Shown here: positions 1 to 64,000 of the stretch, one piece after another
Layout: the number at the start of each line of letters is the position of its first letter
Position numbering within the stretch: the first letter of the stretch is position 1
DNA from: Rhodanobacter sp. B05
Lineage (GTDB): Bacteria > Pseudomonadota > Gammaproteobacteria > Xanthomonadales > Rhodanobacteraceae
NCBI RefSeq assembly: GCF_002001085.1
Contig: NZ_MUNU01000012.1
Coordinates: 124,001-188,000, forward strand
Length of the DNA: 64,000 nt
Direction: 5' to 3'
Position numbers and translations under genes: made by a program
Notes under the pieces: generated by a model
Told to the model about the DNA's origin: nothing
Seen by the model: the letters and a program-made list of their open reading frames with translations, nothing else
Databases searched by the model: none

Positions 1-1
1 C

Positions 2-184
2 GACGAATACCGCACCGGGATCAGTCCGCCCAGCTACGACAAGCAGTTCGTGCGCGACTGGCTGGAAACCCAGGACTGGAACAAGACCGCGCCCGGCCCG
101 GTGATCCCGGACCAGGTGATCGCCCGCACCGCCGCCAAGTATGCCGAGGCCCTGCAGCGGCTGGCCGGCATCCGGCTCGACTGA
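2..184 (+). CDS. purC: phosphoribosylaminoimidazole-succinocarboxamide synthase, C-terminal end
   Basis: The window opens inside this gene; the last 60 codons and a TGA stop are present. The readable tail contains [12 protein letters not shown] followed by a Pro-rich stretch and a helical end, which matches the C-terminus of SAICAR synthetase, the purine-synthesis enzyme that joins aspartate to CAIR with ATP. The catalytic part lies upstream of the window. Twenty-two bases separate it from the next gene on the same strand. The identification rests on this short conserved tail only. Confidence 0.8.
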
Positions 185-206
185 ACCATTCACACGGGGG
201 AATGCC

Positions 207-677
207 ATGCGCACCATGCAGGACTGGCTCGACAGCTACAGCGGCGACCACCGCAACCCGACCAACCAGATCTTCCACTGGTTCTGCGTGCCGCCGATCG
301 TGTGGTCGGTGATTGCGCTGCTGTGGGCGATTCCCGTGCCGATCAGTCAGCTGCGCCCCGGCTCGTGGGCGGTGCTGGTGATGGTGGCGGCGTTCTACTG
401 GTACTGGCGGCGCTCGCACCGGCTGGCCGTGGGCCTGCTGATCGTGTTCGCCCTGCTCGGTCTGCTCACCAACTACCTGTACTGGCGGCTCGGCGTGGCG
501 CAGTTGTGCTACTTGGCGATCGGGGTGTTCGTGGTCGCCTGGATCGGCCAGTTCATCGGGCACAAGTTCGAGGGGCGCAAGCCGAGTTTCCTCACCGACC
601 TTTCCTATCTGCTGATCGGCCCGGCCTGGCTGATGGCCAAGCTGTTTCGCAAGCTGGGGTTCAAGCAGGTCACATGA
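207..677 (+). CDS. Mpo1-like (DUF962/YGL010w family) integral membrane protein
   Basis: A 156-residue protein. It begins MRTMQDWLDSYSGDHRNPTN and carries the N-terminal HxxPxN-like signature (HRNPTN) and FHWFCVPP segment typical of the DUF962 family, followed by about four hydrophobic helices. The yeast member Mpo1 is an Fe-dependent 2-hydroxy fatty acid dioxygenase in sphingolipid alpha-oxidation; the bacterial role is not established. The ATG at 207 follows a GGGGGA ribosome-binding sequence and is preferred over in-frame upstream codons inside purC. It overlaps the next gene by four bases (ATGA), so the two are probably co-translated. Confidence 0.8.
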   Translation: MRTMQDWLDSYSGDHRNPTNQIFHWFCVPPIVWSVIALLWAIPVPISQLRPGSWAVLVMVAAFYWYWRRSHRLAVGLLIVFALLGLLTNYLYWRLGVAQLCYLAIGVFVVAWIGQFIGHKFEGRKPSFLTDLSYLLIGPAWLMAKLFRKLGFKQVT

Positions 678-1081
678 CCACCGTGCTCACCGTGATCAGC
701 ACCCTGCTCTGGTGGGTGCTGTACAGCAGCATGGCGGCGCTGGTGTTTGCCCTGATCGGCTGGTCGGTGCTGCGCTGGATCGAACGCTGCGCCGTGGTGT
801 TCAACCGCGTCTATTTCGCCAGCCTGCTGTGGGCCATGATCGGCCTGCTGCTGGTCGTCTGCACCGCCGCGTACGAAGGCCGCCTGCATCCACCCTATGC
901 CGCGCTGCTGAGTTCGGGACTGCTGCGCATCGTGCTGGTCGTGGACATGCTGGTCGGCGTGTTGCTGCTGTGGCGGCTGGTGCCGCGCATCGACGCCCGC
1001 CGCATCCGTCCCGGCAGCGCCTGCATGGCGGTGGCCGCGATCATGGCGATCAGCTTCGGCGTGGCCACCAGCCTGGCATGA
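674..1081 (+). CDS. small integral membrane protein of unknown function
   Basis: A 135-residue, strongly hydrophobic protein with about four transmembrane helices and a short Arg-rich stretch (DARRIRPGSA) before the last helix. I do not recognise a named family. Its start codon overlaps the stop of the Mpo1-like gene in an ATGA arrangement, so it is almost certainly in the same transcript. Its stop faces the stop of a convergent gene at 1148 across a hairpin at 1101-1124. Confidence 0.7.
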   Translation: MTTVLTVISTLLWWVLYSSMAALVFALIGWSVLRWIERCAVVFNRVYFASLLWAMIGLLLVVCTAAYEGRLHPPYAALLSSGLLRIVLVVDMLVGVLLLWRLVPRIDARRIRPGSACMAVAAIMAISFGVATSLA

Positions 1082-1100
1082 GCTGGCGACAATGAGCTCA

Positions 1101-1124
1101 CGAGGGCGGTTCACACCACCCTCG
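1101..1124. terminator. bidirectional hairpin between convergent genes
   Basis: The arms CGAGGGCGGT and ACCACCCTCG pair over ten positions (one G-T type mismatch) around a four-base loop. The element lies between the stop of the + strand gene at 1081 and the stop of the - strand gene at 1148. There is no clear T-run, so this is a likely but unproven terminator for both genes. Confidence 0.55.
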
Positions 1125-1147
1125 CAATTCCGGACTTGCGGTCGTAC

Positions 1148-1576
1148 TCAGTGCACGCCGAACATCGCTGCGCCGAACACCATCGCGAAGATGAAGCCGA
1201 TGATCAACGCCAGCACGATGCCGATCACCATGTAGATCAGCTCCACCAGGCAGGCCTTGCCAAAGCCGATCTGGCTGCCGTCCGCAGCCGGCAACAGGTA
1301 ATTCACCACGGCAGCACCGACGAGGAAGTTCACGATCATCGACAGCACGCCGCCGCCGGCTCCGCGCAATACCATGCCCAGTACCAGCGAAACTACGAAC
1401 ACGACCACGAAGGTCAATACCACCGCACCCAACGCACGCAGATAGGACGGCATGATGCCGACCACCAGCCGGAACGCCACGCTGAGGATCAGCGCGCCGA
1501 CCAGGATGCCCACGACGATCATGACCAGGATGGCGAACAGGCCCATGCCGGCCAACGCAGCAAACGAAGTACTCAT
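1148..1576 (-). CDS. hydrophobic membrane protein, unknown function
   Basis: A 142-residue protein with about four long hydrophobic segments rich in Val, Ile, Leu and Gly and very few charges; it ends in a Gly/Ala/Phe-rich helix. I do not recognise a characterised family. The ATG at 1576 follows AAGGGGACGTC, a good ribosome-binding site. It lies downstream of dnaE2 on the same strand but 129 bases away across a possible hairpin (1625-1646), so it probably has its own promoter. Confidence 0.7.
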   Translation of the reverse strand: MSTSFAALAGMGLFAILVMIVVGILVGALILSVAFRLVVGIMPSYLRALGAVVLTFVVVFVVSLVLGMVLRGAGGGVLSMIVNFLVGAAVVNYLLPAADGSQIGFGKACLVELIYMVIGIVLALIIGFIFAMVFGAAMFGVH

Positions 1577-1624
1577 GACGTCCCCTTGCTAGTGGAAGGA
1601 AACCGCCCGGGGGCATCCCCATGC

Positions 1625-1646
1625 CCACCGCTCTCCCCGGCGGTGG
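1625..1646 (-). terminator. possible hairpin downstream of dnaE2
   Basis: The arms CCACCG and CGGTGG flank a ten-base loop in the gap between the dnaE2 stop and the next minus-strand gene. The stem is short and there is no T-run. It could be a weak terminator for the SOS operon or chance GC-rich pairing. Confidence 0.3.
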
Positions 1647-1705
1647 CGCCAGCCTAACCGATTCCATGCATGGAGGCATGCGTGCGATCGACACGGGTGA
1701 AAGGC

Positions 1706-4700
1706 TCAATGGAAATCGCGCGAGCGGCTGTCCAGCGAGCCCAGCCACGCGCTGATGTCGACCAGGCGGCGGGCGATCAGGTGACTCACGCCGTCGACGC
1801 ATTCCCACTGCCCTTCCACGCCGAGCAGGCGCGCTTCCAGATACGCGCGGCGCTGCCGTTCCGCCACATGGCTCCACACCACCACGTTGATGAAACCGTG
1901 CTCGTCTTCGATGGTGATGAAGGTCACCCCGCTGGCGGTCTGCGGACGCTGGCGCTGGGTGACCAGGCCGGCCGCGCGCACCGGGCTTTGATGCGGCTGG
2001 CCGCGCAGGCTGCGTGAATCGACGTAGCGTGCCGCGCGCAGGCGTGAGCGGATCAGTTGCAGCGGATGCGGGCCCAGGCTGAGGCCGGTGCGCGCGTAGT
2101 CGGCATGCAGATTTTCCGCGACCGATGGCGCCGGCAGCACGATGGCGTCCTCTGCTGGACTGGCTTGACCGAACAACGGCAGTTGCGGTTCGACCCCGGC
2201 CACCGCCCACTTCGCCCGATGCCGGTGTCCGGCCAGTCCACGCAGCGCGCCCGCCTCGGCCAGCAGTTCCTGCTGGCGCCGGTCGATGCCGGTGCGCGCG
2301 CACAGGTCCACCACGTCATCGAAGCCGCGCACGGCGCGCGCCGCCGCCAGCCGCTCGGCGACGTCCTGGCGAAAGCCGCGCAGCTGGCGCAGCCCGAGCC
2401 GGATCGCCGGCTGGGCGCGGCCGCGCGCATCGTCCTCCAGCGTGCAGTCCCAGTCGCTGTAGCGCACATCCATCGGCCGCACCGCGATGCCGTGGCGCTG
2501 CGCATCCTGCACGATCTGGCTGGGCCCGTAGAAACCCATCGGCTGTGCGTTGAGCAGGGCGCAGGCGAACACGGCCGGCTCGTGGCATTTCAGCCAGCAG
2601 CTGGCGTAGACGATACCGGCGAAGCTGGCGGCGTGGCTCTCGGGAAAACCGTAGCTGCCGAAGCCCTTGATCTGCTCGAACAGGCGCGCGGCGAACTCGG
2701 CGGTGTAACCGCGTTCGAGCATCCCGGTCGTGATCCGTTCGCGATGGTGTTCCATGCCGCCATGGCGTTTCCATGCGGCCATTGCGCGGCGCAGTTGGTC
2801 GGCCTCGCCGGCGGTATAGCCGGCCGCCACGATCGCCAGTTTCATCACCTGCTCCTGGAACAGCGGCACGCCCAGCGTGCGTTCGAACACGTCTTTCAGA
2901 TCCTGCGACGGATAGTCCACCGCCTCCTCGCCGCGCCGGCGACGCAGGTAGGGATGCACCATGTCGCCCTGGATCGGACCGGGCCGCACGATCGCCACCT
3001 GGATCACCAGGTCGTAGAAATTCGCCGGCCGGTGCCGCGGCAGCATCGCCATCTGCGCGCGGCTTTCGATCTGGAACACGCCGAGGGTGTCGGCGCGCTG
3101 GATCATCCGGTAGGTTTCCGGGTCTTCCAGCGGCAGGGTCGCCAGTGTGTAGTCCTGGCCGCGATGCGCGCGCAGCAGATCCAGGCAACGCCGCACGCAA
3201 CTCAACATGCCCAGCGCCAGGCAGTCCACCTTCAGCAGGCGCATGGTGTCCAGGTCGTCCTTGTCCCACTGGATGATGGTGCGCCCGGGCATCGCCGCAT
3301 TCTCCACCGGCACCAGTTCGCTCAATGGCGCGTCGCTGATCACGAAGCCGCCGACGTGCTGCGACAGATGCCGCGGCATGTCGAGCAGCTCGGCGGTGAG
3401 TTTCAGCACCCGCCGCAGCACCGCGCTGTGCGGATCGAAACCGTATTGGCGCAACAGCTCGTCCAGCGATGTCTCGCCATCCCACCAGCCCACGATGCCG
3501 CTCAACTGGTCGACCTGGTCCGGTGGCAGGCCCAGCGCCTTGGCCACGTCGCGCACCGCGCTTCTGCCGCGATAGCAGATCACCGTGGCCGCCAGCGCGG
3601 CACGCTTGCGGCCGTACTTGGCGTAGATGTACTGGATCACCTCCTCGCGCCGCTCGTGCTCGAAATCCACGTCGATGTCGGGCGGCTCGTTGCGCTCCTT
3701 GCTGATGAAACGTTCGACCAGCAGGTTCGTCCGCGCCGGATCGACCTCGGTGACGCCCAGCGCGTAACACACCGCGGAGTTGGCCGCCGAGCCGCGACCC
3801 TGGCAGAGAATCCCCTTGCTCCGGGCAAAATGCACGATGTCCTGCACGGTGAGGAAATACGACGCGTACTGCAGTTCCTCGATCAGGCCCAGCTCGTGCT
3901 CGATCTGCGCCTGCACTTTTTCCGGCACGCCGCCCGGCCAGCGCCAGCGCATGCCCTGCCCGGTGAGCTGACGCAGCCAGCTGTCCGCGCCATGTCCTTC
4001 CGGAACCAGTTCGGCGGGATAGCGGTAACGCAGTTCGTCCAGGCTGAAGCGGCAGCGTGCGGCGATCGCCACACTTTCACGCAACAGTGCCTCGGGATAG
4101 ATCGCCGCCAGCGCCTCGCGCCGGCGCAGGTGGCGCTCGCCGTTGCGGAAGACCAGCGCGCCGGCGTCGGCGATCGGCAGACGATGACGGATCGCGGTCA
4201 ATGTGTGCTGCAGGGCGAGGCGACGCCGCACATGCATGTGCACGTCGCCGGCGGCGACCAGGGGCAGGTCCAGTTGCTGCGCCAGCGCTTGGAGTTCGTG
4301 CAGTCGTCGCGCATCGTCGGGACCATGGTGCAGTTCCACCGTCAGCCACGCCCGCGCGCCAAAGGTGGCACGCATCCAGCGACCATGCGCAAGATCGGGC
4401 GCCCGCGCGGGCAGCCACAGCGCGAACGTGCCCGGCACGCCGTCGGCGAGATCGGCGCAGCCCAGTCGATAGGTGCCCTTGACCGAGGCGCGGCGACCGC
4501 GGGTGATCAATTCGCACAGCGCGGTGTAACCGGTCTTCGACTCGCACAGCAGCACCAGCTTCGGGCCTTCGTCGAGCTGGAATTCGGCGCCCACGATCAG
4601 CCTCATGCCGGTGGCGCGCGAAGCCTCCAGCGCGCGCACGATGCCGGCCAGCGAGCATTCGTCGGTGATCGCCAGCGCGCTGTAGCCGCAGGCCTGCGCC

Positions 4701-4783
4701 CGCTCGAACAATTCGCGCGCACTGGAGGCGCCGCGGCCAAACGAGAAGTTCGACAGGCAATGCAGCTCGGCATAGGCGCTCAT
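1706..4783 (-). CDS. dnaE2: error-prone DNA polymerase DnaE2 (ImuC)
   Basis: A 1025-residue C-family polymerase of the length usual for DnaE2. An N-terminal PHP domain starts at [14 protein letters not shown]; the polymerase active-site motif [14 protein letters not shown] sits near residue 367 and supplies two catalytic aspartates; helix-hairpin-helix and OB domains follow. QLPLFG towards the C-terminus looks like a beta-clamp binding motif. The enzyme performs SOS-induced translesion synthesis with ImuA and ImuB. The ATG at 4783 overlaps the imuB stop in an ATGA junction and is the family's usual start; the longer open frame upstream lies inside imuB. Last gene of the lexA2-imuA-imuB-dnaE2 operon. 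Confidence 0.95.
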
Positions 4784-6180
4784 GCAAACCACCCGTGCAG
4801 CATCCAGCCGACCCGCTCGCCCGGCGCGCAGAACGCCCATGCGCGCTGGCCCTGCGCGGTTTCCACCAGGTAGTAATCGCGGCACACCTCGCCGCCATCC
4901 CACCAACCGGTTTCCAGCCGCTCCGGCCCGGCCAGAATGCGTGGCGCCGAACCACGCAAGGGAATCGGTCGCTCCAGCAACCAGGTCGGCCGCGGGTGTG
5001 GTTCGCACCTGCCGTCGTCGCGGCTGGCGATGATCTGCGCGCGCTCGGGGCGCGGATCGCTGGTGCTGCCCAGCTGATACACCGCGTGATCGCCCAGCCG
5101 TGCACGCAGGCGTTCGCGCAGTTGCCCGATCGGCAGCGCGTTGGCGGGGCGCTGGTCGAACAGGTCGCGCCCGGCCGGCACGAAGGCAGGCAGGTCGCGC
5201 GCGATCAGTCGCAAGGCGAGTACCGGTTCGGCCAGCTGCATCTGTTCCAGCCGTCCGCGCGCCACCTCGAACAGCATGCCGGCATCGCGCTCCGGCGCCA
5301 GCAGGCCGACCGGCACGTCGGCATGTCCCCCGCGATGTTCCAGCTGCAACGTGAAACGCTGCACGCCACCGTCGCGACCGGCCAGCCACGCCGCGAGATC
5401 CGCCATCATGCGGCGCACCGGGAAGACCAGCGCCGCGAGATTCTCCACCTCGTGCGACAACTCGACGCGCAGGTCGAAACGGTCCGGCGGGCGAAAGCTG
5501 TCCAGTCCGGCTGGCGCAGCGCCGGTCAAGCGATCCAGCGCCAGCAGCAATTCCGCGCCGAAGCGTCGGCGCAAGCCATCCCGCGGCATCCGCAGCAACT
5601 GGCCGAGGCTGCGGATGCCCATGCCCGGCAATGCCGCGCTGGCGGCAGCCGGCAAACGGCTCTTGTGCAGCGGCACGCGTTGCAACGCGTAATCCAGCGC
5701 CCCCGGCGTCAGCACCGCCTGGCCGTCGGCAATCCCGGCCAGCACATGGGCAGCATGCGCGGTGGGCGCGACGCTGATCCGATGCCGAAAACCCAGTGCA
5801 GCAAATTCGTCGCGCAGCAGGTTTTCCAGCCGTGGCCAGGGACCGAACAGGCCCATGCTGCGACTGACTTCCAGCACGATCGCATGCGGCAGCAGACAGA
5901 CCTCGGAGCTGTAGCGGTAGGCCACCGCGGCAAGAAATTGTTGCCAGCGCTGCACCGATTCCGGTTCGTACGGCAAGGCATCGAAGCGCGCCAGCAAGGC
6001 CTGTGCGGCGCTCAGCCGCTGGCCGATGCGCAGGCCGGCTTCACGCGCGGCGGCGTTCGCCGCGACGATGCTGCGCGCGTTCGCCGCGCCGGCCACCAGC
6101 ACCAGCGGGCCAGCCGTGGGCCGCCGGCGGAGGACTCCGTCCAGCGCCAGTTGCGGCAGCAATACGCAGGCCCACAACAT
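4780..6180 (-). CDS. imuB: ImuB, catalytically inactive Y-family polymerase-like mutasome subunit
   Basis: A 466-residue protein with the fold of a Y-family DNA polymerase. The N-terminus ([15 protein letters not shown]) lacks the Asp-x-Asp of active Pol IV/V, and the second acidic site is replaced by EVSRS. This is the hallmark of ImuB, a non-catalytic adaptor that brings DnaE2 to the beta clamp at lesions. The start at 6180 is 12 bases downstream of the imuA stop. The stop overlaps the dnaE2 start by four bases, which indicates translational coupling. Confidence 0.92.
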
Positions 6181-6192
6181 CGTCGCCGGCCA

Positions 6193-6819
6193 TCAATGCA
6201 GCGCGGCGTACGGCAGCGACACCGGTTGCGCCGGCACCACGCCACCGCGGCATTTGCGTATCCATACGCGATCATGCGGCGTCGCTTCCAGTTCCAGCCG
6301 CAAGGCCGCCGGCGAGGCATTGCCCAGATGCCGTCGATCGCGGAACGCGAACGCCAGCGCGCGGCCACCGTCGGCCGCCACCTGCAGGCGGCGCAGTGCG
6401 CGATCGTCGGCCTGCCGTGGCCACGCCAGCACCGCCGCGCAACTGCCCGAGCGCAGGCATTGCTCCATCGCCCACAACACGTCGGGCTCCGCCGCAGCGA
6501 CGATCTCGACCCGGCGCATATCCACGCCACGCTGGCGCCAGCCGGCCACGCAGGGCGCATACGGCGGCGTCACCAGCACCAGCGGACGCGCGCCCCGGCT
6601 GAGCCGCGCCAGCGTGGGCAATACCAACTGCAATTCGCCCACGCCATCCAGCGGCAACAGGATTTCCGACAGCGCGGCCGCCGGCCAGCCGCCGCCCGGC
6701 AGCACCGCATCCAGCGCTGCCCAGCCGGTCGGCTGCTCGCCAGTCGGCATGGGCTCGACACGACCGCGCCAGACCCGGCGCGCGTCCAGCAAGGACGACA
6801 ACGGCACCACCGCACTCAT
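6193..6819 (-). CDS. imuA: ImuA, RecA/SulA-like translesion-synthesis protein
   Basis: A 208-residue protein with a RecA-like core: the region TGWAALDAVLPGGGWP is the ImuA counterpart of the RecA start, and a hydrophobic strand-loop pattern follows. It is the standard first member of the imuA-imuB-dnaE2 cassette, where it binds RecA and ImuB. Its ATG overlaps the lexA2 stop by one base (TGATG), so repressor and mutasome genes form one transcript and the operon controls itself. Confidence 0.9.
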   Translation of the reverse strand: MSAVVPLSSLLDARRVWRGRVEPMPTGEQPTGWAALDAVLPGGGWPAAALSEILLPLDGVGELQLVLPTLARLSRGARPLVLVTPPYAPCVAGWRQRGVDMRRVEIVAAAEPDVLWAMEQCLRSGSCAAVLAWPRQADDRALRRLQVAADGGRALAFAFRDRRHLGNASPAALRLELEATPHDRVWIRKCRGGVVPAQPVSLPYAALH

Positions 6820-7448
6820 CAGCTGCCCCTCAGCAATCCGGCGAACAGGCCTTCGATGGCGAAGTCCTCGCTGGGATCGGGATCGATCGGCCGATAACCG
6901 GGACTGTTCGGCAGCAGCCGGATCACCCCGTCCTGCCAGTGCAGCCGCTTGATCGTGAAGCGATCGCCGCCGACGCGCGCCGCCACCACCTGGCCATGCC
7001 GCGCCACCGGCGTGGCATGCACGCCGACCAGATCCTGGTCGAGGATACCTTCGTCGCGCATCGAATCGCCGACCACCCGCACCAGGTAATCCGGTCGCAG
7101 GCGGAACAGCCAGCGCGACACCCGCAAGCTGCGCTCGATCCGCGATTCGGAAAACAACGGCTCGCCCGCCGCGATCCGACCCACCAGCGGCAGCTCCATG
7201 GTGTCCGCATCCAGCGCATCGGCCGCATCCACCAGGCGGATCCCGCGCGAGCGGTTCGGTTCGATCGCCAGCCGCCCCTTGGCCTCCAGTGAACGCACGT
7301 GCTTGAGCACCGCACTGACGTTGGGCAGCCCCATCGCCTGGCCAATCTCCTCCAGCGTGGGCGCCTGCCCCGCCTGCGCCACCCGCGCGCGGATGAACTC
7401 GAGGATGTTGGATTGGCGGCTGGTCAGGTGCAGGCTCATGCCGGCCAT
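6819..7448 (-). CDS. lexA: LexA repressor (second-type LexA of the imu cassette)
   Basis: A 209-residue LexA. It has an N-terminal winged helix-turn-helix (residues about 5-70), the self-cleavage bond Ala94-Gly95 in RIAAGEP, catalytic Ser129 in GDSM and Lys167 in FTIKRL. RecA-stimulated self-cleavage should relieve repression of this operon. The ATG at 7448 is chosen because AAGGTG precedes it with five-base spacing; a second in-frame ATG lies at 7439. The ribosome-binding site is part of a perfect palindrome (7450-7471), the likely operator. Confidence 0.93.
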   Translation of the reverse strand: MAGMSLHLTSRQSNILEFIRARVAQAGQAPTLEEIGQAMGLPNVSAVLKHVRSLEAKGRLAIEPNRSRGIRLVDAADALDADTMELPLVGRIAAGEPLFSESRIERSLRVSRWLFRLRPDYLVRVVGDSMRDEGILDQDLVGVHATPVARHGQVVAARVGGDRFTIKRLHWQDGVIRLLPNSPGYRPIDPDPSEDFAIEGLFAGLLRGS

Positions 7449-7449
7449 G

Positions 7450-7471
7450 TTTTCACCTTTTCAGGTGAAAA
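7450..7471. promoter_or_regulatory. palindromic candidate LexA2 operator overlapping the ribosome-binding site
   Basis: A perfect inverted repeat, TTTTCACCT and AGGTGAAAA with a four-base spacer, lies immediately upstream of the lexA start and includes its Shine-Dalgarno sequence. The position fits an autoregulatory SOS box for the whole cassette. Assigning it to LexA is inference from position and symmetry. Confidence 0.65.
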
Positions 7472-7628
7472 TACAGTGCCGTGACGGATACACCGATTCG
7501 AGGCGGATACGCCCCCAACGCCAGGCATGACCGATGGCACGGCGTGACTCCCAGCCCATGCCGCGCGCCGACGCCGGGCACATGCTGAGGTCATCGTCGC
7601 AGCAGCGACTCTCGTGGAGTCCTCGACC

Positions 7629-8438
7629 ATGCGCCAGCTCGCCCTTGCTCTCGCCCTCCTCGGCATCGGTATCCTCGCCTCGCCGGCGCATGCACGCGCC
7701 CACGGCATGCAACTGCACGCCGCGTGTTCGGTCGACAGCGATTACGAGCTTGCCGTGCGCGACGATGGCCTGCAGTTCACCCGCGACGACGGCAGTCCGC
7801 ACGACATCTTCATGCATGACGGCCAGCTGCGCGTGGACGGCCAGCCACTGGCCGTCAGCCGGGACGATGCCGCATACCTGCGCCAGTACGAAGCGAACGT
7901 GCGCGCCCTGCTGCCCCAGGTGGCAGCGATTGCCCGCGACGGCGTCGGCCTCGGTTTCGACGCGCTGGCCACGGTCGCCGCGACGTTCGCGGACAGCGCG
8001 GACGAACGCGCACGCGTCATCCGGCAACTCGGCGACCAGCGCCGGCAAGTGCTCGCCAGGATCGACCAGGGCATCGGCCACGGCCGCTGGCAACAACACG
8101 ATTTCGACCAGATGATGGACGAGGACATGGGCGACGCCGTCTCCACCCTGGTCAGCACCGTGGCCTCGCGCGCGGTGAAAGCCGCGCTCAGCGGCGATCA
8201 GAGCCAGGTCGCCGCGCTGGAGGCACGCGCCCAGTCACTGGAAAGCAGTATCGAGAAAGCCGTCGAGGCACCGGCCGAACGCCTCGGCAAACGCGCCGAC
8301 GCGTTGTGCCCGCGCCTGGTCGAACTGGATCAGTTGCAGCACCAGCTCCACGTCCGCCTGCCCGATGGCAAGCCGCTGACGCTGATGTCGATGCAGCGCA
8401 CGGACGAAGGCGCCGTGGCCGATGCGCGGACGCCCTGA
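7629..8438 (+). CDS. DUF2884 (YggN-like) secreted protein
   Basis: A 269-residue protein with a cleavable signal peptide (MRQLALALALLGIGILASPAHA). The mature part carries the strand-rich DUF2884 pattern, including the segment HDIFMHDGQLRVDGQPL, then a helical central region and a late Cys in ADALCPRLVEL. The family is periplasmic and of unknown function. The ATG at 7629 has GGAG ten bases upstream and starts exactly at the signal peptide. It is divergent from the lexA operon. Confidence 0.75.
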   Translation: MRQLALALALLGIGILASPAHARAHGMQLHAACSVDSDYELAVRDDGLQFTRDDGSPHDIFMHDGQLRVDGQPLAVSRDDAAYLRQYEANVRALLPQVAAIARDGVGLGFDALATVAATFADSADERARVIRQLGDQRRQVLARIDQGIGHGRWQQHDFDQMMDEDMGDAVSTLVSTVASRAVKAALSGDQSQVAALEARAQSLESSIEKAVEAPAERLGKRADALCPRLVELDQLQHQLHVRLPDGKPLTLMSMQRTDEGAVADARTP

Positions 8439-8918
8439 GCCAAGGCGGTCATTCGGATCGGAATCGCATGACGTCAGCAGCTTGCCCGCTTTGGTGAGCT
8501 GGCGGCGCAGTCGCACGACGATCTCGTATGCCGCATTGATTTCCTTCGTGCGCGCCTCAGCAACGCAGCGGATGTCCTCCTCCAGCGTGGCTACCTTGCA
8601 GCCTCACGCTGGAGGAGAGTCAAGCACATGCGTGACATCGGCGCGCGCGACCTCCGCGTGCCGCGACCCTGCCATGTCACGAGGCAACGGCATGGTCATG
8701 AGGCCCTCCAGGTACCGCTGACCGGCCGCCTTCGACTCGCAATTTCTTGCAGCTCGACAAACGCCTGTTACTGGATATTCTTGGTTCGCCGATAGATGTC
8801 ACGACAGCATCTTTCGACACGCGGCATCGGAAAAGCAGCCGTGCCTGCTGCGCATGACCTGAAACCGGGCGGACGCAGATACGGGCAATCAATCTCGATT
8901 CCAAACAAGGGAATAAAC
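8439..8918. other. 480-bp gap with a 13-bp inverted repeat and a possible J-domain remnant
   Basis: No intact gene is seen. An inverted repeat (CTCCTCCAGCGTG at 8577-8589 and its exact complement at 8605-8617) forms a strong hairpin. On the minus strand, around 8460-8600, a frame reads EARTKEINAAYEIV and continues into RLRRQLTKAG. This resembles the last helices of a DnaJ-type J-domain but has no J-domain start or HPD motif. It may be a gene remnant. The remainder has no visible signal. Confidence 0.3.
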
Positions 8919-9527
8919 ATGCGTTTGATGCGATGGGGTTTCGCAGTCTTGCTGCTGGCCGGGTTGACCGGCTGTCAATCGTCGTTGATGGTGAGGTCGT
9001 CCGCGGGTGCGGCGGAACCGGCACCGGCTCCAGGCAAGGCGCTGGTCGTGTTCATGCGACCGTCTTCATTCGGTGGCGCCATCCAGTCGTCGGTGTACGA
9101 CACTCACGACAGCGCCGACACCTTCATCGGCATCGTTTCGACCAAGGACAAGATCGGCTACCAGGCCGAGCCCGGCGATCATTTGTTCATGGTGATCGCC
9201 GAGAATGCGGACTTCATGATTGCGCACCTGGACGCCGGCAAGACCTACTACGTGCTGGTCAGTCCGCGCATGGGCGTATGGAAGGCACGCTTTTCGCTGT
9301 TGCCCATCCACAACCGGGCTGACGCGAAGTACAGCACGCAGTCGGCCGACTTCGGCAAATGGATGAGCGAGACATCCTGGGTCAGCGTGACGCCGCAGGC
9401 GACGCAGTGGTACAGCGCCCACGCGGCCGACATCCATGCCAAGAAGATGGATTACATGCGGAAGTGGAACAAGGCTGGCGCGCAACAGAAAGAGGAATTG
9501 ACCCTCAAGGCCGACGACGGCAAGTAA
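8919..9527 (+). CDS. outer-membrane lipoprotein, DUF2846-like
   Basis: A 202-residue lipoprotein. The signal sequence ends in the lipobox LTGC, with Gln next to the lipidated Cys, which favours outer-membrane sorting. The mature region (ALVVFMRPS, GDHLFMVIAENADF, KTYYVLV) has the beta-sandwich pattern of DUF2846-type lipoproteins and ends in a charged helix. AAGGGA lies just before the ATG at 8919. Function is unknown. A hairpin at 9554-9585 follows the stop. Confidence 0.7.
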   Translation: MRLMRWGFAVLLLAGLTGCQSSLMVRSSAGAAEPAPAPGKALVVFMRPSSFGGAIQSSVYDTHDSADTFIGIVSTKDKIGYQAEPGDHLFMVIAENADFMIAHLDAGKTYYVLVSPRMGVWKARFSLLPIHNRADAKYSTQSADFGKWMSETSWVSVTPQATQWYSAHAADIHAKKMDYMRKWNKAGAQQKEELTLKADDGK

Positions 9528-9553
9528 CCGCCCGAAGCACTTCGGTCCTGAAC

Positions 9554-9585
9554 AAGACGGCGCTGCAGCAATGCAGCGCCGTCTT
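9554..9585. terminator. 14-bp perfect hairpin with GCAA tetraloop
   Basis: The arms AAGACGGCGCTGCA and TGCAGCGCCGTCTT are exact complements around a GCAA tetraloop, 27 bases after the lipoprotein stop and before a convergent gene (9679). AAG on one side and CTT on the other fit a bidirectional intrinsic terminator with a weak U-tract. Confidence 0.75.
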
Positions 9586-9678
9586 CGTCATGGCCATGCC
9601 CTTGCGCACCAGCGCCCAAGCGGAATGATGGCCGTGGGCAGCAAATTCAGGAAACGGAAAAGCGCGCTGCCGCTCCCA

Positions 9679-10005
9679 TCAGCCGAGCCGGCGAGCGATC
9701 ACGAAGAACACCAGGTTGCCCAGGCCGGTGGCTCCCGCCAGCACCGCGACCATGCCAGGGGTGACTTCCTGCCAGCCGAACCACTGGATCAGGCCGAAGC
9801 CGGCGCCGACGGCGAGCAGCACGATGCCCCAGCGCAGCGAGGCATGGCGGCGACGCTGTTCCTCGTCGCGCATGATCGAGTTGACCAGTTCCTCCGAGCC
9901 GCCGGCACCGATCATGCGATGGCGCACTCTTGCGTCAACGCATACCTTGATCGCGTAGGCAATGCAGATGAACAGGCTGATCGGGATGAAGTCACCGAAG
10001 TTCAT
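9679..10005 (-). CDS. small DUF6249-like membrane protein
   Basis: A 108-residue protein with an N-terminal hydrophobic segment (DFIPISLFICIAYAIKV), a charged central region (MRDEEQRRRHASLRW) and two C-terminal membrane helices. The layout fits the DUF6249 family of inner-membrane proteins. The start at 10005 follows AAGGAGAG at good spacing; the longer open frame upstream is rejected. It is divergent from the sigma factor gene at 10128, with which it shares a 122-base intergenic region. Confidence 0.65.
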   Translation of the reverse strand: MNFGDFIPISLFICIAYAIKVCVDARVRHRMIGAGGSEELVNSIMRDEEQRRRHASLRWGIVLLAVGAGFGLIQWFGWQEVTPGMVAVLAGATGLGNLVFFVIARRLG

Positions 10006-10127
10006 GGAGCTCTCCTTGGAAGTGAAGGCGAAATGCCTGACTGTCGGGACCATGGATACGGCCACGCCCGCGACGGTTGCAGCGGCGCACTTGCAACCGT
10101 CCGGCCATTGCGCGTATCCGTAGTCCC

Positions 10128-10703
10128 ATGGATGACACCCGCCAAGCCGACCGCGAGCTGGCCGACGCCGTGCTGGCCAAGCGGCCGGGCGCGTTCGAGC
10201 GCCTCGTGCGCGAGTATCAGGGGCTGTGCTGGCACATCATCCAGCGCATGGTGCGCAACCCCGAGGACGCGCGCGAGCTGTGCCAGGACACCTTTCTCCG
10301 CGTGCACCAGTGCCTGCACCAGTACCGCGGCGAGAGCGCGCTGAAGTCGTGGATCGGCCGCGTGGCCTGGACGATCGCGCTGCGCCATCTGCAGCACAAG
10401 CGCATCCCGCTGGTGGACAACGCCGAAGCCGGCGAAGGCTCGCTGCTGGACAACCTCGGCGACGGCTTCGACCTCGAGGCGGCATGTGCCGACGAGGAAA
10501 CCATGCGCCACCTGCACGCGGCGATCGAGTCGCTGCCACCCTTGCAACGCACGCTGCTCACCCTGTATTACCTTGAAGAGACGTCCATCCCGGAAATTGC
10601 CCGCATCACCGGCCTGGCCAGCGGCACCATCAAGAGCCATCTGTTTCGCTCGCGATTGCGTCTGCGCGGCACACTGGAAACGCGGACAGGAGTCGCAGCA
10701 TGA
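10128..10703 (+). CDS. RNA polymerase ECF sigma factor (RpoE-like)
   Basis: A 191-residue sigma-70-family protein. Region 2 is around residues 25-90 (DARELCQDTFLRVHQ) and region 4 around 125-180 (TLYYLEETSIPEIARITGL), ending in a helix-turn-helix. It is not part of the lasso modules: its partner is a short membrane protein rather than a FecR, and no receptor is adjacent. The next gene overlaps its stop by four bases (ATGA), the normal layout of an ECF sigma with its anti-sigma. Confidence 0.9.
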   Translation: MDDTRQADRELADAVLAKRPGAFERLVREYQGLCWHIIQRMVRNPEDARELCQDTFLRVHQCLHQYRGESALKSWIGRVAWTIALRHLQHKRIPLVDNAEAGEGSLLDNLGDGFDLEAACADEETMRHLHAAIESLPPLQRTLLTLYYLEETSIPEIARITGLASGTIKSHLFRSRLRLRGTLETRTGVAA

Positions 10704-11179
10704 ACCACGAAACCAACGACCACGAAACCGATGATGTGCCCCGTTTCGATGATCCGCTCAGCGAGCGCGAATGGCTGCGGCAGGAACACGCCATGCGCCG
10801 CGAACGACTGCATCTCGATCCGGCCGGCGACGATGCCCGCTCGCGGCGTTATCGGCTGCTGGCACGCGCACTGCGCACGCCGCCGCCGGGTGCGTTGCCG
10901 ATCGACTTCGCCCGCCGGATGAGCGCCCTGGTTTCCGCGCCGGCGCCGGGGCGCGCACCGGCCATGCGCTTCGAAAACGCGCTGACGGCCGCCCTGGCCG
11001 GCGTGCTGGTGCTGGCCGCCGTGGCGGCGACGATCATCTACGGTGCGGCGTGGTGGCCATCGTTCCAGGCGCTGCTGCCCGCACCCGCCGCGGCGCAGTG
11101 GTGGCTGGCGCTGCTCGGCTGCGTGGGCCTGAGCTGGCTGCTAGGCGCGTGGTCCCGGCGGGCGGAATCGGCGAGCTGA
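10700..11179 (+). CDS. putative anti-sigma factor, membrane-anchored
   Basis: A 159-residue protein with a charged N-terminal cytoplasmic part (residues 1-90, many Arg, Asp and Glu) followed by two hydrophobic helices. It overlaps the ECF sigma stop by four bases. Position, topology and length fit a sigma-sequestering inner-membrane protein, but no ZAS zinc-binding HxxxCxxC motif is visible, so the assignment is contextual. Confidence 0.6.
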   Translation: MNHETNDHETDDVPRFDDPLSEREWLRQEHAMRRERLHLDPAGDDARSRRYRLLARALRTPPPGALPIDFARRMSALVSAPAPGRAPAMRFENALTAALAGVLVLAAVAATIIYGAAWWPSFQALLPAPAAAQWWLALLGCVGLSWLLGAWSRRAESAS

Positions 11180-11251
11180 GCCGGCCAGTCGCCAGCATGC
11201 CGGCAACGGCTGAGCCGGCCCGGCCATGCGTGGCGGCCGACGGCGCAGAGG

Positions 11252-11830
11252 TTATCGGCACTCTTTCAACTGGACGCCGTAGGCGCGGGCCCGCTGCTCG
11301 ACCTCGGCCGCCGTCGCAAGCAGGTGGCGGTCGTTCCGCCACTGGCCGCGGCGATAACCGCCAATGCCTTCGTGGTAGGCAAGGTAGAGCTGGCGGGGAT
11401 CCCACTTGGAAATGCCCAGCTCGCGATGGATGCGGTCGGTATACCAGCCGAGGAAATCGAGCGAATCGTCCATGTCCTTGCGGCTCTTGAACCAGCCACC
11501 GTTCGCTTTCCGGTACTCCTGCCACACCGGATCCTGTGCCTGCGCATAGCCGTACGCACTGGATCGTCGCGGCAACGGAATGAACAGGAACCGCGGCCGA
11601 TCGGGACGCGCCTTGCGGCGGAATCCGGATTCCCGCTGCACGAACGCCATCAAGACGTTGACCGGCGTGCCCCAGCGCTTCTGCGCCGCCCGCGCATCGC
11701 GGTACCAGCCCGGATGCTGCTCGAAAACCTGGCAAATGTCATGGCTGTTCCGCGGCGGCACGGTGGCGCAGCCACCCAGCGCGAGCAGGCAGGCCACAAC
11801 CAGTGCCGCGCCGAGGCGCCGTGCCGTCAT
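11252..11830 (-). CDS. SLT-domain (lytic transglycosylase-like) lipoprotein
   Basis: A 192-residue lipoprotein with lipobox LALGGC. The mature part contains VLMAFVQRESGF, with the catalytic-type Glu in the ES signature of soluble lytic transglycosylases, then SSAYGYAQ and LYLAYHEGIGGY, corresponding to the GLMQ and AYNAG motifs. It probably cleaves peptidoglycan at the outer-membrane inner face. ATG 11830 gives the most canonical signal sequence; an in-frame ATG at 11851 is the alternative. Confidence 0.8.
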   Translation of the reverse strand: MTARRLGAALVVACLLALGGCATVPPRNSHDICQVFEQHPGWYRDARAAQKRWGTPVNVLMAFVQRESGFRRKARPDRPRFLFIPLPRRSSAYGYAQAQDPVWQEYRKANGGWFKSRKDMDDSLDFLGWYTDRIHRELGISKWDPRQLYLAYHEGIGGYRRGQWRNDRHLLATAAEVEQRARAYGVQLKECR

Positions 11831-11982
11831 CGGGTTCCATGGTCCTTTCATGCCCGAAGGGTAGCAGTGGCCGCGGCACAGGCAGGAAGGCGCATGCCGG
11901 CCTGCAGGATATCGGCGCGATCGCGGCATCCCGGTTTCACCTTGTTCCCGACGCAGTCGAGCTGCCGCGTCGCGCCGTTTTC

Positions 11983-12291
11983 CTAGCTGCGATTGCGCCG
12001 GCTCAGGGCGGTGACATACGCCACGTAAAACGCCGTGGCCACCAGCGGCAGCGCATACCATGCGTATGAGATGGCACCGCCGCCGCGCCAGTGCAGGAAG
12101 ATCACGATGCACGCGCTCAACACGCACAATGCCGGCAACAGGAACAGCGACATATCCAGAATCCGGAGCTCCCGCTTGCCCGGCGAGCCGCCGCTGGCGA
12201 GGCCACCACCGGAAAAGGCCACCAGCATGAACAGGAAATTCGCCAGCATCAGCTGCAGGATCGTGCCTGCCAGGGTCCATCCGAATGACAT
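11983..12291 (-). CDS. small inner-membrane protein, unknown function
   Basis: A 102-residue protein with three hydrophobic segments separated by a Gly/Ser-rich loop (GGGLASGGSPGKR). It starts at 12291 after GGAAGG and ends in basic residues (SRRNRS). No family is recognised. The small size, hydrophobicity and good ribosome-binding site support a real gene. Confidence 0.6.
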   Translation of the reverse strand: MSFGWTLAGTILQLMLANFLFMLVAFSGGGLASGGSPGKRELRILDMSLFLLPALCVLSACIVIFLHWRGGGAISYAWYALPLVATAFYVAYVTALSRRNRS

Positions 12292-12647
12292 GTTGGCCTT
12301 CCTTTTGGTATCCGGACACCGGCCCGGTCGCCCTGACAGTATGCCGCGAAGACGGCGCGCGGCATGTACCGCTTGTCGTTGCCAGCAGTCGCACCCGTGG
12401 AAGCGATATGCTCACGGCCGGCCACTGAATTGCGTGTCTGGCGCGGCCGCAGCATCATGAAGATGCGCGGGTGGAAATGGCGTCACGGCCAATCCGATGC
12501 CACCGGCCACGGAACCCGCAGCCCGGGTGAAGCCGAACCTGATGTCCCTCGGGGCCGGACTCGATCCTGCTCCGGACGCCCTGTCCTTCGAGCCGCTGCA
12601 AGCGAATGCCTGCACCCGATGCACTGAAACACCACCGGAGGATAGCG
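12292..12647. other. 356-bp intergenic region, no gene seen
   Basis: The region separates two divergent membrane-protein genes. No convincing open frame, tRNA or repeat is seen. GGAGGATAGCG, the ribosome-binding site of the 12648 gene, lies at its right end. It presumably holds the promoters of both genes. Confidence 0.4.
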
Positions 12648-13436
12648 ATGCGCATCGCAAGCGTGGGTCACGCGGTCTTTGCGGCGGTCATGATCGCTCT
12701 CGGCATCATGGGTCTGGTCAGGGGCGATTTCGCCCCGCTGTGGCAGCCCTCACCCGTGGATGTGCCCGCGCGCGAAGTACTGGTCTATCTGTGCGCCCTG
12801 GTCTTGCTGGCATCCGGCACCGGCCTGCTCTGGCAGCGCGCGGCCGCACCTGCTGCGCGTGCGCTGCTCGCGTATTTCCTGCTCTGGTTGCTGTTGTTCA
12901 GAATGCCCGCCATCTTCCGCGCACCCACCGCGCAGGATTCCTGGTCGGGCCTCGGCGAGGCCGCCGTGTATGTGGCGGGCGCCTGGGTGCTGTACGCGTG
13001 GTTCGCAGCCGAGCGGCACAGGCGGCTTCTCGGCTTCGCCACCGGCGACAAGGGTCTGCGCATCGCGAGAGTGCTTTACGGGTTGGCCATGATCCCGTTC
13101 GGTGTGGCTCATTTCCACTATGCCAGCGAGACCGCCGCGCTGGTGCCCGGCTGGCTGCCATGGCATCTGGCCTGGGCGTATTTCTTCGGCTGCAGCTTCA
13201 TCGTGGCAGGCATCGCGATGCTCCTTGATGTGTACCCGCGACTGGCGTCTGCGCTCTCGGCGGCGCAGATGGGCCTGTTCACGCTGCTGGTGTGGCTGCC
13301 CATCATCGCGGCGCCCGGCCCCAGAAACGCCTTCGAGTGGAGCGAGACCATCATCTCCGTGACGTTGACCGCCGGCGCCTGGGTGGTGGCGGACTCCTGC
13401 CGCGGCATGCGCTGGCTCGCCCTGCGCAGGCGCTGA
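12648..13436 (+). CDS. multi-pass membrane protein, DoxX-like
   Basis: A 262-residue protein with seven or eight hydrophobic helices. The motif [17 protein letters not shown] and the repeated pairs of helices resemble DoxX/SURF4-type proteins. Its physiological role is unknown. GGAGG lies eight bases before the ATG. It is followed after 92 bases by the DUF1697 gene on the same strand. Confidence 0.65.
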
Positions 13437-13528
13437 AGCGTCGCCGGGGTGGCAGGAATCGCGCCTGATACCACTTCGCGGCTGCCGTGCCCGAAACCTG
13501 AGCCCCGTGATGCCGGAGCGATGCGACG

Positions 13529-14041
13529 ATGACCGACTATGTAGCCCTGCTTCGCGCCGTCAATGTCGGCGGCACCGGCAAGCTGCCGATGAGCGAACTC
13601 AAGTCCATGGGCGAAGCTGCGGGCTTTGCCGACGTACGCACCTGCATCGCCAGCGGCAACCTGCTTTTCACGAGCAGGCTGGGCGAAGCCACGGTGCGGA
13701 AAAAGCTTGAGCAGCAACTGCACGGCTACGCGGGCAAGCCGGTCGGCGTGCTGATACGCACGGCCGCCGAAATGGCCCGGGTGCTGGCCGACAATCCGTT
13801 TCCGGAGGCGCCGGGCAATCGCGTGGTGGCGATTTTTCTCGACAGCCCGCCGCCTGCCGACGCGCTGGACGACGTCAGGCACCGGAAACTGGAGCGACTC
13901 GCCTGCGGCACGCGCGAAATCTACGTGCACTATGGCGACGGCATGGCCGATTCGCGTCTGACGATTCCTGCCGCCAAGACCGGCACCGCGCGCAACATCA
14001 ACACCGTCGCCAGGCTGGTACAGCTTTTCGCGGCGCACTAG
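13529..14041 (+). CDS. DUF1697 family protein
   Basis: A 170-residue cytoplasmic protein that begins with the family signature YVALLRAVNVGGTGKLPM, continues with TCIASGNLLF and ends with the conserved AAKTGTARNINTVARL. These three motifs define DUF1697, a compact alpha/beta family of unknown function. Length and start agree with the family. Confidence 0.9.
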   Translation: MTDYVALLRAVNVGGTGKLPMSELKSMGEAAGFADVRTCIASGNLLFTSRLGEATVRKKLEQQLHGYAGKPVGVLIRTAAEMARVLADNPFPEAPGNRVVAIFLDSPPPADALDDVRHRKLERLACGTREIYVHYGDGMADSRLTIPAAKTGTARNINTVARLVQLFAAH

Positions 14042-14078
14042 AGCAGCCTCGCAGAGCCGGTTTCCGCTCGACTTTCTC

Positions 14079-14094
14079 TGCCAGGCGCCTGGCA
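14079..14094. terminator. 16-bp perfect palindrome between DUF1697 and chitinase
   Basis: TGCCAGGCGCCTGGCA is a perfect 16-base palindrome 38 bases after the DUF1697 stop and 54 bases before the chitinase start. It could be part of a terminator or an operator for the chitinase gene. No T-run is present. Confidence 0.35.
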
Positions 14095-14147
14095 TTGGCA
14101 GACCGACGGCTGGCTGCGATGATCACCTCTTTGCCGGAGCGATAGCG

Positions 14148-15290
14148 ATGCGAATCCACGCCGCAACGATCCTGCCCGCGCTGTCCGCGATCGTCGCCCT
14201 GATCATCGCCGGTTTGTTCGTCGTGATTGGCAACGCACAGGGGTCACCCGCGCACTATCGCGTAGTCGGTTACGCCACGAGCTGGAACCCGTTGCAGGAC
14301 AAGGACGCCGGCAAGATCGACACGCTGATCTTCGCGTTCGCGCAATTGCAGCAGGGCCGGGTGACGCTGGATGCCGCGAGGGCGCAGCGACTGCGCCAGC
14401 TGATCGCATTGAAGGCAACGCATCCGCGGCTCACGGTGGAAATCTCGGTCGGCGGATGGAGTATCGGCGGCTTTTCCGAAGCCGCGGCCACCGCAGCCGG
14501 TCGCCGCACCTTCGCGGACAGCGCCGCGCAACTGGTGGCCGAGTACGACGCCGATGGTCTCGACGTGGATTGGGAGTATCCGGGGCACCATGAATCGGGC
14601 ATCCAGTCCAGTCCGCAGGACCGCGCCAATTTCACCCTGCTGCTGCAGGCGATTCGCGCCAGCCTCGATCGGGTCGGTGCCGCGCACGGCCGCACCGGTG
14701 CGAATCACTACACGCTGAGCATCGCGGCCGCCGACGGCCCGTTCGTCAGCGGCATCGACCTTGCCGCAGTGGCACCGAGCCTGGACTGGTTCAACCTGAT
14801 GACCTACGACTTCGTCAACGCGATGACGCCCACCACCGGCCACCACAGCGGACTGCACGCATCGAAGCTCGCACCGGCCGATGCGCGCAGCACCAGCCGC
14901 GCGGTGCGCCAGTTCATTGCCGCCGGCGTGCCCGCGCGCAAGCTGGTGATCGGCGCGGCGTTCTACGGTCGCGAATTCGCCGGCGTGCAGCCGGCACATC
15001 ACGGCCTGTACCAGCGCTACGACCACTTCCAAGGCACGCTGCCATGGCCTCAACTGAAGGCGGATTACATCGGCAAGCAGGGCTACGTGCGCTACTGGGA
15101 CACCACCGCGCAGGCGCCATGGCTGTGGAACGCCAAGACGCGCAGCTTCATCAGCTATGACGATCCGCAATCCATCGCCGCCAAGGCAGCCTTCGTCAAG
15201 GCGCACCATCTGGGCGGCATCATGTACTGGGAACAAAGCCTCGACCCGAGCGACGAACTGCTCGACGCGGTCTGGCAGGGTCTGCAATAG
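14148..15290 (+). CDS. GH18 family chitinase
   Basis: A 380-residue enzyme with an N-terminal signal/anchor helix (residues 5-30). The GH18 barrel begins with YRVVGYATSWNP; SVGGWSIGGF is the second conserved strand, and DGLDVDWEYPG holds the DxxDxDxE catalytic motif with the acid Glu near residue 143. MTYDF is the substrate-stabilising motif and GGIMYWEQS the last strand. It hydrolyses beta-1,4 GlcNAc polymers in the periplasm or outside the cell. No carbohydrate-binding module is present. Confidence 0.93.
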   Translation: MRIHAATILPALSAIVALIIAGLFVVIGNAQGSPAHYRVVGYATSWNPLQDKDAGKIDTLIFAFAQLQQGRVTLDAARAQRLRQLIALKATHPRLTVEISVGGWSIGGFSEAAATAAGRRTFADSAAQLVAEYDADGLDVDWEYPGHHESGIQSSPQDRANFTLLLQAIRASLDRVGAAHGRTGANHYTLSIAAADGPFVSGIDLAAVAPSLDWFNLMTYDFVNAMTPTTGHHSGLHASKLAPADARSTSRAVRQFIAAGVPARKLVIGAAFYGREFAGVQPAHHGLYQRYDHFQGTLPWPQLKADYIGKQGYVRYWDTTAQAPWLWNAKTRSFISYDDPQSIAAKAAFVKAHHLGGIMYWEQSLDPSDELLDAVWQGLQ

Positions 15291-15499
15291 CCCATCCTTC
15301 GTGGACTTCCGGGTTGGGCGCCGCCAGGCGTGCGCGACTCGCACACTTGCCGGCACCGGCTTCGGAAACTTCACCACGCCCGTGCCAGAACCCCGAAGTG
15401 CCTGAGCCTTGAATCGGCCCGGTTTGCGATAGCATCGTGTGCAGTCGTCGGTCGAAGTCGGGCGCGACGAACGGGGTCGGCGACACAGGGGAACGGCGG

Positions 15500-16822
15500 A
15501 TGTTTGGTTACTACCTCGAACTGGCCGTGCGCAGCCTCAGGCGCAGCCCCGGCCTCACCGCCCTGATGATGCTGACGATCGGCTTCGGCGTGGCCGCGTC
15601 GATGACGATGTATGCGGTGGTGCGCGGCCTTTCCGCCGATCCGATTCCGTGGAAATCGTCGCAACTGTTCGTGCCGCAGATCGACTCGTGGGGACCCGGC
15701 GATCGCTTCCATGACGAGCCCCCCGATGCGCTGGACTATACCGACGCGATGGCGCTGATGCGCCAACATCGCGCCACCCGGCAATCGGCGATCTACGCGA
15801 TCTCGCCGTCGGCGATGCCGAACAGCTCAAGCCGCAACCGCAGCCCGATCGCGCTCGATGGCTATGCGGTGTACGGCGAATTCTTCCCGATGCTGGATGT
15901 GCCGTTTCATTACGGCCATGGCTGGAGTGACGACGACGATGCCAACCAGTTGCCGGTGGTGGTGATCGGCGACAGGCTCAACCGGCAGATCTTCGGCGGC
16001 GGCAACAGTGTCGGCAGGACGATCGATATCGACAACCGCGACTATCGCATCGTCGGCGTCATGCGCGACTGGAATCCGCAGCCGCGGTTCTTCGATGTGA
16101 AGGGTGGCTACTACAGTATCGACGGCCCCGATGTATTCCTGCCGTTCCAGCACTCGGTGGCGATCCACATGATCAACGCGGGTTGGGACGGTTGCCGGAA
16201 AGGCACCCCCGATCCGCAAGGCGATTTCGTCGAGCTGCAACACTCCGATTGCGTATGGATCGCCTACATGGCCGAGCTGGGTGATGCGGCGGCTGTACGA
16301 CGGTATCGGCAATATCTCGACGATTATGCAAGCGATCAGCAAAAGGCCGGCCACTTCCGCTGGGCGCCGAACAACCGACTGCGCGACCTGCCGGCGTTTC
16401 TCGATGTCGAACACCTGGTACCCGGCAACATCCGCGTGTCGCAGCTGGTGGCGATCGGTCTGCTGATTGTGTGCCTGGTGAACACGATGGGTTTGCTGCT
16501 GGCCAAGTTCCTGCGACGCAGCGGCGAGATCGGCATACGCCGGGCGCTGGGGGCCTCGCGCGCGGCCATCCACGCGCAGTTCCTGATCGAGGCGGGCGTG
16601 ATCGGCATCGGCGGCGGCGTGCTGGGTCTGCTGCTCACCGGCGTGGGCGTGCTATGCATGGGCCAGGTGCTGTCCTCGGCATACGCAAACCGCGCGCATG
16701 TCGATACCTCGCTGCTGATGCTCACCCTGCTGACGGCGGTGATCTCGACCCTGCTCGCCGGCATGTACCCCACCCTTCGCGCCTCGCGCGTGCCGCCGGC
16801 GTGGCACCTGAAGGCACCGTGA
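15500..16822 (+). CDS. MacB-like ABC transporter permease (FtsX domain)
   Basis: A 440-residue permease. The N-terminal helix (LAVRSLRRSPGLTALMML) is followed by a large periplasmic MacB_PCD domain with the PVVVIGDRLNRQIFGG pattern, then three C-terminal membrane helices containing GEIGIRRALGASRAAI, the FtsX signature. Such proteins work as dimers with a cytoplasmic ATPase in export of peptides or lipoproteins. The ATPase is not encoded here. GGGGAACGGCGG precedes the ATG at 15500. The next gene is a second permease 39 bases on, suggesting a heterodimer. Confidence 0.85.
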   Translation: MFGYYLELAVRSLRRSPGLTALMMLTIGFGVAASMTMYAVVRGLSADPIPWKSSQLFVPQIDSWGPGDRFHDEPPDALDYTDAMALMRQHRATRQSAIYAISPSAMPNSSSRNRSPIALDGYAVYGEFFPMLDVPFHYGHGWSDDDDANQLPVVVIGDRLNRQIFGGGNSVGRTIDIDNRDYRIVGVMRDWNPQPRFFDVKGGYYSIDGPDVFLPFQHSVAIHMINAGWDGCRKGTPDPQGDFVELQHSDCVWIAYMAELGDAAAVRRYRQYLDDYASDQQKAGHFRWAPNNRLRDLPAFLDVEHLVPGNIRVSQLVAIGLLIVCLVNTMGLLLAKFLRRSGEIGIRRALGASRAAIHAQFLIEAGVIGIGGGVLGLLLTGVGVLCMGQVLSSAYANRAHVDTSLLMLTLLTAVISTLLAGMYPTLRASRVPPAWHLKAP

Positions 16823-16861
16823 GGATCAGGCCATGAGGATCAAGCCCATCGGGATCGGGCC

Positions 16862-18097
16862 ATGACTGTTCATCCGATCCTGGCTGCCCTGCGCCGGCAC
16901 AAGGTCGCCGTGCTGCTGATCGGGCTGCAAATCGCGCTGACCCTGGCGATCGTGGCCAATGCAACCTTCATCATCGGCCAGCACATCCAGCGCATGAATC
17001 GCCCGACCGGTGCCGACGAGAAGGATCTGATCCGGGTCTTGCAGCAATGGCCGGCGGCACCCGCCGGCAATGACGCGGCCTCCATCGAGCAGCTCGATGC
17101 CCTGCAGCGCACAGATCTCGCCGCGTTGCGGAGCCTGCCGGATGTGCAGGACGCCGCCGCATCGACCAGCATCCCCTTGCTGGGCGGCTATACGACCGGC
17201 GACATCGCCCTGCATGCGAATCAGCAAGGCATCGCCGTGCATGCGGCCTATTACTACGGCGACCAGTACCTGCGACCTACCTTGGGTCTGCGCCTGATCG
17301 CCGGTCGCGACTTCGAGGCGAACGAGATCCGCCACGGGCGGGCCCGCGCCGACTCGCCTGTCATCATCGTGAGCCAACCCGTGGCCGCTGCACTCTTTCC
17401 GAACGGCAACGCACTCGGCCAGACGGTGTATCAGGATGGCAAGCCATCCACCATCGTGGGCATCGTCGAACAGCTGCAGACACCGATGAGATCGGACAGC
17501 ACCTGGGCCTACAACTCGGTACTGGAGCCGTTGCGCTCCGATGACGCCTATGCGGGTTATGTGGTGCGTGCACGTCCGGGGCGCGAACAAGCGGCCTTGC
17601 GTGAAGCGCGCAAGGCGCTGTTTGCCGTCAACCCGATGCGTCTCATGCCCGAGCCCTGGGCCGGCGTCCACGCGTTTTCCGAGATACGCGCCAGAGCCTA
17701 TCGCTCGGATCGCGGCATGGTGCTGCTGATGAGCGTGATCAGCGTCATCCTGCTGTGCGTCACCGCCGCAGGCATCGTCGGGCTGACCAGTTTCTGGGTG
17801 GGCCAGCGGACCCGGCAGATCGGCGTGCGGCGAGCACTCGGTGCGCGCCGGCTCGACATCCTGCATTACTTCCAGCTTGAGAACCTGCTGATCGCCGGTG
17901 GCGGCTCGGCGGTCGGCGCGCTGTTTGCGCTGGGCCTCAACACGTGGCTGATGACGCACGTCGAGATGACGCGTCTGCCGCTGCCCTGGGTGGCACTGGG
18001 CGTGCTGGTCATGCTCGTGCTCGGTCAGCTGGCGGTGCTGGTACCGGCACGTCGAGCGTCCAGGGTGCCGCCGGTCGTGGCGACGCGATCGGTTTGA
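16862..18097 (+). CDS. second MacB-like ABC transporter permease
   Basis: A 411-residue paralogue of the preceding permease with the same order: N-terminal helix, MacB_PCD periplasmic domain (SQPVAAALFPNGNALG) and three C-terminal helices with RQIGVRRALGARRLDI. The short gap before it holds three imperfect GAGGATC/GGGATC repeats. It probably pairs with the 15500 product and borrows an ATPase encoded elsewhere. Confidence 0.85.
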   Translation: MTVHPILAALRRHKVAVLLIGLQIALTLAIVANATFIIGQHIQRMNRPTGADEKDLIRVLQQWPAAPAGNDAASIEQLDALQRTDLAALRSLPDVQDAAASTSIPLLGGYTTGDIALHANQQGIAVHAAYYYGDQYLRPTLGLRLIAGRDFEANEIRHGRARADSPVIIVSQPVAAALFPNGNALGQTVYQDGKPSTIVGIVEQLQTPMRSDSTWAYNSVLEPLRSDDAYAGYVVRARPGREQAALREARKALFAVNPMRLMPEPWAGVHAFSEIRARAYRSDRGMVLLMSVISVILLCVTAAGIVGLTSFWVGQRTRQIGVRRALGARRLDILHYFQLENLLIAGGGSAVGALFALGLNTWLMTHVEMTRLPLPWVALGVLVMLVLGQLAVLVPARRASRVPPVVATRSV

Positions 18098-18322
18098 GGT
18101 TTGAACAATCGGTTGTGGGACGCTGCAAAGGACAACGGGATCGGAGACACTTGAACCGGCAGATGTCCCTGTTCGCTCTTTCGTTCAAGAGCGGTCCCGA
18201 GAGAAATTGCCCTGGTGTCAGTTGCGTGCACCGTTGCAAGCCATTTGGACAGGGCTGGATGCTAGATTTGACAGACGCAATGGAATGCGTCCAACCATCA
18301 CTTCACTCCAACGGGGAAAATC

Positions 18323-18778
18323 ATGCAAAAGAAGACTGTTTTTGCCGGCCTCACGTTCCTGGCCCTGTGCTTTTCGGGTGCCGCCTTTTCGCAAGCCGCT
18401 CTCACGGGCCTTGGTCAGTCATGGCCCAACACGACGGATGTCTCGGTCAGCCCGAACTATCATGTGTTTGTCTTTACCTCGGGAGGGGTCCGCTACATTC
18501 AGGTGAACGATTTCTACGGAAACATCCTGGGCAGCGTCGGAACAGCCAACGGTCAATTCATCACCTTGCCCATCGGACGTTTCGCACAACGGGTTTCGAC
18601 GCCGCAACAGCCGGCACCGGCCTCGAATGCAACCCCTGCAACTGCGCCCGCCGTGGTTTACAACGATGGCGCCACGACCGTCACCGCCACGCCCATGAGC
18701 GACGGCACGCTCCAGCTCAATGCGGCAGCGTCGACATCGCAATGCGACCCGGTGGATTGCAACATCAAGAAGCAGTAA
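18323..18778 (+). CDS. small secreted protein, unknown function
   Basis: A 151-residue protein with a clear signal peptide (MQKKTVFAGLTFLALCFSGA). The mature protein is rich in Ala, Thr and Pro, with one strand-like region (YHVFVFTSGGVRYIQVND) and a C-terminal Cys pair (SQCDPVDCNIKKQ) that could form a disulphide. GGGGAAAATC precedes the ATG. It is not recognisable as a RiPP precursor because the Cys-rich end is too sparse and no maturase is nearby. Confidence 0.65.
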   Translation: MQKKTVFAGLTFLALCFSGAAFSQAALTGLGQSWPNTTDVSVSPNYHVFVFTSGGVRYIQVNDFYGNILGSVGTANGQFITLPIGRFAQRVSTPQQPAPASNATPATAPAVVYNDGATTVTATPMSDGTLQLNAAASTSQCDPVDCNIKKQ

Positions 18779-18792
18779 GCGCTCGCATCCGG

Positions 18793-18814
18793 CCCGGCGG
18801 CATCAGTCGCCGGG
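18793..18814. terminator. hairpin at the junction of convergent genes
   Basis: CCCGGCG and CGCCGGG pair around an eight-base loop, overlapping the stop codon of the minus-strand gene at 18803 and 14 bases beyond the stop of the + strand gene. A weak shared terminator is possible; there is no T-run. Confidence 0.35.
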
Positions 18815-20401
18815 TTGAATGGGATCGAGCAACAGCACGCTCACCCGCTGGCCGCTCGCCATGGAGCGCACCCGAACCTTCCCTTCGAACGTGGCCGCAC
18901 GGTCCACGATGGCCGCGTGGCCCATCCCGCTGGTGGTGCGTTGCAGTCGCGGGAGCAGCGAATCCCAACGGATGTGCGGCAATCGAACGGGATTGGCGCG
19001 CACATCGATTTGAATCACCACCCATCGTCGTCGATGCTGCCCGCAGCGGATGATGACGTGGACATCCGATACATCCCTGCCAAGGCAGCGCTCCGCCACG
19101 GCTTCGCCAATGATCCGGTACACCGCCAGGTGAATGGCATGCGAAAACGCGCTGAGTTGTCCGCGCTGTTCGCACCAGTAGACCATCCCGGCCTCGTCCA
19201 GCATCCTGGCGAACGGCCCTTCACGGAATGATCTGGGCAACCCGCGTTGACCGATCTGATTCGGATACAAACCGTCAGCCAGGCGATGCAACTGGTCCTG
19301 CGCAGACAGCGCCTGACGCTGATAGCTGCCATCGTCATTGACGGGCCGCAGATGGCTCAGCCGGCTCGCCAGCATCAGCAGGGCGGAATGAAAGGAATCC
19401 CGGATCTGGTCCAGCGCCAGGGCCGTGTTCCTCAACTGGACCTCTCCCAGGTTTACATTGCGTTGCGCCAGCGCCAGGGCATTGCGCATGTCCGCACGTT
19501 CCTGCTGCACGCGCCGATCCAGAAGAGCGATGCGCGCCCCGGCCAGAAGCATGGTTGAAATCGCCATCGCGACCAGTATTTCTGCCTGAAGCGTCGCGTG
19601 ATCGTTGCGAGCCGGCATCAGAATCATGATGCCGAAGCTGGCCAACGTGCCGCCGATGGCCGCGCCTTTCCACCCATGACGAAGCGCGAGCCAGATCACG
19701 GGGAGGAACATCGCCATCTGCGCAATCTGCTGGGCACGCGGATCGCCCTCTCCCATCCAGACCATGAACGCGAACGCCGGCAACGCAAAGAGGACCGCAT
19801 CAAACACCAGCCGGCTTTCAAGGGTGTCGTGAACTAGTTGGCGCCAGCTGCCGTTTGCCTCCAGGAAGAGCTGGCGGAACACCAGCGTGATGGGGGTGAT
19901 GGTGAGGATGCCCAGAAAATTGCCCAGGATCAGCTGCGCAGTCAGCTGCCCATACCGGAGCACATAGCCGGGCGGAAACGGAGTGATCAGGATTTGACCC
20001 AGGCTGACGACCGTGGCGGCGCAGGCGACCAGCAGCGAACAGAGCACCAGGGCACCCATGTTGATCGAGAGCCGTTGGGGAAACAGTTGCCACCGTTCGC
20101 GGAACAGCCAGACGATCGGGATGAAGTAGCAGATCGAAGGCACCAGGTTCACGATCGACCAGAGCAGTCCGAACTGGTCGTAACAGGTGATGCTCACGTA
20201 GGCCAGACGCGCTGCATCGCCCGCGATCAGTGCTGGCCAATACTTGTATTTGGTCAGCAGAAGGACGCTGAGATGAAACCCAGTGAGAATGATCCAGTGC
20301 GGGATCGACAACTGGCGAAAGAGAACCAGCGCGGCGCAGTAAGCGACGGCGATCGTGAGGTTCCTAGTCCAGGCTTTCGCCCAAAATCCACCCTGCATCA
20401 T
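18803..20401 (-). CDS. MASE1-domain sensor protein with degenerate histidine-kinase C-terminus
   Basis: A 532-residue protein. Residues about 1-300 form eight to nine membrane helices of the MASE1 type. A coiled helical linker (QQERADMRNALALAQRN) leads to a segment resembling a dimerisation helix (DQIRDSFHSALLMLASRLSHL) and a C-terminal domain with YRIIGEAVAE, a degraded ATPase N-box. Glycine-rich ATP-lid motifs are not evident, so catalytic activity is doubtful. The start at 20401 follows GAGGGGGTGGA. No response regulator is adjacent. Confidence 0.65.
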   Translation of the reverse strand: MMQGGFWAKAWTRNLTIAVAYCAALVLFRQLSIPHWIILTGFHLSVLLLTKYKYWPALIAGDAARLAYVSITCYDQFGLLWSIVNLVPSICYFIPIVWLFRERWQLFPQRLSINMGALVLCSLLVACAATVVSLGQILITPFPPGYVLRYGQLTAQLILGNFLGILTITPITLVFRQLFLEANGSWRQLVHDTLESRLVFDAVLFALPAFAFMVWMGEGDPRAQQIAQMAMFLPVIWLALRHGWKGAAIGGTLASFGIMILMPARNDHATLQAEILVAMAISTMLLAGARIALLDRRVQQERADMRNALALAQRNVNLGEVQLRNTALALDQIRDSFHSALLMLASRLSHLRPVNDDGSYQRQALSAQDQLHRLADGLYPNQIGQRGLPRSFREGPFARMLDEAGMVYWCEQRGQLSAFSHAIHLAVYRIIGEAVAERCLGRDVSDVHVIIRCGQHRRRWVVIQIDVRANPVRLPHIRWDSLLPRLQRTTSGMGHAAIVDRAATFEGKVRVRSMASGQRVSVLLLDPIQPGD

Positions 20402-20805
20402 TCCACCCCCTCTATGGAAATCCCTGATGCCCACCAGCCAGCTGAACCACCTGATTGCATGGCCATGCGCGTGAGCCCCCAAAGACGCCTGCACATGGAC
20501 TTTCGGTAATGCACCTTAGCTTACCTCAACGCAGCCCGGGATTCAGACTCGCAAAGTGTGCGCTGGAGCGTGAAGAAGATTTTACACGGGAGCCGCGCGA
20601 TGGCTGGGGCACCGGAAGGTCCTGGAAGGGCCTTCCACAGCACGGAGGCCGGCCACGCCCCCTTCGCGATGGCGTGTATACCCGGGTTTCGCCTCTCTCC
20701 CCCGGCTCTTGCGTCGCCGGCGCCGCTTGCGCGCGCATGTCCTGGGCGGGTTCCACGGGCCGCCTAGCGACCCGCAAGCATGGCACGCCCTGGATCTCGC
20801 CCAAC
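20402..20805. other. 404-bp intergenic region, no gene seen
   Basis: The region lies upstream of the MASE1 gene and downstream of the ASCH gene, both on the minus strand. No open frame with credible codon use, RNA gene or long repeat is recognised. It must contain the MASE1 promoter, which cannot be placed confidently. Confidence 0.4.
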
Positions 20806-21171
20806 TCAGTAACCCTGATCAGGTCGTTCCCACGACACTTCGTAAAGCTTGCGTCGGGCAGCGACGCGAAAGGCACCGCCGAGCGGTCGCACACGCGTGA
20901 CATGCCATGCCCACAGGTCCGGGACCCATTGGCTGGCACATGCCGCTTCCAGCTCCGACGGCTGCCAGGCATGTACCTCCTCGACATCCACCATGGCGAC
21001 CGCGATACCGTCGGGGTCCGTTTCATCCTCCCCGCTGAGGAAGATGCGGTTCTCGACGATCAGCAGATCCCGCAACGGCAACTGCGGCGGGCGCCAGCTG
21101 CGGATCTCGAGCGTCTTGCGCCCCGCCGCGATGTTGGCGCCATTCGGAGCAACGATGGAAAGTGCGAGCAT
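20806..21171 (-). CDS. ASCH-domain protein
   Basis: A 121-residue protein. The start MLALSIVAPNGANIAAGRKT followed by LEIRSW is the ASCH signature (GxKxxExR pattern). The conserved body (LLIVENRIFLSG, GIAVAMVDVEEV) forms a beta-barrel that in related proteins binds RNA or modified nucleosides. The exact substrate is unknown. It is transcribed in the same direction as the methyltransferase at 21244, 72 bases away. Confidence 0.8.
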   Translation of the reverse strand: MLALSIVAPNGANIAAGRKTLEIRSWRPPQLPLRDLLIVENRIFLSGEDETDPDGIAVAMVDVEEVHAWQPSELEAACASQWVPDLWAWHVTRVRPLGGAFRVAARRKLYEVSWERPDQGY

Positions 21172-21243
21172 CGGGCTTGGACCTGTGGCCGATGGAAGGC
21201 AGCAAGGGGGTCGAGCGGGCCCATGGTAGCGACGCGCCCGACC

Positions 21244-21906
21244 TCACGCTTGCCGCGACAACCGGTACACCACCGTCTCCAGCGCGCTCACCCCTTCGGC
21301 AACGAAGCCCGGCTGCTGCGCGAGGATGTCGCGACGCTCCAGGGTCTCCACCTGCCAGTCACGACCATACAGCTCGCGCATCTCCGCTTCCGGCACGGCG
21401 AATGGCGGGCCCCGCTTTTCGTGCGGCGGATACTCCAGCGTGATCAGCAGAGCACGGCAGCCGGCCGGGAGCAGCGCATGCAGCTCGCGCACATAACGAC
21501 GGCGCAGCGGTGGCGGCAGCGCGATCAATGCCGCGCGGTCGTACACCGCCGCGCAGTCGGCCAGCACGTCGGCGTCGAGGCCGAAGACGTCGCCACAGAT
21601 CAGCTCGATGTTGCCGGCCCGGTAGTGGCGGCCGCGGTGCGAGTGGTGCACCTGCGGTGCCAGGCCGTGTTCGTCAAAGAACTGCGCCACCGCCAGCGGC
21701 GACAGTTCCACCCCCAGCACGCGGTGACCCTGCGCCGCCAGCCAGACGATATCCAGCGACTTGCCGGCCAGCGGCACGAACACCCGGCTGCCGGGCGAAA
21801 GCGCCAGCGCCGGCCAGTGCTCGAGCAGCAGTGGCGTCGGCCGGTCCTGGTGGAAGCCGGTGCGACCTTCGCGCCAGCAGCGCTGGTGCCAGAAGTCGGG
21901 GTCCAT
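21244..21906 (-). CDS. tpm: thiopurine S-methyltransferase
   Basis: A 220-residue SAM-dependent methyltransferase. It starts [20 protein letters not shown], the characteristic TPMT N-terminus, then has the SAM-binding motif [16 protein letters not shown] and [11 protein letters not shown]. Bacterial members methylate thiopurines and also tellurite or selenite. The ATG at 21906 matches the family start; the longer frame upstream belongs to the flank of the M1 isopeptidase. Confidence 0.9.
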
Positions 21907-21991
21907 GGGGTGGCTTCTGTTGGTGTGGGAATGACCCCCGACACCATCTTCGCCATTTTCTCGCACTTGATCCAGGCGCCCCTGATCGGAT

Positions 21992-24172
21992 TCAGCCGCC
22001 CGAACGTGCGCCACTCCGCGCTGGCCTGGTCGACATCGCCTCTCTCATCTCCCGCCAACGCATGTATTGCTGCTTCTTGACGGGATTCGGTTCTTCGTAC
22101 CCTTGCAACCAGAAACGGAACCAGTCCAGATTCCGCACATTGACCGCAACCTTGTGCCGTGGCTGAAACTTGATATGGGCCTCATCCGGAAACACGTACA
22201 TATCCCCTTGAAATCTCCGCACCAGCGGCAGCGCGTACTCCAGGGAGACTCGATACTCCTGCTCCGCCATCTGGAAAAGTATAGGGATATGGATCTTGTC
22301 AAGACTGTACGTTGGCGAGACGGTTCGCCAACGTTTCGGTGTCTCTTCTGGCGCACCCAACTGCCACATCTTTTTGAGCCCGGATCGGAAACCAGGTCTG
22401 AGGCTGTTGAAAAGGTAATAGGTCTGATCGGTCACCGGTGTACTGACTGAGGCTACGGCAAGCACGTTCGAATGGATCGCCGTCCAGAGCGTCACCTCGC
22501 TTCCATAACTCAGCCCTCCCATGCCCACTCTGCTCGGGTTTATGCGCCCAGCCGCAGCCAAGTACTTCACAACGCCCTCGACTGCTAGCTGTCCTTGATC
22601 GATTCGCTGGACAAAGTCGTGATATCCAGGAAGTCCGTTGATACAAAGTGCAGAAATTCCATGCTCGGCCAGTGACTCCAGCGGCCACTCATTACCCACC
22701 CCGCCGCGCAGGAAACCATCGCAGCTATAGAAGTTGACGAACAACGGCGGTGGCTTGTTGGCATCGATATTGCGCGCCTCGAACAGGAAGCCCGTGAACT
22801 CGCGACCCAGCTTATCCTTCCACCGAATCAGCTTCGACGGTACCGTTGAGGCGATATCCTCCGCCAACTTCTTGTTGGGGTCGAAGAGCACGCTCCGCTC
22901 ATCGGTGGACAAGTCGACCATGTCCAGATGCGGGGGGCGATCCGCCTCGGCGGCGACACAGACAAGTGTGGCTGAAGACACAGCGCAAGGAATACCCCAA
23001 TCACGCTCGCTATCTCCGCTCAGTAGTCCATCCGCCACCACGATCGGGCGCACCTTGCCGCTAATCACGTTCCAGGCGAAGATCGATTGCGCTTCCCCTC
23101 TTCCATAGTCTCTGACGGTGAAGAGAACTTCATCCGACCCAAGCCGCCACTGGATATCACTGATCGACTTCTCCGTGCACAACTCAGCCAGACACTTCAC
23201 CGGTGAGGCGGAACGCTTCCCAGGCAGCATGGAGAGCTCGACATCGGGCTTCCGACTGAGGCCTTGCCCGTTGCCAGCGTGAGTCAGCAATGCAATGCGG
23301 CCATCATCACGATTGAGCGTCAGCTTCCAGGGATGAGACAAGGTGCTTGGCAGGTCCGCGATCTGCAATGAGGGCACTGGTACATCCGAAGAAGGCATAT
23401 CCCGGGTGGTCATCGTTGTGAGATCGACCACCTTCCAGTGATCGGGCACTTCGGCCAGCAACGGTCCGGTCGAATACCAGTCTCCCAAGAACCTTTGCGT
23501 GGAGGGCCGCCCTTCGACTCGGCTGGAGCGCAGCAGCCCGGCGGACATCACCACCTTATCGTCGATATGCACACCCACGTCATACTGGGCCTGTTCCGCG
23601 GCAAGCACCTGTTCGCGAGTGGCGCCTACGCTGTACTCCAATGACTGGCCATCTTTGCTCAAGGCAAAGTTGCGTACGTCGGCCGGATCGTCCGTCACCA
23701 ACTGCGAGCCGGAGCCGTTCGCTGCTGCACGCCAGACGGCTATCCTTCCTTTTAGATGGGCGCGGAAGTAAATCCACCGGCTGTCAGGCGACCAGACTGC
23801 CGGGGAAGCGAGGACCACGCCATTTACGTACTCCCGCAAAGGAACACCGCCGTCCGACACGGAATGCGGAAGGGAGCGGCGCTCCAAGCGCTGCACGTAC
23901 CACGTGGTGTCGTAAGTGTTGCGCTCGATCGACGTTCTCACAGCGCGGAACGCCACGTACCGCCCATCGGGCGAGATCACCGGGTTGCCCAAGTCGGTCA
24001 CTTCCATCAGGCGCCGCGGAGAGATCGTCGCCGCAGGAGACGTCGCGGCGACAACCACGCCCAATACCAGCGCAAGTGCCGAAACCCAACGCGGGTAGCG
24101 CTTAATTGAGGGCTTCGAGCGCAAGTGAAACATTACGGCTACCCACAAGGCCAGTTGATGAAAAAGTTTCAT
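21992..24172 (-). CDS. M1: AtxE2-type lasso peptide isopeptidase
   Basis: A 726-residue S9-family hydrolase with an N-terminal signal/anchor (helix near residues 30-48). Residues about 50-420 are a beta-propeller-like domain with [34 protein letters not shown] and [10 protein letters not shown]. The C-terminal alpha/beta hydrolase has nucleophile Ser555 in GGLSYGSE, acidic EQE at 637-639 and His666. AtxE2, the characterised relative, cuts the isopeptide bond of the lasso ring and uses Glu rather than Asp in its triad. GGAGAGAGGAC precedes the ATG, 10 bases after the M1 receptor stop. Base composition is visibly less GC-rich than the housekeeping genes. Confidence 0.88.
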
Positions 24173-24182
24173 GTCCTCTCTC

Positions 24183-26801
24183 CTACCAGTGCTTGGATAC
24201 GGAAAGGCTCACGAAGCGTCCCACCGCCGAATAGTTGGTGGAATCGTAAGGCGCGTAGGTCAATGAGGTGACGGTGTACAACGGGGGAGCACGATCAAGC
24301 ACGTTCTGCACCGACAACTCCAGTGCCAGATTCGACCATGCGTCCTCCCGCGCGCCGGTGTTGTAGTGCAGCGTGGCGTCGAAGGTGGTGAATGAGGCGC
24401 CCTTCCTGCTGTCGGCGGTGTTGGTCACCCCGCTTTTGTAGTTTCCAAACAGCGAAGCGGTGAAGCCGCCCTGCTGCCACACCGCCCCGATTCGGCTGTT
24501 GATTCTGGCCGGATTGAACAACGTACCGGCCAGTTCGTAAGGGCTTTGCGCCGCCGTCAGCGACTGTCTGCTGTCCAACCAACTGGCCGAACCGCGGATC
24601 GTCAACCGCCCCATTCCCAGATCGAACAGGTACGACCCTGACAGATCGACCCCTTTGATCCGCTGCCGGGATGCATTGACATATCGGCTATCGGCGATCG
24701 CCACGACCTTACTTGCGTCGTAAGGTGTGCCAACGTAGTTGTAGAAGTTGCTGGCGCTTGCAAGCGCTGCCGCCTGCGCGACCTCGGTTGGATCGTAATC
24801 GACAAAATCGGCGTAGATCGGATTGCCAAGCACATTGGCTTCGGTGATGGGCTGCAGAACCCGCTGGGTATAGTCGATATCGAACCAAGTCAGCTCCGTA
24901 TCAAGGCTTGACAACGCCTCCGGGTGGAATGCCAGCGAGGCACTCCATGTCCGGGCTCGCTCCGGGTGCAGGTCCGGGTTGCCACCCGACAGCGCTAATA
25001 CCGTGGCATCTGCGGGGTAGCCTGTGCCTCCATACGATGCCGCCGGATAGTAGAACGCGTTCCCGGCGGAATAACGCTGCAAGAGCGTCGGCGCCTTGAA
25101 TGACTTGCCCCATGAGGCTTTCAACGAGAAATCGGCGCTGGGCGAATAGACCACCCCGAGCTTGGGCGTGGTCACCCTCCCGTAATCACCATCTTCGGTG
25201 CGGACCGCGCCTGTCAGCGCAAGTTGCTGTATCCCGCCGATGCTCTGCTCCGGCCCCACCAACGGCAGGCTCAACTCGACATAGGCAAAGCGGCTGCTCT
25301 CGTCGCCATCGGTGTTGACCTTGTTAGCGTACAGGTACAGAAAGTCGTTGTATCGATAGCCTGCGCCAGTAGCGAGCCTCGCTTCGCCGCCAGGCAGCGT
25401 GAACAACGGGCCTTCCGCGCCGATCTCGTAAGTCAAGCTTTTGTTCCTGTACGCAGTGAGGCCGTTGGCAATGACCGCCCCGTCCTCACTGCTCACCGCC
25501 AGTTGAGCAACCGAATTCTTCTCTTTCCCCACGGCCCCGCTGAGCGTGAGCGTCCAGTCCCCCGGCAACCATACTTCGAGACTGGGCGCCAGCAGAGTGG
25601 CCTTCGTCTCTACGTTGTAGGGGTAGTAAGCGCCTGGGTACGCCAGCGCTGTGTGGATATCCCGATCGCTGCTGAGCGCGTCCAGATGTATTTCAGCAGC
25701 GTCTCCCAACGACTGATGCAGGCTGAACAAACCGCTGCGCAGATCATTGCCCTGCCATAGCGTCGAAGGCCGGTACATCGATTGGGTGTAGTCACGCTGA
25801 TCGGAGTAGATCGGATCGTTGGAGGTTTTCTCCCCTGCCACAATCAAGCCTCCCGTGGCCCAGGTTGTGCCGGCGGTGGCGTTGTACTCGCGCGTTATCA
25901 ACCCACCATCGGTGGCGCCCCCATAGCGAGCGCTCACGGTCACGCCATCGAAGTCACGCTTGAGGATTAGATTGGCCACGCCCCCCACCGCATCGGAGCC
26001 GTAAATCGCCGAAGCACCATCCGGGACGATCTCAAGACGCTCCACCGCCTCCATCGGAATCGTGCTGATATCAACCGCCTGTGCATAGCCGCCGTAGGAC
26101 ATGCGGCGACCATTGAGCAAGGTCAAGGTCGCATCCGGCCCCAGCCCGCGTAGATTGATGCCCGAGCCGCCGGTGATGTTTTGATTGCTGGCTGACCCAC
26201 CTGAGTGCATTGTCACCCCCGGATTTTGCCCGCCGTTAAAATTTTGGGGGATGCTGCGGATTACCTCGCCGAGACCCGAGAAACCTTCCTCCTGAATTTG
26301 CTGGCTACCGATCGTGATGACCGGCGATGGTGTCGTACCACCGCGGATACGCGTACCGGTAACGGTGACGGTTTGCAACGTAGTCGGCTCGGGCTTCTGG
26401 TCTGCTTTTTGGCCTGTTGCGGAAACCGGCTTCGCCGAGCGATGCGGTGGATTAGGTGGCCCCTGCTTGATCACCACCGTTCCCGCATCGGTGAATTGAT
26501 AGGTCAGCCCCGTGCCCTTGAGCAGCACGTCCAACATGGCGCGTGGCGATGCAGCGCCGTCGTAGCCGGACGCAGTGCGCCCTTGTACCAGGGATGGGTC
26601 GTACAGCACCTGCAGGCCGCTCTGCCCAGTGAACTGGTTTAGCGCCGCCCCCAGGGGACCGCCGGCGATATGGAAGCTTTGCGTGACGGCAGCGGCCTGG
26701 GCGAGTGCGCCCGGGCTTGCCATGGCGGCCGACAATGCAGCCGCCAGCAGTGTGACGCACAGGCGCTTGCGGCAACGATGCCTGTTCTTCGATATGTGCA
26801 T
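24183..26801 (-). CDS. M1: TonB-dependent receptor with STN signalling domain
   Basis: An 872-residue FecA-type outer-membrane receptor. A signal peptide (to about residue 36) is followed by an STN domain (about 40-115, FHIAGGPLGAALNQFTG to GTVVIKQ), a Pro/Lys linker, a plug starting TVTVTGTRIRGGTTPSPV, and a 22-strand barrel ending SVSKHW. It should import a ligand, presumably a lasso peptide, and signal to FecR through STN. ATG 26801 follows GGGGAGGGGAT; the upstream in-frame extension crosses a REP element and is rejected. An ECF-type promoter motif lies at 26858-26882. Confidence 0.9.
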   Translation of the reverse strand: MHISKNRHRCRKRLCVTLLAAALSAAMASPGALAQAAAVTQSFHIAGGPLGAALNQFTGQSGLQVLYDPSLVQGRTASGYDGAASPRAMLDVLLKGTGLTYQFTDAGTVVIKQGPPNPPHRSAKPVSATGQKADQKPEPTTLQTVTVTGTRIRGGTTPSPVITIGSQQIQEEGFSGLGEVIRSIPQNFNGGQNPGVTMHSGGSASNQNITGGSGINLRGLGPDATLTLLNGRRMSYGGYAQAVDISTIPMEAVERLEIVPDGASAIYGSDAVGGVANLILKRDFDGVTVSARYGGATDGGLITREYNATAGTTWATGGLIVAGEKTSNDPIYSDQRDYTQSMYRPSTLWQGNDLRSGLFSLHQSLGDAAEIHLDALSSDRDIHTALAYPGAYYPYNVETKATLLAPSLEVWLPGDWTLTLSGAVGKEKNSVAQLAVSSEDGAVIANGLTAYRNKSLTYEIGAEGPLFTLPGGEARLATGAGYRYNDFLYLYANKVNTDGDESSRFAYVELSLPLVGPEQSIGGIQQLALTGAVRTEDGDYGRVTTPKLGVVYSPSADFSLKASWGKSFKAPTLLQRYSAGNAFYYPAASYGGTGYPADATVLALSGGNPDLHPERARTWSASLAFHPEALSSLDTELTWFDIDYTQRVLQPITEANVLGNPIYADFVDYDPTEVAQAAALASASNFYNYVGTPYDASKVVAIADSRYVNASRQRIKGVDLSGSYLFDLGMGRLTIRGSASWLDSRQSLTAAQSPYELAGTLFNPARINSRIGAVWQQGGFTASLFGNYKSGVTNTADSRKGASFTTFDATLHYNTGAREDAWSNLALELSVQNVLDRAPPLYTVTSLTYAPYDSTNYSAVGRFVSLSVSKHW

Positions 26802-26857
26802 ATCCCCTCCCCTTCGAGTTTGTCGTGCCGCGGACCGAGCCGCGTTCCCATGACAAG

Positions 26858-26882
26858 AACGACGTGGTGAAAGGAAACCCCT
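26858..26882 (-). promoter_or_regulatory. M1 receptor: ECF-type promoter motif AGGGG-N16-CGTT
   Basis: Read on the minus strand, AGGGG is followed 16 bases later by CGTT. The same pair at the same spacing occurs before the M1 sigma gene (28620-28644). CGTT resembles the CGTC core of many ECF -10 elements. The motif sits 57 bases upstream of the receptor start. Confidence 0.6.
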
Positions 26883-26912
26883 AGTCGAAGCAGCTTCGAA
26901 TAAACCGGCTTT

Positions 26913-26987
26913 TGTAGGAGCGCACCCTGTGCGCGAAAGCACGCTACCGCGTGGGTGCACGATTCGCGCACAGGGTGCGCTCCTACA
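26913..26987. repeat. REP/BIME-like inverted repeat
   Basis: A 25-base arm beginning TGTAGGAGCGCACCCTGTGC at 26913-26937 has its perfect reverse complement at 26963-26987, with a 25-base loop. The GTAGGAGCGCACCCTGTGCGCGA head is a known type of dispersed extragenic palindrome in Xanthomonadaceae and relatives. It lies between the M1 fecR stop and the M1 receptor promoter and may terminate or stabilise the fecR transcript. Confidence 0.85.
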
Positions 26988-27035
26988 GAGATCCTAAGCT
27001 TTGAAGCAACGCTCATCTCCGACTTTCAAGCGGGC

Positions 27036-28013
27036 TCAACGGCGATACAGGCGAATCTCGCCATTGCCGCGGTCATGTTCGGCGCGAATCGGGTAAACGC
27101 TCTGCAGCGCGCGCACCAAGGCACTCGTGTTGCCAATGCGGAACTCGCCACTGATCTTGAGTTGCGCCAGCGAAGGATCCGCGATGACCAGGCGATCGGG
27201 TCCGTAGCGATTGGCCTCGGCCACGGCGTCGCCGAGCGGCGTGGCTCGGAATACCAGCCTGCCCTGCGTCCAGCCTGCGGTCATGGTTGGATCGGCACGC
27301 CCCCTGGTCCAGGCACCATCGCCAGCCACGATCTGTTCGCCAGCCGTCAGCTCGGCCGTGTTGCCGTCGCGTGCAATCGCAACCGCACCTTCAAGCACCG
27401 CGACCACGGTTTGGGCACCGCTGTCGCGCACGTCGAAGCGCGTGCCGATATCCGAGATGGTATTGCCGCCGGCCTGCACCACGAACGGACGATTGGCATC
27501 GTGGGTCACCTCGAACATCGCCTCACCCCGACGCAGCCATACGCGCCGAGTGTGCCGACCGAGGTCGACATCAAGCACGGTATCGGTGTTGAGCACGATC
27601 CGGGAGCCGTCTGCCAACACCACGCTGCGTTGTTCGCCATGCGCCGTGGCATAGCTGCTGGCGGAGCTGCCGCCAACAAACCACCAGGTGGCAAAACTGG
27701 TACACAACACAACGGCTGCAAGCGAAGCGACAGCCAGCCAACGCAGGCGACCGTTGCGGCTGGGAGTGGCTTGTGCAGATCGCCTCGCTTCCTGCCGCCA
27801 TTGCACAATCTCCGGGTCCTCGGCGAGCTCATCCAGTCCGCTCCATAATTGTTCTGCCTGGGCGTAGGCCTCGGCATGCGTGGTCTGCGCCGTACGCCAT
27901 GCGTCGAAGTCGCGGCGCTCCGCCGCCGAGCAATCGCTGGCGCGCAGCCGCGCAAGCCAGCGCTCGGCCTGTCGGTGAATAGCCTCTATGTCGTGTTCGC
28001 GGTCCATGCTCAT
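27036..28013 (-). CDS. M1: FecR-type anti-sigma/sigma regulator
   Basis: A 325-residue inner-membrane protein. The N-terminal cytoplasmic DUF4880 region (AERWLARLRASDCSAAERRDFDAW) binds sigma. One membrane helix lies near residues 95-115. The periplasmic FecR domain has YATAHGEQRSVVLADGS and TRFDVRDSG, and a C-terminal STN-like fold ends with ISGEFRIGN. ATG 28013 overlaps the sigma stop by four bases (ATGA), indicating coupled translation. It should hold the M1 sigma until the receptor STN domain signals. Confidence 0.9.
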   Translation of the reverse strand: MSMDREHDIEAIHRQAERWLARLRASDCSAAERRDFDAWRTAQTTHAEAYAQAEQLWSGLDELAEDPEIVQWRQEARRSAQATPSRNGRLRWLAVASLAAVVLCTSFATWWFVGGSSASSYATAHGEQRSVVLADGSRIVLNTDTVLDVDLGRHTRRVWLRRGEAMFEVTHDANRPFVVQAGGNTISDIGTRFDVRDSGAQTVVAVLEGAVAIARDGNTAELTAGEQIVAGDGAWTRGRADPTMTAGWTQGRLVFRATPLGDAVAEANRYGPDRLVIADPSLAQLKISGEFRIGNTSALVRALQSVYPIRAEHDRGNGEIRLYRR

Positions 28014-28552
28014 TTGAACGTCCTCCCGCGGTGTTCCCCTATCGCGCAGCGGCAAACAGCAAGTGCATGGGCGATCTGGTTCTCGACGGTGCGCTCGGAA
28101 GTGCCAAAACGGCGTGCGATGTCGCGATAACTCAGCCCCTCGAAACGATGCAGCACGAACACCTCACGGCAACGCGGTGGCAACGTGCGGATGGCCTGCT
28201 TGATCAACCCGAGATCCTGCCGCCCCGCCAGCAGGCGATCCGGCTGAGGCTCGCCCGAGACGAGCTCATGACCGTCCAACGGACAATGATCCTCGGTACG
28301 CTGCACCTTGGCACGTCGCCAGCGATCCGCGACCACGCTGGCAGCAACGTGAAAAAGTAGAGCCCGCACCTCGCCGGCATCGCCAATACCGCGATAGCGC
28401 AGCATGCGCAGGCAGGTTTCCTGCACGGCATCGTCCGCAGCGTCGGCGCTGCCCAGCTGGCGCTGCAAGTGGCGCCGCAGGCCCGGGATCAGATCCTCCA
28501 GCAATCCGGCGAACGGCGCGTCGTCGGCTGCCGATGTGGCATCCGAAGTCAT
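28010..28552 (-). CDS. M1: FecI-type ECF sigma factor
   Basis: A 180-residue ECF sigma. Region 2 includes DAADDAVQETCLRMLRY, and region 4 includes TLPPRCREVFVLHRFEGLSYRDIARRFG with the FecI-like TSERTVENQIAHAL helix-turn-helix. It should transcribe the M1 receptor and its own operon from the AGGGG-N16-CGTT promoters. ATG 28552 has an AGG eight bases upstream; an in-frame ATG at 28591 has no ribosome-binding site but cannot be excluded. Its stop overlaps fecR. Confidence 0.87.
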   Translation of the reverse strand: MTSDATSAADDAPFAGLLEDLIPGLRRHLQRQLGSADAADDAVQETCLRMLRYRGIGDAGEVRALLFHVAASVVADRWRRAKVQRTEDHCPLDGHELVSGEPQPDRLLAGRQDLGLIKQAIRTLPPRCREVFVLHRFEGLSYRDIARRFGTSERTVENQIAHALAVCRCAIGEHRGRTFK

Positions 28553-28619
28553 CCGATCAGCCTGCGCAGGGCCATGACGTAGGGTCAGCATGGTTGCTAT
28601 GTAGCAGGTCCGGAAATGC

Positions 28620-28644
28620 AACGGTCAAGTCTCCGTTTTCCCCT
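28620..28644 (-). promoter_or_regulatory. M1 sigma-fecR: ECF-type promoter motif AGGGG-N16-CGTT
   Basis: This is the partner of the motif before the M1 receptor: AGGGG then CGTT after exactly 16 bases. The remaining spacer differs, as expected for a selected promoter rather than a simple duplication. It lies 68 bases upstream of the chosen sigma start and supports autoregulation. Confidence 0.6.
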
Positions 28645-28725
28645 ATGACCAAGCTCCTTTGTAAGACATGTTCTGGGCACGTAGCACTTCAAAGCCCATC
28701 CCGATGTATGCGCCTTTGACCAAAT

Positions 28726-30816
28726 TCAGCCGCCCGAATGTGTGCCACTCCGTACTGGTCCGGTCGACACTGCCTCTCTCATCTCTCGCCAATGCGCATA
28801 TTGCTGCTTCTTGATGGGATTCGGGTCTTCGTACCCCTGCAGCCAGAAGCGGAACCAGTCCAGATTTCTTTCGTACACCGCAAGCTTGTGCTTTGGCTGG
28901 AACTGCTGATGCGGCTCGTTGGGGAATACGTAAAGGTCCGCCATGTTCTTCCTGATCATGGGTATGACGTAGTCGGTCGCCTGCATATACTCCTGCTCTG
29001 GCATCTGAAAGAGGACCGGCGCAGATATTCTGTCCAGGTTGTACACCGGAGACAGCACATGCCATTGCGCTGGCGTTTTTTCAGGCGAGCCAAGCCCCCA
29101 GAACTCTTTCAATCCGCTTGTAAACCGGTCCCCTTTCAGGGATCCAAACAGATAGTAATTGGGCGACATCGACACGGAACTGACTGAGGCAGCCGCCAGA
29201 AGCCGCGACTTCATTGCGACCCACATCGTGACCTCACTTCCGAAGCTCAATCCACCCATCCCCACTTTGGCGCAATCGATCTCGCCATTTGCCGACAACA
29301 GCGCGACCGCGCGCTCGGCGGCCGCGAGTCCTTCGTTGTAGCGATCGACAGGATCGAGAAGATAAGGGGCGGCATTGATGCAGAGTGCCGATATTCCGTG
29401 CGCTGCCAAGCTTGCGAAGGGCCATTCATCGCCCACGCCGCCACGCACGAATCCCGCGCATCGATAGTAGTTCACGAACAACGGAGGCTTGGCTCCAGAA
29501 CTTATCTTCGCTGGATAAAACTGCCCCGTGAACAGCTGGCCTTTCGCATCCTTCCAATGCAACAACCTTACCGAACTGTATTTCGCCATCGCCTGCGCGA
29601 GCGCCGCATTGGGTTCAAACAGCACCCGGCGGGTTCCCGTCTTCAGGTCGATCCGCTCCAAGCGCGGCGGCTGACTGGCCGTCGCGCTCACACATACCAT
29701 CGCGGTATGGGAAGCCCCGCATTTACTGGACGGATCCCGTCCACCATTGAGCAGGCCCGACGAATGCGCCACCGGAAGCACGGCTCCGGCCCTGACATTC
29801 CAGCGATAGATGGATTGCGCCAATCCTGCCGACGGATCCGTTACGGTAAACAGCACCTCATCGCTGTGGGGGCGCCATTGGATCGACGTGATTGCCTTTC
29901 CCGTGCATGCCGCGGCCTTGCATACGATCTGTTGCGATCCCTTTTCGGGCAATGTCGCAGACAACTTGACATCCGGTTTGTCACGCAGGCCGTTCCTTTT
30001 GCCAATTCGGGTCAAGATGGCTACACGGTCATCTCCCGGTGAACGCGACAGGAGCCAGGCCTCGGGGTATCGCCTGTCTGCATTGGATTCATCACCCACA
30101 CCACTGGCTTCGGCGGCGTCCAGGTCCCGCGTTACCTGCTTCTGCAGATCCACTGCTTTCCAGTGGTCGGGAACATCGGCCGGCAATGGAACACGGTCGA
30201 ACCAAACTTTGCCGTAACGCTGGGTCGCCATGCGTCCCCCTACGAAACCGGAGCGAAATAGCGGCTGCCCTATCGGTACGGAGGCGTCGATGTGAATGCC
30301 CTGGTCGTACTCGGCCCGCTCCGCCGACCGGACCTCCTCGCGGGTCGCGCCGACGCTGTACCTGAGGACACGTCCGCCCTTGCCCAAGGCGAAATCGCGC
30401 ACGTTCGCCGCGTCATGCGTCATGGGTTCCGCGCCCGAACCGTTCGCCGCCGCACGCCACACATCGATCTTTCCGTCGACCATGGCACGGTAATAGATCC
30501 AGCGCTCATCCGGAGACCACACGACAGTAGCTGGCAGAGGAATTCCTGCAGAGTCACGCAGGACCACGCCGCCGTCCGCGATTAGGTGAGGAAGCGAAGC
30601 CCCGTCGACATCCTGCACATACCAGAATGCATCGTAGGTATTGCGTTCGACCGAAGCCTGCTCGACCCGGAAGGCCACCTGCTTTCCATCCGGAGATACG
30701 ACAGGATTACTGAAGTCGGCCACCTCCAGCAGATCGCGAGGTTCAACCGTCTGCGCATGGGCGACATACGAGAGCCCGCTCATGAGCACGAGAATTGGCA
30801 AGATCCTGATCCTCAT
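28726..30816 (-). CDS. M2: AtxE2-type lasso peptide isopeptidase
   Basis: A 696-residue S9-family isopeptidase homologous to the M1 enzyme. The signal peptide is MRIRILPILVLMSGLSYVAHA. Propeller motifs are SPDGKQVAFRVEQAS, WSPDERWIYYRA and [12 protein letters not shown]. The hydrolase has Ser524 in GGLSFGSE, EQE at 607-609 and His636 in NEPH. The start at 30816, five bases after the receptor stop, is preferred to the longer frame inside the receptor gene because it begins at the signal peptide. The C-terminus (RSGTHSGG) and about 45 bases beyond the stop resemble the M5 equivalent. Confidence 0.88.
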   Translation of the reverse strand: MRIRILPILVLMSGLSYVAHAQTVEPRDLLEVADFSNPVVSPDGKQVAFRVEQASVERNTYDAFWYVQDVDGASLPHLIADGGVVLRDSAGIPLPATVVWSPDERWIYYRAMVDGKIDVWRAAANGSGAEPMTHDAANVRDFALGKGGRVLRYSVGATREEVRSAERAEYDQGIHIDASVPIGQPLFRSGFVGGRMATQRYGKVWFDRVPLPADVPDHWKAVDLQKQVTRDLDAAEASGVGDESNADRRYPEAWLLSRSPGDDRVAILTRIGKRNGLRDKPDVKLSATLPEKGSQQIVCKAAACTGKAITSIQWRPHSDEVLFTVTDPSAGLAQSIYRWNVRAGAVLPVAHSSGLLNGGRDPSSKCGASHTAMVCVSATASQPPRLERIDLKTGTRRVLFEPNAALAQAMAKYSSVRLLHWKDAKGQLFTGQFYPAKISSGAKPPLFVNYYRCAGFVRGGVGDEWPFASLAAHGISALCINAAPYLLDPVDRYNEGLAAAERAVALLSANGEIDCAKVGMGGLSFGSEVTMWVAMKSRLLAAASVSSVSMSPNYYLFGSLKGDRFTSGLKEFWGLGSPEKTPAQWHVLSPVYNLDRISAPVLFQMPEQEYMQATDYVIPMIRKNMADLYVFPNEPHQQFQPKHKLAVYERNLDWFRFWLQGYEDPNPIKKQQYAHWREMREAVSTGPVRSGTHSGG

Positions 30817-30821
30817 TGCCG

Positions 30822-33437
30822 TCACCAATGCTTGGACAACGACAGGCTCAGGAAGCGCCCCACCGCCGAATAGTTGGTCGAATCGTAGGGCGCGTAGCCG
30901 TTGGCGTAGTTCACCGAGGTGGCGGCGTACAATGGCGGTGCACGATTGAGCAGGTTCTGGGCCGACAACTCCAACGCCAGATTCGACCATACGTCCTCGC
31001 GCGTGCCAGTGTCGTAGCGCAGCGTGGCGTCGAAGGTGGTAAACGAGGCGCCCTTCCTACCATCCGCGGTATTGGTCACCCCGCTCGTGTAGTTTCCAAA
31101 TAGCGAAGCGGTGAATCCGCCCTGCTGCCACATCGCCCCGATGCGGCTTTTGATCCTGGCCGGATGGGCCAATGTGCCAGCCAAGTCGTAAGGGCTCTGC
31201 GCCGCCGTCAGAGATTGTGTACTGTCCAACCAACTGGTCGAGCCCCGGACCATCAACCGCCCTGAGCTCAGGTCGAATTGGTACGACCCTGACAGGTCGA
31301 TCCCTTTGATCCGCTGCCGGGCTGCATTGACATACCGGCCATCGAGGATCGCCAGGACCTTGCTGGCGTCGTAAGGTGCACCAACAAAGTTGAAGAAGTT
31401 GCTGATGTTTACGTTTGCAAGCGCCGTCGCCTGCGCTGCCTCGGTTGGATCGTAATCGACAAAATCCGCGTAGACCGGATTGCCTAACACGTTGAAATCA
31501 GTGAGCGGTTGCAGAACACGGTCGGTGTAGTCGACATCGAACCAAGTCAGCTCCGCCTCAAGGCCGGTTAGGGTCTCCGGGTGAAATACCAGCGAGGCAC
31601 TCCGTGTCCGGGCCCGCTCGGGGTGCAGGTCCGCGTTGCCACCCGACAGCCACAACACCGCGGCATTCGGGGGGTAACCGGCGCCAAATGTCGCCGCCGG
31701 GTAGTAGATGGCGACCTGGGCGAGAGAGCGTTGATCAAGTGTGGGCTCCTTGAACGACTTGCCCCATGAGGCTTTCAACGAGAAATCGGCACTGGGCGAA
31801 TAGATCACACCAAACTTGGGCGTGGTTACTCTTCCGTAATCGCCATCTTCGGTGCGAACCGCGCCTGTCAGCGCAAGTCGCTCAATCCCGCCGATGCCCT
31901 GCTCCGGCCCGATCAACGGCAGGCTCAATTCGGCATAGGCAAAGCGGCTACTCTGGTCTCCACTGGCGCCGACCGTGCCGCGGCTGGTGATCGAGTACAG
32001 AAAGTCGTTGTACCGGTAGCCTGCACCCGTGGCCAGCCTCGCTTCACCCCCGGGCAGTGTGAACAACGGCCCTTCCGCACCGATCTCATAAGTCAGGCTT
32101 TTGTTCCCGTACGCGACGCCGCCAGCAGTGACCGCCCCGTCTGTTCTGCTTACCGTCGGTTGAGAAATTGAATTCTTCTCTTTTCCCCGAGCCCCGCTGA
32201 GCGTGAGCGTCCAGTCGCCCGGCAGCCATATTTCGAGACTGGGCGCCAGCAGGGTGGTCTTCGTCTCTACGTTGTAGGGATAGTAAACGCTGGGGTATGC
32301 CGACGATGTCGTGATGTCCCGCTCGTTCCTGAGCGCATCCAGATGCAGTTCCACGGCCTCTCCCAGCGACTGGTGCAGGCTGAACAAACCGCTGCGCAGA
32401 TCGTTGCCCTGCCACAGCGTCGAAGGCCGGTACATCGATTGGGTGTAGTCACGCTGGTCGGAGTAGATCGGATCGTTGGAGGTTTTCTCTCCTGCCACGA
32501 TCAAGCCACCCGTGGCCCAGGTGGTGCCAGCGGTGGCGTTGTACTCGCGCGTGATCAGTCCGCCGTCGGTGGCACCGCCATAACGCGTGCCGGCTGTCAC
32601 ACCATCGAAGTCGCGCTTGAGGATCACATTGGCCACGCCGCCCACCGCATCCGAGCCATAGATGGCCGAAGCGCCATCCGGGACAATCTCGAGGCGCTCC
32701 ACCGCCTCCACAGGAATCGCGCTGATGTCCACCGTCTGGGAAAACCCGCCATAGGACATGCGACGGCCATTGAGTAGGGTCAAGGTCGCATCCGGCCCCA
32801 GCCCACGTAGATTCATGCCCGAGCCGCCGGTGATGTTTTGATTGCTAGGCCCGCCTCCCCCTGCGCCTTTCGCGACTCCCGGGTTCTGTCCCCCGGAGAA
32901 GTTCTGCGGCACGCTGCGGGCCACTTCGCCGAGATCCGTAAAACCTTCCTGCTGGATCCGCTCGCTGCCGATCGTGATGACCGGCGAAGGCGTGGTGCCA
33001 CCGCGGATGCGTGTGCCGGTAACCAATACTGTATCCAAGGTCGTTGGTTCGGCTTTGGCACCCTCGGCGCTACCTGTCGGCTTCCTCGCCGATTTGTTCC
33101 CGGAACTCGGTGGCTCAGACGCCGCATAAATCGTAACCGTCTTCGCATTGAGAAACCGATATTCCAGGCCGGTGCCCTCCAGCAGCTTCTGCAACGTCGC
33201 CTCTGGCGACAGGCCGGCCGGCGCGCCCTTGGTGCGCACGCCGTCGGCGATCTTCGAGACATAGACCAGCTGCAGGTGCTCGCGTTGCGCGAAGGCGTTG
33301 AGTGCCTGGTTCAAGGGCATGGCCGGGATGGCCGAGTCGGATACCGACTGCAGGAATGGTGCCGCCATTACCGGGGCGGCAATGCCAGCACCGAACAGTG
33401 ACGCCAGGCAGCACATGGTCAGGACGCGCATACGCAT
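30822..33437 (-). CDS. M2: TonB-dependent receptor with STN signalling domain
   Basis: An 871-residue receptor. The signal peptide ends about residue 26. The STN domain (ALNAFAQREHLQLVYVSKIA to KTVTIYAAS) is very different from that of M1, yet the plug and barrel are highly similar, with long blocks such as GLITREYNATAGTTWATGGL and YTQSMYRPSTLWQGNDLRSG unchanged. It ends LSLSKHW. GGGGGA precedes ATG 33437 at eight bases. The likely ligand is a lasso peptide related to that of M1 (inference from the shared barrel). Confidence 0.9.
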   Translation of the reverse strand: MRMRVLTMCCLASLFGAGIAAPVMAAPFLQSVSDSAIPAMPLNQALNAFAQREHLQLVYVSKIADGVRTKGAPAGLSPEATLQKLLEGTGLEYRFLNAKTVTIYAASEPPSSGNKSARKPTGSAEGAKAEPTTLDTVLVTGTRIRGGTTPSPVITIGSERIQQEGFTDLGEVARSVPQNFSGGQNPGVAKGAGGGGPSNQNITGGSGMNLRGLGPDATLTLLNGRRMSYGGFSQTVDISAIPVEAVERLEIVPDGASAIYGSDAVGGVANVILKRDFDGVTAGTRYGGATDGGLITREYNATAGTTWATGGLIVAGEKTSNDPIYSDQRDYTQSMYRPSTLWQGNDLRSGLFSLHQSLGEAVELHLDALRNERDITTSSAYPSVYYPYNVETKTTLLAPSLEIWLPGDWTLTLSGARGKEKNSISQPTVSRTDGAVTAGGVAYGNKSLTYEIGAEGPLFTLPGGEARLATGAGYRYNDFLYSITSRGTVGASGDQSSRFAYAELSLPLIGPEQGIGGIERLALTGAVRTEDGDYGRVTTPKFGVIYSPSADFSLKASWGKSFKEPTLDQRSLAQVAIYYPAATFGAGYPPNAAVLWLSGGNADLHPERARTRSASLVFHPETLTGLEAELTWFDVDYTDRVLQPLTDFNVLGNPVYADFVDYDPTEAAQATALANVNISNFFNFVGAPYDASKVLAILDGRYVNAARQRIKGIDLSGSYQFDLSSGRLMVRGSTSWLDSTQSLTAAQSPYDLAGTLAHPARIKSRIGAMWQQGGFTASLFGNYTSGVTNTADGRKGASFTTFDATLRYDTGTREDVWSNLALELSAQNLLNRAPPLYAATSVNYANGYAPYDSTNYSAVGRFLSLSLSKHW

Positions 33438-33517
33438 GAATCGATTCCCCCGCTGGAGTTGGTGATACGGCACATCACCGCCAGTCCCCCGACCGGCCTG
33501 CCGTGATGCGCTCTCTA

Positions 33518-33549
33518 GTTACGAGGGTTGGAGCGAAAAACCGGGTACC
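33518..33549 (-). promoter_or_regulatory. M2 receptor: ECF-type promoter motif GGTACCCG-N14-CCCTC
   Basis: On the minus strand GGTACCCG is followed exactly 14 bases later by CCCTCGTAAC. The same elements at the same spacing, also preceded by a CGAAAAA run, occur before the M2 sigma gene (35316-35348). This strongly suggests a promoter recognised by the M2 sigma factor. Confidence 0.65.
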
Positions 33550-33558
33550 GCTTTTTCG
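33534..33558 (-). terminator. hairpin after M2 fecR, overlapping the receptor promoter
   Basis: CGAAAAA and TTTTTCG arms enclose a GCGGTACCCGG core that extends the pairing to about ten of eleven bases, 30 bases after the fecR stop. The T-run inside the 3' arm resembles an intrinsic terminator. The same bases include the -35 part of the M2 receptor promoter, so one element may both end fecR and begin the receptor transcript. Confidence 0.45.
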
Positions 33559-33587
33559 ATTGGCCGTCTATTCGTATGGATCGCGGA

Positions 33588-34751
33588 TCATTTATGGCGC
33601 CGCTGCGAACCCCGGCTGGCGACGACAACCAATTGCTGGCCATGAGTTTCCACATGCACGTCCGGCAGGCTGTCGAGGAAGGCAGCGAAGGTGGACACGT
33701 CGTGCGCATCGAACGTACCGCTGATGGGCAGCATGGCGATGCGCGGATCGCTCACGCTGATCTGCAGGTTGTTGTAGCGGTTGAACTCCGCCGCCACGGC
33801 GGCGATGGCCTGATTCTCGAAGGCGATATTGCCCTGGGTCCAGGCGGTGGCCCGCTGCACGTCGATCGGGCCTTGCGATTCCACTTGGCCAGAGGCAGCG
33901 ATACGTGCCTGGTGACCGGCCGTGAGATCGACAATGGGACGACCCTGCAGCGCTGAGTGGTAGCGATCCAGGCCGAACCAGCCAGTGGATGGCGCAGGCA
34001 CCGCGCGCCATACCTGCACCTGGCCTTCCGCCACGGTGACGGTGGTGTCGGCTCTCTGCCGGTAGATGTCGAACGTCGTGCCGATGTCCTTGATGAGCAG
34101 GCCATCGACCTGCACACCAAAGGGGCGTGCCGGATCTTTCGCTACCTCGAAGTAGGCCTGGCCGCGGGTAACTTCGACGCGCCGTTGGCGCCGGTCGAAA
34201 TGGACCGCGATGGTGGAGTCGGAGTTGAGCCGCACGACCGTGTTGTCGGGCAGTTGCAGGCTGCGCTGCTCGCCATGGCGAGTGGCATAACTCTGCAGCT
34301 GCGGCTTGTACACGAACCATTGAAGACCCGCGAACAGGGCAACTGCCGCCAGCGCCGACATCGCGATGCCGACTCCCCAGCGCGCGAAGGGGCGGCGCGG
34401 CGCGTGGGATGCGCGATGATCGCGGCCAGCCCTCCTCCGGTATTTGCCCGTTGCACGTGCGTCGGGCGCGGGCGTGTACGCGGTGCCATCGAACGAAACC
34501 ACGCGCTCCGCCATGTCGGCCTCGCGCAGCAAGGGCTGCAGCGGCGTGGTGTTTTGCCGTGCTGCACCGCCGATATCCCGCGCCATACCGGCGATGGACA
34601 GATATTCGGCCACGTGCACGGGCGAGGCGCGCAGCCAGCACATGAAGACCTGTTGCTGCGATGGAGCAAGCTCGCCATCGCGATGCGCCACGTACCATTC
34701 GGCCGCCTGTTCGGCGATGAGAGCGTGCAATTGTTCGTCTGGTGTGCGCAT
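33588..34751 (-). CDS. M2: FecR-type anti-sigma/sigma regulator
   Basis: A 387-residue regulator, the longest FecR in the window. DUF4880 region (AAEWYVAHRDGELAPSQQQVF), an extended Arg-rich linker, a membrane helix near residues 130-150, then the FecR domain (SYATRHGEQRSLQLPDN, GTTFDIYRQRADTTV) and a C-terminal domain with ISGTFDAHDVSTFAAFL. The ATG at 34751 starts five bases after the sigma stop; the ribosome-binding site is weak, so coupling to sigma translation is likely. Confidence 0.88.
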   Translation of the reverse strand: MRTPDEQLHALIAEQAAEWYVAHRDGELAPSQQQVFMCWLRASPVHVAEYLSIAGMARDIGGAARQNTTPLQPLLREADMAERVVSFDGTAYTPAPDARATGKYRRRAGRDHRASHAPRRPFARWGVGIAMSALAAVALFAGLQWFVYKPQLQSYATRHGEQRSLQLPDNTVVRLNSDSTIAVHFDRRQRRVEVTRGQAYFEVAKDPARPFGVQVDGLLIKDIGTTFDIYRQRADTTVTVAEGQVQVWRAVPAPSTGWFGLDRYHSALQGRPIVDLTAGHQARIAASGQVESQGPIDVQRATAWTQGNIAFENQAIAAVAAEFNRYNNLQISVSDPRIAMLPISGTFDAHDVSTFAAFLDSLPDVHVETHGQQLVVVASRGSQRRHK

Positions 34752-34756
34752 GGCGG

Positions 34757-35275
34757 CTACTCGTACCGGGCCAGGCCGCGGCGGCACAGCGCCAGCGCCT
34801 TGACGACGTATTTCTTGACCATGTGCGTGGACACTCCCAGTTGCACGGCGATCTCCTCGTAGCTCATGCCGTCGCGGTGCTGCATCAGCAGCACCGCCTT
34901 GCAGCGCGGCGGCAAACGGTCGAGCATGGCGGCCACCCGCTGCTGGCGGAAGTCGCGCTCGGCCTCGTCCTCGGCCGAACCTTGCGGGGCTTCCAGCTCC
35001 GGCAACACCTGCGCGATGTCCACGCCGAGGCCGCGGCGCTTTTGCAGCACGGCATGTTCCTTGACGAGGTTGGACGCGACGGTGAACAGGTAGGCTTCGG
35101 GGTTGGCGATGGGGTTGTCGTCGCCGCCATCGATGCGCAACAGGCGCACATAGACCTCCTGGGCCAGATCCTGCGCATCCCAGGGATGCGCCACCCGGCG
35201 CCGGAAGAAACCGTTGAGCGCGGCTTGATGCGTGGTGAACATCCGCGCCCAGAATGTACGTTTGTCGGGCTTCAC
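34757..35275 (-). CDS. M2: FecI-type ECF sigma factor
   Basis: A 172-residue ECF sigma of the FecI group. Region 2 includes WDAQDLAQEVYVRLLRI and NPEAYLFTVASNLVKEH; region 4 includes LPPRCKAVLLMQHRDGMSYEEIA with the VSTHMVKKYVVKAL recognition helix. Translation starts at GTG 35275 after GAGGGGAC. A hairpin (35291-35311) lies in the leader and an ECF-type promoter at 35316-35348. Confidence 0.88.
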   Translation of the reverse strand: MKPDKRTFWARMFTTHQAALNGFFRRRVAHPWDAQDLAQEVYVRLLRIDGGDDNPIANPEAYLFTVASNLVKEHAVLQKRRGLGVDIAQVLPELEAPQGSAEDEAERDFRQQRVAAMLDRLPPRCKAVLLMQHRDGMSYEEIAVQLGVSTHMVKKYVVKALALCRRGLARYE

Positions 35276-35290
35276 GTCCCCTCGCGGGTC

Positions 35291-35311
35291 GGCAGCCGTA
35301 CAGCGGCTGCC
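35291..35311 (-). promoter_or_regulatory. hairpin in the leader of the M2 sigma mRNA
   Basis: GGCAGCCG and CGGCTGCC are perfectly complementary around a five-base loop, between the predicted promoter and the ribosome-binding site of the M2 sigma gene. It could modulate translation or mRNA stability; this is inferred from position only. Confidence 0.4.
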
Positions 35312-35315
35312 TACA

Positions 35316-35348
35316 CTATAAGAGGGGTGCCGCGGAATATCGGGTACC
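35316..35348 (-). promoter_or_regulatory. M2 sigma-fecR: ECF-type promoter motif GGTACCCG-N14-CCCTC
   Basis: GGTACCCG, then 14 bases, then CCCTCTTATAG on the minus strand, matching the M2 receptor promoter in both boxes and in spacing. The A-rich stretch CGAAAAAA just upstream of the -35 box is also shared. It predicts autoregulation of the sigma-fecR pair. Confidence 0.65.
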
Positions 35349-35388
35349 TGTTTTTTCGCCGCTGGCTCGTCGCGGAGTCGTGGTGCAG

Positions 35389-35405
35389 TTCCCCGCTGCG
35401 GGGAA
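35389..35405. terminator. short palindrome downstream of the M3 isopeptidase
   Basis: TTCCCCGC and GCGGGGAA flank a single T just beyond the M3 isopeptidase stop. With practically no loop it is better seen as a palindrome than a classic terminator. It lies between the end of M3 and the promoter of the M2 sigma gene. Confidence 0.35.
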
Positions 35406-35412
35406 ATTCATC

Positions 35413-37530
35413 TCAAAGCGGCTGACGCTTCGACTTCGTGCCGACGCAAGAAGCTGGGGAATCGGGACGATTCGTCTTCTGTGCGTCGCACATGGCTTCC
35501 CAGTGCTTGTATTGCTCCGCCTTTGCGGGATTCGGGTCTTCATGCCCTTGCAGCCAGAAGCGGAACCAGTCGAGATTGCGCTCATAGGCAGCCAGCTTGT
35601 GCTTGGGTTGGAACTTCTGATGCGGCTCGTTGGGGAAGACGTATAGATCAGCGCGATGTTCGCGTATAAGCGGGATCGCGTAATCCAAGGCATGGATGTA
35701 CTCCTGCTCCGGCATCTGCATCAGGATCGGCGCCTTGATCTTGTCCAGGTTGAGCGTCGGCGAAAGCATTTTCCAGCGCGCGAGCGTCTTGTCCGGCGCA
35801 CCGAGTTGCCAGAGCTTCTTGAGCCCGCTGAAGAATTGCTCCCCCTTCATGCTGCCCAGGAGGTAGTAGTTGAGCGACGTCACGGGGGATGTCACCGATG
35901 CTGCGGCCAGCAGATCGGATTTCATCAGCGTCCACAGGGTCACCTCGCTACCGAAACTGAGACCGCCCATGCCGACCCGGGTGCGGTCGATCTCGCCGTT
36001 CGAAGCCAGCTTCGCGACCACGCTCTCGACCGCCGACAGGCCCAGGCCATAACGCACGGCCGCATCGATGTGATATGGCGCCGAGTTGATGCAAAGCGCG
36101 GAAATTCCACTCTCGGCCAGCGAGGCCAGCGGCCACTCGTCGCCCACACCGCCGCGCAGGAATCCGGTGCAGCTGTAGTAGGTCACGAACAGGGGGGAGG
36201 GCGAATCGCCTTTTTTCCTGGCCGGGAAGAACCAGCCTGTGAATTCCTCGCCGCTCGCGTCCGTCCAGCGCAGCAATTGCGATGGCGCCGATGCCGCCAT
36301 GTCCCGCGCCAAGGCCGGATTCGGATCGAACAGCACCTGCCGATGTCCACTTTCCAGGTCGATCCGTTCCAGGCGCGGCGGGCGATCCGCCTCGGCGACC
36401 ACGCAGGCGAGTGCTTCGGCAGACACGCCACAATCACTCGATCGATCCCGTCCTCCGCTGACCAGGCCACGCGCCTGCACGACCAGCCGGACTTGGCCGC
36501 TGCCCACGTTCCAGCGGAAGATCGATTGCCCCGTCCCCTCGTGGGGATCGGTCACGGTGAACAGCACCTCGTCGCCACCGGGGCGCCACTGGATGCCGGT
36601 GATCTCCTTCTTCGTGCACAGTTCCGACACGCAGCGCACTGGGCGCTTGTCCTTCGGTCCGGAAAGCACGACCAGTTCGACGTAGGGCTTGTACAGCAGT
36701 CCGTAGCCATGGCCGGTACGCACCAGCAGCGCGACACGGCCGCTCTGCGGATCGGACGCGAGCTTGAAGGCATCCGGATTCAGTTTCGAAGGCTCCAGCC
36801 GGGGAGACGGTATCTCGGAATCCGCAAGATCCCGCCGCTTCCGCGTTGCAAGGTCGATCGCCGTCCATCGATCCGGCCTGTCGGCAAGCAGCGGCGCATG
36901 GTCAAACCACACCTTCCCATAGCGTTGCGTCGCCAGGCGGCCTTCGAGGTTGCCGGAACGGAACAGGTTCTGCCCGAGCGGGACAGTGCTATCGATACGG
37001 ATCCCCCGATCATATTCGGCCTGCTCAGCCTCGATCACTTCCTCGCGGGTGGCACCGACGCTGTACTTCAACACCCGGCCATCGGCATCCAGTGCGAAAT
37101 CGCGGACATTGGCAGCGTCGAGCGTCATGGGCTCCGAGCCGGAGCCATCGACGGCTGCACGCCAGACGTCGATCTTCCCGTCGACCAGCGCCCTGTAGTA
37201 GATCCACCGCCCGTCCGGCGACCAAGTGGCGGGAGCGGGCATGGCTTGCCCCGCGGAATCCCTCAACGTCAAGCCTCCGTCCGCCACCCGGTGTGGCGGC
37301 GAATCGCCGCCTAGTTCCTGCACGTACCAAATCGTATCGTAGGTATTCCTCTCCACCGAGGCTTGCTCGGTACGGTACGCAACCTTGCTCCCATCCGGCG
37401 ATATGACTGGATTGCCGATATCGACAACTTCCAACAGACGCTTGGGTGAGATCGTTTCGGCGTGCGCGGGAACGGAAAAGGCAAGCAATACCGCTCCTGC
37501 CGCCAGTAAAGTCTTGACGAACGAATGCAT
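35413..37530 (-). CDS. M3: AtxE2-type lasso peptide isopeptidase
   Basis: A 705-residue isopeptidase with signal peptide MHSFVKTLLAAGAVLLAFSV, propeller motifs ([47 protein letters not shown]) and a hydrolase domain with Ser525 in GGLSFGSE, EQE at 608-610 and His637 in NEPH. Its tail (DSPASCVGTKSKRQPL) differs from the SGG tails of M1, M2, M4 and M5. GAGGAGAAACC precedes the ATG. The gap to the M3 receptor stop is 101 bases. Confidence 0.88.
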   Translation of the reverse strand: MHSFVKTLLAAGAVLLAFSVPAHAETISPKRLLEVVDIGNPVISPDGSKVAYRTEQASVERNTYDTIWYVQELGGDSPPHRVADGGLTLRDSAGQAMPAPATWSPDGRWIYYRALVDGKIDVWRAAVDGSGSEPMTLDAANVRDFALDADGRVLKYSVGATREEVIEAEQAEYDRGIRIDSTVPLGQNLFRSGNLEGRLATQRYGKVWFDHAPLLADRPDRWTAIDLATRKRRDLADSEIPSPRLEPSKLNPDAFKLASDPQSGRVALLVRTGHGYGLLYKPYVELVVLSGPKDKRPVRCVSELCTKKEITGIQWRPGGDEVLFTVTDPHEGTGQSIFRWNVGSGQVRLVVQARGLVSGGRDRSSDCGVSAEALACVVAEADRPPRLERIDLESGHRQVLFDPNPALARDMAASAPSQLLRWTDASGEEFTGWFFPARKKGDSPSPLFVTYYSCTGFLRGGVGDEWPLASLAESGISALCINSAPYHIDAAVRYGLGLSAVESVVAKLASNGEIDRTRVGMGGLSFGSEVTLWTLMKSDLLAAASVTSPVTSLNYYLLGSMKGEQFFSGLKKLWQLGAPDKTLARWKMLSPTLNLDKIKAPILMQMPEQEYIHALDYAIPLIREHRADLYVFPNEPHQKFQPKHKLAAYERNLDWFRFWLQGHEDPNPAKAEQYKHWEAMCDAQKTNRPDSPASCVGTKSKRQPL

Positions 37531-37631
37531 TGGTTTCTCCTCGGATCATGCCGACTCGCGGCATGCTCGACGGACCCGTGGCACCTGTTGCTTCGCGCCA
37601 GGGGCAGACAAGTTCTAATCGTGGAACCGGC

Positions 37632-40337
37632 TTACCAGCGCTTCGATATCGAAAGGTTCAGATAGCGGCCGATCGCCGAGTAGTTCGTTTGATCGTAGGG
37701 GGGCACGTTGGCAGCAGCGTCGGCAGAGGCCTGCGTGTACAACGGCGGCTCCCGGTCGAGCAGGTTGTCGAGCGACAGCGCCAGGTCCAGGTTCGACCAG
37801 GCATCGCTACGCTCGCCAGTGTCGTAACGCAGGGTGGCATCCAAGGTCGTGAAAGAAGCGGATTTCACCCCGTCGGTCCTGTTGGTCACGCCGCCCTTGT
37901 AGTTGACGAAAGTCGAAGCGATGAAGCCCCCCCGGTTCCAGACCGCGCCGATACGGCTACTGACTTTCGGCGGATTGAACAGTGTCCCCGACAAATCTGC
38001 AGGATCCTGTGTCGGGATGACCTGTTGCGTGCTGTCTAGCCAGGTCGCCGAGCCACGCAGCGTCAATCGTCCCGGACCGGCATCGAACCCATACGATCCC
38101 GTCAGGTCGAAGCCCTTGATCCGCTGCCGGGCCACGTTGGTGAATTGCATCTTGACGATCGCGACCACCTTCTCTGGATCGTAGGCCACGCCCGCATAGT
38201 TGGCGAAGCTGCTGGCGGCCGCGATGGCTTTCGCCTGCTCCCCGGCCGTCGGGGAGAAGTCGATGAATGCTGCGTAGTCCGGGTTGCTGAACGTCTGCGA
38301 AGAATTCGTGATCGGCTGCACCACGCGATCCGTGTAGTCGATGTCGAACCAGGTCAGCTCGGCTTGCAATCCGGGAAGCCTCTCGGGATGGAATGCCAGC
38401 GAAGTGGTCCACGTCCTGGCGCGTTCCGGCTTCAGATCGGGATTACCTCCATAGAGGAGCAACGTGGTGGCATCGGCCGGGTAACCGCTTCCCCCAAGGA
38501 TCTGCGGGGAATAGAGATACGCGTTCACCTTGTAGTACCGCTGCAAGAGCGTAGGCGCCTTGAAGGACTTGCCCCACGACGCCTTCAAGGTGAAGTCGGC
38601 GCTGGGGCCGTAGATCAGGCCGAGCTTGGGGGTCGTGGTGTTTCCGAAACTATCGTAGTCCTCGCCACGCATGGCCCCGGTCAGCAGCAGGCGATGCACG
38701 CCGGTCACGCCCTGCTCCGGCCCGATCAGCGGCAAATTGATCTCGGCGTAGGCAAACTTCGCGCTTTCGCCGTTTCGCTTCAGACCATAAGGATCGGCCC
38801 CGGGGATGGAGCCTTCCATAAGAAAATCGTTCTTCCTGTAACCGGTGCCAACTGCAAGCCGTGCATCACCGCCCTGCAGGGCGAAGAGCGGGCCTTCGGC
38901 ACCCACTTCATAACTCCGGCTTTCGTTGCAGGCACAGATGCTTTCCACGAGCGTGGATACGCCGGTCGCGATGACCCTCTGCGTATGATTCAGTTCCGCC
39001 TCGTCCTTTCCCCAGGTTCCGCCGACGGACAAGGTCCAGTCTTGCGGCAGCGAAAACTCGATGCCTGGCGAAATGAGCGATGTCGTGGTTTTGTTCGCGA
39101 TATGGTGGTTGCGCCCGCTCCAGTTGTAATACTGCAGCATCCCGCGCTCGGTCCTGAGTGCATCCAGTCGCAGCTCGACGTTCTCGCCCAGGGCCTGGTG
39201 GGCACTAAGCAACCCGCTATGCAGATCGCTGCCTGGATAGAGCGTCGCCGGCTCGGGAATGTGATCGGTGTAACGGCGCTCGGATGCATAGATAGGGTCG
39301 GCGTCGGAGTACTTGTAGGTGGCAATCAGCCCGCCATTCGACCATGTGGTGCCTGCCGTCGCGGTGTACTCGCGCGTCGCCAGACCGCCATGGGCCGCGC
39401 TTCCATTGAGCATCCCGACGGACACTCCGTCGAAGTCGCGCTTGAGGATTACGTTCGCCACGCCGCCCACCGCGTCGGAACCGTAGATTGCCGACGCGCC
39501 ATCAGTGACGATCTCGACGCGCTCCACCGCCTCGATCGGAATTGCACTGATATCGACCGCCTGCACGTAGCCGCCGTAGGTCATGCGCCGGCCATTGAGC
39601 AGCGTCAAGGTGGCATCCGGCCCCAGACCGCGGAGGTTGAGTCCCGAACCACCGGTGAGATTCTGGTTGACGTCTCCCGCTCCGGCAATGTTTCCGCTGC
39701 CGGCCCCGGGATTCTGCCCTCCCGAAAAGTTCTGCGGGATGCTGCGGATCACCTCGCCAAGGTCGGTGAATCCTTCCTCCCGAATGTTCTCGGCACCGAT
39801 CGTGATCACCGGCGACGGCGTGGTGCCGCCACGAATGCGGGTACCGGTAACGGTGACGCCTTGCAGCGTGGTCGGCTCAGGCTTCTGGTCGGCTTTCTGG
39901 CCCGCTACCGGAGCAGGCTTCGTCGAGCGAGGCGGAGGATTCGGCGGCGTTTGCTTGACGACCACGGTACCGGTACCCGTTACCTCATAAGTAAGTCCGC
40001 TGCCGGCGAGCAGATGCCGCAGCGCCGCATCGAGCGAGTAGTGTCCGGCAAGCGCCGGTGCCGTGCGTCCGCGCACCAGTTCCGGGGGCACCATGATCTG
40101 GCGGTCAGCGGCCAGCGCCAGTTGATTGAGTGCCGTGCTCAGTGGCTGGCTGGAAATCGCATAATCGCGCGAATCGCCAACGTTCTGCGCACGCACCGGC
40201 GCGGCCTGTGCCAAGGCGATCGCCAACGACAGCAGCCCGAGCGCCGGCAGGCGCCGCAAACCTTCCACTCCTCTCGCCGCCGCGGAACCTCGCTTGCGCG
40301 CACCCTGCCTCCCAAATGACTTCGACTCGTTGAACAT
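37632..40337 (-). CDS. M3: TonB-dependent receptor with STN signalling domain
   Basis: A 901-residue receptor. Signal peptide to about residue 50, STN domain (DYAISSQPLSTALNQLALAA to TVVVKQ), a Pro-rich linker shared with M1 (QKADQKPEPTTLQ), plug from VTVTGTRIRGG, and a barrel ending LSISKRW. A CxCN motif occurs in a barrel loop (38925-38936), as in M4 and M5. ATG 40337 follows GGGGGAGGACAC; the upstream extension is rejected. Two direct copies of a promoter-like motif lie upstream (40440-40469 and 40613-40642). Confidence 0.9.
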   Translation of the reverse strand: MFNESKSFGRQGARKRGSAAARGVEGLRRLPALGLLSLAIALAQAAPVRAQNVGDSRDYAISSQPLSTALNQLALAADRQIMVPPELVRGRTAPALAGHYSLDAALRHLLAGSGLTYEVTGTGTVVVKQTPPNPPPRSTKPAPVAGQKADQKPEPTTLQGVTVTGTRIRGGTTPSPVITIGAENIREEGFTDLGEVIRSIPQNFSGGQNPGAGSGNIAGAGDVNQNLTGGSGLNLRGLGPDATLTLLNGRRMTYGGYVQAVDISAIPIEAVERVEIVTDGASAIYGSDAVGGVANVILKRDFDGVSVGMLNGSAAHGGLATREYTATAGTTWSNGGLIATYKYSDADPIYASERRYTDHIPEPATLYPGSDLHSGLLSAHQALGENVELRLDALRTERGMLQYYNWSGRNHHIANKTTTSLISPGIEFSLPQDWTLSVGGTWGKDEAELNHTQRVIATGVSTLVESICACNESRSYEVGAEGPLFALQGGDARLAVGTGYRKNDFLMEGSIPGADPYGLKRNGESAKFAYAEINLPLIGPEQGVTGVHRLLLTGAMRGEDYDSFGNTTTPKLGLIYGPSADFTLKASWGKSFKAPTLLQRYYKVNAYLYSPQILGGSGYPADATTLLLYGGNPDLKPERARTWTTSLAFHPERLPGLQAELTWFDIDYTDRVVQPITNSSQTFSNPDYAAFIDFSPTAGEQAKAIAAASSFANYAGVAYDPEKVVAIVKMQFTNVARQRIKGFDLTGSYGFDAGPGRLTLRGSATWLDSTQQVIPTQDPADLSGTLFNPPKVSSRIGAVWNRGGFIASTFVNYKGGVTNRTDGVKSASFTTLDATLRYDTGERSDAWSNLDLALSLDNLLDREPPLYTQASADAAANVPPYDQTNYSAIGRYLNLSISKRW

Positions 40338-40439
40338 GTGTCCTCCCCCGAAATGATGCTGGCTTGTTAGTACCGGTGCATCCCCACACACCGGTTCATT
40401 CGCGGCATCCAGGATGTTCCTGGCATGCCTCGTTATCGG

Positions 40440-40469
40440 GTAGACGCAGTTGTACTCACTTACCTCACC
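40440..40469 (-). promoter_or_regulatory. M3 promoter-like repeat, copy 1 (receptor-proximal)
   Basis: On the minus strand GGTGAGGT, 13 bases, TGCGTCTA. Both boxes are identical in copy 2, while the central ten bases of the spacer differ. Layout and spacing match the GGTAGGG-N13-TGCAT motifs of M4 and M5. In this orientation it drives the M3 receptor from about 100 bases upstream of its start. Confidence 0.6.
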
Positions 40470-40612
40470 CTGCTTGCCTCAATCTGGAATGCTCTGACCA
40501 TGTATGGATGTTCCTTCGCTCTGCGGACTCCGTGTACTTGGCGGGATTTCTTTCCGTGTGCCGATTCGACGGCAACACGCACAACACTTCTGCAAAGCCG
40601 CGGCATGGTTTA

Positions 40613-40642
40613 GTAGACGCAGCCCAACGCGTTTACCTCACC
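40613..40642 (-). promoter_or_regulatory. M3 promoter-like repeat, copy 2
   Basis: Same boxes and spacing as copy 1 and in the same orientation, so by analogy with M4/M5 it points away from the M3 sigma gene that starts at 40727. It may be a second receptor promoter, or the original sigma promoter left behind when sigma-fecR was inverted. Confidence 0.5.
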
Positions 40643-40726
40643 TGCAATCGGGTCGCTTCGTCGCCACTTGCGACACCGCCGGACCACGCGTAGCGTCGCC
40701 CCCTATTACCGCATCCCAGCGCCGCC

Positions 40727-41281
40727 ATGCCGGACATTACGACGAATCACATCGCGCCTGGTGAGGGGGATGCCGGTACCGGGCAAGGCATCGACCTGCT
40801 GGCATGGCGCTATCGAAGCTCGCTGGTGCGCTATTTCCTGCTGCACCTAGGCAGCAGGGAGGATGCGGAGGATCTGGCTCAGGAAGTGTTTGTGCGCTTC
40901 GCGCAACAGAAATCCACGCAGCCGATCGCCAACTTCGAGGCATTCCTGTTCCGCATTGCCGCCAACCTGTTGAGGGATCGTTTCCGCCGCAACAAGACGC
41001 ATCACGTGCAATCGCACTTCCCCATCGACGAATGCACGAACGAGCAACTGGGTGAGGCCCTTTCCGAAGAGCGCGTCTACGAAGAGCAGGAGCAACTCCG
41101 CGCGTTTCTGCAGGCACTGGAAGAGTTGCCGCCGAAGTGCCGGGCGGTGTTCCTGCTGCAACGTTACGAAGGCATGAGCTACAGCGCCGTCGCGCAGCAC
41201 CTGGGCGTGAGCGTGAGCGCGGTGGAAAAACACATGATGAAAGCGCTGCTGCATTTTGACGCGCGACTGGATAGGACATGA
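40727..41281 (+). CDS. M3: FecI-type ECF sigma factor
   Basis: A 184-residue ECF sigma. Region 2 contains SREDAEDLAQEVFVRFAQQ and ANFEAFLFRIAANLLRDRF; region 4 contains LPPKCRAVFLLQRYEGMSYS with the VSVSAVEKHMMKAL helix. It is the only sigma of the array on the plus strand, divergent from its receptor. The stop overlaps the fecR start by four bases. Confidence 0.88.
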   Translation: MPDITTNHIAPGEGDAGTGQGIDLLAWRYRSSLVRYFLLHLGSREDAEDLAQEVFVRFAQQKSTQPIANFEAFLFRIAANLLRDRFRRNKTHHVQSHFPIDECTNEQLGEALSEERVYEEQEQLRAFLQALEELPPKCRAVFLLQRYEGMSYSAVAQHLGVSVSAVEKHMMKALLHFDARLDRT

Positions 41282-42330
41282 AGACGGACGAACTGCACAT
41301 CGCGAGCGTGGGCGACCCGGCGCGGCACGAAGCCGCCGCCTGGTTCGCGCGACTGCGCGCGGATGACGTCAGTGAGCGAGAACGTGAGGAGTTTCAGCAC
41401 TGGCTGGCGGACAACAGTCGTCATCGTGTGGTCTATGAGCGGCTGGAAGCCCTGTGGTCCAAGCTTGGCGCACATGCCGATCGGCCCGAGGTAGGCAAGG
41501 CGTTGCGCGAAAGCGAGCTGTTGCAGAGGCGCTCCGCCGGGACGCAAAAGCCACGCCGACGGCAGGCGCCGGCGTGGCTTGCCGCCGCGGCATTGCTGAT
41601 CGTGGTACTTGCCGGCGGCTGGTTCACGTGGCGCGCGCCACAGGCCGGCGTGCGCACCTACGCCACCGGCATCGGCGAACAGCGCACGCTGGTGCTCGAA
41701 GACGGCTCGCGCGTCACGATGGACACCGATACGCGGCTATCGGCATCGTTCTCGGCAAAATCGAGACGGCTGGTACTGGAAAAGGGGCGCGCCTTCTTCC
41801 ATGTAGCCAAGGATGCCGGGCGACCATTCCTGGTGACGGCACAAGGCGGCGTGGTGCGGGCGGTCGGCACCCGGTTCGATGTCTACGAGCACGACGACGT
41901 GGTCGAGGTCACCCTGATCGAGGGCCGTGTCGAGGTCACTCCCGAAGGCGGCTCACAAGATCCCCGTGAACGCCCAACGACCATGACGGCCGGGCAGCGG
42001 CTGCTGATGGGCAAGACGTACGTCACGCCCGTCATCGAATCCGCCAACACCGGAACAGCCGTCGCGTGGCTTTCCGGCAAACTGGTGTTCAACGACACAC
42101 CGCTGTCGGCGGCCCTGACCCAGTTCAACCGGTACACCACCTCCAAAATCGTTATCGGTGATGCCGCAGTCGGGCAACTGCGCGTCAGCGGGGTGTTCCG
42201 CGACGACGACAGCCATGCCTTCATCGACGCGTTGCGCAGTTCCTACGGCATATCCATCAGGCACGGCAACGCGGGGAGCCTGACATTGTTCTCCGGAAAA
42301 GCGGTTCAGCGGCATGCTTCCAATGAGTGA
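41278..42330 (+). CDS. M3: FecR-type anti-sigma/sigma regulator
   Basis: A 350-residue FecR protein. DUF4880 region (AAAWFARLRADDVSERERE), a membrane helix near residues 98-118 (PAWLAAAALLIVVLAGGWFT), FecR domain (YATGIGEQRTLVLEDGSRVT, GTRFDVYEHDDVVEV) and a C-terminal STN-like domain with VSGVFRDDDSHAFIDAL. It is coupled to the M3 sigma through an ATGA junction. Confidence 0.9.
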   Translation: MKTDELHIASVGDPARHEAAAWFARLRADDVSEREREEFQHWLADNSRHRVVYERLEALWSKLGAHADRPEVGKALRESELLQRRSAGTQKPRRRQAPAWLAAAALLIVVLAGGWFTWRAPQAGVRTYATGIGEQRTLVLEDGSRVTMDTDTRLSASFSAKSRRLVLEKGRAFFHVAKDAGRPFLVTAQGGVVRAVGTRFDVYEHDDVVEVTLIEGRVEVTPEGGSQDPRERPTTMTAGQRLLMGKTYVTPVIESANTGTAVAWLSGKLVFNDTPLSAALTQFNRYTTSKIVIGDAAVGQLRVSGVFRDDDSHAFIDALRSSYGISIRHGNAGSLTLFSGKAVQRHASNE

Positions 42331-42528
42331 GCGACATCTCATCTGATCAACGTCCGCACCGAATCGCACCTGATCGAAATGCAGAGCGAGGAGTATCTGG
42401 CGCTGACGCATCAGGCGGAATGCGCCCCCGACTCGCCGGAGTCGAACGGTTCAGGAGCCCACACGGACAAAGGCCAAGCACCAATACTTTGCAAAGCCCG
42501 CACTTGATCCAGGCGCCTCTGATCGAAT

Positions 42529-44646
42529 TCAGCCGCCAGAACGAGCGCTACCCGGCACCGATTTCGCCGCCACCGCGCCTCTCATCTCTCGCCAATGCGT
42601 GTATTGCTGCTTCTTGACGGGATTCGGGTCTTCATACCCTTGCAGCCAGAAGCGGAACCAGTCGAGATTTCGCTCATAGGCGGCCAGCTTGTGCTTGGGC
42701 TGAAACTTCAGGTGCGGCTCGTTGGGGAAGACATACAGATCGGCACGATGGTCGTGCATCAGCGGAATCGCGTAGTCAAGCGCTACCACATATTCCTGTT
42801 CCGGCATCTGCATCAGGATCGGTGCCTTGATCGTGTCCAGGTTGGCGGCAGGAGAAAGAATCCGCCAGCGATTGGGTGTTTCACCTGGTGCGCCTAGCTG
42901 CCAAAACTCTTGCAACTCCTTGGCGAAGGCCTTGCCTCTCATGCTTGAGAACAAATAATAGTTACGGGACATTCCGACCGAAGTGACCGACGCGGCGGTG
43001 AGCAGATCGGATTTCATCACGGTCCACAGGGTGACTTCGGTGCCCAGGCTAAGGCCCCCCATGCCGACCTTGGTCCGGTCGATCTCCCCCTTCGATGCCA
43101 AGAGGTCGATGACGCTCCTGACGGCCGAAAGGCCCTGTCCGTACCGCTCGATCGCATCAAGACGATAAGGGGCCATGTTAATGCACAGGGCTGAAATTCC
43201 CTCCCCGGCCAACGAGGCCAGGGGCCACTCATCGCCCAACCCGCCGCGCAGGAAGCCCGTGCAATCGTAGTAAGTCACAAACAACGGAGAGGGGCCATGG
43301 TCCGTCCCCCGCGCCGGAAAGAACTGGCCGGTAAATTCCTGACCTTTCGCATCCGTCCAGCGAAGCAAACGAGACGGTGCCGTCTTCGCCATATCCAATG
43401 CCAGGGCCACGTTCGGGTCGAACAGCACCTGCCGTCCCCCTGTCATCAGATCGATCCGTTCCAGACGAGGCGGCCGGTTCGCTTCGGCGGCCACACATAC
43501 CAAGGCTTCAGAAGATACACCGCAGTCACCGGATTGATAGCGACTGCCGCTGAGCAAGCCTGTCGATTGCGTCACAAGATGCACCGCGCCAGTTCGAACG
43601 TTCCATCGGTAAATCGATTGTGCCTGTCCCTCATGCGGGTCAGTCACGGTGAACAGCACCTCATCACTGTGCGGTCGCCACTGGATGGCGTTGATCGCCT
43701 TTCCTGTGCACAACTCGGTCTGACACTTGATGGTTCGGGACGAACCTATTTTGGGCAGCATGGCGAGTTGCACATCGGGCTTTCTTCTGAGTCCTCCCCT
43801 ATTACCGATCCGCGTCAGCAACGCAATCCGGCCTGTATCCGGATCAACCGCCAGCTCCTCAGGCGTCGGCAACGCGCCGGGCAGCTCCGATGCCGTTGGT
43901 GGCTTTGGTGGGCGCTCGGAGGAAGACAGATCTCGCGTCTTCCTGGTCTCCAGATCGACGGCTTTCCATTGATCCGGGATTCCTGCCAGCAGCGGAGTGC
44001 GCCCCCAACCTTCAGCACCCGAGAGAAAGCGCTGCGTTTCCAACCGACCATCAATATTACCGGAGCGGAAGAGGCCGCCCTGGCCGACGGGCACGGTGTC
44101 ATCGACATGTATGCCGTTATCGTATTCGGCCTGCTCCGCCGCGATAACCGCATCGCGTGTGGCGCCTACAATGTATTTCAGGGTCTTGCCATCAGTACTC
44201 AACGCAAAGTCGCGAACATCCGCCGGATCGCTTGTCACGGGTTCCGCGCCAGAGCCATCCACGGCTGCGCGCCAGACGGCAATCTGGCCATCCACCAAGG
44301 CGCGGTAATAAATCCAGCGTCCGCCGGGCGACCATTCGGCATGGCCCGGCACCGAAACTCCTGAGGTAGTGTGTAACAGAACACCGCCGTCCGCGACCCG
44401 GCGGGGCGGTGATTTGCCATCCATGGCTTGTACGTACCAAAAGTTATCGTAGGTGTTGCGCACAATGGAGGCTTGTTCAAGCCTGAATGCGACGCTGCTC
44501 CCATTCGGCGAAATTACAGGGCCACTAAGGTCAGCGACTTCCAGAAGCCGGCGGGGAGAAATTGTTTCCGCATGAGAATGGCTGATGAACACCATCAGTA
44601 GCCCTCCCCATATCAGGGTCTTTTTCACAAGGTTTTTAACGATCAT
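42529..44646 (-). CDS. M4: AtxE2-type lasso peptide isopeptidase
   Basis: A 705-residue isopeptidase. The signal peptide runs to about residue 26 (MIVKNLVKKTLIWGGLLMVF...). Propeller motifs include SPNGSSVAFRLEQAS and WSPGGRWIYYRA. The nucleophile is Ser533 in the variant elbow GGLSLGTE; EQE is at 616-618 and His645 in NEPH. ATG 44646 begins at the signal peptide; the longer upstream frame lies partly inside the receptor gene and is rejected. The gap to the receptor stop is 122 bases. The 3' flank is nearly the same as that of M1. Confidence 0.87.
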   Translation of the reverse strand: MIVKNLVKKTLIWGGLLMVFISHSHAETISPRRLLEVADLSGPVISPNGSSVAFRLEQASIVRNTYDNFWYVQAMDGKSPPRRVADGGVLLHTTSGVSVPGHAEWSPGGRWIYYRALVDGQIAVWRAAVDGSGAEPVTSDPADVRDFALSTDGKTLKYIVGATRDAVIAAEQAEYDNGIHVDDTVPVGQGGLFRSGNIDGRLETQRFLSGAEGWGRTPLLAGIPDQWKAVDLETRKTRDLSSSERPPKPPTASELPGALPTPEELAVDPDTGRIALLTRIGNRGGLRRKPDVQLAMLPKIGSSRTIKCQTELCTGKAINAIQWRPHSDEVLFTVTDPHEGQAQSIYRWNVRTGAVHLVTQSTGLLSGSRYQSGDCGVSSEALVCVAAEANRPPRLERIDLMTGGRQVLFDPNVALALDMAKTAPSRLLRWTDAKGQEFTGQFFPARGTDHGPSPLFVTYYDCTGFLRGGLGDEWPLASLAGEGISALCINMAPYRLDAIERYGQGLSAVRSVIDLLASKGEIDRTKVGMGGLSLGTEVTLWTVMKSDLLTAASVTSVGMSRNYYLFSSMRGKAFAKELQEFWQLGAPGETPNRWRILSPAANLDTIKAPILMQMPEQEYVVALDYAIPLMHDHRADLYVFPNEPHLKFQPKHKLAAYERNLDWFRFWLQGYEDPNPVKKQQYTHWREMRGAVAAKSVPGSARSGG

Positions 44647-44768
44647 GAGGATGACCTGAGCAGGAATAAATTCCGCGCGCCCCAATAGACGGGGCGGGAT
44701 AGTCGCTTCGACGCAAGAGCGGCAGGGACAGGAACTGCTGAGAAAGCTGTTCCTGATGACGACCGGTA

Positions 44769-47453
44769 TTAGAAGAAGTGCTTCGACACCGAGAGACTTA
44801 GATAGCGGCCGATTGCCGAGTAATTGGTCGGGTCGTAGGGTAGCGAGTAAATGCTTGACGTTGGAGTAGTGAAGGGCGGGGCCCGATTGAACAAGTTCTC
44901 CGCCGACAACGCGAACTCCAAGCCCGCCCAAGCGCCGCCGCGCGGGCCGATGGCATAGCGTAATGTGGCGTCGAAGGTGGTGAACGAGGCCGATTTCTTA
45001 TCGTCCACCGTGTTGTTGGTCACGCCGCTTTTATAGTTGCCGAAGACCGCCGCGCTGAAACCGCCGCTGTTCCAGACCGCACCTATCCGGCTGTTGACCT
45101 TGGCGGGGTTGGACAAAGTGCCCGCCAAGTCAAATATGCGCTGCGCTGCACTGCTTTGCTGCGTGCTATTCAGCCAACTGACCGAACCGCGAATTGCCAG
45201 CCAATCGCCGCCGAGATCGAATCGGTATGAAGCCGATAGGTCGAGGCCCTTGATCTGTTGCCACGCGACATTTGCGTATCGGTTGTCGACGATCGCAAAC
45301 ACCTTGCTGGGATCGTAGGCCGTGCCGGTATAGTTGTAGAACTTGGCAGTCGTGAGAATATTTGCCTGCTCTGCGGCTGTCGGCGAAAAATCGATGAATT
45401 GAGCGTTGGCGGGGTTGCCAATGATCGAACCAGAAGTGTTGATCGGCTGCACCACGCGATTGGTGTAGTCGATGTGGAACCAAGTCAGTTCCGACTCCAG
45501 GCTGGGCAACATCTCGGGATGGAACGCCAGCGAGGCGCTCCAAGTCCGCGCCCGCTCGGGTTTCAGATCGGGGTCGCCACCGCTGAGGTAGAACGCCGTA
45601 GCGTCAGTGGCCTGACCGGTGCCGCCGAGCGCTGCCGCAGGCAGAAGTGGGGCGTTCTGGGCAGAATATCGCTGATAAAGCGTAGGCGCCTTGAAGGACC
45701 TGCCCCAAGACGCCTTCGTGGTGAAGTCGGCGCTAGGATCGTAGATCAGGCCGAGCTTGGGTGTGGTGACCCTGCCGAAGCTATCGTAGTTCTCGCCACG
45801 TACGGCGGCAGTCAATGCCAGGCGCCGCACGCCAGTGATGTTCTGATCCGAACCGATCAGCGGCAGATTGAGCTCGGCATAGGCAAAGCGGCTGCTTTGG
45901 TCGCCCTGAATCGTGTCGGTCCTCGTGCTGTAGTCGAGTTGCCAGTATTTGTCGTATCTGTAGCCGGCGCCGACCGCGAGCCTCGCATCGCCACCGGGTA
46001 ACGCGAATAGCGGACCTTCGGCCCCGACTTCGTATCCACGGCTCACATTGCACATGCAATAGTCCTGACCAGGCACAAGCGTGATTAGCCCTGTCGCGAG
46101 ATCCACGTTCGTTTCAACGCTGTGTGCTTTGCTCTTGCCCCAAGTTCCGCCGACAGTAAGCGTCCAGTCGTTCGGCATAAAGAACTCGACGCTCGGCGAT
46201 ACCAAGGTAGTCGTGGTATCAGTCGCAATGTGGGAATAAGGCGGCGTGCTGCGGACGTAAAAGTAATTGTCCTGCTCACGTTCGGTCCTGAGCGCATCCA
46301 GGTGCAGTTCGACATGATCACCCAACGACTGGTGGACACTGAGCAGGCCGCTACGCAGGTCGCTGCCCGGATAGATCGTTCTGGGATCGGACAGATAATC
46401 GGTATAGCTCCGATCTGCCGCGTAGATCGGATCGGTGGAAGTCTTCATCCAGGTTGCGATCAGCCCGCCAGTCGACCAACGGGTGCCTGCCGTGGCGTTG
46501 TAGTTACGGGTGACAAGCCCGCCATCGGTAGCGCCGCCATAACGTGTACCGACAGTTACCCCGTCGAAGTCACGCTTGAGGATGACGTTGCCCACACCGC
46601 CCACCGCGTCGGAACCATAGATTGCCGAGGCACCATCCGGAACGATGTCGACACGATCCACCGCCTCCACTGGGATCGCATTGATGTCGACCGCCTGTGA
46701 AAATCCGCCATAGGCCATACGCCGACCATTGAGCAAGGTGAGCGTGGCGTCCGGACCCAGTCCACGCAGATTGAGGGCCGAACCGCCGATGACATTCTGA
46801 TTGATGAGTGATCCAATCAAATTTCCGGCTGGAACCCCCGGATTCTCCCCGCCAGAAAAGTTCTGCGGCACGCTGCGGATCACCTCACCAAGATCAGTGA
46901 ACCCTTCCTCCTGAATCTGCTTCGCATCGATGGTGACCGTGGGCGATGCGGTATAGCCACCACGGATACGCGTGCCGGTAACGGTGACGCTTTGCAGCGT
47001 GGTCGGCTCAAATTTCTGCCCGGGCGTCTCCGCCTGCTTGTGCGCAGACGCCGCAGGTTTTGTCTTGGCCGGTTTTGCGGCGTTGCCCGACTGCCTGATC
47101 ACAACCGTGGTGTCGTTGACGAAACCCCATTCCAGTCCGCTGCCCGCCAGCAGTTTCTGCAACGCTTCACGCCATGTCTGCTGACCACTGATAGTAGGTG
47201 CCGTCTTGCCGCCCACCAGCTCCGGCGAATAGACGATCTGCAGCTTGCTCTGCGTCGCCAACTGGTTGAGCGCGTCGCCCAGGCTGCCTGCGGTGATGCT
47301 GTAGTCCTGCGGTGTCAACGCCATGTTGCGCTGCTGCGCATGGACTGCATTGCCGACGGCGAGCGCGGCCAACGCCACAAACAACCCCACATGCAGGCGA
47401 TGTCGCGTTGGAGTTCCCCGCTCTGCACGCTTGATGCTGGAATGACCTTTCAT
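44769..47453 (-). CDS. M4: TonB-dependent receptor with STN signalling domain
   Basis: An 894-residue receptor. Signal peptide to about residue 40, STN domain (YSITAGSLGDALNQLATQSK to NDTTVVIRQ), a Lys/Ala/Pro linker, plug starting VTVTGTRIRGGYTASPTV, and a barrel with a CMCN motif (46047-46058) ending SVSKHFF. GGGGGATTGC precedes ATG 47453. STN and linker nearly match those of M5. ECF-type promoter at 47531-47559. Confidence 0.9.
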   Translation of the reverse strand: MKGHSSIKRAERGTPTRHRLHVGLFVALAALAVGNAVHAQQRNMALTPQDYSITAGSLGDALNQLATQSKLQIVYSPELVGGKTAPTISGQQTWREALQKLLAGSGLEWGFVNDTTVVIRQSGNAAKPAKTKPAASAHKQAETPGQKFEPTTLQSVTVTGTRIRGGYTASPTVTIDAKQIQEEGFTDLGEVIRSVPQNFSGGENPGVPAGNLIGSLINQNVIGGSALNLRGLGPDATLTLLNGRRMAYGGFSQAVDINAIPVEAVDRVDIVPDGASAIYGSDAVGGVGNVILKRDFDGVTVGTRYGGATDGGLVTRNYNATAGTRWSTGGLIATWMKTSTDPIYAADRSYTDYLSDPRTIYPGSDLRSGLLSVHQSLGDHVELHLDALRTEREQDNYFYVRSTPPYSHIATDTTTTLVSPSVEFFMPNDWTLTVGGTWGKSKAHSVETNVDLATGLITLVPGQDYCMCNVSRGYEVGAEGPLFALPGGDARLAVGAGYRYDKYWQLDYSTRTDTIQGDQSSRFAYAELNLPLIGSDQNITGVRRLALTAAVRGENYDSFGRVTTPKLGLIYDPSADFTTKASWGRSFKAPTLYQRYSAQNAPLLPAAALGGTGQATDATAFYLSGGDPDLKPERARTWSASLAFHPEMLPSLESELTWFHIDYTNRVVQPINTSGSIIGNPANAQFIDFSPTAAEQANILTTAKFYNYTGTAYDPSKVFAIVDNRYANVAWQQIKGLDLSASYRFDLGGDWLAIRGSVSWLNSTQQSSAAQRIFDLAGTLSNPAKVNSRIGAVWNSGGFSAAVFGNYKSGVTNNTVDDKKSASFTTFDATLRYAIGPRGGAWAGLEFALSAENLFNRAPPFTTPTSSIYSLPYDPTNYSAIGRYLSLSVSKHFF

Positions 47454-47530
47454 GCAATCCCCCATTGGACAGGAACATCGGCCGCCAATAACCGCTGTCG
47501 TGCAGCAGGCATCGGGCCGTCGTGAACCTG

Positions 47531-47559
47531 TAATGCAGCAGGGTTGGGGAGACCCTACC
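47531..47559 (-). promoter_or_regulatory. M4 receptor: ECF-type promoter motif GGTAGGGT-N14-TGCAT
   Basis: On the minus strand GGTAGGGT is followed after 14 bases by TGCATTA. The other three M4/M5 copies have 13 bases, so this is the least regular member. It lies 78 bases upstream of the receptor start. Confidence 0.55.
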
Positions 47560-47616
47560 TCTTGCGACACACGATACGTCGATCCTTGCACGGGATGAGC
47601 GCGCGCTGCTCCCGAA

Positions 47617-48618
47617 TCACTTGCGGGTCAGCACGATTTCGCCGGCAGTCACGCGTTGGCTTGCATCTATCGACCAACCGTATTCCAGCGCCAAGGCGAA
47701 GGACTTCTGGTCGCCGGCCTTGAAGACGCCGCTGATGGGGACGCTCGCCAAGGCGGAATCGCCCAGGCGCAGCTTGGTGCTGGAGTAGCGGTTCATCTCA
47801 GCCACCACGGCATCCAGTCGCCACGCCTTCACCACCAGGTTGCCCCCGGTCCAGCCACGCGCACTGGCCAGTTCACTTTCGGAGACTGCCTGCAGCGCAC
47901 CGAGTCGGCCTGACGGCTCGATGGCGATGCGCTCGCCCGGTTGCAGCGTGGCCGAGCGGCCAGGACCTCGTGCGTCAGCTGCGACCACGACCTGGCCCTG
48001 CAGGAGCGTCACGATGCTGTCGCTCTCCCCGACACGAACCTGGAAATGGGTGCCGGTCGCGGTTACCGAGCCATCGCCGACATGCACGACGAAGGGCCTT
48101 GTCGTGTCGTGTTGTACCTCGAAGTCGGCCTGGCCATGTTGGAGGGTCAGTTGGCGCGTGTGCTTGTCGATCTGTGCGAGCAGTTCGCTGTCCGTATCCA
48201 GCACCACCCTGGAACCATCCGCCAGGACGACGGTGCGCTGTTCTCCCAGCGCAGTGGCATAGCGAATCCCCGCGACGTCCCTGGGCATGAGTGCCCATAG
48301 CAATACGGTTGCCGCCAACACCACCGAGGCCGCAGCCGCCAAGGCGGGCCACCAGCGCCGGCGGCGAGGCCTACCCAGCCGCACGGCGGGGCGCATGGCC
48401 TCCTGCAGTGCGGCGGCGATGACAGGATCCTCACGCAGATCAGCGCTGCGATCCCAGACATCCGCGACCTCACGGTAGGCTACATCGTGCAAGGGACTGG
48501 CGGCGCGCCAGCGGTTGAACGCGGCACGCTCCAGCTCATTGCAGTCGGGCGCGAGCAATCGCGCGAACCATTGTTGCGCGGCGGTGCGGATCTCGGCATG
48601 GGTGAATGTCGTCGTCAT
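47617..48618 (-). CDS. M4: FecR-type anti-sigma/sigma regulator
   Basis: A 333-residue FecR protein. DUF4880 region (AAQQWFARLLAPDCNELERAAF), membrane helix near residues 92-114, FecR domain (YATALGEQRTVVLADGSRVV, GTHFQVRVGESDSIV) and a C-terminal domain with ISGVFKAGDQKSFALAL. ATG 48618 is chosen because it begins the conserved N-terminus; ATG 48642 is possible and neither has a strong ribosome-binding site. Similar to the M5 FecR. Confidence 0.87.
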   Translation of the reverse strand: MTTTFTHAEIRTAAQQWFARLLAPDCNELERAAFNRWRAASPLHDVAYREVADVWDRSADLREDPVIAAALQEAMRPAVRLGRPRRRRWWPALAAAASVVLAATVLLWALMPRDVAGIRYATALGEQRTVVLADGSRVVLDTDSELLAQIDKHTRQLTLQHGQADFEVQHDTTRPFVVHVGDGSVTATGTHFQVRVGESDSIVTLLQGQVVVAADARGPGRSATLQPGERIAIEPSGRLGALQAVSESELASARGWTGGNLVVKAWRLDAVVAEMNRYSSTKLRLGDSALASVPISGVFKAGDQKSFALALEYGWSIDASQRVTAGEIVLTRK

Positions 48619-48713
48619 GGGATTTCGGTCATCTGCTGCCATGGCGGATCCAGCACCGGCCTGCAGCATGTACGTCAGGCTGGTCTCCCGTCACGAATGC
48701 CTGTGCGCAATCT

Positions 48714-49298
48714 CTACAATGCATCAGCGTTCCCCGACCCCACCTTGCTGCATAGCGCCGCCAGCGCTTTGGTCATGTGTTTTTCGACGGTTTTCACGGA
48801 AATATCGCAGTGGCTGGCGATCTGCGCATAGGTCATACCCTGCATACGACTGAGCAGGTATACCTGTCGACAGCGTATGGGCAACGACATGACCGCATCG
48901 CGCAACCATGCCTGCTGCTGCTCGCGCTCGATCAGTTCTTCCTGTGTCGGCTCCGCGGAGGCCAGCTCCACATCGTCCAACGATACCTGCCGGCTGACCC
49001 GGCGAACGCTACCGCGGCGAAACTGTTCGTTGGCCACATTGATGGCGATGCGATACAGCAACGGCTTCCACGACGCGTCGGGCTCGGTCTCGCGATAGCG
49101 CATCAAACGCATCAGGCTTTCCTGGGCGGCATCCTTGGCATCTTCCTCGTTGGCAACGCGCAGGCGCAGGAAGTGCAACAGGCCGCCATAATGCTCGCGC
49201 GAAAATACCTCGAAGCTGCGCATCCGCTCATGCGGCTCATCCTCCGTCACCGGCAGGTCTCGTGGCATTTCCAGGAAACTGTCGAAGCCATGGGCCAT
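48714..49298 (-). CDS. M4: FecI-type ECF sigma factor
   Basis: A 194-residue ECF sigma. Region 2 contains EEDAKDAAQESLMRLMRY; region 4 contains LPIRCRQVYLLSRMQGMTYAQIA and ISVKTVEKHMTKAL. The start at 49298 (MAHGFDSFLEMPRD) is chosen because the M5 sigma begins almost identically; GTG 49310 and ATG 49307 are in frame. The gap to fecR is 95 bases, so unlike M1-M3 there is no overlap. Confidence 0.86.
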   Translation of the reverse strand: MAHGFDSFLEMPRDLPVTEDEPHERMRSFEVFSREHYGGLLHFLRLRVANEEDAKDAAQESLMRLMRYRETEPDASWKPLLYRIAINVANEQFRRGSVRRVSRQVSLDDVELASAEPTQEELIEREQQQAWLRDAVMSLPIRCRQVYLLSRMQGMTYAQIASHCDISVKTVEKHMTKALAALCSKVGSGNADAL

Positions 49299-49729
49299 GC
49301 CTGGCATCACCCCATACCGTGCGTCAACGATCTATATCCCAGCGGCCAGTGCCGTGCAAGATGCACTGATCAGGGGGCAATAGAGTTGAAATGCACTGGC
49401 GCCGGAATACCCTACCTGGTCCGAGGGAGGTCCTTGGAATCCGGCAGTGAAACGGGTCGGCCGGAGCCTGCCGTTGTGCGCATCAGCGTAATGCCTCACA
49501 GCCGCTTCCAAGACCCACAGGACACTTGGCTGCCGCGTACCACAGCACTGACCGATCAGCCCAGTCGCTGCGCGGTCGTCGTCCAGCATGGCAGGGCGGC
49601 CACTGGCCAGCAGCAAGCTGTGCCGGTAGATACCGCTGTTCCGTTCGTCCGCAACGAACAAAATGCCAGAGATATTTTTTTGCACGAAGAATTTCAAAGC
49701 CCGCCGAATAGAAATGTTCCCGGTCAAAT
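49299..49729. other. gap between M4 sigma and M5 isopeptidase, with promoter and a long open frame
   Basis: It contains the M4 sigma promoter motif (49389-49416) and, next to the M5 isopeptidase stop, a stretch similar to the flank of M2. On the minus strand a frame stays open across most of the gap but has no ribosome-binding site or recognisable family, so no gene is called. Confidence 0.4.
49389..49416 (-). promoter_or_regulatory. M4 sigma-fecR: ECF-type promoter motif GGTAGGGT-N13-TGCAT
   Basis: On the minus strand GGTAGGGT, 13 bases, TGCATTT, about 90 bases upstream of the M4 sigma start. It shares both boxes with the M4 receptor promoter and with both M5 promoters. Confidence 0.6.
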
Positions 49730-51841
49730 TCAGCCACCCGAATGAATGCCACTCCGTGCCGATCTGGCCGGCACTGCGTCTCTCATCTCTCGCCAAATGC
49801 GGTATTGCCCGACCTTATCCGGGCTCGGGTCTTCGTATCCCTGTAGCCAGAAGCGGAACCAATCCAAGTTGCGATCATAAACGGCCAGCTTGTGTCGAGG
49901 TTGCGACTTCTGATGCTGCTCATCGGGGAATACGTATAAATCGGCACGGTGCCTTCGAATGAGGGGCACTATAAAGTCCAGTGCGTACCTGAACTCCTGT
50001 TCGGGCATCTGCATCAGGACAGGAGCACGCATCCGCTCGATATGGTAAGTCGGCGAGAGCTGCCGCCAGTGATCCGGTGTTTCCTCAAGGGTACCGAGCT
50101 GCCAATAGCGACGCATGCGCGAGTGCTCCTCCTCCCCACCCAGGCTCATCATCAGGCTACCCATCGGGGTGACCACTGGCGAGCTCACCGATATGGCGCG
50201 AAGCAGATCGGAGTGCATCGCGGTCCATACGGCGACCTCGGACCCAAAGCTCAACCCGCCCATGCCGACGCGGGTCGAATCAATGGCCCCCTGCTTCGCC
50301 AGCAGTGTCACCGCCCCCTCGACCGCCGATAGCCCTTGCTGATAGCGAGCGATCGCATCATCCGACAAGGGTGCGGCGTTGATGCAGAGTGCCGCGATGC
50401 CGCTCCTTGCAAAGGTGGCAAGGGGCCACTCGTCCCCCACACTGCCGCGCAGAAAACCCGTACACCGGTAGTAGACGATGAACAGGGGTGGCGGCCTGCC
50501 GTCTCTCGCGGTCGAAGGATAGAACTGCCCGGTGTAACGCCTACCCTGCGCATCGGTCCAGGTGACGAATTGAACGCGTACAAACTTCTTCATGTCCTGC
50601 GCGAGCACCTGGTTGGGAGCGAAGAGAACCGTCCGACTTCCCGACTCCAGATCGATACGTTCCAGCCTCGGTGGCACATCTGCTTCGGCAGCGACGCACA
50701 CCAGGGCCGAGGCCGAGGCTGCGCATGGCTCCGGCCCCCAGCGCCCACCTCCTGTTATCTGACCACGCGAGCGGACCACCGGCTGCACATCGCCGGTGAC
50801 GACGTTCCAGCGAAAGATCGACTGCTCCAGTTCGCTGTCACGCTCGGACACGGTGAAGAGGATCTCGTCGCTTCCCGGTCGCCAGGCGATGTCGGTGACC
50901 TGCTTGCCCGTGCATGGCTCGGCCGTGCACTTGACCAATCGGCCAGACTTTATGCTGGGCAGCATGGACAGGGCAACGGAACGCTGGCCTGCCCGCCCTT
51001 GCTGATCGCTTTGCTCACGAAGCACCGCAATTCGCTTGCTTCCGCGATCCTCCGCAACCCGCACGATCTCACCGCCAGCAGGCGGCAGGTTGGCAGCCGT
51101 CACCGGAGACTCAGGGTATCGACCCGATGCCAGCTCGGTCGTGACGCCGGTGGAAAGCTCCAGTGCCTTCCAGTGGTCAGGCACACCGGACAGTAGCGGC
51201 AGACGTACACCGCCCTTGAGTCGTTGCGTCGCCAGGCGCCCGCCCTGGAATCCCGAGCGGAACAGCGCTTCTCCAAGCATCACAGTCCGATCGATGTGGA
51301 CACCCCGGTCATACTCGGCGAGCTCGGCATCGATAACCGTCTCGCGTGTGGCACCGACACTGTAATAGAGCACCGAACCGTCAGGATTCAACGAGAAAGT
51401 TCGCACGTTTGCTGTCCCGTACGTGAGCTGCTCGGTACGCGAGCCGTCCGCCGCCGCGCGCCAGACCTCGATTCGCGCGTCATGGACCGCACGGAAGAAG
51501 ATCCACTTTCCGTCGGGCGACCATACAGGTAGCTCCGGCTTGGACGACCCACCGCCGTCCGGCAGCATCTCGCCACCGTCACCCAGACGCCGCGGTGCCG
51601 ATGTGCCGTCGACAGGCTGCACATACCAGACCGTCTCATACGTATTCCGCTCGATCGACGCCTGCTCGGTCCGAAAGGCAACGAGCCGCCCATCCGGTGA
51701 AACCGATACATTCTTGATATCGACAACCTCGACAAGCTGGCGGATGGTCGCAGCGATTCCATACGGAACATGGAGAAGCAGACCCAGCAATCCCGCACAC
51801 GCCAACGCACGCACGGTCCCTGCAGCAATTTTCCCGCTCAT
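49730..51841 (-). CDS. M5: AtxE2-type lasso peptide isopeptidase, divergent
   Basis: A 703-residue isopeptidase with signal peptide (to about residue 30), propeller motifs (SPDGRLVAFRTEQAS, WSPDGKWIFFRAVHDARIEV) and a hydrolase with Ser531 in GGLSFGSE, EQE at 614-616 and His643 in DEQH. The segment after the nucleophile (PMGSLMMSLGGEEEHSRMRR) departs from the tyrosine-rich NYYLLGS pattern of M2 and M3, so its substrate pocket may differ. GAGGTAGTC precedes the ATG. The gap to the receptor is 179 bases. Confidence 0.86.
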   Translation of the reverse strand: MSGKIAAGTVRALACAGLLGLLLHVPYGIAATIRQLVEVVDIKNVSVSPDGRLVAFRTEQASIERNTYETVWYVQPVDGTSAPRRLGDGGEMLPDGGGSSKPELPVWSPDGKWIFFRAVHDARIEVWRAAADGSRTEQLTYGTANVRTFSLNPDGSVLYYSVGATRETVIDAELAEYDRGVHIDRTVMLGEALFRSGFQGGRLATQRLKGGVRLPLLSGVPDHWKALELSTGVTTELASGRYPESPVTAANLPPAGGEIVRVAEDRGSKRIAVLREQSDQQGRAGQRSVALSMLPSIKSGRLVKCTAEPCTGKQVTDIAWRPGSDEILFTVSERDSELEQSIFRWNVVTGDVQPVVRSRGQITGGGRWGPEPCAASASALVCVAAEADVPPRLERIDLESGSRTVLFAPNQVLAQDMKKFVRVQFVTWTDAQGRRYTGQFYPSTARDGRPPPLFIVYYRCTGFLRGSVGDEWPLATFARSGIAALCINAAPLSDDAIARYQQGLSAVEGAVTLLAKQGAIDSTRVGMGGLSFGSEVAVWTAMHSDLLRAISVSSPVVTPMGSLMMSLGGEEEHSRMRRYWQLGTLEETPDHWRQLSPTYHIERMRAPVLMQMPEQEFRYALDFIVPLIRRHRADLYVFPDEQHQKSQPRHKLAVYDRNLDWFRFWLQGYEDPSPDKVGQYRIWREMRDAVPARSARSGIHSGG

Positions 51842-52020
51842 GACTACCTCGTAATTTGGTAAGCGACGCCAGCCGGGCAAGCTGCGGCGAGGCCGACAGA
51901 TCGGACTGGCGCCCGAAGTTGAGGAGCACCCTGACTTCCCTGCAAGGCAGGAAGGCGCTGTCCGGCCAGTCCACCCATCCGGCACCCCGCCCTGCCCGCA
52001 CTGCGGATCACACAGGCCTG

Positions 52021-54687
52021 TCACCACCGCTTGGACATGGACAGGCTCACGAATCGACCGATGGCCGAATAGTTGGTCGAGTCGTACGGCGGCTGATCCG
52101 ACGAAAGAACCACGTAGGACGGCGGCTCCCGGTCCAGCAGGTTCTGCGCAGACAGCGCCACCTCGATGCCTGACAGGGCACCTGTCGATTGACTGGTGAC
52201 GTAGCGCAACGTGGCATCGAACGTCGTGAACGAAGCCGTCTTGCGGCCACTCACGCGGTCCGTCACACCGCTTCTGTAGTTGGCAAAGGTGGAGGCTGAA
52301 AAGCCGCCCTGGCTCCACACTGCACCAGCCCGGGCGTTGACCCTAGCGGGATTGAAGAGAGTCCCGGCCACGTCGTAGGGCGCCTGCGTGGCTGAGTTCT
52401 GCTGCGTGCTATCGAGCCAGGTTGCGGAACCGCGCACCGTGAGCATGCCGGCACCGAGATCGAAGCGATTGGACGCACTTAAATCCAAGCCCTTGACGCG
52501 CTGACTGGCAACATTGACGTACTGGTTGTACAGGATGGCCACAACGTTATTCGGGTCGTATGGGAGGCCTGAGTAGTTGTAGAACGCGGCAGAAGAGTCG
52601 ATTGCGCTCTGGGTCGCCTGCGGCGTCGGCGCGTAATCGATGAACTGGACATAGTCCGGGTTGCCGATCGCACGGCTGTAGTCGGTGATCGGCTGCACCA
52701 CGCGGTTGGTGTAATCGACGTCGAACCAGGTCAGCTCCGCCTCCAGCCCCTTGAGCGATTCCGGGTGGAAAGCCAGGGAAATGCTCTTGGTGGTAGCGCG
52801 CTCTGGCTCCAGATCCGGATTGCCGCCAGAGAGTTCCAGCGCAGCGGCATTGGGCCCGCCAGTCGACCCACCGTAATAGCTTTCAGGATCCAACACGGCC
52901 GACTTGGCCTGGAAGCGCTGGAGCAGCGTCGGCGCCTTGAAGGACTTGCCCCAGGACGCTTTCAGGGTGAAGTCCGCATTGGGGCCATAGATAAGGCCCA
53001 CTTTGGGCGTGGCGACGCGGCCAAAACTGCTGTAGTCCTCCCCCCTCACCGCAGCCGTCAGGTCCAGACGACGGATGCCGATGATCCCCTGCTCCGATCC
53101 GACAAGGGGCAGGCTCAGCTCCGCGTAGGCAAACCGACTGCTTTCCTCGCCCCGTGTGGTGTCGACGCCCACCAGCAGGTTGTGTTGGGTGTACTCGTTC
53201 TTCCTGTAGCCGGCACCGACTGCAAGGCGGGCGTCGCCACCCGGCATGACCATCAGCGGACCTTCCGCTCCCGCCTCCCAGGAGAGCGCGCGGTTGCAAT
53301 AGCAGTCACGGACGAAGGTCTGGGACGCGGACGAGCCGATGTCCACGATTGATTCTCGCGGGATGCTTTCATCCCTGCCCCAGCTACCACCCATCGACAG
53401 CGTCCAGTCGCCGGCCAACGAGATATCCAAGGTAGGTGCGACCAGAGAGGTCTTCGTTTCAGTGTTCACGTGAAAGTAGTAGGGGGCCAGGCCCGAATTC
53501 CAGGGATACATGTCCTGCGAACGCGTGGTTCTCAGCGCATCCAGCCGAAATTCCACGGACTCCCCGAACGACTGGTGTGCGCTGACCAGGCCGCTGCGCA
53601 GCTTGCTCTGCGGATAGAGCGTATTGGGATCAAACATGTAATCGGTGTAATCACGCTGGCGCGCATAGATCGGATCGGTCGAGGTGTCCTGGAAGGTGGC
53701 AAGCAGCCCGCCGTTGGACCAGCGGGCGCCGGCGGTGGCGGTGTACTCCCGCGTGGCCAATCCGCCATCTGTCGCGCCGCCATAGCGCACCCCGACCTTC
53801 GCCCCCTCGTAATCCCGCTTTAGGATGACGTTGCCCACACCGCCAACTGCGTCCGAGCCATAGATGGCCGAAGCCCCGTCCGGGACGATCTCAATGCGAT
53901 CGACCGCCTCCACAGGGATGGCGCTGATGTCCACCGCCTGCACGAAGCCGCCATAGGAAAGGCGCCGCCCATTGAGTAGCGTGAGGGTCGCATCCGGCCC
54001 CAGCCCGCGCAGGTTCAGCGACGAGCCACCCGTGATGTTCTGGTTTGCAATGCCCCCTGCCCCGGCTGTCGCGCCAACGACAACACCCGGGTTCTGCCCT
54101 CCACTGAAATTCTGCGGCACGCTGCGGATGACCTCGCCGAGGTCCGTGAACCCCTCCTCCTGCATCTGCTCGCTGCCGATCGAGATCACCGGCGACGGCG
54201 TGGTGCCGCCGCGGATGCGCGTGCCCGTAACGGTGACAGTTTGCAGCGTGGTCGGCTCAGGCTTCTGATCGGATTTCTCCGTCTGTTTATGCGGAGACGC
54301 GGCAGGTTTCGCCTTGGCTGGTTTTGCAGCCTTACCGGACTGCTTGATCACGACCGTGGTGTCGTTGACGAAACCCCACTCCAATCCGCTGTCCGCCAGC
54401 ACTTTCTGCAACGCTTCACGCCATGTTTGCTGGCCGCTTACCGCCGGCGCCGTCTTGCCGCGCACCAGTTCCGACGGGTAGATGATCTGCACCTTGCTCT
54501 GGCTGGCGAGTTGATCGAGCGCATTGGCCAGATCGCCTGCGGAAATGGCGTAGGCCTGCGGCGCATCGTTGCGCTGCGCCCAGGCCGGCGCGGTACAAGT
54601 CACCAGCGCCAGCAACAGCACGCCGCACAACGTGCGGCGCATCGGTGCCGAACGCTGGCTGCCAACGTTTCCCTTCGATGCCTTCAT
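52021..54687 (-). CDS. M5: TonB-dependent receptor with STN signalling domain
   Basis: An 888-residue receptor with signal peptide to about residue 38, STN domain (YAISAGDLANALDQLASQSK to NDTTVVIKQ), a linker close to that of M4, plug from VTVTGTRIRGGTTPSPV, and a barrel with a CYCN motif (53293-53304) ending LSMSKRW. GGGGGAGATTCG precedes the ATG. The promoter motif at 54760-54787 lies between fecR and the receptor. Confidence 0.9.
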   Translation of the reverse strand: MKASKGNVGSQRSAPMRRTLCGVLLLALVTCTAPAWAQRNDAPQAYAISAGDLANALDQLASQSKVQIIYPSELVRGKTAPAVSGQQTWREALQKVLADSGLEWGFVNDTTVVIKQSGKAAKPAKAKPAASPHKQTEKSDQKPEPTTLQTVTVTGTRIRGGTTPSPVISIGSEQMQEEGFTDLGEVIRSVPQNFSGGQNPGVVVGATAGAGGIANQNITGGSSLNLRGLGPDATLTLLNGRRLSYGGFVQAVDISAIPVEAVDRIEIVPDGASAIYGSDAVGGVGNVILKRDYEGAKVGVRYGGATDGGLATREYTATAGARWSNGGLLATFQDTSTDPIYARQRDYTDYMFDPNTLYPQSKLRSGLVSAHQSFGESVEFRLDALRTTRSQDMYPWNSGLAPYYFHVNTETKTSLVAPTLDISLAGDWTLSMGGSWGRDESIPRESIVDIGSSASQTFVRDCYCNRALSWEAGAEGPLMVMPGGDARLAVGAGYRKNEYTQHNLLVGVDTTRGEESSRFAYAELSLPLVGSEQGIIGIRRLDLTAAVRGEDYSSFGRVATPKVGLIYGPNADFTLKASWGKSFKAPTLLQRFQAKSAVLDPESYYGGSTGGPNAAALELSGGNPDLEPERATTKSISLAFHPESLKGLEAELTWFDVDYTNRVVQPITDYSRAIGNPDYVQFIDYAPTPQATQSAIDSSAAFYNYSGLPYDPNNVVAILYNQYVNVASQRVKGLDLSASNRFDLGAGMLTVRGSATWLDSTQQNSATQAPYDVAGTLFNPARVNARAGAVWSQGGFSASTFANYRSGVTDRVSGRKTASFTTFDATLRYVTSQSTGALSGIEVALSAQNLLDREPPSYVVLSSDQPPYDSTNYSAIGRFVSLSMSKRW

Positions 54688-54759
54688 CGAATCTCCCCCG
54701 TATCAGGTTGTGGTGTGCGCCCGCTCTGATGCGGCGGACGCGCTGGACTCCTGATCTGC

Positions 54760-54787
54760 TGATGCGCGCGGGGATGAAATCCCTACC
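54760..54787 (-). promoter_or_regulatory. M5 receptor: ECF-type promoter motif GGTAGGGA-N13-CGCATC
   Basis: On the minus strand GGTAGGGA, 13 bases, CGCATCA, about 73 bases upstream of the receptor start and 16 bases after the fecR stop. It matches the M5 sigma promoter except for one base in the -10-like box. Confidence 0.6.
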
Positions 54788-54803
54788 TACTTCGGAAAAC
54801 GAT

Positions 54804-55802
54804 CTACTTGCGCTGAAGCACAATCTCGCCCGGCGTGCGGCGGTCGACGCGGATGGGCCAGCCGTATTCCAGCGACAGCAGGAACGAGTGCTGGTCGCTG
54901 GCTTTGAAGCTGCCGCTGATCGACAACGTGCCCAGGCTGGGGTCGCCCAGGCGCACTGGAACACTGGTATAGCGGTTCATTTCCGCTACCAGACGTGCCA
55001 ACGGCCATTCCCGCACGACCAGCATGCCTTCGGTCCAGCCGCGGGCCCTGGCCAGTTCGGTATCCGCCAGACGTTCGGGCGTACCGAGCCGGCCATCCGA
55101 CTGGATGGCGACGCGTTCACCGGCATGAAGCGTCATCTGCTCGGAACTGCTCGGCTTCGCGTCGCCGGCTACCACGACCCGCCCTTCCAGCAGGGTGACC
55201 GTGTCGATGCCGGCCGCCGCTCGCACCTGGAACTGCGTGCCGGTAGCGGTGACGGTGCCGTCGCCGACGTGCACGACGAACGGTCGTGCCGTGTCATGGC
55301 GCACCTGGAAATCGGCCTGTCCGTGCAGCAGCGTCAGCCGGCGCTCGTGCTTGCCGTACCGCACTTGCAGGTCGCTGTTCGTATCCAACACGACATGGGA
55401 GCCGTCGTCCAAAGCCAGCGTGCGCTGCTCGCCCGTCGCGGTGGCGTATGTGACTACCGGCGCGTTTCCAGGCGTATTCCACTCGTAGTAGCCAACGCCG
55501 ATCGCCAACACGAGGCAGGCGGCCATCGCCAATGCCGGCATTGCACGCTGCCGCCATGAGCGTTCGGGTGGCAAACAGCGCGCCTGGTGCAGCAGGTGCT
55601 CCAGGCTCGGATCGGTGCCAAGCGCGGCGCTGCGCTGCCAAACGTCGCTCACCATGCGATAGGCCGCGTCGTGCGCCGGCTCGGCCGCACGCCAGTGCTC
55701 GAAGGCCGCGCGCTCGCCCGCACTGCAGTCGCTCGACTGCAGGCGCAGCAGCCAGTGCTGCGCAGCGCTGCGGACTTCGGGTTGAATGTTGCCGCCGGTC
55801 AT
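54804..55802 (-). CDS. M5: FecR-type anti-sigma/sigma regulator
   Basis: A 332-residue FecR protein. DUF4880 region (AAQHWLLRLQSSDCSAGERAAF), membrane helix near residues 92-112, FecR domain (YATATGEQRTLALDDGSHVV, GTQFQVRAAAGIDTV) and a C-terminal domain with ISGSFKASDQHSFLLSL. ATG 55802 follows GGACGGAATCCG, 22 bases after the sigma stop. Clearly paralogous to the M4 FecR. Confidence 0.88.
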   Translation of the reverse strand: MTGGNIQPEVRSAAQHWLLRLQSSDCSAGERAAFEHWRAAEPAHDAAYRMVSDVWQRSAALGTDPSLEHLLHQARCLPPERSWRQRAMPALAMAACLVLAIGVGYYEWNTPGNAPVVTYATATGEQRTLALDDGSHVVLDTNSDLQVRYGKHERRLTLLHGQADFQVRHDTARPFVVHVGDGTVTATGTQFQVRAAAGIDTVTLLEGRVVVAGDAKPSSSEQMTLHAGERVAIQSDGRLGTPERLADTELARARGWTEGMLVVREWPLARLVAEMNRYTSVPVRLGDPSLGTLSISGSFKASDQHSFLLSLEYGWPIRVDRRTPGEIVLQRK

Positions 55803-55824
55803 CGGATTCCGTCCATGCGGGTAT

Positions 55825-56406
55825 TCATGTAGATGCACCGGATTCCCAAACCCCTGCCTTGTCGCACAACGCGACCAGCGCGGTGGCCAGGTGCTTTTCG
55901 ACCGTCTTCACGGAAATACCGCACCTGCGCGCAACCTCGCCCTGGCTCAAGCCGTCGATCCGCACCAGCACAAACACCTGTCGGCAGCGTGGCGGCAACG
56001 ACAGCATCGCTTCGCGCAGCCACGCCTGCTCCTGCGCATGTTGAATCGCCAAGTCGAGCGGTGGTGCAGGGTCCGCCAGCTCGACCGTTTCCACCTGCAC
56101 GTTCTGCTTGTCCCGATGCGACTGGCTGCGCCGGTATTGCTCGTTGAGCAGGTTGCGGGCGATGCGGTAGAGCAGCGGTCGCCATGCTTCGGCCGGCTCG
56201 CTATCGCGATAGCGGAGCAGCCGCGTCAGGCTCTCCTGCGCGATGTCGCGAGCATCTTCCTCGCCGGTGCGCAGACGCAGAAACTTCAACAGCGGGGGGT
56301 GTTGCTCGCGCAGGAAAGCGTCGAAACCCTGCAGGCGATCGCGCAGTTCTTCGTCCACGGAGAAGTCCCGTGGCATTTCCATGAGGCTGTCGTACCCGTG
56401 GGCCAT
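55825..56406 (-). CDS. M5: FecI-type ECF sigma factor
   Basis: A 193-residue ECF sigma, the paralogue of M4 sigma. It starts MAHGYDSLMEMPRDF, has region 2 with EEDARDIAQESLTRLLRY and region 4 with LPPRCRQVFVLVRIDGLSQGEVA and ISVKTVEKHLATAL. The chosen ATG 56406 equals the M4 sigma start; the frame stays open for another 129 codons upstream but crosses the promoter motif. Confidence 0.87.
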   Translation of the reverse strand: MAHGYDSLMEMPRDFSVDEELRDRLQGFDAFLREQHPPLLKFLRLRTGEEDARDIAQESLTRLLRYRDSEPAEAWRPLLYRIARNLLNEQYRRSQSHRDKQNVQVETVELADPAPPLDLAIQHAQEQAWLREAMLSLPPRCRQVFVLVRIDGLSQGEVARRCGISVKTVEKHLATALVALCDKAGVWESGAST

Positions 56407-56514
56407 CTGGCGCTGCTGCCTGTCGTCGACGAGCGAATCTTTAACCCATTGGCCGGTGCTACGCAACGCGTCCGCTTCAAAATGCCAGCGAATGCCGGAA
56501 GGCCATCCATATAC

Positions 56515-56542
56515 AGATGCACGAGCATCTGGAATCCCTACC
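56515..56542 (-). promoter_or_regulatory. M5 sigma-fecR: ECF-type promoter motif GGTAGGGA-N13-TGCATC
   Basis: On the minus strand GGTAGGGA, 13 bases, TGCATCT, about 109 bases upstream of the M5 sigma start. It shares both boxes with the M4 and M5 partner promoters. Confidence 0.6.
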
Positions 56543-56807
56543 TTTGGAGCCTTGCGAACGAACAGGCCAATGGAAGGCACCGAATGGACAGGCCCCATCC
56601 ATGGCGTCACGGCATGAGCGTGCGCGTCAATCACGCGTCCAGCGTGCCGGTCCGCCTTGCTAACGACCAGCGAGCGCTGCAAGGTCCGCGCGATATCGCC
56701 GCGCTCGCCCATTGCGCGCAGGATGCGCTCGGCCTCCGGTCGCAGCATCCAGCATATGACATGGTCCTTCTCCAGGAATTGTCCCTGACACAAATGGCAC
56801 TTACCGC

Positions 56808-56921
56808 CGTCATCCCCGCGAGGCGCTTCTCAACAGCGAAGCTGGTCAAGCGGGGATCCAGCGTCTTTCGCACGCCCGACAATCTTGAAGGCACTGGATT
56901 CCTGCTTTCACAGGAATGACG
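56808..56921. repeat. two head-to-head copies of a CGTCATTCCC-type dispersed repeat
   Basis: One copy begins CGTCATCCCCGCG and ends GCGGGGATCCAG. The second, inverted, reads CGTCATTCCTGTGAAAGCAG then GAATCCAGTG on the minus strand. Both resemble a short palindromic repeat common between genes in high-GC proteobacteria. The element marks the boundary between the signalling modules and the lasso biosynthesis region. Confidence 0.65.
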
Positions 56922-57077
56922 AAAGTGGAGGTTTTGCGCTTAAGTAAGTGCCTTCGTCCCTGACACCATTTTCCTTTTCGCCCTTTTCCCGGCCAGTTGG
57001 TCGTAAGATATTGCGAGCCACAGTGTAGGGCGAGCTGCAGCCTGCGCCCAACTGAAAACAATGGAGTGCTCAACTTC

Positions 57078-57318
57078 ATGATGGCCAATGTCGTTCGTAC
57101 ATATGTGCTCGCCGTACTCACCTGGGTGCTCGCCACTTGGACGCACGCTTCGGCGCTGCCGGCAGCCACACCATGTAACGGCAAAGACCTGGCGCCGGCC
57201 ACGCTCGTTGGATTTTCTGGCAGCGATGTCACCGCCACGATCAAGGCCTTGGATAAAGTCAAAGCCCAAAGACGAGTTCGAGACCACTGCCATCTACAAG
57301 GCCAGGCAAGCCAAGTAA
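57078..57318 (+). pseudogene. frameshifted small secreted protein gene
   Basis: An ATG at 57078 opens a frame with a signal peptide (MMANVVRTYVLAVLTWVLAT). The frame loses sense after ALDKVK near 57260, while the +1 frame continues KPKDEFETTAIYKARQAK and stops at 57318. Removing one A from the AAA at 57261-57263 joins the two into one protein. FETTAxYxAR is a motif I associate with uncharacterised Xanthomonadales proteins. The gene appears inactivated by a single-base insertion; the joined product would still end after about 80 residues, so it may also be truncated. Confidence 0.6.
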
Positions 57319-57449
57319 AAGCGGGACGGGTTCACTTCCCAGTGGCTGAAGAGCTGGACCCCGCTCTCGCCGCAAGTCCGATCCTTTGCGTGACACAAAA
57401 TCCTTGTACCTCCAACTCAGGCAACCATCCGCAGACATGGAGTTGAGCT

Positions 57450-58079
57450 ATGGATGAGATCCACTCCAAGAGTGTATTCGTGTACGGACAGGTCAAATGC
57501 GCCCTGCGGTCAGGGCGCTACGCACCCGGGCAGCGGATCGATCCCGCCACACTCGCCGCAGAGTTCCACACCAGCCCCACGCCAGTTCGATTCGCCCTGT
57601 ACCGTCTGGTCGGCGAGGCCCTGATCGTCGATCATGCCCGCGACGGACTGCACGTCCCGTTGCTCAATGAGGTCACACTGCGCGATCTCTATGACTGGAT
57701 GGAACGCCTGTTGCTGATGGCATGCGATATCGGCACAGCGCCGGCAGCCCGGAAGACAGAGCTGTTGGAGCTTGCATCCGCCGACGAGGATCTCGTCAAG
57801 CTTACGTGGCAACTGTTCGACACGATCGCCCGCGCGACCGCCCATTGGTCCTTGCACCATGCCGTCAAGCAGGCCAACGACCGGCTGGCGCCGATACGCG
57901 GGGCCGCGCAAGGATTGCTCGAGCACCGTTTCGAAGAGCTTTCGAAACTGAACCGGCACTGGCAGGCACACGACATGCCGGCCCTGAAATCCGCACTGCG
58001 CGACTATCACGAACGCCGCAAGCAACTCGTCCCATGCATCGTGGCCCTGCTGAGCGAGCGCAGCGAGCACCTTCATTGA
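57450..58079 (+). CDS. GntR-family transcriptional regulator of the lasso cluster
   Basis: A 209-residue regulator. The N-terminal winged helix (residues about 8-70: SGRYAPGQRIDPATLAAEFH, TSPTPVRFALYRLVGEAL) is typical of GntR proteins, and the C-terminal part is all-helical and FadR/FCD-like. GGAGTTGAGCT precedes the ATG. It lies 170 bases upstream of the lasso precursor on the same strand, so it is the obvious candidate for local control; inverted repeats in that gap are candidate operators. Its effector is unknown. Confidence 0.85.
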   Translation: MDEIHSKSVFVYGQVKCALRSGRYAPGQRIDPATLAAEFHTSPTPVRFALYRLVGEALIVDHARDGLHVPLLNEVTLRDLYDWMERLLLMACDIGTAPAARKTELLELASADEDLVKLTWQLFDTIARATAHWSLHHAVKQANDRLAPIRGAAQGLLEHRFEELSKLNRHWQAHDMPALKSALRDYHERRKQLVPCIVALLSERSEHLH

Positions 58080-58152
58080 CGCGCGTCAGCCGAAGAAGCA
58101 TGAAAGCTTGAATCGGTACTGCGGGAAGCCCATCGCACTCTCGGAATAATTA

Positions 58153-58179
58153 TCAGATGACAACGCAATAATCATTTGA
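58153..58179. promoter_or_regulatory. inverted repeat upstream of the lasso precursor, candidate operator
   Basis: TCAGATGA (58153-58160) and TCATTTGA (58172-58179) form an inverted repeat with seven of eight matches in an AT-rich pocket unlike its surroundings. TTGAAA at 58176-58181 could act as a -35 box, but the hexamer at the expected -10 position is poor. The site could bind the adjacent GntR regulator. Confidence 0.4.
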
Positions 58180-58208
58180 AAATCAAGAACCCCGCCTCCT
58201 ACGCTGCT

Positions 58209-58233
58209 CGCGTCATGGAACTGCCATGACGCG
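58209..58233. promoter_or_regulatory. stem-loop just before the lasso precursor ribosome-binding site
   Basis: CGCGTCATGG and CCATGACGCG are perfect complements around AACTG. CTACG and CGTAG, also complementary, lie just outside. The element ends a few bases before AGGAGATAGAG, the precursor ribosome-binding site. It may be an operator or an mRNA leader hairpin. Confidence 0.5.
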
Positions 58234-58249
58234 AACGTAGGAGATAGAG

Positions 58250-58390
58250 ATGAAGACGAACGAAAATATCCGCAACGACACGTCGGAAGACGTCATCGTG
58301 CTTGGCGTTGCCAGCATCGAAACCAAAGGGCCTGGCGGAGCCATCGAGAGCTTCGGCGGCGCTCCGCTTGGCGGCATCTCCGATGCATAA
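58250..58390 (+). CDS. lasso peptide precursor, xanthomonin-like
   Basis: A 46-residue precursor. The 26-residue leader ends VIVLGVASIETK, matching the LGxAxxxTKG pattern of proteobacterial lasso leaders with Thr at -2. The predicted core is GPGGAIESFGGAPLGGISDA. Gly1 supplies the amino group. Glu7 is the only acid at positions 7-9, so a seven-residue ring with a 13-residue tail is predicted; Asp19 is too far for a normal ring. As I recall it, xanthomonin I also has Gly1-Glu7, Gly-Gly at 10-11 and a GIS(E/D) end. Tail trimming cannot be judged. AGGAG lies before the ATG. It is too short for ordinary gene calling. Confidence 0.92.
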   Translation: MKTNENIRNDTSEDVIVLGVASIETKGPGGAIESFGGAPLGGISDA

Positions 58391-58395
58391 CCAAC

Positions 58396-58419
58396 AAGGC
58401 GCGCCGAAAGGCGCGCCTT
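58396..58419 (+). terminator. attenuator hairpin between precursor and processing genes
   Basis: AAGGCGCGCC, a GAAA tetraloop and GGCGCGCCTT form a ten-base perfect stem followed by a short T-run (TTTTA). It starts five bases after the precursor stop. A partial terminator here would give excess precursor mRNA over the enzymes, a layout found in lasso clusters. Confidence 0.8.
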
Positions 58420-58437
58420 TTATCTGGAGTGATGCAA

Positions 58438-59112
58438 ATGACCCAACTCAGACTGCATCGTGACCTGTCCTACTGCAGAGTCGATGACCACCTGATCTTC
58501 CTCGACATCCAGAACGACCGCTACTTTCGTCTCACTGAGTGCATGGAGTCTGCGTTGGCCACTTATCTGGATGGTGATGTCCCAGACAGCAGCATTCGTA
58601 GATTGATCGAACGAAAAATACTGATCGACGAACGAGTCGAGCCCGATTGCACACCTCTCTCATTCACAAAAACTCCTACGCGTAGTGCGATGGAAGAGGT
58701 TGTTCATCCCAGGCGGGCAAGCGTCGGCGAGCTACTGGACACCTTCGCAATCGCCTGCTCAATACAGCGACAACTGAAAACCCATAGTCTGAAGCAGACC
58801 CTTCGAAATCTTTCATCTTTTCGAGAAAAGCGGACGTCTCAAGCTTCAATGTCTCGCCCAAGCGAGGCCAATGTCCTGGAGGCAGCTGCTGCTTTCCGCA
58901 GCTCGCGCTTGTACGTCCCAATAGATACGTGCTGCCTTCTCGATTCCATCGCGATGGTCAAGTTCCTGGCCAAGCGTGAACTGCACGCCGATCTCGTCTT
59001 CGGCGTGACAGGAAACCCGTTCTCCGCGCACTGCTGGGCACAACACGACACCACGGTTCTGAATGACGCCTTGGGACACGCGTTAGCCTTCACGCCCATA
59101 AAGGTGATCTGA
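58438..59112 (+). CDS. lasso peptide B protein (RRE leader-binding domain fused to leader protease)
   Basis: A 224-residue fused B protein. Residues 1-75 form the PqqD-like RRE that binds the leader (LDIQNDRYFRLTECMESALA). The C-terminal half is the transglutaminase-like protease with Cys166 in DTCCLLDSIAMVKFL, His198 in FSAHCW and Asp210 as likely triad. It removes the leader after Thr(-2)-Lys(-1). ATG 58438 is preferred over GTG 58429 and ATG 58432 because CTGGAG lies eight bases before it. It overlaps the cyclase start by one base (TGATG). Confidence 0.9.
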   Translation: MTQLRLHRDLSYCRVDDHLIFLDIQNDRYFRLTECMESALATYLDGDVPDSSIRRLIERKILIDERVEPDCTPLSFTKTPTRSAMEEVVHPRRASVGELLDTFAIACSIQRQLKTHSLKQTLRNLSSFREKRTSQASMSRPSEANVLEAAAAFRSSRLYVPIDTCCLLDSIAMVKFLAKRELHADLVFGVTGNPFSAHCWAQHDTTVLNDALGHALAFTPIKVI

Positions 59113-60860
59113 TGGACAACGATTACATCGCCATTTTAACGCCCGCCGAAGAAGGCACCGACGCGAAATTTCCCACCCTGACTGACCCGCTCTATGCGAT
59201 GGGTATGCGCGTCCATTATGCGTCGGGCACACTGTCCCTGTTCGGCACGGAGAACATGTCGACGTTGTCACTGCCAGGCGGCGGGATACTCATCGGCCAC
59301 CTGTTTACGCAGGACGGGATCGCTGTCCATGACGGCGCAGGGTTCCCAAGGCTTTCAACTCCAGCGCAGATCCAAAAGCACATCTTGGAAAATTACTGGG
59401 GCTCTTACCTCATTATCCAACCCGATACACGAGATCCCGGCGGGTTCACGATGACGCGTGCCCCGTCAGCCGCCGGTAATCTTCCATGCATCTGGTCAAT
59501 AAGGGACGGAGCTGGCTTCCTTACGTCAGACGTTTCCCTGGCGATCCGAGCCCTTCTCTACCGAAAGCAGATCAACTGGGACTTCATCGCTCATCGTCTG
59601 AGGTACCCCGACATAAAAACGGAGCGCACTGGATTTGCTGAGCTTGTCGAGTTGCTGCCTGGGTGTTCGCTGCGTACAAGTGGCTCCAAGGTATCGGTCC
59701 AGCAAGCGTGGTCGCCCTGGGATTTCGTCGCTCGTGAACACCGCTACCGTGACTTGCACGATGCTGCAGACCAGATCCGTCACGCAGTCGAAAGCGCCGT
59801 CCACGCATGGACGGGCATGGACCGGTCCATATTGCTGGAATTATCCGGCGGCCTCGACTCCTCCATCGTCGCGGCATGTCTACGGAATCGCCATGCGCGC
59901 GTCATCTGCTGCAACCTGGTTACCCCGGTTCCCGGGGTGGACGAGCGGCAGTACGCTCGCCAGATGGCCAGGAAGCTCGGCGTCGAGCTCCACACAGAAC
60001 GCCTTGGCTTCGATAAGGCACGTTTCGACTTCACACCATCTCCCGACTCCGTAGCTCCTACGATGGGACCATTGCAGTACGTAGTGGACAAGGCCATGGA
60101 GACCGCCGCCGAATACCACGGCACCACCGCTTACTACACGGGAGGAGGAGGTGACTCGGTGTTCTGCTATCTCCGGACCGCAGCCCCCAGTACTGATGCA
60201 TGGAGAGCCCATCGTTTCGGCACCGCCATCACCGCCGTAAGGGACTTGGCCAGCCTGCACCAATGCACATTCTGGAAGGCAGGCCGCTTTACCCTCTCCA
60301 AACTGCGGCGACCGCCTCAATCTCCCGTCCATCAAGATCCCGCATTCCTTGCACCAGGTTCGGCATATGTGGAGCCGGAAGCGCACCCATGGTTTGCGGC
60401 TCCCATGAATGCGTTACCGGGGGACCGGGAGCGAATATTCGATCTGGCTGGGAATCAGCTCTTCGAGAGCCAGGCAGCACGTGGATACAGGCGGCCTTTA
60501 AGGTTCCCACTGCTATCACAACCCGTCATGGAAGCCTGCCTCCGCGCACCGAGCTGGATGTGGATCGCCGGGGGCAGGAACCGCGCGGTCGCACGAACCG
60601 CGTTTTCCGACCTTTTGCCAGCCGACGTGCTGAACCGCCAAAGCAAGGCGACCTACATGAGCTACCTGGGCGCTATCTATGAACGAAACAAGCATCAGAT
60701 CGAAGACTTCCTTCTGTCAGGTCGCCTCAGGTCACAAGGCCTTCTGGACACATGCGCCATCAGCTCCTTCGTTTCAAAGCCTTTGCCGCCGCGCGATAGA
60801 ACCTTCCTGAGAATGTTCGACTTGTGCATGGTCGAGAACTGGGTCCGCCATCAGCACTAG
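59112..60860 (+). CDS. lasso peptide macrolactam synthetase (asparagine-synthetase-like C protein)
   Basis: A 582-residue AsnB homologue. The N-terminal glutaminase-like domain lacks the catalytic Cys2 (it starts MDNDYIAIL), as in lasso cyclases. The C-terminal ATP-pyrophosphatase domain has SGGLDSS at residues 245-251 and a conserved GGGGDSVFCY. It adenylates the Glu7 side chain and closes the amide with Gly1 around the threaded tail. Translation is coupled to the B gene. Its TAG stop shares the CTAG tetranucleotide with the stop of the convergent M6 isopeptidase. Confidence 0.92.
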   Translation: MDNDYIAILTPAEEGTDAKFPTLTDPLYAMGMRVHYASGTLSLFGTENMSTLSLPGGGILIGHLFTQDGIAVHDGAGFPRLSTPAQIQKHILENYWGSYLIIQPDTRDPGGFTMTRAPSAAGNLPCIWSIRDGAGFLTSDVSLAIRALLYRKQINWDFIAHRLRYPDIKTERTGFAELVELLPGCSLRTSGSKVSVQQAWSPWDFVAREHRYRDLHDAADQIRHAVESAVHAWTGMDRSILLELSGGLDSSIVAACLRNRHARVICCNLVTPVPGVDERQYARQMARKLGVELHTERLGFDKARFDFTPSPDSVAPTMGPLQYVVDKAMETAAEYHGTTAYYTGGGGDSVFCYLRTAAPSTDAWRAHRFGTAITAVRDLASLHQCTFWKAGRFTLSKLRRPPQSPVHQDPAFLAPGSAYVEPEAHPWFAAPMNALPGDRERIFDLAGNQLFESQAARGYRRPLRFPLLSQPVMEACLRAPSWMWIAGGRNRAVARTAFSDLLPADVLNRQSKATYMSYLGAIYERNKHQIEDFLLSGRLRSQGLLDTCAISSFVSKPLPPRDRTFLRMFDLCMVENWVRHQH

Positions 60861-63025
60861 GGTGCGCCCTGTTGCACAATGTGCCTCTGACGCATACTCG
60901 AACGCATTGAACGCCAGCGGGCGTATTGCTCTGCCTTTGCTGGGTCCGGGTTCTCATACCCCTGCAACCAGAACCGGAACCAGTCCAGGTTGCGCGCATA
61001 CACGGCGAGCTTATGTCGGGGCTGAAACTTGTTGTGCGGCTCGTTGGGAAAAACATAGACGTCCGCTCGATTATTCAGCATCATCGGAATGGCGTAGCCG
61101 AGTGCAAACATGTATTCCTGCTCAGGAAATTGCATCAGTATCGGGGCGCGGATCTTTCCCAGGTTTAAGGTCGGCGAAATCTGTTGCCAGTGCGCCGGCG
61201 TCTCGTCCGGGGCTCCCAGTTGCCAATTCGATCGCAGCACCGACCAGAATGACTTGCCGATGTTGCTGCCCAGCAAGTAATACATCGACGACGGGGTAGG
61301 CGACGCCACCGACGACGCTGCAATCACATCGGAGTGGATGAGCGTCCACATCGTTACTTCGCTGCCGAAGCTGAGCCCACCCATCCCAACCTTCGATTTG
61401 TCGATCCGGCCTTCCGATGCGAGCAGATGCACCACACTCTCCACGGCCGACTGCCCCATGCTGTAGCGTTTATCGGCGTTGGGCGAGAACGAGGGCGCGT
61501 TAATGCAAAGCGTGGAGATGCCCTGTTCCGCCATCGTGGCCAACGGCCACTCGTCGCCGGCCCCTCCCCGGACGAAACCAGTGCACCAGTAGTAGGTAAC
61601 GAACAGCGGCGGTGGTGTGTTACCACTCCCGCGCGCCGAGTAGAACTGACCAGTGAACGTCCTCCCTTTCGCGTCCGTCCAGCGCAACAGTTGTGTCGGA
61701 ATCCTGGCGAGGTCCTGTGCCAGAGCCTTGTTGGGGTCGAACAGCACCTGTCGCGCGCCGGTTTGCAAGTCGACCCTTTCCAGCCGCGGCGGGCGATTCG
61801 CATTGGCTGTCACGCACGCCAGCACCTTGGATGACGCGCCACAGGTGCCGGATTCCCAACGCTCTTCCCCACCGAACAGACCACTGGACGTGGCGACCAG
61901 ATGTACCGCACCCGTTTCTACATTCCAGCGATAGATGGACTGGGCGAACCCCTGGTCGTACGGCGTCACGGTGAAAATCACTTCGTCGGTCCCGGGGCGC
62001 CACTGCACACCACTGATCCTCTTGCCGATGCACGCCTCCGCCACGCATTTCACCAAGTGGCGCGCGTCCCGGGCCGGCAACATGGCCAGCCCGATCCGCA
62101 GCCGGTCCGTCCTTACTCCCGTGCGCGTCAGCAGCGCGATACGTCCACTTTTGCGATCGCGTGCCAGTTTCCAGACGTGAGGCACCTGCTTGGCGAGATC
62201 CGACGCTGCCAGCGCCGCAGGGAGCCTTTCGGACGGTGCGAGATTCCGCACCACCCCACTCGCCAGATCGACCACCTTCCAGCGATCTGGCACATCGGCG
62301 GTCAGGTCGACCCGATTGAACATGAAACCGAGACGCTGGGTGGTGGGGCGCCCTTCGATATAGCCGGATCGGAACAGGGGCTGCCCTAGTGGCGTGGATC
62401 GGTCGACGCGAATGCCACGGTCGTATTCGGCCTGCTCCGCCGCAGCCACTTCCTCGCGAGTCGGCCCGACGCTGTACTTCAGTACCTTGCCGTCATCGCT
62501 CAGTACAAAGTTCCGCACATCGGCGCCGCCGCTGGTCATACGCTCGGCGGCCGTGTCGTCGACCGAAGCACGCCAAACGTCGATGCGGCCATCCAGACGG
62601 GCGCGGTAATAGATCCAGTGCCCGTCCGGCGACCAAACCACCGTAGCCGGCAATGCGACACCGGCAGAGTCGCGCAAGGGGACCCCACCATCGCTCACGC
62701 GCTGCGCCGGCGACGATCCGTCCACCCGCTGGATATACCAAGCGGTATCGTAGATATCGCGTTCGATCGACGCCCGTGTCACTCGGAACGCGACATACGC
62801 TCCGTCCGGTGACACCACGGGGCTGCTGAAGTCCGCGATCTCCACCAGCTGCCGTGGCGACACCGCGAATGCCTGGGTGGTTGCGGCGAGCACGCCCAGC
62901 AATACTCCTGCGCACAGAACACGCCCGGCGATGGCTCGGAATGAAACCAAACGCCATGACCTGATTCCAGTTTCAGTAGGACTATGTACGGCCCGCTCAG
63001 TACGGCCCGGTTCACGACGCCGCAT
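60857..63025 (-). CDS. M6: AtxE2-type lasso peptide isopeptidase of the biosynthesis cluster
   Basis: A 722-residue isopeptidase with an Arg-rich N-terminus and a hydrophobic signal helix near residues 33-55, propeller motifs (SPDGAYVAFRVTRAS, WSPDGHWIYYRARLDGRIDV) and a hydrolase with Ser552 in GGLSFGSE, EQE at 635-637 and His664 in NEPH. It is convergent with the cyclase gene and should open the peptide made by this cluster. The ATG at 63025 overlaps the receptor stop by one base (TGATG). The tail (RHIVQQGAP) lacks the SGG end. Confidence 0.9.
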   Translation of the reverse strand: MRRREPGRTERAVHSPTETGIRSWRLVSFRAIAGRVLCAGVLLGVLAATTQAFAVSPRQLVEIADFSSPVVSPDGAYVAFRVTRASIERDIYDTAWYIQRVDGSSPAQRVSDGGVPLRDSAGVALPATVVWSPDGHWIYYRARLDGRIDVWRASVDDTAAERMTSGGADVRNFVLSDDGKVLKYSVGPTREEVAAAEQAEYDRGIRVDRSTPLGQPLFRSGYIEGRPTTQRLGFMFNRVDLTADVPDRWKVVDLASGVVRNLAPSERLPAALAASDLAKQVPHVWKLARDRKSGRIALLTRTGVRTDRLRIGLAMLPARDARHLVKCVAEACIGKRISGVQWRPGTDEVIFTVTPYDQGFAQSIYRWNVETGAVHLVATSSGLFGGEERWESGTCGASSKVLACVTANANRPPRLERVDLQTGARQVLFDPNKALAQDLARIPTQLLRWTDAKGRTFTGQFYSARGSGNTPPPLFVTYYWCTGFVRGGAGDEWPLATMAEQGISTLCINAPSFSPNADKRYSMGQSAVESVVHLLASEGRIDKSKVGMGGLSFGSEVTMWTLIHSDVIAASSVASPTPSSMYYLLGSNIGKSFWSVLRSNWQLGAPDETPAHWQQISPTLNLGKIRAPILMQFPEQEYMFALGYAIPMMLNNRADVYVFPNEPHNKFQPRHKLAVYARNLDWFRFWLQGYENPDPAKAEQYARWRSMRSSMRQRHIVQQGAP

Positions 63026-64000
63026 CACCAGTGCTTGGAGATAGAGAGGTTGAGATAGCGGCCGATCGCCGAGTAGTTGGTCGAGTCGAACGGCGCATAT
63101 ATGCGCGCGGTGGCAGCGCCATAGTGCGAAATGACGTCGTAAAGAGGCGGCGCCCGATCAAGGGCGTTACGCACCGACAACTCCAATGCCAGGTTGGACC
63201 ACGCGTCATCGCGCGTACCGGTGTCGTAGCGTAGCGTGGCGTCGAAGGTGGTAAACGAGGCGCCATTCCTGCCGTCGATGGTGTCGGTGACCCCGCTCTT
63301 GTAGTTTCCAAATACCGAAGCGGTGAAACCGCCCTGCTGCCAGAGCGCCCCAATCCGGCTGTTGATCCTGGCTGGGTAGAACAGCGTGCCTGCTAAATCG
63401 TACGGGCTTTGCGCCGCCGTTAGGGACTGTGTGCTGTCCAACCAACTGGTCGAGCCACGGACCGTCAACTGCCCCACGCCCAAGTCAACTCGATACGATC
63501 CCGACAAATCGACCCCCTTGATCCGTTGCCGGGACGCATTGACATACCGGCCATCGGCGATCGCCACGACCTTGCTGGCGTCGTAAGGTGCACCTACGTA
63601 GTTGTAGAAGTTGCTAACGTTTGCAAACGCCTTGGCCAACACTGCACTGGCGGGGTCGTAGTCGACAAAATCCGCGTAGATCGGATTGCCGAGCACATCG
63701 TTCGTGGTAATGGGCTGTAGAACACGCTGGGTATAGTCGATATCGAACCAGGTCAGCTCCGCCTCAAGGCCGGATAGCACCTCCGGGTGAAATGCCAGCG
63801 AGGCACTCCATGTCCGTGCCCGCTCCGGGTGCAGGTTCGCGTTTCCACCCGTCAGCCATAACACCGTGGCATCCTTTGGATAACCGGTGCCCCCCAACGC
63901 CGCCGCTGGGTAGTAGATGGCGTTCTGGGAGAAATAGCGTTGCAGGAGCGTAGGCGCCTTGAACGACTTGCCCCATGAGGTCTTCAACGAGAAATCGGCA
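63025..64000 (-). CDS. M6: TonB-dependent receptor, C-terminal part
   Basis: The last 324 codons of a receptor that continues beyond the right edge. The visible barrel (SWGKSFKAPTLLQRYFSQNA, ELTWFDIDYTQRVLQPIT, NARYVNASRQRIKGVDLSGS-like strands) closely resembles M1 and M2 and ends LSISKHW. Whether it has an STN domain or a sigma-fecR pair cannot be seen. It is coupled to the M6 isopeptidase. Confidence 0.9.
   Translation of the reverse strand, partial: ADFSLKTSWGKSFKAPTLLQRYFSQNAIYYPAAALGGTGYPKDATVLWLTGGNANLHPERARTWSASLAFHPEVLSGLEAELTWFDIDYTQRVLQPITTNDVLGNPIYADFVDYDPASAVLAKAFANVSNFYNYVGAPYDASKVVAIADGRYVNASRQRIKGVDLSGSYRVDLGVGQLTVRGSTSWLDSTQSLTAAQSPYDLAGTLFYPARINSRIGALWQQGGFTASVFGNYKSGVTDTIDGRNGASFTTFDATLRYDTGTRDDAWSNLALELSVRNALDRAPPLYDVISHYGAATARIYAPFDSTNYSAIGRYLNLSISKHW

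Follow-up and report, generated by a model that had tools for sequence, protein, structure and literature searches.

Surface signalling of the FecIRA type joins an ECF sigma factor, a FecR protein and a TonB-dependent receptor that bears an STN domain, and bacteria with xenosiderophore (pirate) receptors keep many receptors beside one product of their own. Clusters for isopeptidase-type lasso peptides resemble siderophore systems, as stated in the accessible part of PMC9266682, and a siderophore-like role has been proposed for these peptides (accessible parts of PMC9266682 and PMC11006600). According to the same portion of PMC9266682, the isopeptidases tested cut only the lasso peptides of their own cluster, and two isopeptidases were able to open one chimeric lasso, so that isopeptidase specificity is not absolute. 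We analysed a window of 64,000 nucleotides from Rhodanobacter sp. B05 that shares with the astexin, sphingopyxin and benenodin clusters, as described in the accessible text of that paper, a GntR regulator, a precursor gene (A), B, C, an isopeptidase, a TonB receptor and sigma/anti-sigma pairs, but that adds five sets of isopeptidase, receptor, FecR and sigma factor without A-B-C, at least two of them matching the clusters of other strains. Like FecIRA and xenosiderophore receptor systems, the window has ECF sigma factors, FecR proteins, STN-bearing TonB receptors and many receptors against one product; unlike them, its predicted ligands are lasso peptides and each module brings a ring-opening peptidase. 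In the open-licence literature, judged by titles, the starts of abstracts and passages, and with key isopeptidase papers outside this scope, we found no description of orphan isopeptidase-receptor arrays or of lasso piracy. The receiver array and the head-tail mosaics among its receptors are a new arrangement of known parts.

The lasso precursor and its ring

The precursor A has 46 amino acids, with MKTNENIRNDTSEDVIVLGVASIETK as leader and GPGGAIESFGGAPLGGISDA as core, and AGGAGA stands 11-6 bases 5' of its ATG. It matches the Pfam Subterisin model (2.8e-14) and the NCBIfam model of the benenodin-family lasso peptides (1.6e-11), both over the curated cut-offs, and hence this open reading frame is not a chance one. 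The initial annotation had read it as a lasso precursor with Thr at leader position -2 and Glu7 as the sole normal ring acid. The reading of the frame, the two profile matches and the B, C and isopeptidase context bore out the precursor, and direct reading confirmed the Thr; as Glu7 and Asp19 are the only acids of the core, position 7 is indeed the sole normal ring acceptor. The features of a class II isopeptidase-type cluster are present together: Thr at -2, Gly1, an acid at 7-9, adjacent B1/B2 and C, an isopeptidase and a TonB receptor (Table 1). We take CLLDS and HCW in the B1-B2 fusion and SGGLDS in C to be the catalytic motifs. A GntR match also lies near most related lasso loci. On the + strand, the stem of the hairpin between A and B finishes in the first two T of TTTT, a T run short of the scanner's terminator rule; the terminator scan reported the hairpin on the - strand only, with 2 sites against 0.8 expected from shuffles. 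Seven small open reading frames of the window fit a loose precursor pattern, and the leader motif occurs solely in the one at 58250. The whole genome, an assembly of 19 contigs rated 99.99% complete, holds a single precursor match, a single B2 match and exactly six isopeptidase matches (23/23 candidates scored).

To place the ring, we pooled 63 distinct cores from the loci of the family and from 46 loci found in a scan of named genomes (Lysobacterales), with three Sphingomonas loci excluded. The collecting pattern demanded a leader motif and a core that starts with Gly and has an acid at one of positions 7-9. Within this sample, the usable acid sat at 7 only in 47/63 cores, at 8 only in 8/63, at 7 and 8 in 7/63 and at 7 and 9 in 1/63, and Gly10 was found in 54/63. 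In the window's family, the precursor model matched 31 of 233 genomes at E <= 0.01, 29 of them above the cut-off. The seven-residue ring had been introduced as the rarest lasso class, which fails for this lineage, and we ruled out a rare or new ring class for the precursor, as 47/63 collected cores have the same feature. The ring GPGGAIE had likewise been taken as new: this exact ring is absent from the other 62 collected cores, but the close rings GPGGFIE, GPGGVIE, GPGGSVE and GPGGPTE occur among them. A search for the core, foreseen in the initial annotation, found no identical one among those collected, the nearest, GPGGFIENFGGSPLGGISEA, being identical to GPGGAIESFGGAPLGGISDA at 16/20 residues.

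Xanthomonins I-III and related lassos of Lysobacterales with seven-residue rings share with the window Gly1, Glu7 as ring acid, Gly10, a GISxx end, a leader ending in ETK with Thr at -2, a fused B and a convergent isopeptidase with its receptor. They differ in that the window core is new among those collected and that its peptide is known from genes alone. Sequence and gene context favour the xanthomonin-like peptide with a predicted Gly1-Glu7 ring that had been proposed, a claim that is partly supported overall. A lasso with a seven-residue ring was predicted for Stenotrophomonas acidaminiphila in 2015 (PMC4675943); it has the same leader type and ring prediction, and we recovered its core in locus L070, but that core is GILQGNEPMGGEPVPGISEE and the paper reports no receiver array. 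Huascopeptin is called the first Gly1-Asp7 macrocycle in a reference title in the accessible part of PMC13352647. Given the 2015 prediction and the 47/63 cores with an acid at 7 only, the window peptide belongs to a known type, and the predicted product is a new but unremarkable xanthomonin-type peptide.

Two observations concern the sample itself. The 63 cores include that of L076, where a Rhodanobacter-type precursor, B and C share a 3.1-kb contig assigned to Paenibacillus dendritiformis, probably a contamination of that assembly. Tandem precursor pairs occur in L086 (4556, 4733), L051, L056, L068 and L073, and in L051, L056 and L073 both tandem cores carry acids at 7 and 8.

Putative receiver modules and their relatives

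Each of modules 1-5 pairs an isopeptidase and a TonB-dependent receptor with a FecR protein and an ECF sigma factor, as in a FecIRA-type set (Table 1). This array, at 21992-56343, went unmentioned in the initial annotation, which covered the precursor alone. Precursor, B and C genes and remnants of them were sought between and near modules 1-5, and none was detected. All six isopeptidases of the window score 596.7-669.1 bits, above the 400-bit cut-off of the NCBIfam equivalog model, in-frame stops are absent from these six genes and from the receptors of modules 1-5, and Ser and His occupy the presumed active-site columns in 67/67 aligned isopeptidase rows. The STN domain of module 2 scores 25.7 bits, below the Pfam cut-off of 28.4. 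For module 6, beside the operon, a FecR or sigma gene was sought in the 10 kb upstream of the receptor and none was found.

Table 1. Coordinates of the lasso operon and of the six isopeptidase-receptor modules in the window
Feature	Position	Strand	Basis or relation
Module 1 isopeptidase	21992..24172	-	NF033523 match
Module 1 STN TonB-dependent receptor	24183..26960	-	barrel 82% to L032, N-terminus 94% to L098_2
Module 1 FecR	27036..28055	-	domain match
Module 1 ECF sigma factor	28052..28513	-	domain match
Module 2 isopeptidase	28726..30990	-	92% identical to L091 isopeptidase (core GGTGQSEANGFPVIPGISED)
Module 2 TonB-dependent receptor, weak STN	30822..33473	-	barrel 94% to L091, N-terminus 77% to L099_2
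Module 2 FecR	33588..34787	-	domain match
Module 2 ECF sigma factor	34784..35218	-	similarity to module 5 sigma only
Module 3 isopeptidase	35413..37530	-	669 bits
Module 3 STN TonB-dependent receptor	37632..40391	-	domain matches
Module 3 ECF sigma factor, divergent from receptor	40784..41251	+	similarity to module 5 sigma only
Module 3 FecR	41278..42330	+	domain match
Module 4 isopeptidase (matched part 42556-44649)	42529..44931	-	NF033523 match
Module 4 STN TonB-dependent receptor	44769..47591	-	domain matches
Module 4 FecR	47617..48669	-	domain match
Module 4 ECF sigma factor	48720..49229	-	similarity to module 5 sigma only
Module 5 isopeptidase (open frame to 52318)	49730..51916	-	86% identical to L100 isopeptidase
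Module 5 STN TonB-dependent receptor	52021..54687	-	barrel 93% to L100, N-terminus 88% to L096
Module 5 FecR	54804..55838	-	profile match
Module 5 ECF sigma factor	55825..56343	-	profile match
GntR-family regulator, upstream of A	57450..58079	+	profile match
Lasso precursor A, 26-aa leader and 20-aa core GPGGAIESFGGAPLGGISDA	58250..58390	+	ORF reading and profile matches
10-bp hairpin (8 G-C pairs, loop of 4), between A and B	58396..58419	.	hairpin scan and direct reading
B1-B2 fusion: PqqD-like domain and leader peptidase	58432..59112	+	B2 model 2e-20; CLLDS, HCW motifs
C, asparagine-synthetase-type macrolactam cyclase	59112..60860	+	profile match; SGGLDS motif
Module 6 isopeptidase, Atxe2-type, convergent with A-B-C, presumed cognate	60857..63028	-	NF033523 632 bits, cut-off 400
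Module 6 TonB-dependent receptor with STN, 917 aa	63025..64000, continues beyond window (L078:7026-9779)	-	

The surroundings of the array hold several features of their own. G+C is 0.63-0.70 over 1-20000 and 0.59-0.64 from 20001 onward, a shift at ~20000 that might fit an acquired region. Left of the array, 14148-18097 encodes a family 18 glycosyl hydrolase and then two MacB/FtsX-type permeases. In an upstream extension of the module 5 sigma frame, 56593-56754 (- strand) matches DUF3363 (4.6e-7, barely above cut-off), a domain known from relaxases; this stretch, which separates the array from the producer operon, may be a disrupted mobile-element gene. Right of the window, L078:12253-16874 encodes a 609-aa type II-like DNA methyltransferase (PADLOC 2.1e-128), followed by a 931-aa protein that has no PADLOC match, perhaps a restriction-modification locus adjoining the lasso array.

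Among the 233 genomes of the family, 30 hold at least 41 isopeptidase matches above cut-off, to which module 1 is added, and order-wide a close isopeptidase is present in at least 45 of 397 genomes. These two scans scored up to 5 and up to 2 candidates per genome, respectively, and their totals do not give copy numbers. Thirty of the 42 family isopeptidases lie beside B and C (that of G149 placed there from match coordinates only) and 12 are without adjacent A-B-C, namely modules 1-5, L096, L097, two in L098, two in L099, and L101. The genome of L101 has a producer on another contig, where no isopeptidase was found in the 4.5 kb past C, and L101 may be the displaced cognate module of that producer. 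The L097 genome has no B2 match, and for its receptor, which has an STN domain, FecR and sigma genes were sought and not found; L097 may be a relic. The remaining ten orphans, in four genomes, carry STN, FecR and sigma.

Upon surveying signalling parts across 68 receptor rows, 55 with a precursor within 7 kb and 13 orphan, we obtained a division. STN, FecR and sigma are all lacking in 42 of the 55 precursor rows, with STN alone in 9, FecR and sigma without STN in 2 and all three in 2, as judged with queries that were the window's own sequences, so that diverged producer copies may be missed. All three occur in 10 of the 13 orphan rows, STN alone in 2 and none in 1, the last being L102, a producer that adjoins B and C where its contig ends. 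The 55 precursor rows stand for 53 places (L045 with L103 and L038 with L090 are doubled), and they include a second receptor of L072, for which a precursor but neither B nor C was found alongside, and L069, for which an isopeptidase was not found. A Pfam check for STN in 10 producer receptors agreed with the survey, with 9 lacking the domain and L091 just below cut-off. Hence, producers appear mostly to have a plain receptor and no signalling pair, and receivers a full surface-signalling set.

Some lasso loci in relatives depart from the usual makeup. The compared stretches of L042, L047, L059 and L076 have no isopeptidase. At L072:10022-12462 a receptor comes after a second precursor, and neither B nor C was detected in the interval; L069:880-6469 holds A, B, C and a receptor, the isopeptidase not being found. 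In L089, a second lasso locus in G143, the C match is shortened, and on the stretch examined neither an isopeptidase nor a receptor was found; it is perhaps a decaying duplicate of L088, the cores of the two being one residue apart.

Foreign counterparts and mosaic receptors

Two modules closely resemble lasso clusters in other Rhodanobacter-group genomes. Module 2 is 0.916 identical in isopeptidase and 0.943 in barrel to cluster L091 (core GGTGQSEANGFPVIPGISED), and module 5 is 0.860 and 0.930 identical to cluster L100 (core GVLPIGNEFMGHAATPGITE); these and the following identities exclude L103 (a second L045 copy), the L078 copy of the module 6 isopeptidase, the receptor cut off by the window's edge, and the L074 and L075 receptors. 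A precursor for GGTGQSEANGFPVIPGISED or GVLPIGNEFMGHAATPGITE was not found in the window's genome. We predict that the ligand of module 2 is GGTGQSEANGFPVIPGISED or a close relative, and that of module 5 GVLPIGNEFMGHAATPGITE. We take the L100 core GVLPIGNEFMGHAATPGITE to be rhodanodin, a name that, in the accessible parts of two papers, is in print (PMC11639067, PMC7549694). For modules 3 and 4, the best producer identity is just 0.61-0.68, and module 1 is discordant, its barrel being 0.825 identical to L032, near the class of the strain's own product, and its isopeptidase 0.625 to L057.

Isopeptidase and barrel agree in class more often than shuffling would give: the nearest producer by either is of the same class in 9/12 orphans (shuffles mean 2.6, 1 in 5000 reaching 9), and in 42/51 producers the two agree likewise. 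Modules 2, 3 and 5 are concordant (module 3 at only 0.67), and the three discordant orphans are modules 1 and 4 and L097. Isopeptidase identity tracks core identity over the 51 producer rows (Mantel r 0.62, 0/2000 permutations as high), a correlation from which shared ancestry was not removed. These rows stand for 50 places, as L038 and L090 are one; both tests further excluded Sphingomonas L074, L075 and L077, and the concordance orphans excluded L102, the producer at a contig end. The isopeptidase tree was built by a quick method with no bootstrap, and two long branches within its three Sphingomonas rows are unsafe. On it, the 12 orphans are spread over the clades of the producers with 11 label changes, at least 9 of them forced by starred branches, and the orphan labels are not more clustered than shuffled ones (mean 11.2). 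The producer nearest to the second module of L098 is L051. The L098 genome (matching MAG FW106_bin.6) and L051 (Rhodanobacter sp. FW104-R8) presumably bear names from one field site, which we treat as a lead only.

We scanned the modules for DNA identity in 200-bp steps. Module 5 follows L096 at 87-94% from sigma via FecR into the STN part of the receptor, falls to 83-74% for three steps past the STN and stays at 51-68% for the rest of the barrel and the isopeptidase. Compared with L100, the picture is reversed: the sequences are unalignable or 38-44% identical before the border and then 86-96% to the isopeptidase end, with lower values of 78% where the border falls and 69% close to the receptor/isopeptidase junction. 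In module 2, we found a head 72-90% identical to L099_2 and a tail 89-97% identical to L091 (last step 80%). The head of module 1 is 86-94% identical to L098_2 (one step 67%) and its barrel 73-88% to L032, and its isopeptidase evidently comes from elsewhere than this L032-like barrel. At the protein level, the N-terminal parts are 88% identical for module 5 and L096, 94% for module 1 and L098_2 and 77% over 140 residues for module 2 and L099_2, despite different barrel classes. L096, L098_2 and L099_2 themselves have tails like L093, L051 and L095, respectively, where the matching heads are absent. As the pattern recurs in separate genomes, a single assembly error does not explain it. The switch point is close to where the conserved part of the plug begins, at the STN/plug border. 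The receptors of modules 1, 2 and 5 are thus, by their sequences, mosaics of a signalling head from one lineage and a ligand-binding barrel from another, and it seems that a new receiver is formed when a sigma-FecR-STN head is fused to a plug-barrel tail, the tail usually bringing its isopeptidase.

Over 10 comparisons dN/dS was 0.13-0.42. Six of these set modules 2 and 5 against their producers, and 5/6 gave 0.16-0.24; the four other pairs gave 0.13-0.23. The value of 0.42 belongs to the module 2 receptor against L091, where unrelated N-termini increase dN.

Probable piracy and its alternatives

We consider it probable that the strain produces a single lasso peptide of its own while it detects, takes up and linearises several foreign ones, much as in siderophore piracy. 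What the sequence establishes is that the genes are there with open frames, that precursor and B2 each match once, and that the relationships and mosaics hold; from this we infer which ligands are bound, that they are imported, signal and have their rings opened, and that the cell benefits. The A-B-C genes would yield a single class II lasso peptide whose ring most likely links Gly1 and Glu7; module 6 would presumably re-import this peptide and open it. At modules 1-5, a foreign lasso peptide would bind the TonB-dependent receptor, whose STN domain would signal via FecR to the ECF sigma factor and so switch the module on; the peptide would then be imported and its ring opened by the cognate isopeptidase.

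Modules 1-5 would look the same if the receivers imported and destroyed the lasso peptides of competitors in order to silence or disarm them, the peptide itself bringing no gain: identical gene content is expected, the isopeptidases destroy the knot, and sequence cannot tell such quenching from piracy. A dedicated importer for a harmful molecule would, however, be an odd shield, and the known lassos of isopeptidase clusters, astexin-1 excepted, are without antimicrobial activity according to the accessible part of PMC9266682, and we regard quenching as unlikely. The modules might also be the remains of complete lasso clusters stripped of A-B-C, given that producers have isopeptidase-receptor pairs beside A-B-C and that L097, with its STN receptor without FecR and sigma in a genome without a B2 match, is as a relic might look. 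Decay does occur, as an isopeptidase fragment with a stop (G167:C54:13786-14016) follows the two intact modules of L098 and could be a third, decayed receiver. Yet as precursor rows mostly lack STN, FecR and sigma (42/55 carry none), relics should mostly lack them too, whereas 10 orphan rows carry all three; moreover, the five window modules are stop-free in isopeptidase and receptor, modules 2 and 5 have low dN/dS values, and remnants of A, B and C were undetected between the modules. This origin is, in our view, improbable.

We give a similarly low probability to paralogues that act on the strain's own peptide (trimmed forms or threading states) or on non-lasso substrates. The barrel of module 1, in the class of the strain's own product at 0.825 to L032, would suit them, but modules 2 and 5 are far nearer to the cognate pairs of other strains than to module 6, and isopeptidases are reported, in the accessible text of PMC9266682, to be specific for the product of their own cluster.

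Piracy of foreign lasso peptides, our preferred reading, could benefit the receiver cell through bound cargo, amino acids, information or a silenced rival. The window offers a testable idea of what isopeptidase-type lasso peptides do for their makers: as modules 2 and 5 can each be paired with a specific foreign peptide from the genomes, a siderophore-like role is directly testable. The mosaics, for their part, suggest a simple rule for the change of receptor specificity. More tentatively, and with slightly less than even confidence, we propose that isopeptidase-type lasso peptides may be goods shared or stolen between strains, with one made per strain and several receivers possible, the receivers being rebuilt by swaps of head and tail at the STN/plug border.
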